From Watersipora subatra (taxonomy: Eukaryota; Bryozoa; Gymnolaemata; Cheilostomatida; Watersiporidae), in contig NC_088711.1 of the NCBI RefSeq assembly GCF_963576615.1, forward strand, positions 22,228,182-22,292,181: a stretch of DNA of 64,000 nucleotides, given 5' to 3'. Below, one piece after another: positions 1 through 64,000 of the stretch (its first letter is position 1; every line of letters begins with the position of its first letter). The position numbers and the translations under genes were made by a program. Under the pieces are notes generated by a model. That model saw nothing but the letters and a program-made list of their open reading frames with translations, was not told the DNA's origin and ran no database searches.

Positions 1-436
1 ATAATAATAATAAAATTTATAATAAAAAACAACTTCTTGATGAGATAAAAATTACTGGAAAAAGTTATTTTAGCTTGAGTTGACCAATCAGGAAACAAGC
101 TTGACCCTGGCAATAGGTTTTGAAAATTACTACTGGTAAGTTTCTTTCTCAACAACATTTTAAAATTACAAAATGAAAACTAGAGTGCATAGGATACTTC
201 ATAATTTTAGCATGGAACTTCTTATCGATAGTTTTGTGGGCCTTCAAAGTTCGAATAGCTAGTAGCATTATAAAGCCCTAAGCCTTTAAATCTCAAGTGG
301 AGTTGTCTTCTCCTAACAAGCTGTACCAAAATTATTCACATTTGTGGTGCTTTTTGTTAGTAAGCAACTCATAATAGGATTGGGAATATCTGGAACTGTA
401 TTGGGAATGTATTCAAGCTCGAATCATAACATTTAG
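1..436. other. Intron or 5' flank of gene A
   Basis: This is AT-rich sequence ending in an acceptor (ACATTTAG at 429-436). I see no candidate for the missing signal-peptide or first half-WSC exon here, so gene A must start further left. Confidence 0.5.
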
Positions 437-3400
437 AAAACTGGTCCTAAGACATACTGTGTCTGCGGGTCAGAGAGGGCATATCAGCAACTTGGCGCTG
501 CCGATCACAAGATAGCCAAGCAAGCGTGCAGTCATAATATCTGGGCTATGAATGTTTATGTTGCATATGGTGAGTTCTGGCTGCTTCTGAATGATTTATT
601 ATATTATTTAAAGATTCATAACTCTTTGTTTTTCCCTGTTATACTTGATAAGCAGCAATTCTGTCTTTATTATGTTTGTGTTCTATCTATGATACTTTTA
701 TTGTTTCCTGTGAAAGTTACAGCTGGCGGTGTTGATATTGCTGATTGATTGGTAGGTGACGTTAGCTTGCAGTATATCGGCTGTTTTAAGGATGGTATGG
801 GCAAGGATGCTTTCTCAGCTAACAAATGGATAGATAAGTGGTCCATGTTCTCCATCAAGTGCATCAACTATTGTGAGGCTAATGGGGCCTCCACCTCCAG
901 CATCAAGGTGACACAGTTTTTCAGGCTATGCATGTGCTATGCAGGCTAAATTTCTTGATTACTTGTTCAATTGTAGATACAGTAAAGTCTTTGCTTATGC
1001 TTATCTCAATATGTGAACTGTTCAATATTAGAGCGAATATTTGAGTATGCTTGAAGCTTACTCAAATTAACAATACGCAATTTTTAAATAGCCGACTTTC
1101 AAAGTATTTTGACACACGACATCTCTATAAGTAAAAAGATGACTAAATAATTATAAAATGAATAAAAAGTATATAAGTTAAACTTTACCACCTGTAAGTA
1201 ACCTAGAGTAAGTTACACTTCATATTTCTACTATCATTCTATGGTCTAACTAACTCTAAACCAACAGTTCCATTCACGTGTCTTTAGGGTATCGTAATAA
1301 TAAAAACCTTATTTGGTTATTTATTGCTTTAGTGTCAGTCACATGAAAATTATTTTTTACATTTTGTTAATTTACATAGTTTTACATAATGTGTTTGATT
1401 AATAATAAACTGTTTGTAATTAATAACTTATAGAATTTAGTAAGGAGTTGCAATTGGTTTTATTTTAGCTGTGGGACGGATTAAGAGAATTTTAGTAGAT
1501 TTTTCTAGGAATGTTTGCTCTAACAAAAGATCGCTTTTTGATACTAAGCAGATCTTGGAATGAATTGAGTTTGTATGCAGAGGTTTAACTGTAGTTGTAT
1601 TTCAACATGCTAGGGATAAGAACTGGACTGTTTTAATTGAACATAGACAGAATTATCTCTGTTACAATATGGTATTGTAGCGCCTGAGTAGTAAACACAC
1701 TTCACCGCTCTCATGTGTCACCCTAACACTCAGATTAAAAATATTTCATTTATTATAGTTTCACATATGTATTATCAGCTCCAAACTAACAGAGGTACAA
1801 CAAAAGACTTGTTGTTCTATTTGAGGTAGCCGTATAAAAGAAGTTTATTTGATTTGGATGTCACCTGGCAATGCCCTGGATGTCACTTGGCAATGCCCTA
1901 TGTAATCCAGGAATTGTCAGGTCTTAAGGCTAGCTAGCTGATCCAAGCTATCTGAAAAAGTATTGTACGCAGAATGATTAGACTAAGCTATTGGTGAAAT
2001 GATGTGAATGTTTGTTAATTATGTGTTACCAAGGCAATATACAGCCTTGAGGTCGACTGCTGCGCGAGTTTTTTAGATTTGAAATTGAATATTGATGCTT
2101 ATTGACTATGAACTGTTTCTGTTGTTCGGCTTGGAGATGTCTGCACTTGTGAAAGTGGATACTCAAGGTTTGGTAAAGCGTCAGAGGCTGAGTGCAATCA
2201 AGACTGTGCAGGTAGTCTGGGAGAGAAATGTGGTGGAGCACTGGCTAACTCTGTCTACTCAACAATATGTATGTGTTAGGCATATTTTCAACACCACTTT
2301 GTCATTGTCTCCATTTATAGCCACTGTTTTACAACCTGAACTACATTTAAGACTGCTAAAGCTATAATAGTCATGAGTGACCTTGACACAGCTTGTATTC
2401 TGGAGAAGCAATACCCCACCACTGGTCCAATCTGAATTATCTTTTTTTATCTCATTTTAGATCTTTTTAATTTTGTTTGTGGATCTTTCAAGTCGAGTTT
2501 TTAGATTTGGTTTATAAATGAGCATTACTCTCTCTCTCCTCTCTCTCTTTCTCTCCTCTCTCTCTTTCTCTCTCCCTCTCTCTTCTCTCTCTCTTTCTCT
2601 CTCTCCTTTCTCTCTCTCTTTCTCTCTCCTCTCTCTCTCTCTTTCTCTCTCCTCTCTCTCTCTCCTCTTTCTCTCCTCTCTCTCTCTCTCATCTCTCCTT
2701 TCTCTCTCCTCTCTCTCTCCTCTCTCTTTCCTCTCTCTCTTTCTCTCTCTCTCTCATTTTCTCTCTCTCTTTTTAACTTGTAGCCCTAGTTTCAGTTTCT
2801 CAGTCATAAAATTTCCTACTTTTTCATAATATTATATCATTTTTAATCAAAGTAGGACTATTGTCATTTTTGTTAAAAATTGAAGCTTTGTGATATAAAG
2901 AAAAATGCAACAGTTAGACCACTAGCGGATTTTTAAATCCTCAAACATACATGTATTTACAGCTGATTGTCACTGATGTTATCTGGTTAGCCTCGAGCTA
3001 ACTAGTCTTTGGTGCTTGCTGTAGCCTTAGAAGAGATTCTAAGACCTGCTACTAGTGTCATCACCCATGGCTTCCACACTTCAGACATGCCAAAGGTGCC
3101 CATCACTGACACCCTCATGTCAGCTCTTTATGCCTTTCAAGAGGCAGTTGACCAGCAGGTGCCTGACCCTTCTGTCAAAAGCATTGGCAGCTTTATCAAC
3201 CAGGCAGCTTCCCTCACACAGGATGTCATTGGTAAGACTTACTTTATATTCTGACACTCAAGCGTGTGTATCACAATTTTCTGTGTTACAGCCAACAAAA
3301 GTATTATAGCGCAAACACTCTAGAATTTTTCAACAATCCAAAGCAAAAAGTTGGAATTTTTATTGCTTATGTTTTGGAGCATACGATTCAGTAGATGTAG

Positions 3401-6400
3401 AACCCTGTCTTGAGTCCAGTGTATAAAGACTGTTTTTTATCACAGTCACATCGTTTATAGATGGATAATGCAACACGCTGCTAGCTGTAAGAGAATTTAG
3501 GCTCTCATCTGTCAGCAACCTGGACTTATGGAGGTCTAAGCTTTTACTTGACCACACCAACTGTTTCAGCACTCGAAATGATAGCAAGTAATTTTCATTA
3601 TGTATATATATATTTACTGTAATCGATAGCACAGTAAATATTACAGACAAATGCATGCAATCGTCAATCTTCTCTCTCTCCGCGCAGAAGGATAGCTGGC
3701 CTTTATATAGGGATCATACGATATAGGCTCCTCCGACTGTTGAGGGTTATACGACTGGATCATTGCAGTCACACCGGGCCGGCTAGGTTAAGCACCAATT
3801 CGTCCTTTAGTCTATTCAACTTCCATATAGCAAAAATTAGATATCAGAATTGTGCAGGTGCAATTACTTCCAAAATCAGTAGCAATTCATCTAATGATTT
3901 TTCAACTCATTACAAATTCTCATCCATATACAAGTCTGTCTCTGTTAGTAATGCTAAAATTTATCTCTTAAAATCATAGAAGGATCAGTGCAGTTCATGA
4001 ATAGGAAAGAGATCTTACACATGTGTATGCTACAGATTTCCTTTGTTCCTTCTAATCATTGGAAGTACAAGATTATTTTTAATTTTATTATTTAGTCAGC
4101 TCTAGCTCTTCCATCTTGCAGACATGAAGATACCACTGGCTAATATGGCCACCTCTGGTGGGTTAAGCATGTCAAATGCTGTCTCCACTAGGCATTGGCT
4201 CTCAAGCTTATTTCCACCAGAGCTTCAACCATTTGCTGACACTATCAAGGAAGCGCATTCTTTTATAGAACAGGTCAGTTATTTACTTTCAGTTACCGAC
4301 TCTCGACTACTGACTCTCAGTTACGGACTGTCAGCTACTGACTCTCAACTACTGACTCCCAGTTACTGACTCTCAGCTACTGACTCTCAACTACTGACTC
4401 TCAACTACTGACTCTCAGCTACTGACTCTCAACTACTGATTCTCAACTACTGACTCAACTACTGACTCTCAACTACTGACTCCACTACTGACTCTCAGCT
4501 ACTGACTCTCAACTACTGACTCTCAGCTACTGACTCTCAACTACTGACTCTCAACTACTGACTCTCAGCTACTGACTCTCAGCTACTGACTCTCAACTAC
4601 TGATTCTCAGCTACTGACTCTCAGCTACTGACTCTCAACTACTGATTCTCGGCTACTGATTCTCGGCTACTGACTCTCAGCTACTGACTTTCAACTACTG
4701 ACTCAGTTACTGACTCTCAACTACTGACTCAACTACTGACTCAACTAATGACTCTCAGCTACTGACTCTCAACTACTGACTCTCAGCTACTGACTCTCAA
4801 CTACTGACTCTCATCTACTGACTCTCAGCTACTGACTCTCAGCTACTGACTCTCAGCTACTGACTCTCAACTACTGACTCAGCTACTGACTCTCTGCTAC
4901 TGACTCTCAGCTACTGACTCTCAGCTACTGACACTCATCTACTGACTCTCAGCTACTGACTCTCAGCTACTGACTCTCAACTACTGACTCTCAGCTACTG
5001 ACTCTCAGCTACTGACTCTCAGCTACTGACTCTCAACTACTGACTCTCAACTACTGACTCTCAACTACTGACTCCTCAGCTACTGACTCTCAACTACTGA
5101 CTCAACTACTGACTTTCAGCAACTGACTCTCAACTACTGACTCTCAGCTACTGACTCTCAACTACTGACTCTCATCTACTGACTCTCAGCTACTGACACT
5201 CATCTACTGACTCTCAGCTACTGACTCTCAGCTACTGACTCTCCACTACTGACTCTCAGCTACTGACTCAGCTACTGACTCTCAACTACTGACTCAGCTA
5301 CTGACTCTCAGCTACTGACTCTCAACTACTGATTCTCGGCTACTGACTCTCAGCTACTGACCTTCAACTACTGACTCTCAGTTACTGACTCTCAACTACT
5401 GACTCTCAGCTACTGACTCTCAACTACTGACTCTCAGCTACTGACTCTCAGCTACTGACTCTCAGCTACTGACTCTCAACTACTGACTCAACTACTGACT
5501 CTCAGCTACTGACTCTCAACTACTGACTCTCAACTACTGACTCTCAACTACTGACTCTCAACTACTGACTCAACTACTGACTCTCAGCTACTGACTCTCA
5601 ACTACTGACTCTCAGCTACTGACTCTCAACTACTGACTCTCAACTACTGACTCTCAGCTACTGACTCTCATCTACTGACTCTCAGCTACTGACTCTCAAC
5701 TACTGACTCAACTACTGACTTTCAGCAACTGACTCTCAACTACTGACTCTCAGCTACTGACTCTCAACTACTGACTCTCAACTACTGACTCTCAGCTACT
5801 GACTCTCATCTACTGACTCTCAGCTACTGACACTCATCTACTGACTCTCAGCTACTGACTCTCAGCTACTGACTCTCCACTACTGACTCTCAGCTACTGA
5901 CTCAGCTACTGACTCTCAACTACTGACTCAGCTACTGACTCTCAGCTACTGACTCTCAACTACTGATTCTCGGCTACTGACTCTCAGCTACTGACCTTCA
6001 ACTACTGACTCTCAGTTACTGACTCTCAACTACTGACTCTCAGCTACTGACTCTCAACTACTGACTCTCAGCTACTGACTCTCAACTACTGACTCAACTA
6101 CTGACTCTCAGCTACTGACTCTCAACTACTGACTCTCAGCTACTGACTCTCAACTACTGACTCTCAACTACTGACTCAACTACTGACTCTCAGCTACTGA
6201 CTCTCAACTACTGACTCTCAGCTACTGACTCTCAACTACTGACTCTCAACTACTGACTCTCAGCTACTGACTCTCATCTACTGACTCTCAGCTACTGACT
6301 CTCAGCTACTGACGCTCATCTACTGACTCTCAACTACTGACTCTCAGCTACTGACTCTCATCTACTGACTCTCAGCTACGGACTCTCAGCTACTGACTCT

Positions 6401-9400
6401 CAGCTACTGACTCTCAGCTACTGACTCTCAGCTACTAAATCTTGGCTACTGACTCTCAGCATGCCTTGGATGCTAAGCTTATTGAATAAGCAAACTTCCT
6501 ACTGGCAGGTTTATGCAATACTTTAGTCAGTTTTATACAGAATTTTGCGTAAAAAGAGGCAGATACTATTTTGTTGTGTCTGTCTATGATATTGTAAAAG
6601 GAAGCTATGAGAAACAAAGTCATGTCTGTATGTAATCACTTGCTGCCTGATAAAGAGATGCATCTCGATTAAAATCTAATACTTATACAATCTAATTTAT
6701 AGAATTTATAGCGATTTAAAAGAGCTACTGTAACTTATTCCAAAAACCACATTGCTCTCTTTGGTGTGAGTTATGAAATAAAATTTAGAGCAGCTCACGG
6801 AAAGGGTCACAGAGAAAGTGTGAATAGTCCCAATATAGCACCCCTATTCATCCAGTGACAATGCTCTATCTCTGTTGCTCTCTTTCTCTCCCTCTATTTC
6901 TCTCTCTCTCTTCTCTCTATCTTTACCTCGCTATGTTTCTATTTTGCTATTACTCTATATCTCTATTTTGCTATTTTTCTATCTAGCTATCTTTCTATCT
7001 CAACCTCGCTATCTTTCTATTACTCTATCTTGCTATCTCTATATCTTGCTATCTCTATATCTCACTATTTCTCTATCTCGCATTTCTATACCTCTCTCAT
7101 CACTGGAAACATTGCCACTTTCATAAAGTTGTAAAGCAAACTAGATTTTAAACACTAGTTCTAATTATAAACAGTTCATTTTGGTTCAATCAGCGTAAGT
7201 TTAACTGCATGTTATTTTCGCAATAATAGTTTATATCACAGCAAAGTACAAAAACAATAAGGTTAATGGAAGTATATGGGCACCATCTTGGGCCCATTTA
7301 CACTTCCTCTGTAAAATTACTCTCTCTATGCATTGCTCTGGTGAAATAGTCTGATCTGAGAATCTTTTTTTAGAACTAGGGTTAGTGAGTTACTGTAACC
7401 CTAGTTTTAGTAGTTCTTAGTTTTCTCTCTTTAGGGTGTACAGAAGATTGAGGACTATGTTGAAGATGTTTCTGTAAAGTCTACTGTATGGTTGACAGCT
7501 GCTAAGGCTACGCTTCAGGTATTGAAGAGATACATAGATAATGGTCTCCAGTTCAACGGTATATCTGATTCTATCAAAGCTGGTAGGTAACCATGTTCAT
7601 GATCAGCAGTGTTTTCTCAGCTGTCCAGTTGATCAGACTGTAATGTTTCTCAGCTTCCTTTGCAGCTTTCTCTCACAATTACGGGATTCTTATATTTTGC
7701 TAAGTTGAATAAGCCAATAGGTGGAAGCATTTTATTCTGATAGGTTAAACATTGTATGGTACAGTTCCATAAATATGAAACAAAATTCTCATCATATGCT
7801 CTTGTGTTGAAGTCAGTATTGTTCATCAGCTGTTACAGATAACGACGATTAATAGTTTAAACCTTGAAGAGCCTGCATGGCTGCATTTGATAATGTGAAG
7901 TTTAAAGCATTTGTGGTTACCTGGTTAACAAAAGATATGTGCAATGGCAGAACAGACAGAACAGCTTCTTCTTACTAAGTTTATTTATAAAATAAAGTTG
8001 CCCACTACTTTTTGGGTGTGTAAAACTGAATGATAAGACAGTTCTTAATTTCATATTTATTAGCTAGTAGTGGGCAGTAGTTTGAGATCGATGCTTGATC
8101 TTTTTACCAAACTGTTACACAGTTTTGCTATGAAAGTTTTCTATACACAGATCACATTATTATATCCTAGTACCCTGGCAGTTTAGTGCGCTGTGAGAAA
8201 TAGTCAGGTGTAGTAACTAAACGTCGTAGAATTATCCCAGGTATCTAGTTGGTGCGGTTGTTAGGGTGTTGATGTGCTGTGCCGTAGTTGAGAGTTCGAA
8301 TCCTGCATAATGCAATCTTTTCTCCCAACCTGCAACTGTGGTTTCGTATGAACATGGCTCATATTATAGTAAAGATTGATTTGCTCATAGTTGCTTTTAA
8401 AAAGATTAACAGTGGCTTAAAGATTAATAGTGGCTTAACAATTTTATAGAAGACTAAATCTGAGTGTATCTGAGAGTTGTTCCTAGAGTTAGGACTTTGT
8501 TCCTGTTTCTACTCTTGCGAATAATGTCAACTCATTAAGCATGAGCCTCATTTAGCAATGGACGCTGGTTGCTCATTACTCTTACTGATGTTCTTAGCGC
8601 AGCGGATGGTCTCTGCAAGTCGGTTCTGTGTTCCATTACTTTCCAAGAAAAAGGAAATCATGGCAAGCAACTTGAAGACTGTGTCCAGTTCTCTCATTGA
8701 TGGACCACATGGCACCAAAAGGTTTATGAAGATGCTAAAAAGCCCGCTCTCCGCTTCTGCTGTCTCCATTTCTTCACTCTCTATTACTTCAAAGACATGG
8801 GAAGGTAACTCTTCTACTTGCTAAATATATTTTGATAGAATGAAGGTGAATCTAAGTTTTTTGTCATTTAATCAATGTTTACTGTTCTAGTCTACTGGTA
8901 TCTCACAATACACTGTGCTAATCATTGCATTCTGAGCTGCTCCATCATCTGCAATTTTGATAGATAGGAGAATGTAAATGGTAGAGGAGACAACTGCGTG
9001 CACATTGAAGTAGTAGCTATGCTTTCTTGTGCAACTTAAACGTTGACTTGCAACAAAATTCACATTACAGTTATTTGGTATCAAAAGATTCACTATGTTT
9101 TACTCTGCTGTGTTGTAGGTGCAAAATATGTGGAAATGTGATTACAAGCTCTTTAAAGCTCAACAACGAACAGTTAATCGCCGCCATCACGAGACCGCCG
9201 TAGGTTAGAATCTCTTTCCAAAACGACTCAAATGGGACGTAGTTGTACAAAATGGCTTCAGTTTACACTTTCACGCAACCTCATTCGTCAAAATATTTTT
9301 ACAAATATACATGTACTTCACACATTCACTAAAAACATGTCTATTGTTCTTACGCGTCTATTTTATCGTCATTGTAATGCTGTCACTTTCAACACTGATT

Positions 9401-12400
9401 TCCTATAACCTACCGTAAAAATTTGTTTAAATTTTCAACCTTAGCTCGAAGGAGTACATATCATTGTCTGATAAACATGACGAGCCTGTTGGTCACCTGT
9501 GATAATCGAAAAATGCTGCAGAAATTAATCACGAAGTATGGGTTACATGATCAGATTACGACTAGATGGTTAGACCAAGCCAAAACAAAACTGTAAAGTA
9601 GCGAGTATCCATATTTGATACAGGGTCTTTGGTAAAACCCGAAGTGTTTGTCATAAACTAGTGCTACGAAAAGTTTTATATTGAGCCTTTTATTGGCCTT
9701 TCAATATACGGGAGAACATCACGTGACTAAACAATAACCAAATGTAATGAATACGTCAAAGAAATAAACTGATTCCAATCTACAGCCACTTTTTCGTTTT
9801 TGAGCTTTTAAGAGCTTGTAATCAAATTTCCACATATTTTGCACCTACAACACAGCAGAGTAAGACAAGTGAATCTTTTGATACCAAATAACTGTAATGT
9901 GAATTTTGTTGCAAGTCAACCTTTAAGGAGGAGCTAGTCGATAGAGAAATAGAACTTAGGCGATTGCGGAGTGTTCAGAGGGGTTTGCGTGCTAAAGTAT
10001 TTAGTTTACCTAGAACCCAAGCAAGGATCACATGCAGACTAACTACTTGCTAAGCATGTCTCTATTGTTACTCAAACTCAAAGAGATGGCGTCTTTTTAT
10101 GCTCACATCTATCGTCAACTTATTACATTTTCTATTAGTCATTGCTGAATAAACTGCTTGACTTGGAAATTGATAGCTACAGCCGATTGCAAGTGAGTCT
10201 GGCGACAACTGGTGTCAGTAACATGTCGATTGTGTGACAGACAGTGTCAGTAACATGTCAGCTGCTACCGACAGGCAGTGTCAGTAACATGTCAGGTGTG
10301 AGACAGTGAGTGTCAGTAATGTCTCAACTGTGACAGACAGTGCCAGCAACATGTCAGCTGTGTGACAGACAGGGTCAGAAACATCTCAGCTATGTGACAC
10401 TCAGTGTCAGTAATGTGTCAACTGTGTGACAGACAGCGTTAGTATCAAAGGCTGGTAAATGCAATAAAGCTGAGATGTCATTCACAATTGTACATATCCT
10501 TTTAGAGCCTTTATTACTGCCCTGCATGCATCAATATAAGCAAGTTTGGAGGCATATTTTCAGCATGCGGCAAATAAGTTATGTCGTTATATTGTCAATT
10601 TCTTTTGTAAATCCTACTCAAGTTTTCATTTCCAGGTTTTTGTTGTGTACTGCAGCCACTCTAACAGAAATATCAAATGGGTGGGAGAAGTTTGTGATGC
10701 AGAGCGGTGTCAAGCTCTATGGCCTAATATCTACCCAATATACCAACGCTTGCCCTACTAAGAACCCTAATAGTGTTGTTGGGAAGCGCTCTGCATGTAA
10801 GGTCAGGAGAATGTTAATTATAATAAGCATGGGCCAGTTGTAAGAGTGGGCATGGTACATTTTCAAACCATAGCTAGACAGGTTCTGTAAAAGATAACAT
10901 TGCTGCTTCAACTGCCCAGCTGTATTTTTGCTTAGTTTAAATCTCAATATTTCTGTATCATAAACTTGCTGGACTGTATTGAACTAAACATACCTAGTTA
11001 TGCCATGCTGAACTTAAAGTTGAACCGACCACGAACCAATGACCAGTGCTAAGAGTTGTTATTCTGATACCACTGGTTCATTGCCTTTACTTAAGCCAAA
11101 GCAAACAGTAAAAATACTAATTATTGAACAGCTATTATAGTTCAGCACATCAAAGTTGAAAAGTATAAGTTTATTCTGCTACATGCCGTGTAATGTTCTT
11201 TAACAAGAGATATATTAATTTGATTCGTTCAGAAGTAAAATTTAACATATTGGTTTATTTTTTAGGCATTAAAGAAAGTACACATCTATTCTAAAATTGA
11301 ATATTTTGTCGAAGCTATGTTGTACCTAGTTTGCTTTGAAGGACTTCTTATCCACATATAATTTAGGAAGTCATGTTTTATTGTTCATGCTGGTGTAAAT
11401 TTTACTTAGAAGGGTTGGTACCAAGGTCATATATTGTCAACAAAGAACTACCTTTTTATTTATTTTTTCCGCTAAAATAGGATTTTGTGCCCATGTTTTA
11501 TAATTTGTTAAAGGGTAATATGTAAATTCAAGAACTCCGACTATGAATTTTTGAAATGGAAAAATCATTTCATATATTTACATTACCAGAAATTTACGCA
11601 TGTTTGCTTCCAATTACATTTTAACAGATTTTACTGAAAATGATAGCAAGTATAGTCAGTTGTGAGCTCTGTGAACATTGAAATGTTTTAAAAATTAAAT
11701 GAGTTACTCTCAGGAGCAGCAGGCATTACCAAGTCTCAATTCTCTGTCAATACACAGATAAAGGAGTTAGACTTGGTAGTGGAATGTCCATATAGAGTTA
11801 GTATCAAGTTAACCTCCAGGCTAGTGTTTGTGGAATCATACACAAGTCACTAGGAAATCTGGATAAACTGGATTTGGAAATGTGCTATTGTTCACACACA
11901 CATTCTCCTAAAAACTAAAAGGTACGTCTTAGTTTAATCACAGCTAGCTAAAACTACTCCTTGCTGTTTATCTGTAACTGATTTATTGAATGAGTGTTGT
12001 TTGTCGCTGTTATAGTACCTTAAATGGCTTTAAGCTTTTGAGACAGCTAAGCTTCGCACTTAGTTTGTGCCTGACTCTAATAGCAATGACCTGCTTGCTA
12101 AAGTTTCCGGTTTTTCATTTAATATAACAGAAAATCCATTTGTATTTATAATCAAGCATAGAAATCAATGCTAACGCTTTTGTTAAGGTTTACCTGTAGT
12201 TGAGAAATAGTCAGTAAGCTGTTTATCTATAATTTAGATAAACAGTTATTAGAATTCATAAATTCGGCCTTTGAATTTTTAGCGTTTTTCTGTTATTTCT
12301 GTGAATTTGTTTACTTAATCGTGCAGCCGTTTGTTATTAAGCTCATAAGCAGAGAATACCATTCCTGTACCCATTAAACTACAATACAAGTGTGTAGCAG

Positions 12401-15192
12401 ATATCAGATATACAAGTACTTTATCTGGCAAATTATGTACAGGGTAGCAATCATTTAGCGGTGGTTAGAACAGCTCTATGGGTTGTTTTATTGGTTATTT
12501 GAGAGACATCGACAATAGTACAGATGAAGTGAGACTAAAAACCACCATTTTATAAATAGTGCCTTAAAAAAGATTGTTTAAAGTAAATGTAGATGCATTA
12601 TAAGACGCAATACAATATACACAAAGAATCAAAATGCAGTTTTGAAATTAGCTACTAATAATCTCCAACTAGCTCCAGATAATTGCTGGAATATTATATA
12701 AATTTAATAAAATACATGTTTTTTGTCTCTTGTTCCTGTGACTTGTAATGACTCTGTCCTTTATCCAATAGTTTGGTTGCGTTTTACCTTGACCTGTTGA
12801 GATATATTATCTGCTGTCGTACAGGAAGAAGGTGATCTAGACTTCTTTGACATGGTGCTAAGAATTGGTGAAAATGATGCCAAAAGAGACATGCGCAAGT
12901 TTCTTGAAGACAATGGAGTAGCTTCTAATACCTTCAAATGGACGAGTTGTGAGTGGAGAATTCAATTACTCTCATTGCTTGGTTAGACAGTGAGTGGTAT
13001 AATGGCAGGGCTCAACCTCTCCAGTTTGTTACCTTTATTAAATTCTTATAGCATCTACTTAGTCTCAGAGTCATCATTTTGACAATGGTCAGTAATTAGT
13101 AAAAGTTGACCTAGTAGTCCACAATAATTTACATACAGTCAGTAGTCTTTGGTCAGTACTCCACAGTAGTCTATGATCAGTACCCCACAGTAGTTTATGG
13201 TCAGTACTCCACAGTAGTTTATAGTCAGTACTCCACAGTAGTCTATGATCAGTAGTTCACGGTAGTTTCTAGTCAGTAGTCCATAGTAGTTTATGGTCAG
13301 TACTCCACAGTAGTTTATGGTCAGTACTCCACAGTAGTTTATGGTCAGTAGTCCACAGTAGTTTATGGTCAGTACTCCACAGTATATGGTCAGTACTCCA
13401 CAGTAGTTTATGGTCAGTAGTCCACAGTAGTTTATGGTCAGTACTCCACAGTATATGGTCAGTACTCCACAGTAGTTTATAGTCAGTAGTCCACAGTAGT
13501 TTATAGTCAGTAGTCCACAGTAGTCTATGGTCAGTAATCCACAGTCGTCTATGATCAGTACTCCACAGTAGTCTATGGTCAGTACTCCACAGTAGTCTAT
13601 GTTTAGTACTCCACAATAGTTTATGGTCAGTAGTCCACAGTAGTTTATGATCAGTAGTCCACGGTAGTCTATGGTCAGTACTCCACAGTAGTCTATGATC
13701 AGTACTCCACAGTAGTTTATGGTCGGTACTCCACAGTAGTTTATAGTCAGTAGTCCACAGTAGTCTATGGTCAGTAATCCACAGTTGTCTATGGTCAGTA
13801 CTCCACAGTAGTTTATGGTCGTTACTTCACCGTAGTTTATGGTCTGTAGTCCACAGTAGTTTATAGTCAGTATTTCGCACTAGTTTATGGTCAGTAGTCC
13901 ACCATAGTTTATAGTCAGTAGTCCACAGTAGTTTATGGTCAGTATTTCAAAGTAGTTTATGGTCAGTACTCCACAGTAGTTTATGGTCAGTATTCTATAA
14001 TAGTTTATGGTCAGTACTCCACAGTAGTTTATAGTCAGTAGTCCACAGTAGTTTATGGTCAGTATTTCAAAGTAGTTTATGGTCAGTACTCCACAGTAGT
14101 TTATGGTCAGTATTCTATAATAGTTTATGGTCAGTACTCCACAGTAGTTTATAGTCAGTAGTCCACAGTAGTTTATGATCAGTACTCCACAGTAGTCTAT
14201 GGTCAGTACTCCACAGTAGTTTATGGTCAGTACACCACAGTAGTCTATGGTCGGTACTCCACAGTAGTTTAGGATCAGTAGTCCACAGTAGTCTATGGTC
14301 AGTACTCCACAGTAGTTTATAGTCAGTACTCCACAGTAGTCTATGGTCGTTACTCCACAGTAGGTTATGGTCAATACTCCACAGTAGTTTATAGTCAGTA
14401 GGCCCTACTAGTTTATGGTCAGTACTCCACAGTAGTTTATGGTCAATACTCCACAGTAGTTTATAGTCAGTAGGCCCTACTAGTTTATGGTCAGTACTCC
14501 ACAGTAGTTTATGGTCAGTAGACTTTCAGCCAGCACAATGTAAGGGTTGTCATTACTCCGCTATTCATTACCTTCCCTTAGTCACTGTATTCTCATATAT
14601 AAATTTTACAGTTGATTTTCAAGAAAGAATTTACTAATAATGCATCTTTTCATTTACAGTTGTTGGTCTTTTTATTCATCCTCCTATCTACTGTGAAACG
14701 TTCCATTTCATTACAATATTATAAATGTGCAGATAGACTGGTGCTGTACTTGTTTCTAGTCATTTGTTTCTTTTTGTGTTTTAAGGTGACGACTGTAGGA
14801 TTTACTGTAAGGCTTTTAATTGCGCCTCTAACACCAGTGTAAATGAGTCTACAGAAAGCAAGACATCCATATCTTATCCCAACATTTATCAGCTGTCTAG
14901 CTAGCACTAAAAGACTTGGTCAATCAAATGCAGCACTTTCTTTAAAATAAACAACTGTTTCATTGTAGATAAAAACAAACTGGCTAGTATCTTGGGAGAC
15001 TTTGAGGGAATACCGAAATCTATAGCAGACTCGGACCTTGCCAGCCCGGCATCACTCAAACAACTCCAGGATGTATTCAAGAACCAGCAACTTTTCCAGA
15101 GCTGTGTACGCCAGTTGTCAGCAATGATAGACGCTGCCTGCTACAGAACCTCTACTCCTGATGAGTCAAAAGTCAGCGCTCTCACGTGCTGA
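437..15192 (+). CDS. Gene A: secreted WSC-domain protein, 5' end outside the window
   Basis: Assembled from exons at 437-569, 756-907, about 2133-2268, 3025-3231, 4122-4273, 7435-7582, 8598-8804, 10656-10801, 12825-12948 and 14969-15192 (TGA stop). The first exon is the second half of a WSC domain (CVCGSERAYQQLG). The next two form a complete WSC domain with the hallmark GGALANSVYST. WSC domains are Cys-rich putative carbohydrate-binding modules of secreted and surface proteins. The remaining seven exons encode a mainly helical C-terminal region with a few conserved Cys that I do not recognise; the last residue before the stop is Cys. Exon lengths and phases match gene B exon by exon (207/207, 148/148, 124/124 and 224/224 nt). 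The signal peptide and first half-WSC exon must lie to the left. The third exon lacks an in-frame acceptor at the expected place (see findings). The exon chain is well supported; the function is inferred only as extracellular. Confidence 0.8.
2518..2775 (+). repeat. CT-rich microsatellite in gene A intron 3
   Basis: Imperfect (CT)n/(CTTT)n tract on the plus strand. It produces a spurious Ser/Leu-rich open frame. It lies 250-500 bp upstream of the acceptor of the exon at 3025. Confidence 0.95.
4296..6465 (+). repeat. 14-bp minisatellite (CTACTGACTCTCAG) filling gene A intron 5
   Basis: About 2.2 kb of an imperfect 14-bp unit, roughly 150 copies, beginning within 25 bp of the exon donor at 4274. 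The unit joins a branch-point-like CTGAC to an acceptor-like CTCAG. Variants lose TCTC (ACTCAACTACTG) or change the last bases (CTCAA, CTCAT). A 606-bp higher-order duplication is visible through the rare variant GACTTTCAGCAACTGAC at 5111 and 5717. The matching intron of gene B (24632-25366) has no such array. Confidence 0.97.
6866..7095 (+). repeat. Degenerate CT/CTAT simple repeat in gene A intron 5
   Basis: Pyrimidine-rich sequence with recurring CTCTATCT and CTTGCTATCT words. It ends about 340 bp before the acceptor of the exon at 7435. The open frame across it is a composition artefact. Confidence 0.85.
8170..8380 (+). mobile_element. tRNA-derived SINE in gene A intron 6
   Basis: Pol III-type internal promoter parts are visible: an A-box-like TAGTTGGTGCGGTTG near 8245 and a near-consensus B box GAGTTCGAATCC at 8292-8303, followed by a non-tRNA tail. 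It resembles the element at 23520-23745, including CTGGCAGTTTAGTGCG versus CTGGCAGTTCCGTGCG at the left edge and TATAGTAAAGA at the right. Confidence 0.65.
9040..9922. mobile_element. Foldback DNA element (long TIR, TTAA-flanked) in gene A intron 7
   Basis: An 883-bp element flanked by TTAA at 9036-9039 and 9923-9926. The ends are inverted copies of more than 100 bp: GTTGACTTGCAACAAAATT on the left and AATTTTGTTGCAAGTCAAC on the right. It has no intact transposase frame, so it is non-autonomous. It is related along its length to 18779-19686. TTAA targets suggest a piggyBac-type mobiliser, but the ends lack the usual CCC. Confidence 0.8.
10195..10445 (+). repeat. 34-36-bp minisatellite upstream of a gene A exon
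   Basis: About seven diverged copies built on GACAGACAGTGTCAGTAACATGTCAGCTGTG-like words, with GTGTCAGTAACATGTC as the most constant part. It lies in intron 7, 210 bp before the acceptor at 10655. Confidence 0.85.
13085..14520 (+). repeat. 24-bp minisatellite in the last intron of gene A
   Basis: Roughly 58 imperfect copies of a 24-bp unit (TAGTTTATGGTCAGTA plus CTCCACAG). The unit is eight codons long, which creates long spurious minus-strand frames rich in LLWSTDHK or INYCGVLT. A 120-bp higher-order duplication containing AGTATTTCAAAGTAG and TATTCTATAATAG is seen at 13928-14047 and 14048-14167. Gene B has no array in the matching intron. Confidence 0.95.
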
Positions 15193-16160
15193 TTCTCTTC
15201 GTTACATAGTAGCTGAAGGACTGGAGACCCCTCTTACAAATACCTTGTGTTCCGTGAGCTTCTAGAAACTGTGATTAGTTTTTTTAATGAGAACTTGTTG
15301 TGATTGGCCAATTTCATATGATGTGTATGCTATTTATGAGCTGGGGCAATCTTTATAAATACATTATTCTCTATTATATTCCCTTTATACAATATATGGT
15401 TTGCACTCTCTTTCCTCAACAACACTAGTCACAAAGTTTTAGTTGTGGTTTATCCACCATACTGGTATCCTGTACATGTTCCTATGTGCCATAACACTTT
15501 ACTCTCATACCACTTTCACTACACCTGCTACCTGTTGTCTTTAGGAAAAGCTTTTGTCTCATACCACATTCACTACACCTGCTACCTGTTGTCTTTCGAA
15601 AAAGCTTTTGTCCTTATTTAGGTGGCTCTGGCCTCTTTGTTGCAAGAGATAGGCTGTGGCTATTGGCCTATTACTACATTTTTACAAGTATCATTATTTT
15701 TATTAAATTTATTAAATTGCGCAGCGTGTGACTGCTAAGGATATTACATACCTATGACATCTCAAACATCTTAAACTGTCTGGGCTACTTTATGTATGTA
15801 GTAAACCAACATGACATACCACTATATGGCTACGCATCTTATGATGTGACTCATCTCTACAGCTATATATTAATAGAAATTCCCCTGTCATACAGCCCAC
15901 GACCTGATAATGGAATAAGTGATAATGGAAAAAAAAATGGCAGTGCTGGTTGTTGAAAAAGTAGTTGTCAGCAGGAATTGGCAGAGTATAGTGTAAATGA
16001 AAGTTGTTCGAGATGACATAAAATGAATTTGAGGGAGCACGACTTCAAAAAGGAGCAAATAACAATTTCAACAAATATAGATAAGTTAGATAAGTTCAGC
16101 GTTCTGTTAAAGGTCACGCAATCTAGTCTCCTCTCTGTTATGTTGTAGGATTTGGTCATT
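15193..16160. other. 3' flank of gene A with a 54-bp tandem duplication
   Basis: This presumably contains the gene A 3' UTR. The only clear structure is two 54-bp copies at 15505-15558 and 15559-15612 (TCATACCAC, then CACTACACCTGCTACCTG, ending AAAGCTTTTGTC). No coding exon was recognised. Confidence 0.6.
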
Positions 16161-16164
16161 GATA

Positions 16165-16660
16165 GCTAATCGAGTGATGCGCTTCCTAGCGAAATTGTTA
16201 ACAAGTAAGTCATTAATGTTTCGAACTCGAGAGAGAGAGCAACAAACGATATTCCAGTGGTCATTTCGTGGTGTCCTATATCAATGACAGCCTTAGCCAT
16301 GGTAAGACCTTGACTCTTGTGTATTGTCAAACCCTATGCTAGATCGAGAGGAATGCCTGTGCGACTAAGAGTGGCATGGCTAGCAGTCCAAGTATGTTAG
16401 ATAGGTGTAACTAGAAAACTGTTGGGGTGTTCGGGAAGAAACGTTAAACTAGTGTAATCCGGAAATATGCAGACAATGAAAGCGGGTAATGCAGGTGGAC
16501 CTTGATTTGCACAGTGTATAATACGCAAGACAGTACCAATTGAACCATTGACTAATCCCTTCTCAACCCAAAGATTTGCTCTAAGCATAACTCGCGAACC
16601 GACTGATAGAAATCCAGTGCGTTGAAGACCGCATGCAAGATTAGAAGATGCCAAGTGAGC
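16165..16660 (-). pseudogene. PIF1-like helicase fragment (Helitron-type), broken
   Basis: Read on the minus strand in one frame, this encodes the C-terminal part of a PIF1/RRM3-family helicase: GSRVMLRANLWVEKGLVNGS near 16600, then LTIHKSQGLTMAKAV near 16310 and FVALSRVRNINDLL near 16230. The last two are helicase motifs V and VI. Two in-frame stops interrupt it, one after LVTPI near 16397 and one inside LA*GLTIHKS. No N-terminal Walker A region is present. PIF1 helicases spread in genomes mainly as Helitron parts, so a dead Helitron fragment is the likeliest origin. Confidence 0.8.
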
Positions 16661-17044
16661 ATTGCGGCCAGCGTGTTTTGATTTAATCTACTTTACACCT
16701 AATCTACTACTATCTCAAACCTATGTTTTACAACAATAAAATAAATATTAATTAAAGCTGTAGGCCTAACCTACTGTAATGTATGTAATTTAACAACAAC
16801 AATAAGGAAATATGTTTATTATAACTCTGAAATGCAAAAGTAGAAGTTAAATGGCAAGCTACTGTGTACTATACACAGTTTGAAAGTTGGTTGTGTTGAA
16901 TGTAGAATGGTTTTGATAGCGATCTTTAACAGAAAGCAAGTATGAGCGTTTACGCGTCTGGAAGTTTTCAGCAAACTGGAGCAAAATAAAAAAATGTTCT
17001 CGTCATAAAGGGGCATTGTAGTTCGGCCCTAGCTTGTACATAAG

Positions 17045-17675
17045 TTGTAAAGAATTTCGGCTAAAATGACAAACGAGCGGAGCAAAGTTTGAGAGTTTTT
17101 ATGATAAATGCATGTGCACACAACTTACGAAAATTATTCATCAACAACGTCGCAAACCCTTGTATCGAAATATCATCAACAAATTTAACAATTATTTTGT
17201 AGAGCCGTTAAAGTATAATAGCGATACAAAACACATATAAACCTATTTAAATATGTTACCAAGTCTTTGAAAGGTTACCGCAATATCTTAAAACTAACCC
17301 ATATGATCGGATTATACATAAATAGACAGATTAATTCGGCCGAAAATTGCCACAAAACGCTTAAAAAGCTTGGTTTAATAATAGTTAAGACCAGCCTACA
17401 ATACGCCAATAAAGCCGTGCGACAGATAGTAGAACTACATGTATTTAGCAGTGCGCATTTCATGAGAAAACCGTGGTCATTTCACCAGTCTATGGGCATT
17501 GTTTACTTGTAATCAAATTTATTCGAAGGTTTCTGTAATAAATGTAGACCATTTGAGGCATAGACCGATTTACAGGTACGATATTGTGGTACACAGTTTA
17601 TCAGCCTATGTTTTTTTGTCCAATCACCGAAGGTTTCATTAAATTATTTAAAACATTAGCCGAAATTCTTTACAA
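17045..17675. mobile_element. Foldback element with a 20-bp perfect terminal inverted repeat
   Basis: TTGTAAAGAATTTCGGCTAA at 17045-17064 is the exact reverse complement of 17656-17675, giving a 631-bp unit with no credible coding content. A CT-rich tract (17676-17752) abuts the right end. Target-site duplication is unclear, so its class is unknown. Confidence 0.6.
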
Positions 17676-17752
17676 TTTCTCTTTCTATCCCTCTCTCCCT
17701 CTCTCTCTCCCTCTCTCATCCTCTCTTTCTCCCTCTCGCCCTCTCTCTCAAA
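17676..17752 (+). repeat. CT-rich microsatellite
   Basis: Pyrimidine tract of repeated CCCTCTCT units directly against the right inverted repeat of the foldback element. Confidence 0.9.
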
Positions 17753-17790
17753 AATCCATGACAGTTTTTGCATAGATTTTGTGTCGCTTT

Positions 17791-17829
17791 GCAGATGGCG
17801 CAAACTTTGTAAAAGTTTGCGCCATCTGC
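17791..17829. repeat. Perfect 18-bp hairpin
   Basis: GCAGATGGCGCAAACTTT at 17791-17808 and its exact reverse complement at 17812-17829 are separated by 3 bases. No T-run or tRNA feature explains it. Confidence 0.9.
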
Positions 17830-18304
17830 AAGGCAGAAGCAGAAAAAATTTGCAAGCTAAAATGAGCTTTGTTGCTCGCAACTTTTTATCGAAAGCTTCA
17901 TGCTTGTGAAATATGGAAACAGCACTTGATTAGGATGCCCTAGAATATGCCATGCAATATATTCCTGTTTAAGCATTTTCATACGTTCTGATTTTTTTTA
18001 GCAGTTCCGAATGCACCGCTATGATTTCTGACGCAAAAATCTTTATATTTTTTTAACAAAGTACTTTTGTTAGTCTGTAAAATGTGAATGTCTATTAAAA
18101 CGCTTATTGCACGGTAACTCTATATGCACACAATCCCAAATCTGCATCATCCGCATCATAGAATCAGTGAATATTAGTCAGCAACCACAACATGTAGATG
18201 ACAAGATAGTCAAGTGGGGCAGCTTGCTATCTACCGTGAGTCTGAGCATCTGGTCAGATAGCGAAGGTATCATGCACTTAACTGGCGAAATGCTTGCCAT
18301 ATGG

Positions 18305-18331
18305 TATAATTGAGGAGCTAACGGCTTCAGT
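18305..18331 (+). promoter_or_regulatory. Candidate core promoter of gene B (TATA plus initiator)
   Basis: TATAAT at 18305-18310 lies 24 bp before an initiator-like TTCAGTC with its A at 18329, about 43 bp upstream of the start ATG at 18372. The spacing suits a TATA/Inr core promoter. The duplicated exon-1 segment at 20221 begins only a few bases downstream of this predicted start site and lacks the TATA box. Confidence 0.4.
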
Positions 18332-18371
18332 CTCTGGAGAACTGTCTCCTCAACTACGAGCAGTTCACAAC

Positions 18372-21300
18372 ATGTACCGTTCAGACATCTATTTCCTGTT
18401 CTTCCTCCTTGCCAGCATTCAAGGTTAGTATTTTCTTACTAATTGAAAGGTAGCAATGCAGACTCATGATTCTGGTGTAGATGCTGGCATAGCAGTCTGT
18501 TCGTCTGCAGATTCATGACTCTGGTGTGGATGTTGCTACAACGGTCTGTACACCTGCAGACTGACTCATGATTCTGGTGTGAATATTGGTACAACAGTCT
18601 GTACACCTGCAGACTTACTCATGATTCTGGTGTGGATGCTGGCATAGCAGTCTGTACGCCTGCAGACTCAAGACTCTGGTGTGGTTGTTGCCACAACAGT
18701 CTATCTGTCTACTTGAATATACAAGATATTTTGATGTTTTTATTCGTATATAGTAACATTTTTAAGCAGTGACTTTAAAGGTTGATTTGCAACAAAATTT
18801 ACATTACAGTTATTTGGTATCAAAAGGTTACCCATGTCTTACTCTGCTGTGTGGTAGGTGCAAAATATGTAGAAATGTGATTACAAGCTCTTAAAAGCTC
18901 AAACACTAGCAGTTAATCAGAGCCATCACGAAAATGCCTTAGGTTGGAATCCCTTTATTTCGATGACGTACTCAACTCAAAGTAATTATTGTTGTGACAC
19001 GTGATGATATCACGTAAATTGAAAGGCCAATAAAAGGCTCAATATAAACTGTCTTCTAGCACTAGTTTATGACAAACACTTCCGGTTTTACCGAAAAGCC
19101 CTTATCAAATATAAATGCTCACTACTTTTCAGTTTCGTTTCAGCTAGGTCTAATCATCTAGGCGTAATTTGATCATGTGACCCATACTTCTTGCCAAATG
19201 GCTCGAACAATTTCTGCAGCATTTTTCGACTATCACATGTGACCAACAGGCTCCTCATGTTTATCAGAGAATGATATGCACTCTTTCGAGCTAAGATTAA
19301 AAAATTAAAATAATTTTAGGCTAGGTTTTGAGATATCAGTGCTCAAAGTGACAGCATTACAATGATGATGAAATAGATGCGTAAGGACAATAGACATGGT
19401 TTTTTTAATGTGTGAAGTATATTTGTGAAAATATTTCGACGAATGAGCTTGCATGAAAGTGTAAACAGAAGCACATCTGTTCAACTACGTTCCATTTGAT
19501 CCGTTTTTGAGAGGGATTCCAACTTGCGGCGTTTTTGTGATGACTGCAATTAACTGTTCGTTTTTGAGCTTTTAAGAGCTTGTAATCATATTTCCAAATA
19601 TTTGCACCTACAACACAACAGAGTAAAACATGGTGAATCTTTTGATACCAAATAACTGTAATATGAATTTTGTTGCAAGTCAACCTTCAAGGTTTCACTT
19701 CATAATAAGGTCAATAGGCTCCCGGAGCCCATAAAATCAGAAGGGCATAGCAGTCGACTGAATAGTTTTGGTCATCAGTTATGTAATAGTAGAACTAATA
19801 TATGTAGTGAGAACTGTTAACAGTGTTGTTACTATGTTCTTATTCAACAGAAGTGCGTAGCAGGACATTCTCTGGTTGCTTCATGCAGCCAGCCAATGCT
19901 ACAAAACATCCTCATACATCCTCCCTTGGCTTTGGCTATAAGATTGGCTTGAGTGTCGGCCATGACACTGTTCAGAAATGCATCGATCACTGCACTCTCG
20001 AGTCGATAAAATACGCAGTTGTTGAAACAGTGAGTCCTATCTAAAATATATTTCTCTAGCTGATATAAGGACATATATATTTTTTATAAACTAATATATT
20101 ACCCATCTCATTGATAAAACTTTGGCTTCTACAACAATAATACAGCAAGTTCTTATGAGTAGATGGCAGTTGATAAATTTTAGTTGACCAAAAATCTCTT
20201 ACCGCTGTTATTGCCACGTGGAGAACTGTCCACTCAACTACGAGCAGTTCACAGTATGTACCATTCTGACATTTATTACATGTTCTTATTTGCTAGCATT
20301 CAAGGTTAGTATTTTTTCACTAGTTGAAAGCTAGCAATGAGGACTTATGACTCTGTTGAGGATGTTGGCACCGCAGTCTGTACGTCTGCAGACATTGATA
20401 TATACCTAACTACTATCCTAACAGAAATAGCAAGCGGATATGAGTATAGCTATTCACTCTTTGGACGATTGCTCTGTTATGACCGATTATACAAGAGCAG
20501 TGATAATTGCCATCCTATATTATTATCAGCATACAGTTATTATATAAGCAGTAAAAATGCTATTTTGAAGTTTCTTCCTGTGACTTTTATAGTTCATCAT
20601 CTTTTAGTATGCAATGATGATTATTTTCCAGGAAGGAACGGAGTTATTTTGCTATTGTGGTTCTGAGAGAGCATTTAAGAGATTGGGGACACCGTTTGCT
20701 ATAGACCCTAGTACTCCCTGCCACAATAGCCTCTGGTCTTTAATTACTTATGTAGCTCAAGGTTAGTCGTTTGCTATAGACCCTTGTACTCCCTGTCACA
20801 ATAGCCTCTGGTCTTTAATTACTTATGTAGCTACCGGTTAGTCGTTTGCTATAGACCCTAGTACTCCCTGCTACAATAGCCTCTGGTCTTTAATTACTTA
20901 TGTAGCTCAAGGTTGGTGAAAACGATTGGATTAGATTTTATTATGTGTTGAGATTTCTTAGATGTCTTGCGGATAGACCTCTTTTCTGTTGAATTCATAG
21001 TGAGTCTGTGGTGTGGTATAACTGATGTAGTGTTTTATTCAATGCTTTTGTGCCTATATCCGGACTGTTACATCTGAAGGTGAGGGCATGCAAGTAAAAA
21101 TAGCTTGTCATCATTTGCTACAGGCGATGTTAGCTCGCAGTATATTGGCTGCTACAATGAAGTCTCTGACCCATTAAACATGGCTTCAAATGCGAACAAA
21201 TGGATAGATTGGTGGGATATGTCACCCGCCAAATGTATCAATTACTGTGCCCTGAATGGAGCATCATACGCAAACCTTAGAGTGAGTCGTTTTCTCTTTT

Positions 21301-24300
21301 ATTTTATGTAGAATTGGAAAGGAAATAACAGCAAAGCGAAGGGCTGCTGTCTTGGATTGTTTGACATACGCATTGTACATTCATATTTGTGTATGCCAAG
21401 TTTGTGAAGATAGATATTCGTAAGAAGAGGTATACAGAATCTGAGATGGAGCCAGCAACCATGTTTTATGTTATTTCTTTGCCAGCAACTTTGCAACTTT
21501 TGTGGTTATCTCTTTCTATTTTTTACCGGTAACTTACTACAGCATATGAGGTTCTGTGTGTTTTTTCTTGATGAGAAACTGCCATTTGGTCTCAGAGGTT
21601 TATAATGATAGCCTTGAAGCGCTCAGGTCATAGATGTCAAGGTCAGAGCGTGGCTCGATGCCAAACTCACTCGATGTGGTTATTTCAGTTATGTATCTGC
21701 CTTGATACTTTTCTTGCAGTGCCATATGATATTTTGAGTTAACAAGACATTAACGATAGACGCAGTCTACAATTTAGAAAACATACCTAAAAGCTTTTAT
21801 GTTTATCATAAATTACTTTAGACCCTCATTTTTCTTGTCATAAAACCTGTCGGTGGGCATATTTGACTGTTTACTCAAAGACACAATTATTCTCTTGTTA
21901 AAAACTTTATATCTCAGCCAATAAACTTGAGGGAATCTCATACAACTTTAATGAAAATATTTTCATAAAACTCATTTTAATGTTCTTGAGTTGTGAGCAC
22001 TGAATATCAGTCAGTACCAGAGTTTCAGTTTAGACCCAGGTTTCATTACAAAAACACAAGTTAAGAGAAGTGACTTTAATTTCTTGTGATATATAGAGAC
22101 CGCTATCGTTAGAGAATCTCTTCTATTGTAGGAAGGAGACGCGTGTACATGTGGATACAGTTATGCTAAGCATGGCCAGGCAGCAGAGGCTTCTTGTGAT
22201 ACGCCATGCACCGGCAGCGCTGGAGAGAGGTGTGGAGGGGCTTTAGTCAACTCTGTATATTCCACCCTTGGTATGTATTTATTTGCACATTATCAAACAC
22301 TAATCTTGTCTATTTGTCTTATCATAAAGATTAGGCAAACAAGTGAAAAGTGCAAAAGAAAGAACAAAGTTTCAGTATAAAAGGAAATTAGCTTATAAAA
22401 GAAACATGGGGACACAATTACAGAAGGTTGGAAAAAACAAAGAACGAGTTATAACAGAATAATTAAGCAAAACAGAAAAAATGGAAAAAATAGATTGAAG
22501 AAAATGCTTTCTTAATTGGTGATTAATTTCTTAATTGTTGATTGACATTCATCAGATGTGAACCGCAATATCTGGCTTTTATGATTTTATCTGCAGCGTA
22601 ATTGTTTGGGCATTCAGCTCTGTGTTTCCTTAAATTATGTTCCGTAATACATTTTTCATTAACATGAAACCTTCGCTTCTGTTGAAACACCCACAGAAGA
22701 GGCAAGTTCATTGCTCAGATGTAATATGTAAATTGCTTGTCTCATATAAATCATAGTTCAGCATTTCAGGAAATCACGGTTCAGCATTCTAGGAAGTCAC
22801 AGTTCAGCGTTTCAAGAAATCCTTAAACCTGTCATGGGTTTTTTTGCCTGAAAAACCTATTCGGACAGCACTCAAAGCATTGTTTTTGCATGCAGTTATA
22901 TGACTGGCCTTAAACGCATGGAACAGCCTTAAAGCCTTAGATAAGATGAGGAAGAGATAATCATCCGAAAGACGTTGTTAGTAAAAATTCAATACTCGTA
23001 TGTCCATTTCCAGATTTGTTAAAGAACCATTATATACACGTCATATTTGTATTTCTTGTGCAGGTCAAGCTGACGCAGTAATGAATCACACTGCACCCAT
23101 CATCCTGAAATCCCAGACATTCCCAGCAGTCCTTGTCCCTCAGACTCAGGAGCTCATGCAAAAAATGCTGAGTATCCAGGAAGAGGTCAAGCTCAAGCTG
23201 CCAATCAAAGACATTGAGATTTTAAAGCAACATTTAGACATGGCAAGCGGATTTATCCAATACATTTTGGGTGAGTTTTTCAGTCCTTGATATCTCCACA
23301 GCACAGAGTTTGCAACAATGATAAATCTTTTGCTTTGAGGCCATCACTAAGCATTTAGCTGGGTGTCTAACCGCAGTTTGTTGTACTGTACAGTTTAGAT
23401 GCTTTTCATAAAAAATTATTTCTATGAATTCATCCAATCTGTCCGAGTTCTGGCATAGCACACATGGGCGAAGTATTAACTAGACCGCGCCCATAGTTTT
23501 GTGTTTTTTACTAATATGCTGGCAGTTCCGTGCGCCATGAGAGTTTGCCATGTGTAATAACTGTGTGCATAATTATTCCATGATGCAGTTAGGTGATCGA
23601 GTGATGCAGTTGGCAGAGCACCTAGTTGGGAATCTGGATATTCGGGTCTGGTTCCTGTGTGTCGCAATCTTTTTTTCTAACACTCTTAGAGAGACTTCGG
23701 ACAGATGGACGGACGGACATACATTTTACTATAGTAAAGACTAGATGAATGTCCGGCTTTGCAAGAGTATTAAAAACAGCTTACAAAGAGTGGCAGATAA
23801 TGTAGTTGCCATTGGCTCATTTGAGTAAGCAAGTATACACATTGCTAAACCTTCTAATAAGAACTGTGAGAGCAAGCTTTAGTGATGTTGCATGTAACGC
23901 AGAGTCACTATGCGTATTTTAACCCAGATAATGATTCATATCGTCTAATGAATCCATTGCAACTCATGCAGCCTAATGGGTTAGCTCATTGCCTTGTGAA
24001 CGGGAGGTTTAGAGATCAAATCTTGTGCGATATGGATTTTTTATTGCCAGATTTTCGTCGCTATCGCCGGACAAACACCAAACGATGATAGACGACGAAG
24101 ACAACTTTTTGAGGTTTATATATATATAGATTATTATATTGAGGTGTATGAAGAATTTCACTGCCGATCAGGTTACCTTGCTATCACCACAAAAAGCAAC
24201 AACTATATTTCATGTTTTAAAAATTTTTTTAAAGTTGACCAGTGATAACTCATTAAGTCTTTCAGGTTTTTTACCCTGATTACCCATCTATAATTCAAGC

Positions 24301-27300
24301 CAATAAGTGTTTGATAAGGTTTACACGCAATTTTGCTCTATTATGCAACATTTACGGAAGATGTTAGAGCTTTCCTCTTATGTACCGGCTGATGTAAAAT
24401 TTATTTCCTATTGTTTGTGTCATTTGTTGTTTGAAGTTACCTCGCGAGCATAAAACACAGTATCCTAGCCGTTTACTGTTTGTAGATATGCAGGCGCCTC
24501 TGAATGCGATGCAGACTGCAGTTGGTTTATCTCTCTCTAGCGAAGTGAAATCATGGCTGCCACAGCAGTTTCCAAAAGAACTACAGCAATTTGTCGATGT
24601 AGTGAAACGGTCACAAACATTTATGAACACAGTGAGTATACATACAAACATTACAGTCAGAAGTTATGAGACCATCTCACATTTTAAGAGACAAATGCCG
24701 GTAGTGATGATTTACTGCCTTAATTTTACTAGAAACCACCACAAACCATATATATACCATAAGATGCAAAATTCTCTAACAATTAATATGGAGCAAGTTT
24801 CTAACAAGCAGCGACTGGCAATGAATTTTTTCAATGAAATTGCGGATGTAACTGACCTTGACAAAAACTAAAAGGTACCCAGTCAATGTGCATTGTATTA
24901 TCAACTAATTAATTTTGTAATACTATTACAACATAATTTGAACATCTTTTGTAACAATTGGTGGCCCTGAAAAGGGCATTGGGGTGTGTAAAGTGGCTAA
25001 ATATAATGTGACACTGATTCCATCACCTCTGCTATAAAATGAGCTGAAAGGCTTCTGCTTTATTTTGCTAGAATAGAGAGAGATTTCTGCATTTAATGAT
25101 GTACAATATGTGGTGATTACAGGATTAAAATTGCACCAGCAAGGGTGCCGAGATGAACGACGGTGTGAATTATTGGGTGGTCTCACAATTTCTGACAGCA
25201 CTATCTTAGATTGAAACCACAAACTTAGAATCTTCTAGAAAGTTTAAAATCAAACTGATATTTATAAAAGTTAGTGTTATAATGTTATCTACTGTTATAA
25301 CACGTACTGTAGTTAATGATCAGTTCAACAACATTTCTTTGCCATGGACTGTCCTGACTATTGCAGAATGTTGCACAAGTGACAAACTTCGTCAATCAAT
25401 TTAGTGCAAATGGACCTCAGCTTAAAGTCGCTATCAGTCAAGGTCTTCTCTCACTTAATAGCTATATCAGTTATGGAATACTGTCGGAAGGTATCGATCG
25501 GACATACAAACTAGGCAAGTCTGCATATTTTTAAAAGCCAATTTCCAAAATGAAGCTCATCTATTAATTGGCATTTTTAGTTGGACTGCTCCGATCACGG
25601 GTTCTCTACGCTACTTTTTAGTTGGGCTGCTCCGATCACGGGTTCTCTAAGCTACCTTTTTAATTGGATCGCTCCGATCACGGGTTCTCTAAACTACCTT
25701 TTTAGTTGGATCGCTCCAATCACAGGTTTTCTACACTACCTTTTTAGTTAGACTGCTCCGATCACGAGTTCTCTAAGCTACCATTTTCGTTGGATCGCTC
25801 TGATCACGGGTTCTCTAAGCTACCTTTTTAGTTGGACTGCTCCGATCACAGGTTCTCTAAGCTACCTTTTTAATTGGATCGCTCCGATCACAGATTTTCT
25901 TCGCTACCTTTTTAGCGTTAGGTTTCTAAGCAACCATTTTAGTTGGATCGCTCCGATCACGGGTTCTCTAAGCTACCTTTTTAGTTGGATAGCTCAGACC
26001 ACGGGGTTTCTAAGCTACCTTTTAGACCCTCTTTAAAGGTAGATTGTTTGTTTTTCAACAGCCCGAGTACACTTGACGGTTGCAGTCCTGTAACAGAAGA
26101 AATTTGGTTTGCGTTAGATATTTCCTATAACCTAACTACATACGTACAATTTTCATGTACCGACTAGGTAGGGAGTGAAAGTTAACCCTGACTCTTACAT
26201 TACATAGAATCGGGGTTAACCATTGCTAGCTGCTCCATTATTTCTACTTATTTAATTAAGGAAGTTACAGTTGCTAGGAGTATACAGCTGTATATATAGG
26301 GCTGCTGATACAGCTGTATACATAGGGCTGCTAATACAGTTGTATATATAGGGCTGCTATTACAGCTATATATATATATACATGTATATATATATATATA
26401 TAAATTGTTTCTTTTTTTGAAAAATTGTTTCCATATACTATATAGAGCTGCTAATAGAGCTGTATATATAGGGCTGCTGATACAGCTGTAAATATAGGGC
26501 TGCTGATACAGCTGTATATATATAGCTGTTAATACAGCTGTATATAGTTGTAACGCTGAAGATTACTTATTGTATTACTGAGTTACCTGCTGAATTACTT
26601 GTTGTAGCGACACAAATGGTTTCTTCTAGTCGTACCTGCCTTCCTTTGCTGACGAGCAACAAGAATGTCATGGTTCAGAACTTCGAAGAAGCTGCTGTAG
26701 CATTGATGACAGTGCCTGGCGGTATCGACCAATACCTAGAGAACATTCGAAAACCATATTCCACTTCTGCAGCAGCATATGCTAAAAGGCCCCATGTCGA
26801 CCCTGCAACTTGGAGAAGTCAGTCTGGTTACTGCTATCCCTGATATTTCCTTTCATGTTCCATCTATATATATATGTATAAATCTTAGTGTTTATCTTTT
26901 GGTTAAACCCTGTCTACAGTTATAGCAATTAAAATTTAGCAATGAAAAGTTCGCACGGCACCGGATTTGATCTCAGGACCTCCAAGTCTAGAGGGGCGAA
27001 GTTAATCGTTAAGTGACATGATCTACAATGGATTTATTGGGCAAATAGTCATTACATGGATGCTCACGCTTGAAGTGCGTGCTTGTGGTTAATAATTAGC
27101 TCTGTTGACCAGTATGCGTAACGATTGTTAAACTGGTCCAAAACGCTGGTATTGTTTTAGTAAAGACTTTAGTAAAGATCTAGCTTTCCAGGTGAGCTAC
27201 TCAAACTTATTAGGCAACTAGCTGTGTTTCCCGGCGTTGCCCACATATTGAAAATCACCTTATTAACAGTGAAAAGTAATGAGAGTTGCGTGCCACTTGC

Positions 27301-30286
27301 TATTAGCCTGGCACATTGCCAATGGAAAATTTGAGTACACTTAATAATGAGAGCTACCAGCTTTTCGTGATGTTATGCTATGACCCCGCGTAGTACGCAA
27401 AGCCATTTAGGTATTTGTTCTCATATAGCGACATATATTAGCTAGCAAACAAATCAATGTATGTTGCCTAATTGGTATGGCGCCGGACTTGCGAGCGGAA
27501 GGGTCCGAAATCAAATATTCTTCTATGTAGATTCTTTATTCCAAGATTTTAATAGCTATAGCCGGAATGCAAACAGATTCACATACAACACACATACTTT
27601 GAGAAATATATACATGTATATAGATTATTCTATTGTCCATGCAACGCTGGATATTCGGCTAGTTGTGTATATAGCTTGTCTGATTATCTGAGGTGATATA
27701 TACTATTCAAAGGTGTATTTCACACACTGATTTGCACGTTATTATAACATTTGTTATATTTAATATGCTCAACATCAATTACATATATAGAAGCTTGCTG
27801 TCTTTTGAAGTTAATTTTTAAAAAACCACAATTCAACCAAACTAACAGTTGATAAAATAAAATAAATAAATTTAGCTATAGCCAATGTAAGAATGCCAGT
27901 AGTTGTCATATTGACCAACTGACTGTTCAACAGAAAGTCTTAAAGAGATTACTACAGGATGGCAGTCATTTATGGTTGGAAATGGTGTCAAGTTGAATAA
28001 ACTGCTGCACAGCCGCTACGCCCAGACATGCTCTAATGCTGTAGTAGGGAGAAGATCAGCCTGTCAGGTACACAATCTCTTTTCTTTTTCATATACTATT
28101 CTCAGATTTACAATGATTGGAAATTCTGCAGAGCTTCTGTAATGAAACTTGAGAAGGTTCTTGTATGTAGTGTGTATATGTATGTCTAAAGAGCAGCTGG
28201 TGTATCTGCTACTAGCACAAATAGGAAATACAGGAGCCTAACCTTAGCAGTGACTGAACGATTGCAGACAGGTACTACCTAACCTTAGCAGTGACTGAAT
28301 GATTGCAGACAGGTACTACCTAACCTTAGCAGTGACTGAATGCTTGGATGCAGGTACAAACTAACCTTAGCAGTGACTGAGTGATTGCAGGCAGGTACTA
28401 CCTAACCTTAGCGGTGACTGTATGATTGCAGGTAGGTACAACCTAACCTTAGTAGTGACTGTATCATTGCAGACAGGTACTACCTAACCTTAGCAGTGAC
28501 TGTACGATTGCAGGTAGGTACTACCTAACCTTAGCAATGACTGAATGATTGCAGGCAGGTACTACCTAACCTTAGCGGTGGCTGTATGATTGCAGACAGG
28601 TACTACCTAACCTTAGCAGTGACTGAATGATTACAGGCAGGTACTACCTAACCTTAGCAGTGACTGTATGATTGCAGAGAGGTACTACCTAACCTTAGCA
28701 GTGACTGAATGATTGCAGACAGGTACTACCTAACCTTAGCAGTGACTGTATGATTGCAGGCAGGTACTACCTAACCTTAGCAGTGACTGAATGATTACAG
28801 GCAGGTACTACCTAACCTTAGCAGTGACTGTATGATTGCGGAGAGGTACTACCTAACCTTAGCAGTGACTGAATGATTGCAGACAGGTACTACCTAACCT
28901 TAGCAGTGACTGTATGATTGCAGGCAGGTACTACCTAACCTTAGCAGTGACTGAATGATTGCAGGCAGATACTACCTAACCTTAGCGGTGACTGTATGAT
29001 TGCAGGTAGGTACCACCTAACCTTAGCAGTGACTGTATGATTGCAGACAGGTACCACCTAACCTTAGCAGTGACTGATTGATTGCAGGCAGGTACTACCT
29101 AACCTTAGCAGTGACTGAATGATTGCAGACAGGTACTACCTAACCTTAGCAGTGACTGTATGATTGCAAGTTGGTACTACCTAACCTTAGCAGTGACTGA
29201 ATGATTGCAGGCAGGTACTAGAGTCAGCTTACTAGAGATGCTTAAGACACCCGGTGACAATAAGGCTAAGCAGCAGGTTCGGATTTTCGTGGAAAAGAAC
29301 CGAGAAGCTTTTGCTGCTTTTGATTGGTCTCAATGTATGTATTTTTAATTTAATGTATTTGTAGTTTATGTGTCATAACAATTGGTTATTAATTTGATTT
29401 TTGTAATGTTACTATGTAGAAGGGTTTATGTATTTCTCGGTTTCTTTATTGTGACAGTAATTAAAATTTAAGTAATGATTTTTGCCTCCATGCAAAAATC
29501 ATTACTTTTCCGGAAGCAAAAGTATTGATTTTTGCCTCCGGAAGGCTATGTGCTGCCGTTACAAAGTTACTATACTGCACAACTTTATAAACTATACTAT
29601 CTTTCTTAAATGAATATTATATTGTATTTATATCATATTGTGTGAAGTAGTATATATTTTTTAATGTTTTAATTCATAAGCTAGTTAACGCCATTTATAT
29701 ATTTTTAACCGGGTGTGTATAATTGTTTTGATTATTTAAACAGAGACATTAACCACAGTTAAGGAGATTATATAGAATAACAAAAAATGCTTGATGCAAT
29801 ATTTTATAAGACTTTCTTGGGATTATTTGCAAACATGGTTTTGGGAAACGTATTTTTTATTTGCAAAATGCTTACTTTTCTCAACTTTTTAAATAGTCTG
29901 TATTTAGTTGGTGCAGTTAATTGTATTCAGGTTATCACTTCGTAAACTTGCAGGACAAGCCAACACTTGTATACGATATATAAAACTCATGGCTTATATA
30001 ATTTTGTGCAATAACTTTTAACATATATGATTCCCATATCAGCTAACTAGTTTTAATTTCAGATGAGAAGAAGATGTCTGCCATCTATAAAGACATGCAA
30101 TTGATACAAAACTACCTTGTATCTGCTCATGTCTCCTCGAAGTCCTCCATTGACGAGCTTGTTACGACAGCTACAAGTTTCAAGTATTATCAGAGTTGTG
30201 TGGCAGATCTCTCCGCTCTTATTCGCAGCGTCTGCCACACGGCCTCCGCCCCGATTCCTTCCAATGTTGTACCTCTTCAATGCTGA
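18372..30286 (+). CDS. Gene B: secreted protein with two WSC domains, complete tandem paralog of gene A
   Basis: Twelve exons: 18372-18423, 19851-20029, 20632-20761, 21124-21281, 22132-22270, 23064-23270, 24486-24631, 25367-25514, 26608-26817, 27934-28067, 29211-29334 and 30063-30286. They sum to 1851 nt, exactly 616 codons plus stop. Exon 1 encodes a short hydrophobic signal peptide (MYRSDIYFLFFLLASIQ). Exons 2-3 form WSC domain 1 (about residues 22-120) and exons 4-5 WSC domain 2 (about 122-220) with eight Cys and GGALVNSVYST. Exons 6-12 (about 221-616) encode a helix-rich region with sparse conserved Cys and no domain I can name. Introns between modules are phase 1 and those inside modules mostly phase 0, as in shuffled extracellular modules. 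Intron 8 has a GC donor (AG|GCAAGT at 25515). Neighbouring gene A is a tandem duplicate. The protein is probably secreted; its ligand is unknown. Confidence 0.85.
18458..18725 (+). repeat. 49-53-bp minisatellite in gene B intron 1
   Basis: Five copies with the core GATTCTGGTGTGGATGCTGG and CAGTCTGTACGCCTGCAGAC; the TCTGGTG word recurs at 18471, 18520, 18573, 18626 and 18675. A single further unit follows the duplicated signal-peptide exon at 20340-20390. Confidence 0.9.
18779..19686. mobile_element. Foldback DNA element (long TIR) in gene B intron 1
   Basis: A 908-bp relative of 9040-9922 with the same inverted ends, flanked by TTAA on the left (18775-18778) and TCAA on the right (19687-19690), consistent with one substitution in the target duplication. 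Its internal sequence (TTTCTGCAGCATTTTTCGA near 19210) matches 9040-9922 in the opposite orientation. It is non-autonomous. Confidence 0.8.
20221..20394 (+). other. Duplicated signal-peptide exon of gene B, inside intron 2
   Basis: This segment repeats 18336-18510 with roughly 80-85% identity by eye: 5' UTR, start codon, signal peptide, donor and the first part of intron 1 with one minisatellite unit. The copy has an ATG at 20256, encodes MYHSDIYYMFLFASIQ and ends at 20304 with the donor CAAG|GTTAGT, so the frame and donor are intact although one codon was lost. It lies between the two halves of WSC domain 1. Its phase-1 donor cannot join exon 3 (phase 0) but can join exon 4 (phase 1), which would give a form lacking WSC domain 1. 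Whether it is transcribed is unknown. Confidence 0.75.
20694..20918 (+). repeat. 75-bp triplicated tail and donor of gene B exon 3
   Basis: Three head-to-tail copies start at 20694, 20769 and 20844. Each holds the last 68 bases of exon 3 followed by a donor: GTTAGT at 20762, GTTAGT at 20837 and GTTGGT at 20912. The unit is 25 codons long, so the frame persists, but each exon-donor junction reads as an in-frame TAG (CAA G|GT TAG). Only the first donor therefore gives a full-length product. Confidence 0.9.
23520..23745 (+). mobile_element. tRNA-derived SINE in gene B intron 6
   Basis: The tRNA-like head contains GATGCAGTTGGCAGAGCACC near 23600 (A box) and TCGGGTCTGGTTCCTG near 23642 (B box). 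A T-run and tail follow with GACGGACGGACATAC and ending TATAGTAAAGACT. It is related to 8170-8380. Confidence 0.65.
23940..24080 (+). mobile_element. Degenerate tRNA-like SINE
   Basis: TAATGGGTTAGCTCATTGCC near 23973 (A-box-like) and GTTTAGAGATCAAATC near 24007 (B-box-like), then CGTCGCTATCGCCGGAC. The order is the same as at 27462-27560, which has TAATTGGTATGGCGCCGG, GGTCCGAAATCAAAT and AGCTATAGCCGGA. Confidence 0.5.
25575..26020 (+). repeat. 42-bp minisatellite in gene B intron 8
   Basis: About eleven copies, core CTCCGATCACGGGTTCTCTA followed by AGCTACCTTTTTAGTTGGA, period 41-42 bp, ending about 590 bp before the acceptor at 26607. Confidence 0.95.
26268..26545 (+). repeat. 26-27-bp minisatellite in gene B intron 8
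   Basis: About nine copies of ACAGCTGTATATATAGGGCT plus GCTGAT, interrupted near 26370-26440 by TATA-rich sequence. Confidence 0.9.
26905..27020 (-). mobile_element. tRNA-derived SINE, minus strand
   Basis: CCGGATTTGATCTCAGGACC at 26961 is a reversed B box. Upstream is AGTTATAGCAATTAAAATTT, the reversed tail word shared with the elements at 60910 and 63255. Confidence 0.55.
27462..27560 (+). mobile_element. Degenerate tRNA-like SINE
   Basis: Same layout as 23940-24080: TAATTGGTATGGCGCCGG as A-box region, GGGTCCGAAATCAAAT as B-box region, then ATAGCTATAGCCGGAATGC. Confidence 0.5.
28237..29217 (+). repeat. 41-bp minisatellite made of splice acceptors, gene B intron 10
   Basis: Twenty-four units at a strict 41-bp period. 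Each carries CTAAC (ideal branch-point core), about 20 bases, then GATTGCAG or a close variant and (G/A)CAGGTACT. The last unit is the genuine acceptor: GATTGCAG ends at 29210 and exon 11 starts with GCAGGTACT at 29211. The array is thus a serial copy of the 3' splice site plus the first nine exon bases. Some units also make a strong donor (CAG|GTAGGT). The matching intron of gene A has no array. Confidence 0.95.
29471..29506. repeat. Perfect 15-bp hairpin with a sister hairpin at 29508-29543
   Basis: AGTAATGATTTTTGC at 29471-29485 pairs with 29492-29506 around the loop CTCCAT. Immediately after, CCGGAAGCAAAA pairs with TTTTGCCTCCGG. Both share the word TTTTTGCCTCC. Confidence 0.85.
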
Positions 30287-30382
30287 CTTGGCATCGACTG
30301 TTTCAACATTTTGGACTACGACTCCACATAAGAGGCTATGTCTATGTCTGCACATGTCTATGTTATGAAATCCTATAATCTT

Positions 30383-30388
30383 AATAAA
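30383..30388 (+). terminator. Polyadenylation signal of gene B
   Basis: A canonical AATAAA lies 97 bp after the gene B stop codon and is followed by TG/T-rich sequence. No equally good hexamer was found just after the gene A stop at 15192. Confidence 0.6.
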
Positions 30389-30399
30389 AATATGTTTGC

Positions 30400-31474
30400 A
30401 TGTCTCATCTAATTTTTCAAAGTGATAGTTTGTGTAGAGCTTCTTCGCTTGTTCATGATTAGTCATGTGCATTTCATATTCAAATGAAGGTGCTGATAAT
30501 GCTTGGCAGGTCCTTTGATGGCTGTTGAGTGGATTTTTCCTTGAATTGTGACGGCATGGTTACACTTTTACAAGTGATTTTAAGCCTATTTCGCTCTCAT
30601 TTTCTGTTAGATGATAACTAAATAGCGATCAATACAAAATATCTTGGTTCTCCAGCACGGGTCAAGTATAAATGTAAATTCCACCAACCCATAGTTATGC
30701 ACAATGGCAATATTGAAAAATTATTGTTGTTAAAAAGTGTTGGAAATAGGCAATTCATGTTACTATGTCCAAAGTCAGTCCAAAATTTCTGCTTCATTAT
30801 AAAAATATAATGCTAAGCTCACACAGTAGCTTGAGCGTGTTTGAATATTTACGGAGATGGTTAAATGCCAGATAACGTATATTAAATTATTAATCATGCA
30901 GGGTGAGCTTCACGTGATAAGATTGTGTTCAGAAAATATAAAAAATTCTTTTCGCCTTTGCTTGAATGTATGTCAAATAGTCTCTCTGTACTCATGTAAC
31001 CTTGTAAGGTTATTCTACTCGTTTTTATTTTTACACGTTATGTATACATGTATTATACAGCAGCCATCCGGGCTTCTGCTACTGGGCTGCTACTCTCCAC
31101 TGTTTTCACATTTAAAAGGTTCTGGCTGGGCCTTTAGCAGCACGGTACGCAAAATGTTTCTGTTAGTAGTTGTCCTTCCTCTGGGTGAGAACAAAAATAC
31201 AGTGTTGTTATTATTATTATTTTTAATTTACTTTTAACAATTTTAATTAAAAAAATGAGTTACAACATAACTTTTATTTTGGCACATTGTTGTTGTGGTT
31301 GTTATCTAATCTTTGAGGCTATTTTACGGTTTTGATCTTAGCAACGCATAAGCTATTTTTGCCTCCGTGTTGGCGGAATCGTTCATTATATTGCAACGTT
31401 GTAACAGTCATCTATACTGCAGCTGTTACATAGAAGGGTTGCAAAGTTTTTTTGTTCAACAGGTTTTCATCAAA
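30400..31474. other. Intergenic, gene B to CAP-Gly gene
   Basis: AT-rich sequence. Short open frames lack splice or homology support. Promoter elements for the CAP-Gly gene are not evident. Confidence 0.5.
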
Positions 31475-34400
31475 ATGTCTGTAAAAGGTGATGCAAAATC
31501 AACAACGAAAACTGAACCCAATTCTATCGGAACTTCGGTAACTTCAATAACAGCACAGGTAAACAAGTTGGCTTTGCCACTAATATACCCCGACTTCCTT
31601 TCCTTCCCAATATATATATAATGTAATTTAATATTAAGACTGGAAAAAACTGTGTCGGGTTACAGTGACGTTGTCTGTCGGTTTTTGAATGTAGGTTTTG
31701 TCATACTTTCTTACTAACTCGTTCAATTTATCTTTTTTAAGTAAGTTTTTGTGAATGTAACCACAATCATTCGTTGAAAGTATCAATTTTACACTCATTG
31801 TGTAGTAATTCATCAATAAGCGTGCTTATTTTAAAATAACTATATTTTGAGTTTAACAGAGTAATATATTAGTGGTTTGGACTTTATAAAGGTTCGAGTT
31901 AAAAAAAAGCTAAGCTTATTAAATGTCAACATGCAATCTTCTACTTTTAAGCAAATTTAATAAATACCACTTTGATTGTGTGGATTGTAGCAAGTACGAC
32001 AAGAAAAACTTGCCAGGGAGGTGATTGAAGTGTGGAAAGATTTTGATTCTTCTCTTAGCCTCACCTCGTGGCAGCAAAAGCTCATGGTGAATGCCATGTG
32101 TGCTTCAGTGTCCTGTCATTCTATTTTCTCCTATGAACTCTAACCTATTATGTTCAAGTTTGGTGCTTCAACTTTTTAACATCGTTACCCTCTCTTGCTA
32201 CATTAAACTACATCAACTCAAAATTTCATTCTTCCTCCCAGATTCATAGCAATTCAACTGGCTTTACTTGACACTTTTTGCAAGTTTGATGCACACACTT
32301 TATATTTTGTGTAGCATGTTGGGTTGATATAAAAAATGAAATCAAATATGCTCTGTGTTTTAATTTCTAGAATGAACAAGAAAAAGACCCTTTTGGGTGT
32401 ACTTGTGGGCCATGTAAACGATTTTGGAAGGACAACTTTACAAATATATCGATTCTCAGTGAGCCTGTATTAAAGCGCGCACAAAAGACATCAACAATGT
32501 TTCGACCAGAGCAATCCGATTGGCGGATTAAGGTTGGAGACAGAGTTGTTGTTGACGGAAAACAAAATGGTAAACATAACTGTTAAATTGCTATTACCAT
32601 CTGCTAAAGCTCTGGTGTTAATCTCAACGATGCTGGAATTTTGATAGCAAGATAGATGAACTTGTAATCTTGCTTCGTTTAGGCCAATGCTGTGGGACAC
32701 AAAGATTAGCTCTGTACATAATTAGCACCTGTGCTTCTGTATATGAAGTTTCCAAATGTAAAAAACTTTTATACTCCTGCTCACCCTATCATTAAGTCAT
32801 TGAACAAATGTATTGCCCCCAATATTTTTGCATTATGGAATAATCATTTGCATTTTTAAATAAAGTTTGTGAGCAATTAGTAACAATGTTTTTTTTTTAT
32901 TCTCCATCGCAACTACAAGTGAGTAAGCTTATGTCCTTTCTTTTGCAGGTGTGGTCCTATTCGTTGGACTTTTAGATGAAAATGTTATAGCACCACCAGT
33001 TTATGTGGGTGTGAAGTGTGATGATAATAGTAAGTATATCAAAAGCTGGATGTCATAAATGTGTGTACATTATCAAACTCGCATATATATACATGCAGTA
33101 AGGTACGCTTATTATCATTGATCAGTGTATCAGGCGGGAGTTATCTGCTTATTTTTATACAAGCAAGCATGATGATCCATATTTTGTCTGATAACATAGC
33201 GGGATGAAAAACTCATTCTTACAAAACTACAAAAAATAGGATAAATAAAGTCCAGTGTTACTCTTTTGGTAAATAATCTACAACGACATAAAACACATCG
33301 ATTGAGATTTTACAAGTTATTAGAAAACAATGATTAAGCTTTCAAAATTTACACTTCGTTTATCAGTTGGTTCAACACACAATGGTACAATGAATGGAAA
33401 GAGATACTTTCACTGCGCCAGAGGGCATGCAGCCTTAGTTCCATACACAGATGTACGACGGCTAAATCCCGCGGAAGTCACACCAGCCGTAACAGGAAAC
33501 TACATGTTTGAGAGCTATCAAGAGGTTGTCAAAACACGAGCTTTGAGAAGACAGAAAATGGAGTAAGTAAAAGAGCTTTAGTCAGTATTAACTAAAGAAA
33601 ACATGGTGATATGGAAGACTCAATGTTTAACTGTAGCAGGCCTATTGTTGTCAGTGACATCTATTTTAGAGCTGCTGATGAGACAAAGTCAAAAACAGTC
33701 GTTGCACCAAAGTCTAGACTAAGGAAAACCTACACCGTATATGATGAGAATGATGTGGCTTACAAGGTATGGGTACCAACAGTGTCGCTAGACAGGTATT
33801 GATGTTTACTACAAATTAGCCAACTTATAAGAACAGTAGCAAATCACCTTGTTTTCAGGCTTCAAATGGGTTTGGAAGATACCTACTGAGCTCACAATCT
33901 ACCGGTTCAACAATTCGAAGTTGCACTATATGTATAGATATTTCCAAAAATAGTACTCTCACAAGGAATGCCTACGCATAAATTTAGTGGAGCGAAACGG
34001 CATCTATCGCGTTCAGATTTTACTATTTCTATGATATGAGGTGGAAGCAACTCCAAATCCATTCTGAGCATGGAAACACAGTAAATATGAAGGATAGTTA
34101 CATATAGTTCAAATAGTACTAGAGTGACGGGTAGTAGGTACTACTAAAGACAGGAGTAGGCTGAATATACTGTATTTAGTCTGCAGCATGATCTAGATAG
34201 ACTTTTTCATATTAACTATGACTGTCTACAGACCAGTACTAGAGTGACAGATAGACAGGTGAACATAGGCTGAATGTCTGACACTATTGAAACCATGTTT
34301 CAGGATGTTGTTAAAAAGCAACAAGAACTGGAGGTAACATGTTTTTATTTATCTCCTCTCTTTACCTTTCGGCTTTTGCTTACCTACGCCTTGCAATGCT

Positions 34401-35376
34401 CTTCTTCATTTCATTGCTCTACCCTTGGTATGCATAGCCTACGATTTCTTTGTATATATTTTTTACTAATACACATGAGAAATCTAATGAACAACACAAT
34501 GTTCCCAGAGTGCATCATTATGCTATCAGCAGCGACTTGTGTACCTTAAAATATTCGTAACATTTAGTGTCTGGCCCTACCGACTCTGGCCCATGTATTG
34601 AACACTATTTTTATCTCCTCCTACACATTATTCCACGCATAAACATGAATATAACTTGTGAACTTAGTTCTGTTTGAGTGTGAGAACTAGTTGAATTGAT
34701 TTGAACGCTCAGTTATTTGGAGATAAATACACTATCCGCAGGATGCACAGATGGAAGGGGGTACCCAGGTCTATCACTATGCCAATAGCACAGTCAAAGT
34801 TAGAACAGGAGGCGCACCAAAACCCAAAATAGATCCACAAGCAAGGCGTTTTGCAAAGTGGAAAGAAGAGTTTGGAGGAGGAGAAAGAGGGGAAAAACTG
34901 GTTAAAACCTTGAAAAAGCTACATGAAGGTAAGCACGGTAAATCAAGTATTTAACATTAGGACGCCAAGTACGAAGCCCATGTTTTAATACTGTAACATT
35001 CATTGTGTAAATTATAGCATATATCGTTTTGGAATAATGAGAAATCAATCGTCAATACTTCCTGTCAATGAAACGCTAATCTTACCTAGCAAACAAGCCA
35101 CTAATTTTATATATGAGCCTATTTGACTTGTTCATGAAGATCAACTGTCACACCTCAATATTACTACTAGCAACCAGTTAGATTATTCGTTGTGCAACTG
35201 TAGCGCTAAACCTTGGTAAGGAGTTGGGTGACTCTGAGGATCTTGCTGATGAAGCTGACGAGGAGGAACTAGAAGAAGAGCGGCCAACCACAGCACCGAC
35301 GCAAAGCAGCAAACCACCTACAAGAACGGGTGATAGGTCACAGCCGTCCCGGCAACCAAGCCCTCCAAAGAGTTAA
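31475..35376 (+). CDS. CAP-Gly domain protein (microtubule-associated), nine exons
   Basis: Exons 31475-31558, 31991-32086, 32371-32569, 32949-33029, 33367-33562, 33670-33766, 34304-34333, 34742-34928 and 35204-35376 sum to 1143 nt (380 residues plus stop) with every phase consistent. Residues about 115-187 form a CAP-Gly domain: VGDRVVVDGKQNGVVLFVG, then YVGVKCDD, GSTHNGTMNGKRYF and HAALVP. This fold binds EEY/F tails of tubulin and EB proteins. The usual GKNDG motif is replaced by GSTHNG, so binding may differ. Before it lies a small Cys cluster (CTCGPC, about residues 70-75). The tail has a coiled/basic stretch, an acidic run (DEADEEELEEE) and a Pro/Ser/Thr-rich end. I cannot assign it to a named CAP-Gly family. 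The start is the ATG after an acceptor-like CAACAG; an upstream in-frame ATG exists at 31367. Confidence 0.82.
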
Positions 35377-36366
35377 TAACAGAAAACCTCTAGTAGGATC
35401 TCAAGTGGCTGATGGCTGTGGCTGATGGCTGTGGCTGAGTTTGATTGTGGAGTGCTGCTATAAAGTTAGAGTAAAGAGGGTCATAGTTATTGTCCTTCTG
35501 CTCATTTTAATCTATTTCAACCAAACAGAGTTATTGAAAGATATTCGTTATAATTATCAAAGTAGAGCTTCCCGCCATGACTAGCTTCCATTGTGAATCT
35601 ATATTTTCTGATATTTCATTGTGAATCTGTTTCTCAATATCTGCTCAATGTTTTCTTAGGGTATAAATTTGTATTATTTTTTTTACTTTGGTAATCTGAA
35701 AGCATATTATTAAAAAATCATAATATTGGTTCCATAAACTCAAAACCTTGTGTGTCAGTTTCAGCATGAAACAATGGGTGAGTCAATGTCAGAGGACTGT
35801 GATATTGCACTAAGATAGACTAAAAGCACAAGATGATATTACATAGTACATTTTCCTCTACAGCACCCATGTCCAAGCTCTCTGTTGCATCAGGACATGC
35901 GCTACCTCTGTGTCTGTTGCATCCACTTTACACCGGCTCATCTACCATTGTGAGTAAGATGGTTGCTGGGCCACACGCCTTTCCAGCTCCATTCTCTTAG
36001 GAGGGTAACCTTCTAGCTCGACCACCAGATACTCAAACTCCTGTCTGCCTTCCAAGTTCTACAACTTCAAATCTCCCTGTAGCAGTTAAGTTAGCAACAG
36101 GAGATGATAATTCCCACAGACTAAGCAATTCAGAGCTTGAATGGTTATCTTGACAGTTGAACATGAGTTCTATTGATGCATTGAGCATCTGGTTCAGAGG
36201 AAATAAGATATGTAATCTCTGTTCCGTTAAGAGAAACCTGACAGAGATTGCAAGAGAAAATAACATGTTACATTTGTATGTATATATAGCTTTCTATTCG
36301 TAATCATCAACAAAAATATGTTTTTCATTACATGCTAAAAGGAGAAATAAATTGAAACGACAGAAA
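35377..36366. other. Convergent intergenic region
   Basis: About 1 kb between the 3' ends of the CAP-Gly gene and timm21. It should hold both 3' UTRs. I see no clear AATAAA close to either stop and no repeat of note. Confidence 0.5.
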
Positions 36367-38134
36367 TCAGGAGTTATTGAGTGAGTTAAACAAACATGTT
36401 TTGAAAGTTCGTTGACTAATAGTATTCCGTAGGAGCCGGAATAGTGAGTTGAAGTTTGTAGTAACAGAAAGTTCATAAACTGAAACATATGATGGTAGAT
36501 GTATTATGTTGGTGTCACAAAACAGAAAACGATGTTTGTCATACGTGTGGAAGGATAAATACAAATATTCTGGACAGAGTTTACGCAGGATTTTGAAACC
36601 TGTAACACAAATGGAGAACTTTACAGTAACAGAATGGCTGAGGAGGAAAGGCAAACAATACCAACCTTAAACATTTCAGCATGAACAACAGCGGATCTGA
36701 AGGCTCCTTTCAAATAGAATTTAATTCTAGTGTGCTGTTCCCCATTATTGTTCATGAACTCTGTATGCCTGCATTCATACAAAAAACTAACTGCGTAATC
36801 AAACTATAGTACATGCTGTAGTATAGCAAAACTGTGTATGTCATCAACCATTCGACATTGTGAATAGCTGCGCCTATACAGTGCGGCGTATGTAACATAA
36901 TCAACTCACTGTACATGCTGTCGCCTCCCTCTCCGATTTGTCTCCCCATGTCCTTTCACGGGCTGCCCAAGCGCGTCCAACACCTATAAAGGATGAAGAA
37001 TCTTTTTCTCAATTGCGTGTAAAAGCATAAAAAAATGATACAGGGCTATGAGAGATGGGTGCTATTATTAACAAGAAGTAGTCACTTGCACTCACTTGTA
37101 TATCATTGGTGCAACGCTTAAACGCTGCGCTGTAAACTGCATTAGGTCCGGAAGAGGAAAAAAGTTCTGAGCCGACAGCATAAAACAGCACACCTACAAA
37201 TATGACATCATTGAGATATAATATGATAATAATATAATCCGTCCATATTACAAAGGTCTGTAGTGACTCATAGCTGTATTAAAATAGTCATTATAATAAC
37301 ACTCAGAAATATGCACTACTGACAACTGCGCTGCCCAATTTTTCAGTTTGTGCTGATGTGATACAGAAGGAACTTCGCATCACATCAGCGAATTGACTAT
37401 GTATAACAGTTCTATTGCACTAGCGCCCATCTTCCAGTAATTGCTGCCAAGTAGTACTGTTATGTACTTTAATGTTATGACATTCTTTTATTTGAAGAGC
37501 TAAACCAAAGCCTACTGCATATCCTGGTGAATATTGTTTGTGAAAGAATTAACAGCATGGTCTGTGTGTCGTTTGAAATACTCATATTTTTGCTAGTCAA
37601 ACTGTTACAGCCTTAGTAGCCAAAAAGCAAGACATTAATAAAGCTGCTATGATAAGCAAACATCTAATTTATTGATAAAAAGATGAGGGCTTCACACAAC
37701 TCCACAGCAGAATACTTACCTGTGATACCAAGTCCAGCAATAATAACTAGTAAAGAAGTGAGATCTGCTCCAGCTTGCGCCACTACAACAGAAAGAAAAG
37801 GATGTTAGCAAACGTATTCTACATCTGAAAACTAGTTTATTTATGATTGCGGTCAGTCTAACTATCCAATTGACTTCTATTCAGATGTTCTGACAGCAGT
37901 ACCTTTTTGACCAGCAGTCAAGTGCTCATAAGGTCGCTCTCGTTGGATATCAATTTCCTTATCTGCAGAGCTTTCTTCCTGTTTGCGAACTTGTAAGAAC
38001 TTTGCACAAGTGGTGATTGCTCGAGGTGCTGGTCTATTGGGCAAAATTAAGAGTAGATACTGATGGTTCTTACAGAAGCATAGTCTATATTGAGGAAGCG
38101 TCTTTGATACTAATCTCAAGGTAGACAAAGTCAT
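36367..38134 (-). CDS. timm21: Mitochondrial import inner membrane translocase subunit Tim21
   Basis: Six minus-strand exons (38134-37903, 37782-37720, 37193-37096, 36983-36910, 36768-36662, 36599-36367) sum to 807 nt: 268 residues plus stop. Tim21 is an inner-membrane protein that links the TIM23 complex to TOM and assists respiratory-chain assembly. Residues 1-50 form an Arg-rich, acid-free presequence (MTLSTLRLVSK). One membrane segment follows (DLTSLLVIIAGLGITG), then the intermembrane-space domain with LFYAVGSELFSSSGPNAVYS, GQPVKGHGETNRRGRRQHV and IKFYLKGAF, all close to recalled Tim21 sequences. The fifth donor is taken at G|GTATTG (36662) because AAG|GTTGGT four bases earlier breaks the frame. 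The last exon runs about 50 residues past the usual end, so the true terminus is uncertain. It is convergent with the CAP-Gly gene. Confidence 0.9.
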
Positions 38135-40257
38135 CCCCAAACAGTCCTGTTGACAAGCTACAAAAGGATAGCATGTTTGGAAGTGAATCAAATAGCTTCT
38201 CTGGCAAATTCTACTCTGTAGCAAAGAGCAATAATAAACTTTGATGAAAATGACAAAAAATGTTTCAGCCACAAGTCTTCCTGGAATAATGCAGCTTTCA
38301 AATTTAAGTAGATTGAACAATATTTGGTGTTTAAAAAAATTACAAAAAGGGAAGTTAATTCACATGTTTAAATCTGTTATTTAATTCCTTGAGTGGGTTT
38401 ATGATCTTGAACATCTTTCTAATATCGAGTATGCACTTCAATGCTGCATGTTATATACATGTACTTCAAATAATGTTTTTTATATTTGAACGCTATGCAT
38501 TGTACAGGAACAAATGTTTATCTGCACAGCTTGTGATATGCCAAAAATTCAACAGCGGTAAATGAACTAGGCCCTATATAGTGTAGTGAATTTTTGCACT
38601 TGCCTCAATATAGCGAATTACGGCACTTGCAATCACTACTAAGTGGATTCTGGTTACAAGTTGTCTTATACTGAATGAGTATTAGCTCTCATGCACAACT
38701 GTAATTGTTGCAAGCAAGATGACTGGTGAATGATGAGTTCTTTATTACGCAAGCTAAAGCTGCACAGAGATGAATTAATGTTCAAATAATCCACAAATGT
38801 TCATATATAATAATCCACAAATGTCCATATATAGTCTCGTCGCTTGTAGACAGTATTTGGTGCTCTGTACTCTTTGTTCTTCTGTCTCACTAGCGTACCC
38901 TCCTTCGTTACTTATTTTTACCCATCCTGTTATACACTGGCTTACATATCCTTATATACAGCGTTATGTGATAGTCCATTGGCTTTCCATGAAAGCTGGC
39001 TTGCATATTACTATGCTAATCCCAGAACAGCTTGATGCATAAGGCTATTAGAAATAGTTGAGTTTAGCAAATCCATCCCAATAGTACGGTTTTTAGAAAG
39101 TGCATTATATTGGATGCTTTATTTGCTTAGTTCTGAATGTGATACTCCTATTTCATGGTGTTAGTAACACTAAGACTTTGGTGGTTAACACAAAACTGAA
39201 GGTTTGTTTGACTCAACATATTTATTGCCATTTAGTTTCTAATTGGGACTGATAATAAGCTATAAATGTTTACTTAAACAAGCAAATATGATACTACTCT
39301 TAGTAGCAGCCTATGAAAGTGCATCTTCAATCGCACTGCAAACTTTTACATCTCAATTAGGCTTTGGTAAAATGTATACCATTATTTATGTCTCTGAGTA
39401 CGCTACGAAACAAGATACTGTCACCAAAAAGTTCAACATTTAAATTTTCATTACTGTATAATGCAAGTAGCAAAAAACAAAAGCTGTGCCAAACACATGT
39501 AGGGCCTACCTACGAAACATCTGAGGTAAATGCAAAATGTTCAAAAACACTAATTAAAACCAAGTGTTGGCATCTTCTTAGCAAAAAACTATTTTGAGAG
39601 CCTAAAAATTAAATTTTCTTTCAATGAAAAACCATCTATTACCTATAGTATGGAAGCTATTACGGCTATTAGGCTATATGGTAAGTTTGCAGTTCAAGCG
39701 GGTAACTTATCCAAGCTCATTTGCGGTGTTCAAACTAACGTGTATATTTGAGTCGTTGTAATAGAATGGTAACTTCGTATAACCTTGTTGTAGCGTTTTT
39801 TTACATTTAAGCTAGGGAGACGGTTGTTAGTTTTATTTTCAGCAATAATACAAGCAAAAGAATTCAGGTTAAAATTTTATTACCGTGTTACGATGTTACG
39901 AGACGTATGCTGCGTATAATAATAGTATATTATCATGGCACAGTGTTAGAAAAAGCTAAACGAGTACAACGACTAGATGCGCGTGATTTGAAAGTATGCA
40001 AATGCTTGCAAAATAACCAGATGATCAAGCCCTTTCTGCAACGTATGCGCATTCAACTCTATAAGGATATTGATGTGCTCTTGAGCTAATTATATCTTTC
40101 TTTATTTTTCGTAAGCATCTTCATCTTACATCTTCTTCTTACATCTTCTTCATAGAACGTACTAAAGCCGGTTGCGGCAAGCGGCACGCCTCATATGTTG
40201 AGCAGTTGTTAACACTAGATAATATTGTAATTTATTGCCATATTAGCAAATAATTGT
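38135..40257. other. Non-coding, upstream of timm21
   Basis: AT-rich sequence with no exon I can support. A GAAGAT-type simple repeat (minus-strand sense) at 40113-40155 probably belongs to the 3' tail of the LINE next to it. Confidence 0.5.
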
Positions 40258-41015
40258 TTATTGTTGATGTGATGTATAGTTTTTAAATTCACGAACAGTC
40301 TTTGGTAAAAAGCTGTTGTGATAAACAGACGTTCTTGCATATATAGTAGGAGGATCGCCTCTTCCAGCAGCTCGTGTGACAGTCGTACTAACTCGGTCCT
40401 GCATTAATTCATCATAGGTGGTAATTAATGAGTTGTGATTCTGGTCAGAGGAGAGGAGTCGCATTAGCAGATTTTGTCTACTGACCTTCCGTCTTTCACA
40501 TAGTGTTTGCATATTTAAAGTATCTAAAGCTTTGGTGATGCTATCTCTTCCTTTCAGTTTACATATAAAACGTAGTGCGTTGTTTTGCACCATTTCAAGT
40601 TCATGTTGTAGTAGCTTAGTAGAAGGGTCCCACACAGTGGAGGCATACTCAATATGTGGCCTGCAAAGACTAGTATATGCTAAGAGTTTGGCCTTTTCAG
40701 GAGCTTCATATAGCACACGCTTAATCATGCCTAACTGCTGTCTCGCCCTTCTGGCTTTGGAGTCTATATGTTTGTCAAACTTCAGGTTAGATTGTAGGAT
40801 AACACCTAGGTATTTGGTTTCTTCAACTATTTCTAATTGTTCAGTGCCTAGGAAGTATTCAGCTGAGGGAGAGTTATTTTTGTCATTAAAAACCATGACA
40901 GAGCACTTAGATACATTAAATAGCATTTTCCATTTGTTAGCCCATGATTCCAGGGCATTAATGTTTACCTGAAATCGTTGTTTATCAGCATGGCAGTTTA
41001 CGGGTTGGTATCACT
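40258..41015 (-). mobile_element. 5'-truncated non-LTR retrotransposon, reverse-transcriptase C-terminal part
   Basis: The open minus-strand frame from 40926 to 40258 encodes 222 residues of a LINE reverse transcriptase after the active-site motif: KYLGVILQSNLKFDKHI, then YTSLCRPHIEYASTVWDP and the conserved end HNSFLPKTVREFKNYT. The frame continues upstream to about 41010 (ALESWANKWKMLFNVSKC), where homology ends before the YADD palm motif, a typical 5' truncation. The frame is intact over the surviving part, suggesting a fairly recent insertion. CR1/Jockey-like clades share these motifs; the clade was not settled. Confidence 0.9.
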
Positions 41016-44000
41016 ATTTAGCTATATAAATGCACGTTCACTAACAGATATTCGTAACCTATACATTAAAAAATATATAAAGGAATGACTGCATTGGCAT
41101 TTGAACAGTTACTTTTAAAACTTTTACTGTTTGCACTAAATAATTTCATAGTGCAGTTTTTGTAAAGTTTCCGTTTCTTATAATTTACTATTTAGTCTCT
41201 GCAAATGTTATGTAATATATTATAAATAACAGTATTGTAATTGTTGTATTATTGCATTATAAACAATAGACAATGAGAGTAAACGTTTGGGCTATTTTGT
41301 TCATATAAGCAGCATTTTCATATTTATTTGAGGACAACTATGCAGTTTTTGTGTCGTCAGATAGTGCGTTGTGCTTAGGCTTACAATAATTAACCTCTCA
41401 GTCAACGTAGTTGTCATAATGAGAAACAAGCACGATTGATTACAAGTTATGCAATAGTTTTGTTATACTTGAACAATATGCATACAAATATTGAGCAGGC
41501 TAAAAATAAATTATTCATCTATTAACCATTATCACTGTAATATAATATTATCTGTGGTACTAACCCTGGCTGTACAAAAGTTTAATAAGAAAAAGTTGAG
41601 AAGTATAGAGATGGTGATGGGTATAATCTATTCTATGAGATGTAATTAGATTCACTCATAAACCAAAATACGAAATGATAACCGTAAAACATTGTACAGT
41701 TAGTATTTTTTGGTTCTTTGTCAAGAAGAGCTGTCAAATATGCTGAGCTGTCAAATATGCTGAGTTGTCAACCATGCTTGTTTTCTTCTGATCTTACAAC
41801 GTTTGGTAATATCTTAGCATTTATTTTTGCGTTTTCATCAATAATCTATCCTTTGCTAATATTTACAATACTCCCATATTTTTGTATGTTCATGCTTCTT
41901 TTCAAAGGAATATTAAGGTTTTAAAGTATTTCCATATTGGATGCAATGTTTTCATCATATTTACATAATTGCCTAGGAACTATTTGTTTATTTTGATAAC
42001 TTGTAGAAAGATGTGCGCGAAGGAGATTTTACTAAGTGCGCTCAAAAGTCTTAGCAATATGAGGGTTCTTTTTTTGCTTCCTCGAGTCACCTTGGATTGA
42101 AATCAAATATATATGAAATAAATAAATTGAATATATATATCAAATGAATGAAGCGAATTAAACTTTTCTGTACTTTCGTGTGATTCCGCGCAGCCTTCAA
42201 CAAGCAGCTAGCAGTTCATTCTGTTGATGAATTCCACTCAGTTTAGGTTGTCACTGAGTTATAGTAGACAAGATTTATTGATTTGATTTTCTTTTTTAAT
42301 GGTTATTATTATGTTTGTAAGATTATATGATGAGGTTACGTTGGAAGTGACTTGACCACAAGTCTTGTGAGTTGCTTCCAATGAACCACAGGGATACTTG
42401 AAGTTTGTTTTCAATGAACCACAGTTCTGATGGTAAAATTTAGTTGCTACTGATCGTGATCCCATTCTTGGTAGGAATACCTCCTACTGATGGTAGTTGC
42501 TACTGGCCACGTGATCTCACTCTTGGTGGGAGGTATGTCTGATTGTTGCTGTCACTGTCCTTCTCTCAGTTAGTCTTGATCATAGTGGGTTGGTGCTAAA
42601 AACATTGACAATAACGTCTAGGCACTTGCAGCCACGTATCCTGAAATGACATGTTGGTTTGTTCTAAAAATTTGAAAATTTGGTGATGAAATATCATTAG
42701 CTGTTACTATGTGTTATACATCAGGGCCTGCTTCAAGACCAGTTTTTGTGTTTGTAAATATTTTGTTTAGAATTCGTCACATGTTTTTTTAAAATGCTTG
42801 CTGATGGTATACTGAGATATCAGACTACACAAAGGTGGCAAGGTCTCACCAGAGCTCTGGTTCGAATGTGTTCTTTTATCCTATAAGCCTTTCAATGATG
42901 TTTAAATACAGAGTAAATCATGGAATTCTTATGAAAACTTGAAACTTGAGAAAAGTCTCACAAACTTTTGAAAAGTAGTTGATAAGTTATAATTGTTGTG
43001 CCTTGTGACAGTGATTTGGTTTACGGTTTATAGCATTAGACAGCTACTACTAACTACTCCAAATTTTTCATCAAACTGCTAAGAGTGAACTTTCTATAGC
43101 TCAAAGAATTTTTCCTTTGTGTTTTGACTACTATAGCTTTGCTTAGAATGAAAATAAATCTCACAGATATCAGCAGCGGTGTACCTTGTATCTCATATTT
43201 TTAAAACCATTCAACGTGAACTTCTCCCCTTTTTGTTCAGATTATAAACATATACAGTAAGACAATATAGTTCTGATTTATTTAAAACTAAATCAATTTT
43301 TTAGTCAGTCTGCCAAGTTTCACTGCCTTCAGTACCTATGACTTATTATAGGTGCTGCATTATAAAACAACCATCTTGTGTCTTTTTGCTGTCGCAAGTT
43401 TTTGTTTTTTCAGATAATAAACTTGCAACTAAGGCCATGATGTATAGAAATCAGAAGGTAGACAATATAAGAATCCTAATAAATGCATACAATTATCAAT
43501 CTACATTGTTTGTCCAGCATTTTAGGTTTATTCACTGCATGAGATGTTGATTTCACTCTTGTCTATGTTTCTAAAATGTTCTTAAGATAAGCATGGGTAA
43601 CAAACAAAGCACTTTATCACCAAAAGGACTGCACTGGTAACATAGACACTCTGATCTGTGGTTAGTTTTATCTGTGAATGAGTCCTCATTGAGGACTCCT
43701 CAATGAATGCTCTGTTCATCAGTTCTTTTTGGCCTTGAGGTCCCAACATAGCCCGCTATCTGCTCTCACAACCCACAACTTATCTACCAATTCTCAAGCC
43801 ATTTAACCTTGCTGTTCGGTCTAACTTCAACTCTCCTTCAAAAATCATTTAAATTCTTTAATGTTTCGCTAAGGATGAAGTTAGCTACAATGTCTACACA
43901 TGTTGGTATTAAAGGCCGACTGTTGCTTGTGGTTGAGCTTACTAAGTTGTTTCATCATTTGCCTTAAGCAGAAGTTTAGAATTTGTATACAAATATTAAC

Positions 44001-44650
44001 TTTTCTGTATGTATTAAGTTGACTCACGGTCAAACTTGGAGTTGTCCTTTCACCATCTGAAGACCGTAAAGTAATGTAGAGGTTCACCATTTGTCTTAGT
44101 ACTTAGTTTGCAGGAACGTTTTGAGACACTGCTAATAGATGTAGAGTATAATAATAATTAACTGATGTAGCCCCTAGTTCTCCAATGAAACACAAAGAAT
44201 AAACAATCTGGTGTGAAGTGTTCTTAGACATGTGGCAATAACGGCTACTTGTCTTAATTGAATATCATATTTTAATGTTTTTTGTATTTATTAATGCGCA
44301 TTAGGAATGTATACAGCTTTAGACTTTAAGAATATCTAGATTTAGTTAGGTACAGTACGATTAAGAATATATTTATGAGGAGCTGACAAGAAATTAGATA
44401 TTAGATAAAAATTTAATTGCTACAGTTTATTTTCATCACTGTTGGACAATTTAGCATGCAATTTTTTATTTTGAGTTTTGTAAATTTTTTCTTAAAAATG
44501 ACAATCAGTTTCAAAAAACTTGCATGTAGCTCTACGTAGAAATAACGATAGTTGGAAAAAATGCAGATAGTATTAAATGTGAGTTGTAGTTGTCTTACAT
44601 AGAGTTACAAAGCAGCCCTAACCTAATTGTGAATATGTTTATTGGTTTAC
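41016..44650. other. Non-coding AT-rich region
   Basis: No coding exon, RNA gene or clear mobile element was recognised. A 47-bp stretch at 43743-43789 recurs at 44971-45017 with one mismatch. Confidence 0.5.
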
Positions 44651-44819
44651 TATAAGACATGCTTGGGTTTTTAGCACTAATATTTTCAAAGACAGAAACT
44701 CTAGTGTTTAGTAGCCTAGCCCTATTTCCAGCTAGGAAGTGGGATGGGACAGGTCGAGCTGCTCCTTCTGTTCTGGTAAACAACTACCAGAACATGCGCT
44801 CTCCTCTGTACTTCTCTCG

Positions 44820-45130
44820 GAGTGCACTACCTACTCACTCCAACCCACCACCTATCCTCCATGACCTACTATCGCGGACCACTACCTACCCATCACGGCC
44901 CATTTCTTCACCACAGACCATTACCTACCAATGCAACCCCCTAGCTACTCACCACAATCTGCTTTTCTACCCAACATAGCCCGCTATCTGCCCTCACAAC
45001 CCACAACTTATCTACCACAACCTACTGCTCACCCATCATGTAGCCTGCTACCTACCCACCACAGTCTTCTACCTATCCACCAGTCTTCTACCTACCCACC
45101 ACAGTCTGCTACCTACTTACCAGTCTGTTA
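44820..45130 (+). repeat. Degenerate CA/CT-rich minisatellite
   Basis: About fifteen poorly conserved units of 17-20 bp built on CTACCTACCCACCACAGTCT. Purine-poor composition gives overlapping spurious Pro/Ser/Thr-rich frames. Confidence 0.8.
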
Positions 45131-45145
45131 CAGAGCAAGGAACTG

Positions 45146-45397
45146 TTTCCCATCTGTTTATCCTCGCATGATCTCACAGTGGGAACTAACGAGGAAGGAA
45201 CTCCATTCTATTGGCAGACTGCTACTTACATAGATGATAAAAAAATTGCAGGAATCCTGAACTTGTACTGGTATAGCTTGGCAGCGCACCAGGGGTTGTA
45301 TATGACAAGTTATCATCTACATAAATTCCTGCTTTATATCCTGATGACTGAACAATAAATCTCAATCATTTTCAAAAATTGCAATCATGAGTGTTGA
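45146..45397 (+). repeat. 250-bp direct repeat, copy 1
   Basis: About 95% identical by eye to 46618-46866, offset about 1472 bp. Shared words include CCCATCTGTTTATCCTCGCA and TTGGCAGCGCACCAGGGG. Contains AATAAA at 45354. No coding frame spans both copies. Confidence 0.9.
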
Positions 45398-46617
45398 CAA
45401 GGGCCATATTTAGAATTGACTTGTGTGTTCTGTTCTGATTTGCTGCTGGAAGCTCAAACATTTTCATGAGCAAATGGACAGTCATTGCTAATAAATGTGG
45501 CAATAAAAATATTAAATGTTGAAATAGCTCAAATAAGTGGTTTAAGTATGATGTCTGTCTAAAGAGGTTTAGGTTTTGTCTACAACACAAAGTGCAAAAG
45601 TTCCGAATTACAAGTGTGTCTATAGCTTGTTTGTCGGTGGAATGCTATAAGATGCAAAATCTCACAATAAAATGAATACTAGATTGTTGCTTTCAACTAA
45701 AGCAAAATCTTTGTACGTAGACTTTAAAAAGCTCCATTAATGGTAGCTTATGGTATTTTTTCTATCGATGAAGGATTGTAGACCGCTTTGTTTTTAGATG
45801 CCGGTAAGTCATGTTCAAAGTTGTCAATTATCTATCTATGAAACGAATTAAGGGAGCCATGATATAAAACATTTGCTCTCTACAACCACAAGGCTACTAG
45901 AGAGCAGCACAAGGCAACCAGAGAGCAGCACAAGGCAGCAAATGGTACATCCATCCCTTCCTGATTGCGTTGGCCTGGTTTGTTCACTAATGTATCTAAC
46001 TGTATTTCATTCAGTTTCTCTTGATTGTAATGGAACGATAATTTGTCTTATTTATGGATTTTTGAGGCTTGAGACATCTAGAGCATTGCCACGCTTGGTT
46101 TAGCAGCAGCTGATAGGCTAGTTGTTCAATTAGCCTCATAGTCCTTAGAGAATGAGCGGGTAGATAATGGTGAGTGCCACCAACTACTCTGCTGTTGCAT
46201 TTGGCTAAAGTTTAACTCGCTTTCAGTGGTATTCTGTTACTAAATGCCCGGCCAGCCACATAAGAACTGCTTGAACTCCTCTGCTACTTAGAAATGTATG
46301 AACACCGTGACCAGCATCGACTGGATTATATCAACAAAGGCTGTATTTGATTCTGCGTCAGAGGATTCATAGCGCTCTTGAGCCCTTGCTCATGCGCATT
46401 TATCCTTAAAAACTGCTTAAGGTAAGACTGCATTTTTCCAGCAGATGTTCAAGTTTTTTCTAATATAGGCAATAGTTCGCACTAGTCTTGGGCAGTCTAC
46501 CCTAAACGTACATGAATTTGAGGCTTAACTATAAATGGTCAACTAAGCTCAGTTCGGACAACATTGGATTAGGAAGCTTCAGTTGGTAACATAGGACTAT
46601 CACTGCTTCCTAGTTGC

Positions 46618-46866
46618 TTTCCCATCTGTTTATCCTCGCATGATCTCATAGTGGGAACTAACGAGAAAGGAACTCCGTTCTATTGGCAGACTGCCACTCA
46701 CATAGATGATAAAAAAATTGCAGGAATCCTGAACTTGTACTGGTATAGCTTGGCAGCGCACCAGGGGTCGTATATGACAAGTTATCATCTACATAAATTC
46801 TTGCTTTATATCCTGATGACTGAACAATAAACCTCAATCATTTTCAAAAGTTGCAATGAGTGTTGA
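46618..46866 (+). repeat. 250-bp direct repeat, copy 2
   Basis: Partner of 45146-45397, with AATAAA at 46826. Both copies have a poly(A) signal near the right end, as a duplicated 3' end, SINE-like element or LTR would. TG..CA termini and a target duplication were not found. Confidence 0.9.
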
Positions 46867-46929
46867 AAAAAATGTAGCTGATTAGGTCTTGTATTCCTGA
46901 TCTATTGGCTTCAATTCTAACTGTAGTAT

Positions 46930-47085
46930 AGTTAGATATCCCATCTTGCATTCGTTTTTCCATTTTCTGAGTATTTCAGGTGTGCCAAGCCTAGTTTGTC
47001 ATGACTCTGACTGTAGTATAGTTAGTTTCCCATCTCGTTTTCGTTTTTGACAATCTCAGAGTAACCAGTGTCTCGGGCTTAGTCT
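46930..47085 (+). repeat. Two diverged copies of an ~80-bp unit
   Basis: CTGTAGTATAGTTAG occurs at about 46920 and 47010, followed by TCCCATCT, TTCGTTTTT, a CTGAGTA-like word and GTG..GCTTAG in the same order. Confidence 0.7.
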
Positions 47086-47089
47086 TTCA

Positions 47090-48748
47090 TCGAAAGCTAA
47101 TCGATCGAAAGCTTTTCCATAACAGTAGTACTATTGGTATTTCAACAAGGTTGACTTGCAGTTCGATAGCTGCCAAACAAACATGGGATGTTTAGGACCC
47201 TCATCAGTACATAATCCAATAAGAGGCGAAACCTAACATGACTTACATAAGTATCATAGTGCCTAAATGTAGATAATATAATACATCAGATAAGCCTACA
47301 TATCATTGAGATATACCAACATATCTTTTCAGTTTCACTTCTCTCTGCTACAGTGGGGGGCTAGTTACTCTAGCTATAGTCTGTGGCCAAATCTGTCATT
47401 GACTCCCCATCTTGACAGATTTGCGGAGACAATCATTTCAGCTTGTACTGTTAACAAGCTTATACAATACTATCAATTAACTATGACACACTTGTTGCTT
47501 GTTATGGAATTCTTATATATTACCACAACGAAACTATCATGGCCAATCTCTATAATAAATTATAGCGCCGTGCATTCAGCAGGTTGTGCTGCCCATATTC
47601 TCAGTACTGTTGAGCAAGCTTCAGGGTTGACACACTACCTACCATGGTAGAGAACGGGCCAACTTGTCATAGGCATGATTTCGTTATAAGGAAACTTCCT
47701 TAGTCTACAAAACACTTAACCATGAAATCAGAAGATTTCTGCGGCTAGGAATTATCTCTTAAAGTTGTTGTTCGATAAGAGTGTGACATGCCTACCCTAT
47801 CTAACATAATAAGATGTCGCATTAGCCACATTTCACAAGTGTAGGATCAATCTACTCCGTGTTCTGTCATCTGGCAGTTCTGATCCACTGAACAATGCCT
47901 CATAAAGAATGTCCTTTAACCACTACTTGTAACGTAACACGGGTGTAGCTCTTTCGAGGAGTGTTTATGCACAACCTACTATCAACTGGCAAAAAGGGTA
48001 ACAGTCTTTTGTAAAGGAATTAGAGTTAATTTACAGGGAAGCTCACAATGCAACTCACTGGCCTCTGGGGTAAACAAACATGTAATAGTCTGCATGTTTA
48101 CCCACAATTTACAGCATCAATGAAGGAAGCTTGCAGTAGTTACTGACAAACTTGTTAGGTTATTTAGTTTAGCCAGTTTGAGAAGGCACACTTAGAGCAT
48201 AAAATCGATCGCTAAATGTTCACTGTCAAATGCCAAAGTCAAAAGTTTGCATAGCTTTTATTCATACTACGATATAATCCAAAGAGCATAGAGTACGAAA
48301 TTGGTATTTGCTGCCACTGCTTTGTCATAACTACAGCCATATGGGCAGTAATTATCACTGCCTTGGAGATGCCTAGTTCTATTGGCTTTGCTTTGCTATT
48401 ACGTTTCCTTTATCTACATGTAAGTTAGCATGACACCCACCTGTTTATTTTGATTCTGATGTCGGCTCAATTCTATGATCACTTAGCCAATTGATTTGTG
48501 TTCTCTGATAACAGACAGGAATGTGAAAAATATTGTACGTAGTAAAGAGCATGCCAAGGTGAACTATTTGTAACACTGCTTCTCATAGTGACGTTTTACA
48601 GTGAATATTACTAATGTAGTCATTGCTAGCATCCCTTGATGACTTCCACTAGTAGACACGGTGTCAGAACGCTGCCTTAAAACGGCAGCTGTTCACTTCA
48701 CTCATATATGATTACAGATAACCCGTGATTTTTGATCTGAGAGAAGCC
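47090..48748. other. Non-coding, upstream of the exon at 48749
   Basis: An open frame at 47306-47650 has no recognisable domain or splice support. The promoter of the gene starting at 48749 should lie in the right part, but no TATA box is evident. Confidence 0.45.
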
Positions 48749-49015
48749 ATGAGTGACAATGACACTCGAATGCTTGAGTACGAGCAACGGGAACAGGAGT
48801 TCTTCCAATTCATTAATCAAACCCGTAGAGATCAAGACAAGCCATTGACTTCTGATAATTGTGTCGCTCAAGATTTGGCTGCGCCAAAGGGGCTGCAGTG
48901 TCTACTTGCTCTGGCATGCCTTCTTGAGGAAACCGTCAAATTTAAACTCAATAAAATAAACTCGGAAAAAGATTTAGCGGATCTGCTGGAATTGCGGCGA
49001 CAAGCTGAAAGGATG
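48749..49015 (+). CDS. First coding exon of an unidentified gene
   Basis: The ATG at 48749 opens 89 codons ending at a strong donor (AGG ATG|GTAAGT, phase 0). The peptide is charged and helical: MSDNDTRMLEYEQREQEFFQ at the start, then APKGLQCLLALACLLEETV and DLADLLELRRQAERM, with heptad-like Leu spacing toward the end. It has no signal peptide, so it is probably cytosolic or nuclear. Codon use and the strong donor argue for a real exon. The next exon is not certain; 62729-62887 is phase-compatible. Confidence 0.6.
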
Positions 49016-51430
49016 GTAAGTAGAATCAGTGAGACGGTCTTCTTTGAATGCATAGGATGTTTAAAAAAACACAAGCCTTAGGAAAACTCTCAAATGTTTT
49101 CTTATGATGAAAAGTTGATTACAAATAACTATGCTACAGAGTAATGGGTTACGTGCTTTCTCGAGCATTCAAATTTTGATAGAATGTCCTGTGGCACTTA
49201 CATGACCTCTCAGGATGATCACACAATTGAAAGAAATAAATATTTTTAAGAAAAGTAAACAGCTCCTTTTGCAGAAACCTTAAATTATAAATGTTTCATG
49301 TTAGAGTCAATGGTGAAGACCATATGCTGGCCAGGCATTGGTATCTGAAGAACGCTAGTGTATGGCTTATGTCACTGATGCCTATAAGGTAGTCTTTGTT
49401 AGTCATTTGTTAACTAGTTTGTGTAGCCGCTGTCCCCTACTAATAGCAACTACTACAGAAAATTGAGAATGAGAAGATTTAAAGTTCTTTTATCTCTATC
49501 GCTACAGAAAGCCTTTTAAACGGCTCACCTCAGTACCTATACAAAACTTTGATCACGGATCGTAGATTTAAAAGAGCCAATCAAACTTTTGCCATAATAA
49601 ATTTAGGATATTCGGTTATGATTTTGCTAAAAAAAATGAACCAGTTAGTTTTCTTTTTACTCAAAATTCACAGCATAAAATTAGTTTCCAAATTGTTTTA
49701 TTTTTAGTTTAGGATGGATAAAAAAATAAAGTGTGAACAGCCGCCTAAAAGTATTTCTGCCAGTGAAATTCTTCACCATTGGGCTTCAGATATTTCTGAT
49801 AACAATATTGCATGGGGGTTTGCGTTTTGGTCAAACTTCTAAAATAATTGCATGTTTTTGCAGCCGGTTTCACTAAACTAAAGAAACATTAAACTTAGCT
49901 TTTTTTTCGAGTGCATTAATTCTTAGGCAGAGTTGTCTGCTGGTTCAAAAAATAATTTTAGACTAAGGCTGTATTACGTAAACTCTAGCTTTTACAGTAA
50001 AAGTAGTATGTACGCCAGAAAAAATTTTTGGCATGAATTAGTTTCAACGGAACAAGCCAAAAATTCCGTAGTGAAAGAGTTGCAAAGCTGTAATTAGCTT
50101 TTTTAAATCTGCTGTAGAATTACATAAATACAATACATAACATCGTTTCATCCCCATTCAGCCAAGCTCACAAAACACTGATGTTTACTTTACTACAGCT
50201 GATCTCAATACAGCTTCCTCTGTGATTAGCTGTCATTATAATAATTAGCTGTCATTATAATAATTAGCTTTGGCTGCTGTGTGGCTTGTGCTTTTGGAGC
50301 TGTGTGTAGCCGTACTGCAAGTTCACCAATGTGTTCAACTCCAACTCAAGTCTATCAAATGAACATATGTTTCCATTATCACTTATTATCAGCATACAAT
50401 TCGCTGTTCGAAGTCTAATTAAATTCTTAGAAGTAAATGTACTCTGGCCTTCTGTTCTTCCAATTGTTGGAGAGTCTTCGAACTTCCTAACTGACTGTAT
50501 AAAGAGGCTCTCTCGCATTGTATTCTGCATTGATTGAGGTTGGACGTCTATCAGACGTACCGCAATGAGGCTATAGCCAGTTTTAATGTTAAAGATGTGG
50601 TTGCGTCAAATATGAGTTGATCTTAAAAGAAAGCATTTTTTTTCTCTATCAGTTGATATGTTGTTGGTTGTGTTAGGCAATCTCATTGCCAAGATATTTG
50701 AAGATTAAAATTGAAAAAATCTGGTCGCTGTAAAAACGCTCAGGCCAAAAAAACATGCCCAGACTTGCCCAAAGTGATGTCACGAGTGAATTTATCTGTC
50801 AATATATCTCGTATTCACATCGGATATTTGCGATAAAAGTCTAGTCCTACGCGGCTCTATTGGCATATATTTTATTTTGTATTTGCTCATGTTGGTTAGA
50901 ATAAAATTTTAAACCCTACTACAGATACATTATTATGAATGTTTCAAAGGCCTCAAATAACGAAAATTGAAAATTTGTCCTACTCACTTTCTCTAAATGC
51001 AGTGTAAACATTTGAGTACCGACTACCAATTTTACCGGTCTACGGTAATTTTGTCAAGTTAACTGTAGAATAAGGTCTTTGTATCAGCACACTTCCGCCG
51101 CTACCCACACTAACGATATACAGCCTCCCAAAAGCCCCGCCCACATTATGTCCGTCGCCTATCCTTGGGGCGGGGCTGTATATCATTGCCAACACTGAAA
51201 ACTAGTTTCTTACTACCTTTGAAAATAATATACATAGGGATAGAGTTTTAAGGATGAGAAGTCTGCCGCAAACCGGATTTGAACTCACATTCTCCAGTTC
51301 TGCGGACATCCATATACTGTATCCAATTCACTACAATATTCTGCAAATCATGTTTTGCATTATCTTCAACAATATAATTTTATTATATAATTTTTACAAG
51401 CAAAAGATTTTCATCCCGGTATAAAGCTTT
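49016..51430. other. Non-coding, probable intron
   Basis: AT-rich. The compact hairpin at 51115-51184 (GATATACAGCC ... GGCTGTATATC, with GCCCCGCCC and GGGCGGGGC inside) is the only GC-rich island. Overlapping open frames at 50264-50537 have no support. An 18-bp direct duplication containing AATTAGCTGTCATTATAAT lies near 50240. Confidence 0.5.
51236..51345 (-). mobile_element. tRNA-derived SINE head, minus strand
   Basis: The reversed B box GGATTTGAACTCACATTC near 51278 and the reversed A-box region CCAATTCACTACAAT near 51323 give a tRNA-like arrangement of about 70 bp, without a cloverleaf good enough for a functional tRNA. Confidence 0.6.
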
Positions 51431-51432
51431 TA

Positions 51433-52262
51433 TTAAAAATATTCATCAAGTCGTGGCCACTCACATAGTTTTAGCTGATACAATAAGACAATTTCATCTA
51501 CTGCAAGAAACTCAAACAAAACATGGTTTATGCAGCACACATTCAAGTCTCTCTTTCCAAATTTATGGCAGTTTCCACGCTGACAAAGCTGCTTCGGCTG
51601 GTGGGACGACATAAACATCCTGTAATCAGTAAAACAAATGCAATAAATATATGTCATTCATAGATATGTCATTCTAAAGCGTATCTACTGAAAGCTTTCA
51701 AATTGGGAGTTTGATAGATTGCGAGTGTAATTTTAAAAACGAATAAACGTTTAACAAAGGCACAAGTACGCCAAGCCAACGATTCGGAGCTTTGGTTCTG
51801 GAAATTAAAGATTTGCATTGATCAATCGATTTTCTTCACTTTCTACAAGTGAAAAGTGAACATCTAAAGTCAAATCATAAATCTAATTTACTAGATAAAA
51901 CTGCCACAGAAAATTTGAAGCAAATGTAGCTAGGAGAACCGATAAAAAACCATAAAACGATGATTAGTGATAGCAAAAAGTTATAATTTTATTAATTAGT
52001 ACATGTATTAATGAGTACTAAAATATTACCTTTAGTATATTCATCAATCTAAGCCATTGTATTGCTAGATGCTAAAGATTAAAAAGAAGCCATCAAGAAC
52101 TCACTGTACATACGTATCTCGCACGCGCAGGAAATTACATTTTAGCCTCAAACAGGGAAATATAATCTGAATGTAAACTCAACAGGAAACTCTATAGGAG
52201 ACTCATAGTAAAAGATAAATTTACCTCCATTCTCCGATCTTCCTCCGTAGAACTTTTACTAC
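51433..52262 (-). CDS. Terminal exons of a Cys-containing minus-strand gene
   Basis: The terminal exon 51619-51433 starts after a good acceptor (CTGATTACAG), opens with MFMSSHQPKQLCQRGNCHKF and ends DEYF before a TAA. Its Cys pattern (CQRGNC, then CC ten residues later) suggests zinc binding and recalls the intracellular domain of P2X7-like proteins, but that is weak. Upstream, a 38-nt exon 52262-52225 (CATCAG|GTAGTAAAAG ... TGGAG|GTAAAT) ends in phase 2, which fits the phase-2 start of the terminal exon. Frame C upstream of it stays open and Cys-rich (HNCKNCCEGDFEFSWHQVV), so its 5' limit is unclear. The 5' exons were not found. Confidence 0.45.
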
Positions 52263-53039
52263 CTGATGCCAAGAAAACTCGAAGTCACCTTCGCAGCAAT
52301 TTTTACAATTATGTTGTTCGCCAATAAAACGTGTCGATCGAGTAATTCATTAAAGTAACGATGTTAATTAATTTAGTAAATATCGATGTCCATGCGATTT
52401 AATAATAGAGTAAAATTCCTAAATTTGAGATCACAGCCAACGCGTCTTACGAGTGATAACATTTATTACGGCCTATATAAAAATTTCACGCTGATGATTG
52501 GCTAAGGAAGCGACCTCATATTTATCGCTCGTGGTTTCTTTTCAGATATATTGCTTGTGACGTCACGAAAGAAGCACCCGCTGGAACGTGAGCTTTTTAA
52601 ATGAGGGCCCCATTCAAACGCATATATCTCTGGACAGGGTTGGTCTACAAAGACAAAAATGGCATCAAATTGTAGCTGATGTTTTAGCCTTTTATGGGTC
52701 TTAATTTCATTAAATCGAATTTTTTGCCGCAACCACATCTTTAAAGTTTTTATTGTTTGAATAAAAAAGTTTCACTAAAAAAGTAGAAATCTTTGTGAAG
52801 GCTGCTTATTAGCTCCTTTCGTTCATCTATCCTCACCTCAGTTTGTCCTCATTGTTATTTTATTCCTTTTGGTTACTCATTGAAAGCAATGTAAATGTGG
52901 TGGCTGCGCAAGGCAATTTGTCTTTTACAAGAATGCAATTATTAGCATGAAAGCTAGTAAGACATATACCAAGTCTAGGCATTTCACAAATCTCATTACA
53001 TGAAAGACAACCTTATCTTAATCTAAAGTCATTTCCTCA

Positions 53040-55125
53040 TGGAACAAGTTGTCATCATTCAATGACGACCAGAACCCTACCTCCCATTACTAAAATTCTA
53101 TGAAGCAGTAATATTTTATCTCTTGCGATATTCTTCTACAAAATTGAAACATAGATTTTAAAGCTTCAACGATTTAAAGGATTTCATTTACTCCAGTCAC
53201 TTACTTATGACTCAGCCTCTAGTTTAAATCAGTATCAAATTACGACTAAAATGCATCAACTTGTTAATTACAACGAAAATAATACATTATCATAACTTTA
53301 TACTGCCCTAAGCGAGCAAAACGCCCTATCTGAAAAGTTTTTCAAAATTCACTTTTTTGTGCTTATATGTAATTTAGGTTGAGATCTAACATGTCTCGAA
53401 ATTTCATATATCTGAGACCACCAGAAATAGCACTTTTCACAATGTGCAAAATGCCCTATCCACATTTACCACACATAAAGTGGCAATCAAAGCTCTCTAT
53501 CTGCAGATACAGCGTTTTGATTGGCCTGAACATACACAAAGTTGGACATTATGAGCAGCATTATGTAATCAAAGAGTATATAAACAAAGGGAAGCGAAAC
53601 TGAAGCATATATATTTGGTTGTTTTAAGGCAGCTCATACAAGCTAGTGCACTTCTAAGTGCTCATCTTATTGCTATATTTTTTATCATAATATATTTATT
53701 ATGACAGGACGATATCTAAGTGACAAAAGTCTCGATTTAAAGATTCGACTCAGAGATTTGATGAAAAATTTGTTTTAATTACATGTCCATTGGAAGGTTT
53801 TGCTTTTTTAAAATACTGACATTATTGCACTCAGTTGTTTGCTTTAAATTATTTTCAATAAAAGCGTTTGATCTTTTTTAAACTACTATTTTACTTACTC
53901 CTTTCATTTCATGACATCAGGTTTGAAGGATACCTAGATCTTTGATCATCTCTTAACTTTTGAGCTAAATATGGCTATTACAGGGCTTTAATCCATGTGT
54001 TGACTGGATGAGTAATAGGAATTGCAACATATATTATTTTGTTGACTAATTGCGGGTTAATATCAGAATTTAAACTTGTAATCATTTGATAATCCAGTCA
54101 TGGCAAATGGTCTTGTGGCAAACTAACAATGAGAAACCAGTCCAATTAAGCAATCAAAAGGCCCTATCTGCAGTGATAGGGCGTTTTGATTGCCTAGTGC
54201 CAGCTTAGTAAATTGTCAATTTAAGCAAACAAAATGCCCTAAGTGAAATAACTCCTTTGATTTTAAAGTTTCTTGAAAAAAAAAATTCGGTAAAGATTGT
54301 TGGATATCTCACCATAATAAATAAAAAAAAAGCAACTAAAATACTGCTAATACTGATGCCAGGTTCGACCAAAACGCGTTTGTGCTTGTGCTGAACAATT
54401 TACAAATATCAAGATACAGTGTTTTGCTTGCTCAGGGCAGTAAAGTATAGGCTACTAATAATTCTGCCTGTTTGGTGCTATCAATCAGCTAACACTACCA
54501 ATCAGAATAAAAAGCATCCATAATTATTTTAATGCTTTTTAAAAAGTTACAAAAGTTAGGAGCATCGACAGAGTCACAGATATTCATCAATTGCTGGCTA
54601 CTGTGCTATATGTTACCATAACTATTTTAATGTGTGTCGGTTAATCTCACAAAGCTACCCTCGTGTATAATTACAAAGTTATCATTTTATGAAAATTAGT
54701 AATAATTTCATTCTTTTAGCATTATAAAGTTGGGGTTTCTTGACCTTTTTAACTTGACAATATTACGATCTTGCAATTAAGGCAGTAAAATCCAAATCCA
54801 ACTTAGCTGCGAAAACCTATGCATTGTTGTTTGCCGTCACAATTTGATGACATCAGTAAGTTGCTTTGATATAGTATTTAAAGTGGCTCGCCCTACAGGT
54901 AAAAAAATGGCCACTACCGGTCTAACCTTTTGCATTGGTATTGAGGCGAAGTAAAATACTTTTTCATGATGCCTTTTCACCATAATATGGTACAATTAAT
55001 TCAATGACAAAATTGGCAAAAGTAATATCAAACAAATGTGACAAACAAATATACCAATTGTGACATGATTAGTCTGTTCTTCTGCTGCTGCAAAACCCTA
55101 AATGGCTAGACGCGTGAAAAAAGCA
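53040..55125. repeat. Diverged duplicate of 58720-59590
   Basis: Three landmark stretches occur in the same order and spacing in both blocks: CCTCCCATTACTAAAATTCT (53080) versus CCTCCTACTACTGAAGCTCT (58760); TATAAAGTTGGGGTTTCTTG (54724) versus TATAATGCTGAACTTTCTTG (59241); and CCAATTGTGACATGATTAG (55054) versus CCAAATGTGACGTGCTCCC (59487). Subtracting the 1138-bp transposon equalises the spacing. Confidence 0.5.
53303..54440. mobile_element. TA-flanked foldback transposon with internal palindromes
   Basis: 1138 bp flanked by TA. Left end CTGCCCTAAGCGAGCAAAAC, right end GTTTTGCTTGCTCAGGGCAG. Inside are palindromes at about 53485-53525 (CAATCAAAG..TTTTGATTG) and 54154-54196 (CAATCAAAAGGCCCTATC, then GATAGGGCGTTTTGATTG), plus further ATGCCCTA copies near 53452 and 54235. 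There is no transposase. It sits inside one copy of a duplicated block whose other copy (58.7-59.6 kb) lacks it. Confidence 0.75.
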
Positions 55126-58100
55126 AAATGTTTAGCGGCTACAATCTCGCTAGAAGGTTGAACTTATGTGATAAGTCTTTAGGTTGTGTAGGAGTGAGAG
55201 GTTGGCTTGTTTCTTACAATCTATTTAATCAATTGACTAGCATGCAAGAAGATAGCAAGCCATGCCACATTAGGAGAATGAGTCACTTTAAGCACAAACC
55301 ACAATTGCATAAGTACATAGGTCATTTCTGCTAGTGAGAAGACCTTGGAGAATAAGACCACATTATGCAATTCTGTGAAGATTTTATTACTGCAGTTATA
55401 CTTGTGCTGCAATATTTCTAAAACAGTGAAAAGCAAATGAGCTGCCCAACCACAACCTCCTTCATTATAAAGTTACAAAGAATAGGAATAACAACAATAG
55501 CTTTCATTCGGAGGCTGAGGCTATTGAGAAGTAGAAAGTGAATTAGCTAAGAAGGCAATAGTAGAACACACATAATAAGAGCATAGGCATCATGATTGAC
55601 GTGTATGCAGGCAATGAATTTATGTACAATTTCACTACCAAATTTTTTAGTAAAGCTAGACACCTTTGGCTAAAGAGTGCTAGATATAGGTCAAAACAGG
55701 CCAGTGACAAATCTCATGTTATGCATCCTTGTTTGGACACTTTATTTCTAAAGTGTTTAATGCATTGGAAGTTTAACATAAAAGTGTGCTAAGAATGCAC
55801 AAAGAACATTGACAGCAATAACTGCATAGTACTGACAGCAATAACTGAATAGAACATGATGTTTAATTAAAATGTAACATAAAAATAAACGTTTTATTTT
55901 GTTTTGGTAAGCTTGCAGCAAAAATGTTTGCTGTGCACATAAAATATTGTTTTGCTCCAAATACTTTACAAACAAGTAATAATAACTTTATTGATGCAAA
56001 TTGTACTGAAATTATAATTGCTGCGAGCACCAATGGAAGTCAAAATAAGTAATAAAATTCTTACAGACCTTCTAAAAACAATGGCCTTTGCTGCTACAGA
56101 AAAGTGAGTAGACCCATAGGAAGAGAAGTATATGTTCTTATACTGCTAAAACTACCTTTGGTTCAGAAATCAGATTTGAAAAGAGCAATGAATTATTATA
56201 AGCATTGGCAAAATGTTTGGGATGGATAGGAAACAAAGCTGAGTATTGCACATGCTGGTAATTTAGCTAATGTAAATAGATTTTCTACACTACCTAATTG
56301 AAAGCATCAATGCAAAATCTAAATACATGTAAATACTTATTAGCCATAGTACAGAGTGACCGTTTAATGTTTGTCAACATAACATCCGTACCGCTTTGAG
56401 CATCTTGAAATTATATTAAAGTTGCTTTCATTATGAGCTCCCTATGACATTTTAAAGTATTAAAATGGGCAAATACAAGTTGCATTTTCAGAGAACTTTT
56501 AAATTCAAGTCAGATGCCACAAAAAGTTCCTCTGCGTTGTTTGTAGTATATTCTAAAAGTGCTAACACTACATTTGTTTTAAATTTTAAAGTTGACACAA
56601 ATAATTGAGCAAATTATGTAGCTTATTAGTAAAACTTTTGTTAACATCAGCAAACAAACTGCATACACGCTGCCCGATATCGAAGGCCAAAAATAATAAT
56701 ATATATTGCTATTTATATTTTAACCAATAGTTTTGCAGTTTTGTTATTGTATAGCAATTTGTATAAAACCTACTGTATTTCAGGTTTGAGTAACTATGAG
56801 TTTTAGTAGTGTTCTGGCCCTTCCTATCGCGTGTTTTCAACATTTTGAGGTAATAATTAAAAGCCATGAGTTGAATTGCGCAACTTCAGCAGCATCTTAT
56901 ACATATATATCATTCGCCAAACTCATTGTCTTGAATCATCCAAGTTCACTAAATCATTCAAAAGGAAATACATACACTTGTATCTCTAATTCTGTTATAG
57001 CTTTACCCTTTTACTGCCACCCATGTACAAATTAAGCTACCGGCCTACCGCCAGCCATTTCACCGAAAATTGCCAATTTAGCTTCATGATATGTACATGA
57101 AGCATGTATACAATTTTGTTTCAACTTCAAAGTTTATCTAGAAACTTTTTGTAATATATTTTATTTTGCTAAAATGTTAACATATAGTGCTATGCAAAAA
57201 TCAATGTACCTTCACTTTGTGCATTGCTAAAGCTATGTGAAGCTACAATCGCTACGAAGCTAAAACGATGCTCTACAATGTCCCTTACACTTAAAAAACT
57301 ATTATTTTCACTATCATCAGAGTCACTGCTGCTACTTTAATTATCTGTGTAATCACAAAAATCTGAATTTGAATTGGCTATAGTGTCATCAACATACATG
57401 TAAGTAATTATATGTTTTCTGACTTGCGCGATACTTAACAAAACTTACACAAAAATGTCCATTTTTATTTTGGAAATTCTCAATAAAAAATTTGAAACTG
57501 CTTGGTTATCTTAGACTAATCTATTAGAGAAATATTCGAACCACACTGACAATACCATCAAAGTTTTAAAATCATCCGTTATGTTTTTAACGGATAATAA
57601 AATTAGGTGACCACGCAATTGTTGGAAAATTCGCAAAAATGTGCATACGGCAGTTGCTGACAGATTTAGCATAAATTCGCATACTGTAGGGTAAGAGTAA
57701 AAACCAACAAAATATTTGTCAACTCCTGCCTCTAAACATGATATCTCAAAACTGATAATTACTCTCAGTGTTGACTGAGTAACTAAAAGTGGTAATGAGT
57801 AACCATGGAAAACTATTCATTTTATATAATTATGCAATTGCTCAGCAATTGCAACCATGACTCATAAAGACTAAGAAGAGCAATACTAAATCTCTTTGCT
57901 ATGCTACATTCCTTTGATTGGTTTGCGCTATTTATATTATGTAATCTGCCAATAATAGATGAATAGAACACAAAAGTGGCATAATGGTTTATGTAAGCGT
58001 TTGAAATAATACAATGCCTGTAAAAATTGACAACTTTTCTTACTGAAGCTATGGCTATATCAAATTATCACACTAATTTTTGGCTCGCATGTATAATGTG

Positions 58101-58550
58101 CTAGTTGACAGCAACTTATTGCAATATCGCATACCTTTAATTTTATGTCTGCAAATCAGTCTTTGGTGTGGGCCATCAATGCTTCTCATCCAGCAGTTAT
58201 CTATAACTAATTGATTAATTTGATTATGAAGCGTCATTGATTATTGATTATTTGCAACTATACAAAGAAAAACTAATTTTGGGCATGCTGTTACATTCTT
58301 ACGTCAGGTATACATTTGCTAGTTACAGTAAAACTTTGTACAGTATATTTTGTGTTGGTGAATTTAAAGTTTTGCTTATCATAGTAACTTTGCCAAAACG
58401 TCAAACATTACTACATTTCAAAATACAACCTTACTGATATAATGTTTTATAGTTTGTAATCTATACTTATGTACATGTTAAAAAATATTATAAAATTCGG
58501 TAGATGAAACCTTGATTATTTTGACATATTTTTTATGCAAACCAACGTGT
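55126..58550. other. Non-coding AT-rich region
   Basis: No exon is supported. A short perfect hairpin (ATCCGTTA/TAACGGAT, 57574-57595) was noted. The open frame at 56796 ends near a weak donor but has no other support. Confidence 0.45.
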
Positions 58551-59487
58551 AATTAGCAACATACCTTTTCTAGAAAAGAGCATCCAACTTTGTCTAATAC
58601 TCTCTGCCATCTGATGAATATACTGGCATTAATGCTTACCAAGTTTCTAAAAAAATGAATAGATAATTCAAATAGCATAAACAGATATACAAACCAAAAT
58701 GAATGCAAAATACACATTTTAGTTCACTGGTTAGATTTTTTGGCAAACTTGAATGTCTGCCTCCTACTACTGAAGCTCTATAAAACAGCTAAGCTCTTAA
58801 TTATTACACAATTACTACACAAGATTCAAACTAAATATTAAAAGTTTTAAAATTCAAAGGCCGCATATACACCACTTACTTGCTTATGCCTATGCATGTA
58901 CTACTATTACTTACAAAATCATAACTGAAATACGCAAACTCTCACTATTCATGATAACAATAATACAATTACATAATGATCATGATATTCTAACAACAGT
59001 TTTGACTGTTGGTAGAACCACATTAATAACTTTACTTATCATTATAAAAAAACATCAAAAATTATTATATTAATAACTGAAAATAGATTAATGTTAGAGA
59101 ATTAACTGATTCACTAAAATAACTATTAATTGTCAGCTGGCGTGTCTGTGTTGATGTTACAAAACCGAACATTCGTGTAACAATAATAAAGTCCAAAATT
59201 AGGATTTTACAAAAAGTTTTGATATTCTCCTTTATGGTATTATAATGCTGAACTTTCTTGACTTTTCTATGCAGAACAATATCAGCAGTTGGATGACATA
59301 AACAGGTGTAAAAAAATATATATCAAACATGTTCTATGCTACATTCCTTAAAAATTATAATAATTGAAACATACTTTTTTCACGCTAGTCCTATTTCTTT
59401 ATTAAATAAAATTTATACTGCTTTTCTACAACTGTATGTTTCAAGTAAATAAACTGTAAATTGACTAAAATAACATGAACAACTTAC

Positions 59488-59588
59488 CAAATGTGACGTG
59501 CTCCCTTACATGTAGTTATTCCGCTGCTACCAAGCTCTAGTAGACTACATGGGTGAAGAACTAATAGTCCTAACAGCCACAGCAACAT
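59488..59588 (-). CDS. Candidate signal-peptide first exon, minus strand
   Basis: The minus-strand ATG at 59588 opens MLLWLLGLLVLHPCSLLELG, a strong signal-peptide profile, and continues to a consensus donor (CATTTG|GTAAGT at 59488, phase 2). The next exon could not be fixed: the acceptor CTGCATAG near 59262 would create a TGA at the junction. The related segment near 55054-55110 has in-frame stops. It may be a real small secreted-protein gene or a decaying one. Confidence 0.4.
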
Positions 59589-60169
59589 TATAACAGCCAC
59601 ATCTCGCTAGCTGTTATATACTGTGGTTATACTTTTGCCACTTTATTTCAATAAATTTAAAAAATCAATTCTTCGACTAAAAAACCTTCTCTTAGGTATT
59701 GCATTCGGATGAAAAGTTTCAAAAAAGATTTATTTTGTGGCTGGATGCAACGGCAGCAAAAATATGAATTGTACTGATTATACACTTATTTAAACTTTTA
59801 CTACAGCCATGCTTAAACATCAGTGGAAACCATAATGTGCAATTATTGTGAATTTTCACAAAAAAGAGCAGATCAATGAGAAACCGTGCAAAAAAAGGGA
59901 GTGCTTAAATGGCAGTCTTGAAAGCCATAAAGAGGGTCAGCAAATAAATTGTAATGTATTGTAGTTTGTTAATATACAACTTTATTTCCCAAATCTAATA
60001 AAGCTATCATGAATATTAGCAAAACTGACTGTATCCGACATAACTGCTAATTCCTTGTATTGGCTGATGATTAGTCATAAGCTTATTGCAATATGTTTTT
60101 AAATAGATTGTGCTATTAACTGAAACGATACCAAAACACTTAAAAGTAAGAATATTTTAAAATTGATAT

Positions 60170-60432
60170 ATGCCTCCTAGTTCCATATATAAGAGCCTCC
60201 TAGATTTTGTAATTTATTGATAGAAAATTACACATTTTTGTTGGAGTTGTCTCCTCTTTTCCATATATATATGAATATAGATATATAAGGCAATTATGGG
60301 AATCATGTTTAAAATACTTCTATAGGGTTGTTAAGCACTATAAACACTGCTAGAATTAGGAGGCTCCCTGGACGCCTCCTAATTTTTCAGAGCCTCCTAA
60401 CATGGATTATATATTGATAGAAGCCTCCTAGT
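60170..60432. repeat. Cluster of GCCTCCTA words with an 11-bp palindrome
   Basis: GCCTCCTA or its complement occurs at least six times. AATTAGGAGGC at 60354-60364 pairs exactly with GCCTCCTAATT at 60374-60384 around a 9-nt loop. It may be an old nested foldback element. Confidence 0.6.
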
Positions 60433-60444
60433 TGGGAAATATAG

Positions 60445-60445
<1 letters not shown>

Positions 60446-60522
<77 letters not shown>
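60446..60522. repeat. (AT)n microsatellite
   Basis: About 77 bp of uninterrupted AT dinucleotides; the Tyr/Ile frame across it is meaningless. Confidence 0.98.
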
Positions 60523-60526
<4 letters not shown>

Positions 60527-60909
60527 TATCCTGCTAGCAGCAGTACATCAGTATACTCGGTCTACTATAACTAGTCGGCGTATTATGACTAGTAGGTTAT
60601 TTCAACCTACTATCACGTTAAGGACAGATCAAGGGAGGCAAATCACAAATTGGTTTTTCCAACATTTGCGCTTTGTTTGCATGTCATTCAAAGGTTATGT
60701 TGACATTTAGGTATACATTTTGTGTTTTTAAAGTTGCAAAAAATGGATCCGAGAGTAATTCGATGCATATTTTGACCTTAAGTGACAATGAAAACTAAGG
60801 CTGAAGCCAAACTTGACCTTGTACTTTTATTAGTCGTGCAGGAATTGTTAAAAAAAACACAATCTCCATAAATTAATCTGTGTCAACTGTATTATATCTG
60901 TTGGCATGT

Positions 60910-61050
60910 CCAGTTACAGCAATAAAGGTTTAGGAATGAAAACTTTACTTTGCACTGGATTTAACCCAGAACATCTGGTTGTGCAGACAGGCATTTCTCC
61001 AATACACTATAATGGATATACGTCCACCTGGCTATATTATGGATTAAATT
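60910..61050 (-). mobile_element. tRNA-derived SINE, minus strand
   Basis: The reversed B-box region CTGGATTTAACCCAGAACAT near 60957 is preceded by the reversed tail CAGTTACAGCAATAAAGGTT. The reversed A-box region CTCCAATACACTATAAT is near 60997. Same family as 63255-63400. Confidence 0.6.
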
Positions 61051-61644
61051 GTGCACATACTTACTACACCTAACAATATTTCACGGCTTCTTCACGCTTA
61101 ACACTTCAGCTAGTATTATGCGTAAAGCCAAACCAGAAGAAAAGTATCTGTGCTCATACATGAAAAAATGCTTAAACTCACATGGCCAACAAGAATATTG
61201 CAATCAGTATAGATCTGTATAGGCAATGCAGCTGGTACTGTATGAATTACACAGATATAAATACAGTACACAGAAATAAACAGTGAACTTTCACAGAAAA
61301 AAACTAACACTTTCATTTAAAAGTTAAGAATAGTAGTTGTATATGTTGATTAAAAGTAAATTGTCTATGCAAAACCTTTTTTATTACTTGTGCAACACCG
61401 GGAATTCATCTAGTTTTATATTAAATGCCATAAAAGAAATTTGGTGAAACCTAGATATGATAGGCATTTCATCGGCCTTGTTGAGCCTTGTCTATGTTTT
61501 ATTGCAAGTTTCTGATATGTTTGGGGATAATTATCAATTCTCTACTTGTTTTAGGATTGTCTGCTACAATCATACTATTGAATGTAGAGTCTTGAAAAAC
61601 TAGAATGCTGTGGAATGTAAAAATGCGATGATAATTTGTACAGT

Positions 61645-62481
61645 TTAACCCCTTTACAAGTGGAGCGACATTAATGTCGCCGGCGATCATGTTTTTCGCA
61701 AGGGGAAACGACCAAAGTGTCGGTTTCGGTAGCGTCTTTTTAAATCGCAACTTCTGTCACACCAAGTGTTTGTAAAAAATAATAATTTCCCAATTCCTAT
61801 TTGCAACATATCAGCGCTTGTTTATAGCCTAGTTTCATTCTGTTATATTACTAACAAAGTCGAAAATCATGATCGCAGCCCACGTACGTTTTGAGAGAAT
61901 TTTTTCAGATTTATATGCATATGGTGACCTCCAGTAGAAATGAAAGTAATGAAACCACATCCAATGTTACTACACGAAAACGTAGAACAATAAGTGTAAG
62001 ACGCACTGAAGATGTTGTAGGTTCATTGTTGGATGATTCAGAGGGTGAATGAGATTTTGTTGAGAAAGAAGGTTGGTCGTCTGAGCCTCTGTCCTGTTGA
62101 AGCTAGACAAACTGAAAAACATTTTATAGAGCAAATACCTGACAATAAACGTAAAAAGTGCCAAGTCTGTGCGCAAAGCCGTGACCAAGTCTTCAAAGGA
62201 ACAGGCATCAGAACGTGGTGCAAAGACTGGTGTCGGTTTATGCAGAGGCGCTTGTTTCAAAGCCTACCACAAGTAAATTCTGTGAACTATGCCACTCAAA
62301 TTTTCTTGTTAGCTCTTATCTGTAAGCTGTATACATATATTACAAATAGAATGTAAAAGAATGTAATAATATGCTTGTATTTACTTATTATACAGCATAT
62401 TGCATGTATAGTAAAATTTCGCATTTTTTAGCAAAATACTTCACACATGGCACCCTACAAATCCATCCACGAAAGGGTTAA
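61645..62481 (+). mobile_element. Internally deleted piggyBac-like transposon
   Basis: Bounded by TTAA at 61645-61648 and 62478-62481. Ends read TTAACCCCTTTAC and, reversed from the right, TTAACCCTTTCGTGG, the CCC-start typical of piggyBac. Subterminally there is a perfect 16-bp palindrome GCGACATTAATGTCGC (61665-61680). Inside are the acidic N-terminal start of a transposase with a stop (LLDDSEGE*DFVEKEGW) and, near 62100-62270, its C-terminal Cys-rich domain (KCQVCAQSR, TWCKDWC). The DDD catalytic core is missing, so it is non-autonomous. Confidence 0.75.
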
Positions 62482-62728
62482 GCCTAATTTTCATCAAAAT
62501 TGTATTCATAATTTTATACTAGACTTCACCAAGGTACCTTATTACCACGTTTGTTTGAAACCACTACCAATTAATTACCAGAACCAGAGCTGCTGGAACT
62601 AGAAGCTCACTCAAGGTCATCCCAATAACTAACTCCGATGACCACAGAGGCAATATTACTGTTATTATTTTTCTTCAGCATCACTATTGTTGTTTTACTC
62701 TCACCTCTCTGTATCCTATTTCCTATAG

Positions 62729-62887
62729 GGCCATGGCGAGCATAAAGCTCCTCCAAATGCCAGTGAGAAACAGCATGGTGATAATCTCTCGCTGTCAGGG
62801 GAACACAGGTACTTAGAGGAGACAGCACGAGCAGCGGCTGCTGTCGAACACTATTCAGAGGCTTTTCCTGAACCTCCTAAGCTTAAG
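62729..62887 (+). CDS. Internal coding exon of an unidentified gene
   Basis: 53 codons between a good acceptor (TTTCCTATAG) and a strong donor (AAG|GTATGT), phase 0 at both ends. Peptide GHGEHKAPPNASEKQHGDN, then HRYLEETARAAAAVEHYSEA and FPEPPKLK: hydrophilic, with one Ala/Glu-rich helix. No domain recognised. It could be a later exon of the gene starting at 48749 (phase 0 donor); the gene would then extend past the right edge. Confidence 0.6.
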
Positions 62888-63254
62888 GTATGTACTTATA
62901 TATATTGAACTGGTGAGAATTTGGGCTTCTCAGATACTAGTAACCCTTGTTTAGGAAGGTATTCAGTTAACAACAACTCTGAGCAACTTATTCTGCTCTG
63001 ATATTCCTTCAACGCATATCCTTGTAATTATGAGGGTGCAGTGGCAGTGCAGTTGTGAAGGTAACTGCATACGATATATTGGCCAAGGTTAACGCAGTCT
63101 CCCCATCTCTCGCTTAGTATCTTTCAAGTTAGTCATATGCTTTCTAGGATTCGTTCTCAATTCCACCACTCTTATATCCCCTCAAAATGTCAGAAAAGAG
63201 AAACAGTACTATTTTTCAAAGATCTATAATCTATATATAGATATATAAATGTTT

Positions 63255-63400
63255 GTCTGTCTGTCGTTCGTCTGTCCAGTTATAGCGATAAAGCTTTAGC
63301 AGCAAAAAATCACATTTGTACTGGATTTGAACTCGCAACATTCAGATCGTGAGACTACAAACAAGCGCGCGTAACCACTAGGCTGAGGCATTCTAGTCGT
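63255..63400 (-). mobile_element. tRNA-derived SINE, minus strand
   Basis: The reversed B box GGATTTGAACTCGCAACATT near 63323 and reversed A-box region GCGTAACCACTAGGCTGAGG near 63369 give a well-preserved tRNA head. The tail reads (minus strand) TTTATCGCTATAACTGGACA and GACGAACGACAGACAGACA. It is the best-preserved member here. Confidence 0.75.
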
Positions 63401-64000
63401 TTTCAACTCTTTATCAATCCTTATTCTCGCAGGTTACAAACTAAATATGTACATTTTATTCTTAATGAATAATACCTTTTACATACATGTTTTTCTTTTG
63501 AAATGTTTTGTGAAAGCCATTTCAAAGTACATTTGTAATTTTCAAATGTGCCATTTCAATTTCAAATGTGCCGTTACACTCCTATTTCCGGTTTCTCCTA
63601 AGGGCAATAGCTAAATCTACAAAGTGAAAAGACAAGTATTCCCGTGCGCCTCACTGCTATACGTTCGTACCAGTATCGAGAGGTACCAGTATTGTCACAT
63701 TCATAGTTTTGATGGATAGCTGCTGGTGGAACCGTAACCTTTTTTATACACACACACTTATATTTACAAATTGTTATTAATTCAACATATTCAGGATTTT
63801 TATTTTGTTTTCTCAGTTCGTATTAATTGTATCATTGACAAACCATCTTTTATTGTTATCACTGCAAAACAGACCTAATTTAGTTATTACTTGCTAATTA
63901 TTTCACATTTACATTTAAACACTTTTATAGTCATTTTATTTTCTTTCTTAATTTATTTGACCCGCACAAAACACTTTTTCTTGATATGAAGTTTAAGAGT
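63401..64000. other. Non-coding right edge
   Basis: AT-rich; a short direct repeat of TTTCAAATGTGCC occurs at 63540-63573. No exon seen. Confidence 0.5.

Follow-up and report, generated by a model that had tools for sequence, protein, structure and literature searches.

Mirage minisatellites were reportedly first described in amphioxus, in the original report of Canestro et al. 2002 (NAR 30:2871). In the available part of PMC3087553, these arrays are found at both boundary types, covering an intron's 3′ end in BflGb6 and an exon's 3′ boundary in BflGb9, and RT-PCR suggests that splicing is undisturbed. The human ABCA7 intron 18 VNTR, as presented in the excerpted text of PMC5954066, has a 25-bp unit with 23.7 copies in the reference and contains a working splice site. 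When its second copy is used, one unit is retained and the frame shifts; the resulting isoform accounts for approximately 2% and is unchanged by array length.

The array analyzed here lies in a gene of the bryozoan Watersipora subatra (gene A), within a window of 64,000 nucleotides, the whole stretch of DNA that was studied, and it belongs to this known kind of mirage minisatellites and splice-site VNTRs. As in the amphioxus mirages BflGb6, BflGb9, and Adh3, its units cross an intron–exon boundary and have an intron part and an exon part each (here 31 and 10 nt), and many of them carry AG/GT signals. The authentic copy of the amphioxus mirages appears in the transcript; its predicted counterpart here, the boundary copy, is unit 24. 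The array has 24 copies compared with 6 and 3 in the two haplotypes of BflGb6, and a unit of 41 bp compared with 150–160 bp in the amphioxus globin mirages and 10–72 bp in Adh3 (PMC3087553, available part). As in the ABCA7 VNTR, the functional site is predicted within the terminal unit, and a 75-bp × 3 array of gene A also holds a donor. The ABCA7 VNTR, however, is on the donor side, and both its length polymorphism and its effect on splicing have been measured, as stated in the excerpt of PMC5954066.

Almost all units of this intragenic array carry AG|GT, which also recalls the dual-specific sites of UBC and VCX3A. According to the accessible text of PMC10809524, the introns concerned in those genes have both ends within the array and a length that is a multiple of the unit, whereas the donor of gene A lies outside the array and its intron is no multiple of 41. 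CAG|GTAGGT in three units and AG|GT at positions 34–37 in 22 units are likewise similar to the ratchet points of recursive splicing, but those are described, in the portion of PMC8605326 at hand, in long Drosophila introns, and the gene A sites are candidates. Among the matches listed in a literature search there was no acceptor array of 20-odd copies, and the nearest to a survey, from what its available part covers, was PMC10809524. The array of gene A sets more than 20 near-identical acceptors before a single exon as a natural ladder, and the tandem paralog (gene P), which has no array there, serves as a control. The ladder and the paralog can test how the spliceosome chooses among equal sites, whether by taking the first copy (intron definition), by taking the last copy (exon definition), or in steps.

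Structure of the array and position of the acceptor

The features of the locus are listed in Table 1. Gene A encodes a WSC domain in two stretches (E value, 4.8e-19), and all 20 internal boundaries across its 11 exons are in phase. A candidate exon reading QCMLPNWYGAG (27446 on) is an interspersed repeat, with 146 of 150 scored matches outside gene A, and was removed from the gene model. A comparison of exon F with the Protein Data Bank returned four matches, the best at an E value of 0.82 (NCBD), which were discarded as chance.

Table 1. Positions of genes, exons, and repeat features in the window.
Feature	Position	Strand	Description
Gene P, tandem paralog of gene A	437..15192	+	E, F, and G are exact; the starts of several others may be off by a few bases
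Gene P counterpart of exon F	12825..12948	+	124 nt; acceptor GTCGTACAG|GAAGAA
Gene A	19851..30286	+	11 exons identified; open frame of 590 aa from 19853; model partial at 5′ end
Second splice-site array in gene A	20693..20914	+	75 bp × 3.0 over donor of WSC exon
Exon E (upstream of array)	27958..28067	+	ends CAG|GTACAC; phase 0
41-bp × 24.0 array	28237..29220	+	from TRF and per-unit content
Internal block duplication, units 10–13 to units 14–17	28606–28769 to 28770–28933	+	
Unit 24	29180..29220	+	identical to consensus; predicted real acceptor (AG ends 29210) and first 10 nt of exon
Exon F (exon 11 of the first-pass annotation)	29211..29334	+	124 nt; entry phase 0, exit phase 1; donor GTATGT
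Exon G (last coding exon)	30063..30286	+	stop TGA; 224 nt, same in paralog

TRF analysis gave a period of 41 and 24.0 copies, with 90% matches and 0% indels, and the locus was the sole match in the 784-Mb assembly in a genome search that passes over simple repeats and words of very high frequency. Each 41-bp unit joins 31 nt of intron end, which hold a CTAAC branch-point-like motif, CTTAG, CAG, and GATTGCAG, to 10 nt of exon start, which read GCAGGTACTA in the consensus. CTAAC is present in 24/24 units, and an AG occupies unit positions 30–31 (AG31) in 21 of them; units 3, 15, and 23 are without it, although the sequence of unit 23 has an AG shifted one base downstream. The first-pass annotation had counted 24 acceptors at a 41-bp period; the period and copy number were borne out, and the acceptors amount to 21 in register and one shifted. 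Its description of the unit as the real 3′ splice site with the start of the exon agrees with these counts. A further AG is found at positions 34–35 (AG35) in 23/24 units, AGGT at positions 34–37 in 22/24, and ATTGCAG in 19/24, and CAG|GTAGGT, which had been noted for some units, occurs in three (5, 7, and 19). The motif control covered 30 arrays (60 strand-units; period 20–100, at least 3 copies) in the window and in a 200-kb sample, and the 41-bp array alone (1/30) combined CTRAY..YAG and AGGT in its unit. Units 10–13 differ from units 14–17 at 0, 1, 0, and 0 positions.

In the per-unit comparison of the 24 units, the acceptor AG was not better kept than other unit positions, being lost in three, and no selection on the decoy acceptors was seen. 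The sole long invariant run consists of 10 positions holding CTAACCTTAG that do not vary in the 24 units (P 0.015–0.034, post hoc), and this might hint at selection. The predicted RNA structure of the unit was not more stable than that of shuffled sequences on either strand (five folds, z -0.26 to 0.05).

Between 28101 and 29261 there are 111 AGs, and the frame is open to the end of exon F only from those at 29210, 29235, 29237, and 29246; no AG of units 1–23 gives such a frame. The AG at 29235 is out of phase with exon F, and use of 29237 or 29246 would lose 9 or 12 residues that are present in the paralog. Exons D–G of genes A and P share 32% identity over 230 aa (E value, 3e-43), and the alignment is gap-free from SAC(Q/K) through exons F and G, including the E–F junction. 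Because the paralog exon also measures 124 nt, has the same phase, and aligns without gaps over the junction, reading phase and paralog alignment place the real acceptor at 29210, in unit 24, the copy adjoining the body of exon F. Exon G is also equal in length in the two genes (224 nt). A start of exon F downstream at 29237, which would leave the array wholly intronic, is in phase and open, but its acceptor context is GAG, and the exact 124-nt length of the paralog exon with its gap-free alignment from 29211 ruled out this acceptor, so that such a start has next to no likelihood. The earlier claim that only the last copy adjoins the exon is therefore upheld, and the check on an exon start elsewhere again points to 29211.

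Origin and use of the copies

The exon F acceptor of gene P is single-copy and ordinary, and no tandem repeat lies over it. Since the paralog acceptor is single-copy and unit 24 matches the consensus exactly, the array most likely originated from the splice site itself, as first proposed. It would have started in gene A by tandem copying of the end of intron 9 (its last 31 nt) together with the 10 nt that open the following exon, most simply after gene A split from its tandem paralog, but an older array may instead have been lost from gene P. Slippage or unequal exchange probably raised the number to 24 copies, together with duplications of whole blocks, such as that of units 10–13 into units 14–17.

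It is likely that the array is a tolerated mirage whose last copy is picked by exon definition. The motifs of the unit persist in the upstream copies, but most splicing probably bypasses these copies in favor of the acceptor at 29210. Exon definition is expected for exon F because its flanking introns measure 1143 nt (intron 9) and 728 nt, and it would favor the acceptor closest to the exon's own donor. This exon-centric proximity rule is stated for both sites, with the detail given for donors, in the available part of PMC9225289. An AG that lies closer than 12–15 nt to the branch point can be passed over (PMC1431707); the CTTAG and CAG of the unit, at +6 and +9 from its branch point, are consistent with this. 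Among the ten introns of gene A, which were compared directly, the intron 9 acceptor has the lowest pyrimidine count (7/17), and the exon E donor, GTACAC, is the sole one without G at +5, so the site may be leaky. The intact AG31 sites upstream of unit 24 all meet TAA at codon 5 (20/20), supplied by the CTAAC of the next unit, and the upstream AG35 sites all meet TGA or TAA within 31 codons (22/22). In-frame TAA or TAG had been predicted for upstream use; stops do follow, as TAA or, from AG35, also TGA, but TAG was never the stop from either kind of site. Splicing that leaks to an upstream copy would therefore reach a stop at codon 5, and the transcript would presumably undergo nonsense-mediated decay.

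A rather unlikely alternative to tolerance is that the decoys sequester splicing factors or divert splicing, with array length determining what fraction of the mRNA is productive or how often exon F is skipped, as with the VNTR in human ABCA7. The retention of the acceptor AG in register by 21/24 units, the stops that follow upstream use, and the frameshift that skipping of the 124-nt exon F would cause are all in keeping with such a rheostat, and for the 25-bp ABCA7 VNTR, which takes in the donor of exon 18, a correlation with skipping of exon 19 is reported in the excerpt of PMC5954066. However, the same excerpt gives ABCA7 single-unit retention as invariant with length, amphioxus mirages reportedly keep regular splicing (PMC3087553, available part), and the splice elements of gene A are no better kept than other positions (AG31 lost in 3/24). 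Similar arrays also recur in the W. subatra genome, including in conserved kinase genes, which points to tolerance. A special role is thus argued against by the richness of the genome in minisatellites, the similar arrays at other splice sites, a count of gene A boundaries inside arrays that is below what random placement of its own arrays would give, and an AG that is not specially kept.

Stepwise (recursive) splicing, in which the AG|GT of a unit would serve first as acceptor and then as donor, so that the intron is removed in steps and decoy use corrects itself, is quite improbable. Human UBC is one of the tandem repeats in which dual-specific sites are used, and ratchet points are juxtaposed AG|GT, as far as the available parts of PMC10809524 and PMC8605326, respectively, describe them. 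The AGGT of 22/24 units and the CAG|GTAGGT of units 5, 7, and 19 would suit such a process, and the regenerated donor CAG|GTACTA is like the CAG|GTACAC of exon E. The 1143 nt of intron 9, however, equal 27.9 × 41, no multiple of the unit, and thus do not fit the UBC pattern. One step of 41 nt would also be too short for the usual minimum size of animal introns, which exceeds 41 nt.

The distance from the exon E donor to the unit 1 acceptor is 200 nt; the accessible text of PMC9225289 gives this range for intron definition with use of the first acceptor, and this counts against exon definition. If the first copy were used by intron definition across these 200 nt, the exon would span the array and most gene A mRNA would be truncated and decayed, as in a damaged duplicate; intron-defined introns do favor the upstream acceptor (PMC9225289, same portion). 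Nevertheless, gene A retains a 590-aa open frame with phase-matched exons, and its last exons align with the paralog to the last residue, unlike a gene long inactivated, which makes this reading very unlikely.

Splice-site arrays elsewhere in the genome

Tandem repeats make up 13.2% of the 200-kb sample. In gene A, 2/21 boundaries lie inside arrays, compared with 0/17 in gene P, and random placement of the six arrays of gene A covered a mean of 3.6 boundaries, more than the 2 observed. The WSC exon in the 75-bp array ends at 20761 with CAAG|GTTAGT, and reading into the next copies leads to TAG. Thirty kinase exons were picked by hand from 142 domain matches; all are free of stops, their matches begin and end inside the domain, and the exon ends were inferred by reading. 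Arrays were close to an end in 5/30 and covered the splice site in two (L052 and L054), so that 2/60 ends, in STK11-like and MAP3K2-like exons, lie inside arrays; the arrays near the ends of the other three (L040, L060, and L067) were read as not covering the splice site. This small kinase sample suggests that a few per cent of the W. subatra splice sites carry such arrays. The STK11-like and MAP3K2-like cases bear on repeat tolerance within genes and on the proposal that such duplications give rise to new introns.

Extrapolation from 2/60 kinase ends and 2/21 gene A ends would yield thousands of splice sites with ladders of near-identical competing sites. It is unlikely that minisatellites routinely seed at splice sites in this way, that the ladders poison themselves, and that array length is a heritable, fast-changing dial on gene output. 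Self-poisoning is suggested by the copied motif often supplying an in-frame stop (TAA in CTAAC, TAG in GTTAGT), but in the MAP3K2-like case the copied splice motif supplies none. If array length were such a dial, the 24-step acceptor ladder of gene A would be its clearest case.

Gene model and composition of the array

Assembly of exons by splice sites and phase gave a model of gene A, the WSC-domain gene that carries the array, with 11 exons from 19851 to 30286 (+) and a partial 5′ end. Reading from 19853, 590 residues are stop-free across 20 internal boundaries, and the spliced protein matches the WSC domain (Pfam; E value, 4.8e-19) and Kremen in the PDB (best E value, 8.1e-07). The array lies in intron 9, between exons E and F, and loss of exon F from the mRNA would break the frame.

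Exons around the array in gene A (window coordinates) and kinase exons with an array over a splice site (coordinates within genomic pieces L052 and L054)
Feature	Location	Strand	Array	Remark
Exon E	27958–28067	+		ends in phase 0
Exon F	29211–29334	+		124 nt
Exon G	30063–30286	+		stop TGA
STK11-like exon, putative acceptor + 18 nt exon	L052 348–531		58 bp × 3.2	PDB STK11, E value 3.6e-29
MAP3K2-like exon, putative donor	L054 278–575	minus-strand gene	111 bp × 2.7	PDB MAP3K2, E value 1.6e-33

Tandem repeat analysis (TRF) placed the array at 28237–29220, with a period of 41, 24.0 copies, 90% matches and 0% indels. Within the assembly (784 Mb, 239 contigs), it was the sole match found in a search that passed over simple repeats and very common words; the GC content is 36%. 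For unit comparison, the array was divided into 41-mers, the consensus of which is CCTAACCTTAGCAGTGACTGAATGATTGCAGGCAGGTACTA. The first-pass annotation of 24 acceptors held for copy number and period, but the acceptor AG (positions 30–31) is present in only 21/24 units. The branch-point motif CTAAC that it assigned to each unit is unbroken in all 24, and the CAG|GTAGGT that it saw in some units occurs in units 5, 7, and 19; overall, the observation was confirmed with small corrections. A second AG (positions 34–35) and a GT (positions 36–37) are each found in 23/24 units, and AGGT at positions 34–37 in 22/24. The borders are abrupt, with the adjacent 41-mers agreeing with the consensus at only 8/41 and 7/41 positions, and unit 24, which adjoins exon F, is the consensus exactly. 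Units 10–13 recur as units 14–17 with 0, 1, 0, and 0 differences, a block duplication. Positions 2–11 (CTAACCTTAG) are invariant across the 24 copies (P 0.015–0.034, post hoc), and a search of the unit for RNA structure gave nothing notable.

Other repeats were seen in gene A. A 42-bp intronic array (25574–26025) has a unit, GCTACCTTTTTAG, that resembles a 3′ splice site by eye, with a better pyrimidine tract than that of the real intron 9 acceptor. Intron 7 has an apparent GC donor at 25514 (CTAG|GCAAGT). The segment at 27446–27570, which reads QCMLPNWYGAG... and is readily mistaken for an exon, is an interspersed repeat with at least 146 further genome matches. An inverted repeat seen by eye at 29461–29545 (AGTAATGATTTTTGCCTCC ... 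CAAAAATCATTACT) is perhaps a short mobile-element remnant.

Exon F acceptor and its paralogous counterpart

A whole-genome search with exons E, F, and G as the query returned, besides gene A, two weak matches (E values, 0.0075 and 0.187), both within the window and both belonging to gene P, a tandem paralog at about 437–15192 with WSC-like exons in the same order. Exons D–G of the two genes share 32% identity over 230 residues (E value, 3e-43), and the alignment is gapless from SAC(Q/K) across exons F and G. Exon F has 124 nt and equal phases in both genes (12/41 residues identical) and exon G has 224 nt in both; several other gene P exon starts are only approximate, by a few bases. Since exon F agrees in length and phases and the alignment is gapless, comparison with gene P fixes the predicted exon F acceptor at 29210, where the first-pass annotation had put it. 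The gene P acceptor, GTCGTACAG|GAAGAA, is single copy, with no repeat over it. The earlier proposal that the array spread from the splice site itself is well supported.

A 14-bp array of 158 copies (4274–6460) begins 11 nt past a gene P donor. The donor region and the 14-bp unit have TCAGTTA in common, so this array may have been seeded at that donor.

Outcome and choice of acceptor

When each AG in 28101–29261 (n = 111) was tried as the acceptor after exon E, only 29210, 29235, 29237, and 29246 gave a stop-free path to the end of exon F, and 29235 is out of phase. The intact upstream AGs at positions 30–31 all meet TAA at codon 5 (20/20), which is part of the following unit's CTAAC, and those at positions 34–35 all meet TGA or TAA within 31 codons (22/22). 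The expectation that upstream acceptors would bring TAA or TAG into frame was thus borne out for stops in general, but these are TAA or TGA, with no TAG. Unit 24's own competitor (29214) leads to TAG at codon 7.

The introns flanking exon F are 1143 and 728 nt long. Exon definition favours the acceptor nearest the exon's donor, and intron definition the first (PMC9225289, where the detail concerns donors). The last array copy is expected to win over the upstream copies as the acceptor. Against this choice, however, just 200 nt separate the exon E donor from the first copy, the intron 9 pyrimidine tract is the weakest among the ten introns of gene A, and the intron 9 donor is the only one of the ten without G at +5. 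AGs as close to the branch A as those at +6 and +9 can be bypassed (PMC1431707). Stepwise splicing through the array is unlikely; it is considered because AG|GT sites are present within the units, but the length of intron 9 is no multiple of 41.

Precedents and base rate of splice-site arrays

Mirage minisatellites of amphioxus have been proposed to take part in intron gain (PMC3087553). In human ABCA7, a 25-bp VNTR takes in the exon 18 donor, and its length is reported to track exon 19 skipping, with one-unit retention of about 2% independent of VNTR length (PMC5954066). Dual-specific sites within tandem repeats are described for UBC and VCX3A (PMC10809524). The array's kind is therefore already known, and the array is a new, large case of it.

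Repeats made up 13.2% of a 200-kb sample (twenty evenly spaced 10-kb pieces of the contig that holds the array) vs. 11.4% of the window, and the sample held 21 arrays with a period of 20–100 and at least 5 copies. Boundaries inside arrays numbered 2/21 in gene A and 0/17 in gene P, and each gene has one further boundary that lies no more than 20 nt from an array. Random placement of gene A's six arrays, exons not being spared, covered a mean of 3.6 boundaries, and at least 2 in 95% of trials. The second gene A case (75 bp × 3, 20693–20914) spans a WSC-exon donor, and continued reading from it leads to TAG; the corresponding gene P donor is single, TATG|GTGAGT. On the base rate of such arrays, the hypothesis of regulation by copy number is not favoured.

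For an outside base rate, 30 of 142 kinase-domain matches were hand-picked without looking at repeats, each stop-free and with both match ends within the domain. TRF found arrays close to an exon end in 5/30 picks. Judged by reading, arrays lie over the splice site at 2/60 exon ends (L052 and L054) and beside it in L040, L060, and L067. Continued reading from the STK11-like decoys leads to TAG. The MAP3K2-like decoys would add 37 codons per unit, stop-free within the piece read, so longer in-frame isoforms of that gene are possible. CTRAY..YAG and AGGT occur together in 1/60 strand-units from 30 arrays of the window and the 200-kb sample, that of the 41-bp array, which is unusual in this combination within one unit and in copy number. 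In L040, a 57-bp intronic array of 7.1 copies (63–447) lies about 50 nt upstream of the kinase exon match, and its units carry TTGTAG|GTAGAG, which resembles a dual-specific site.
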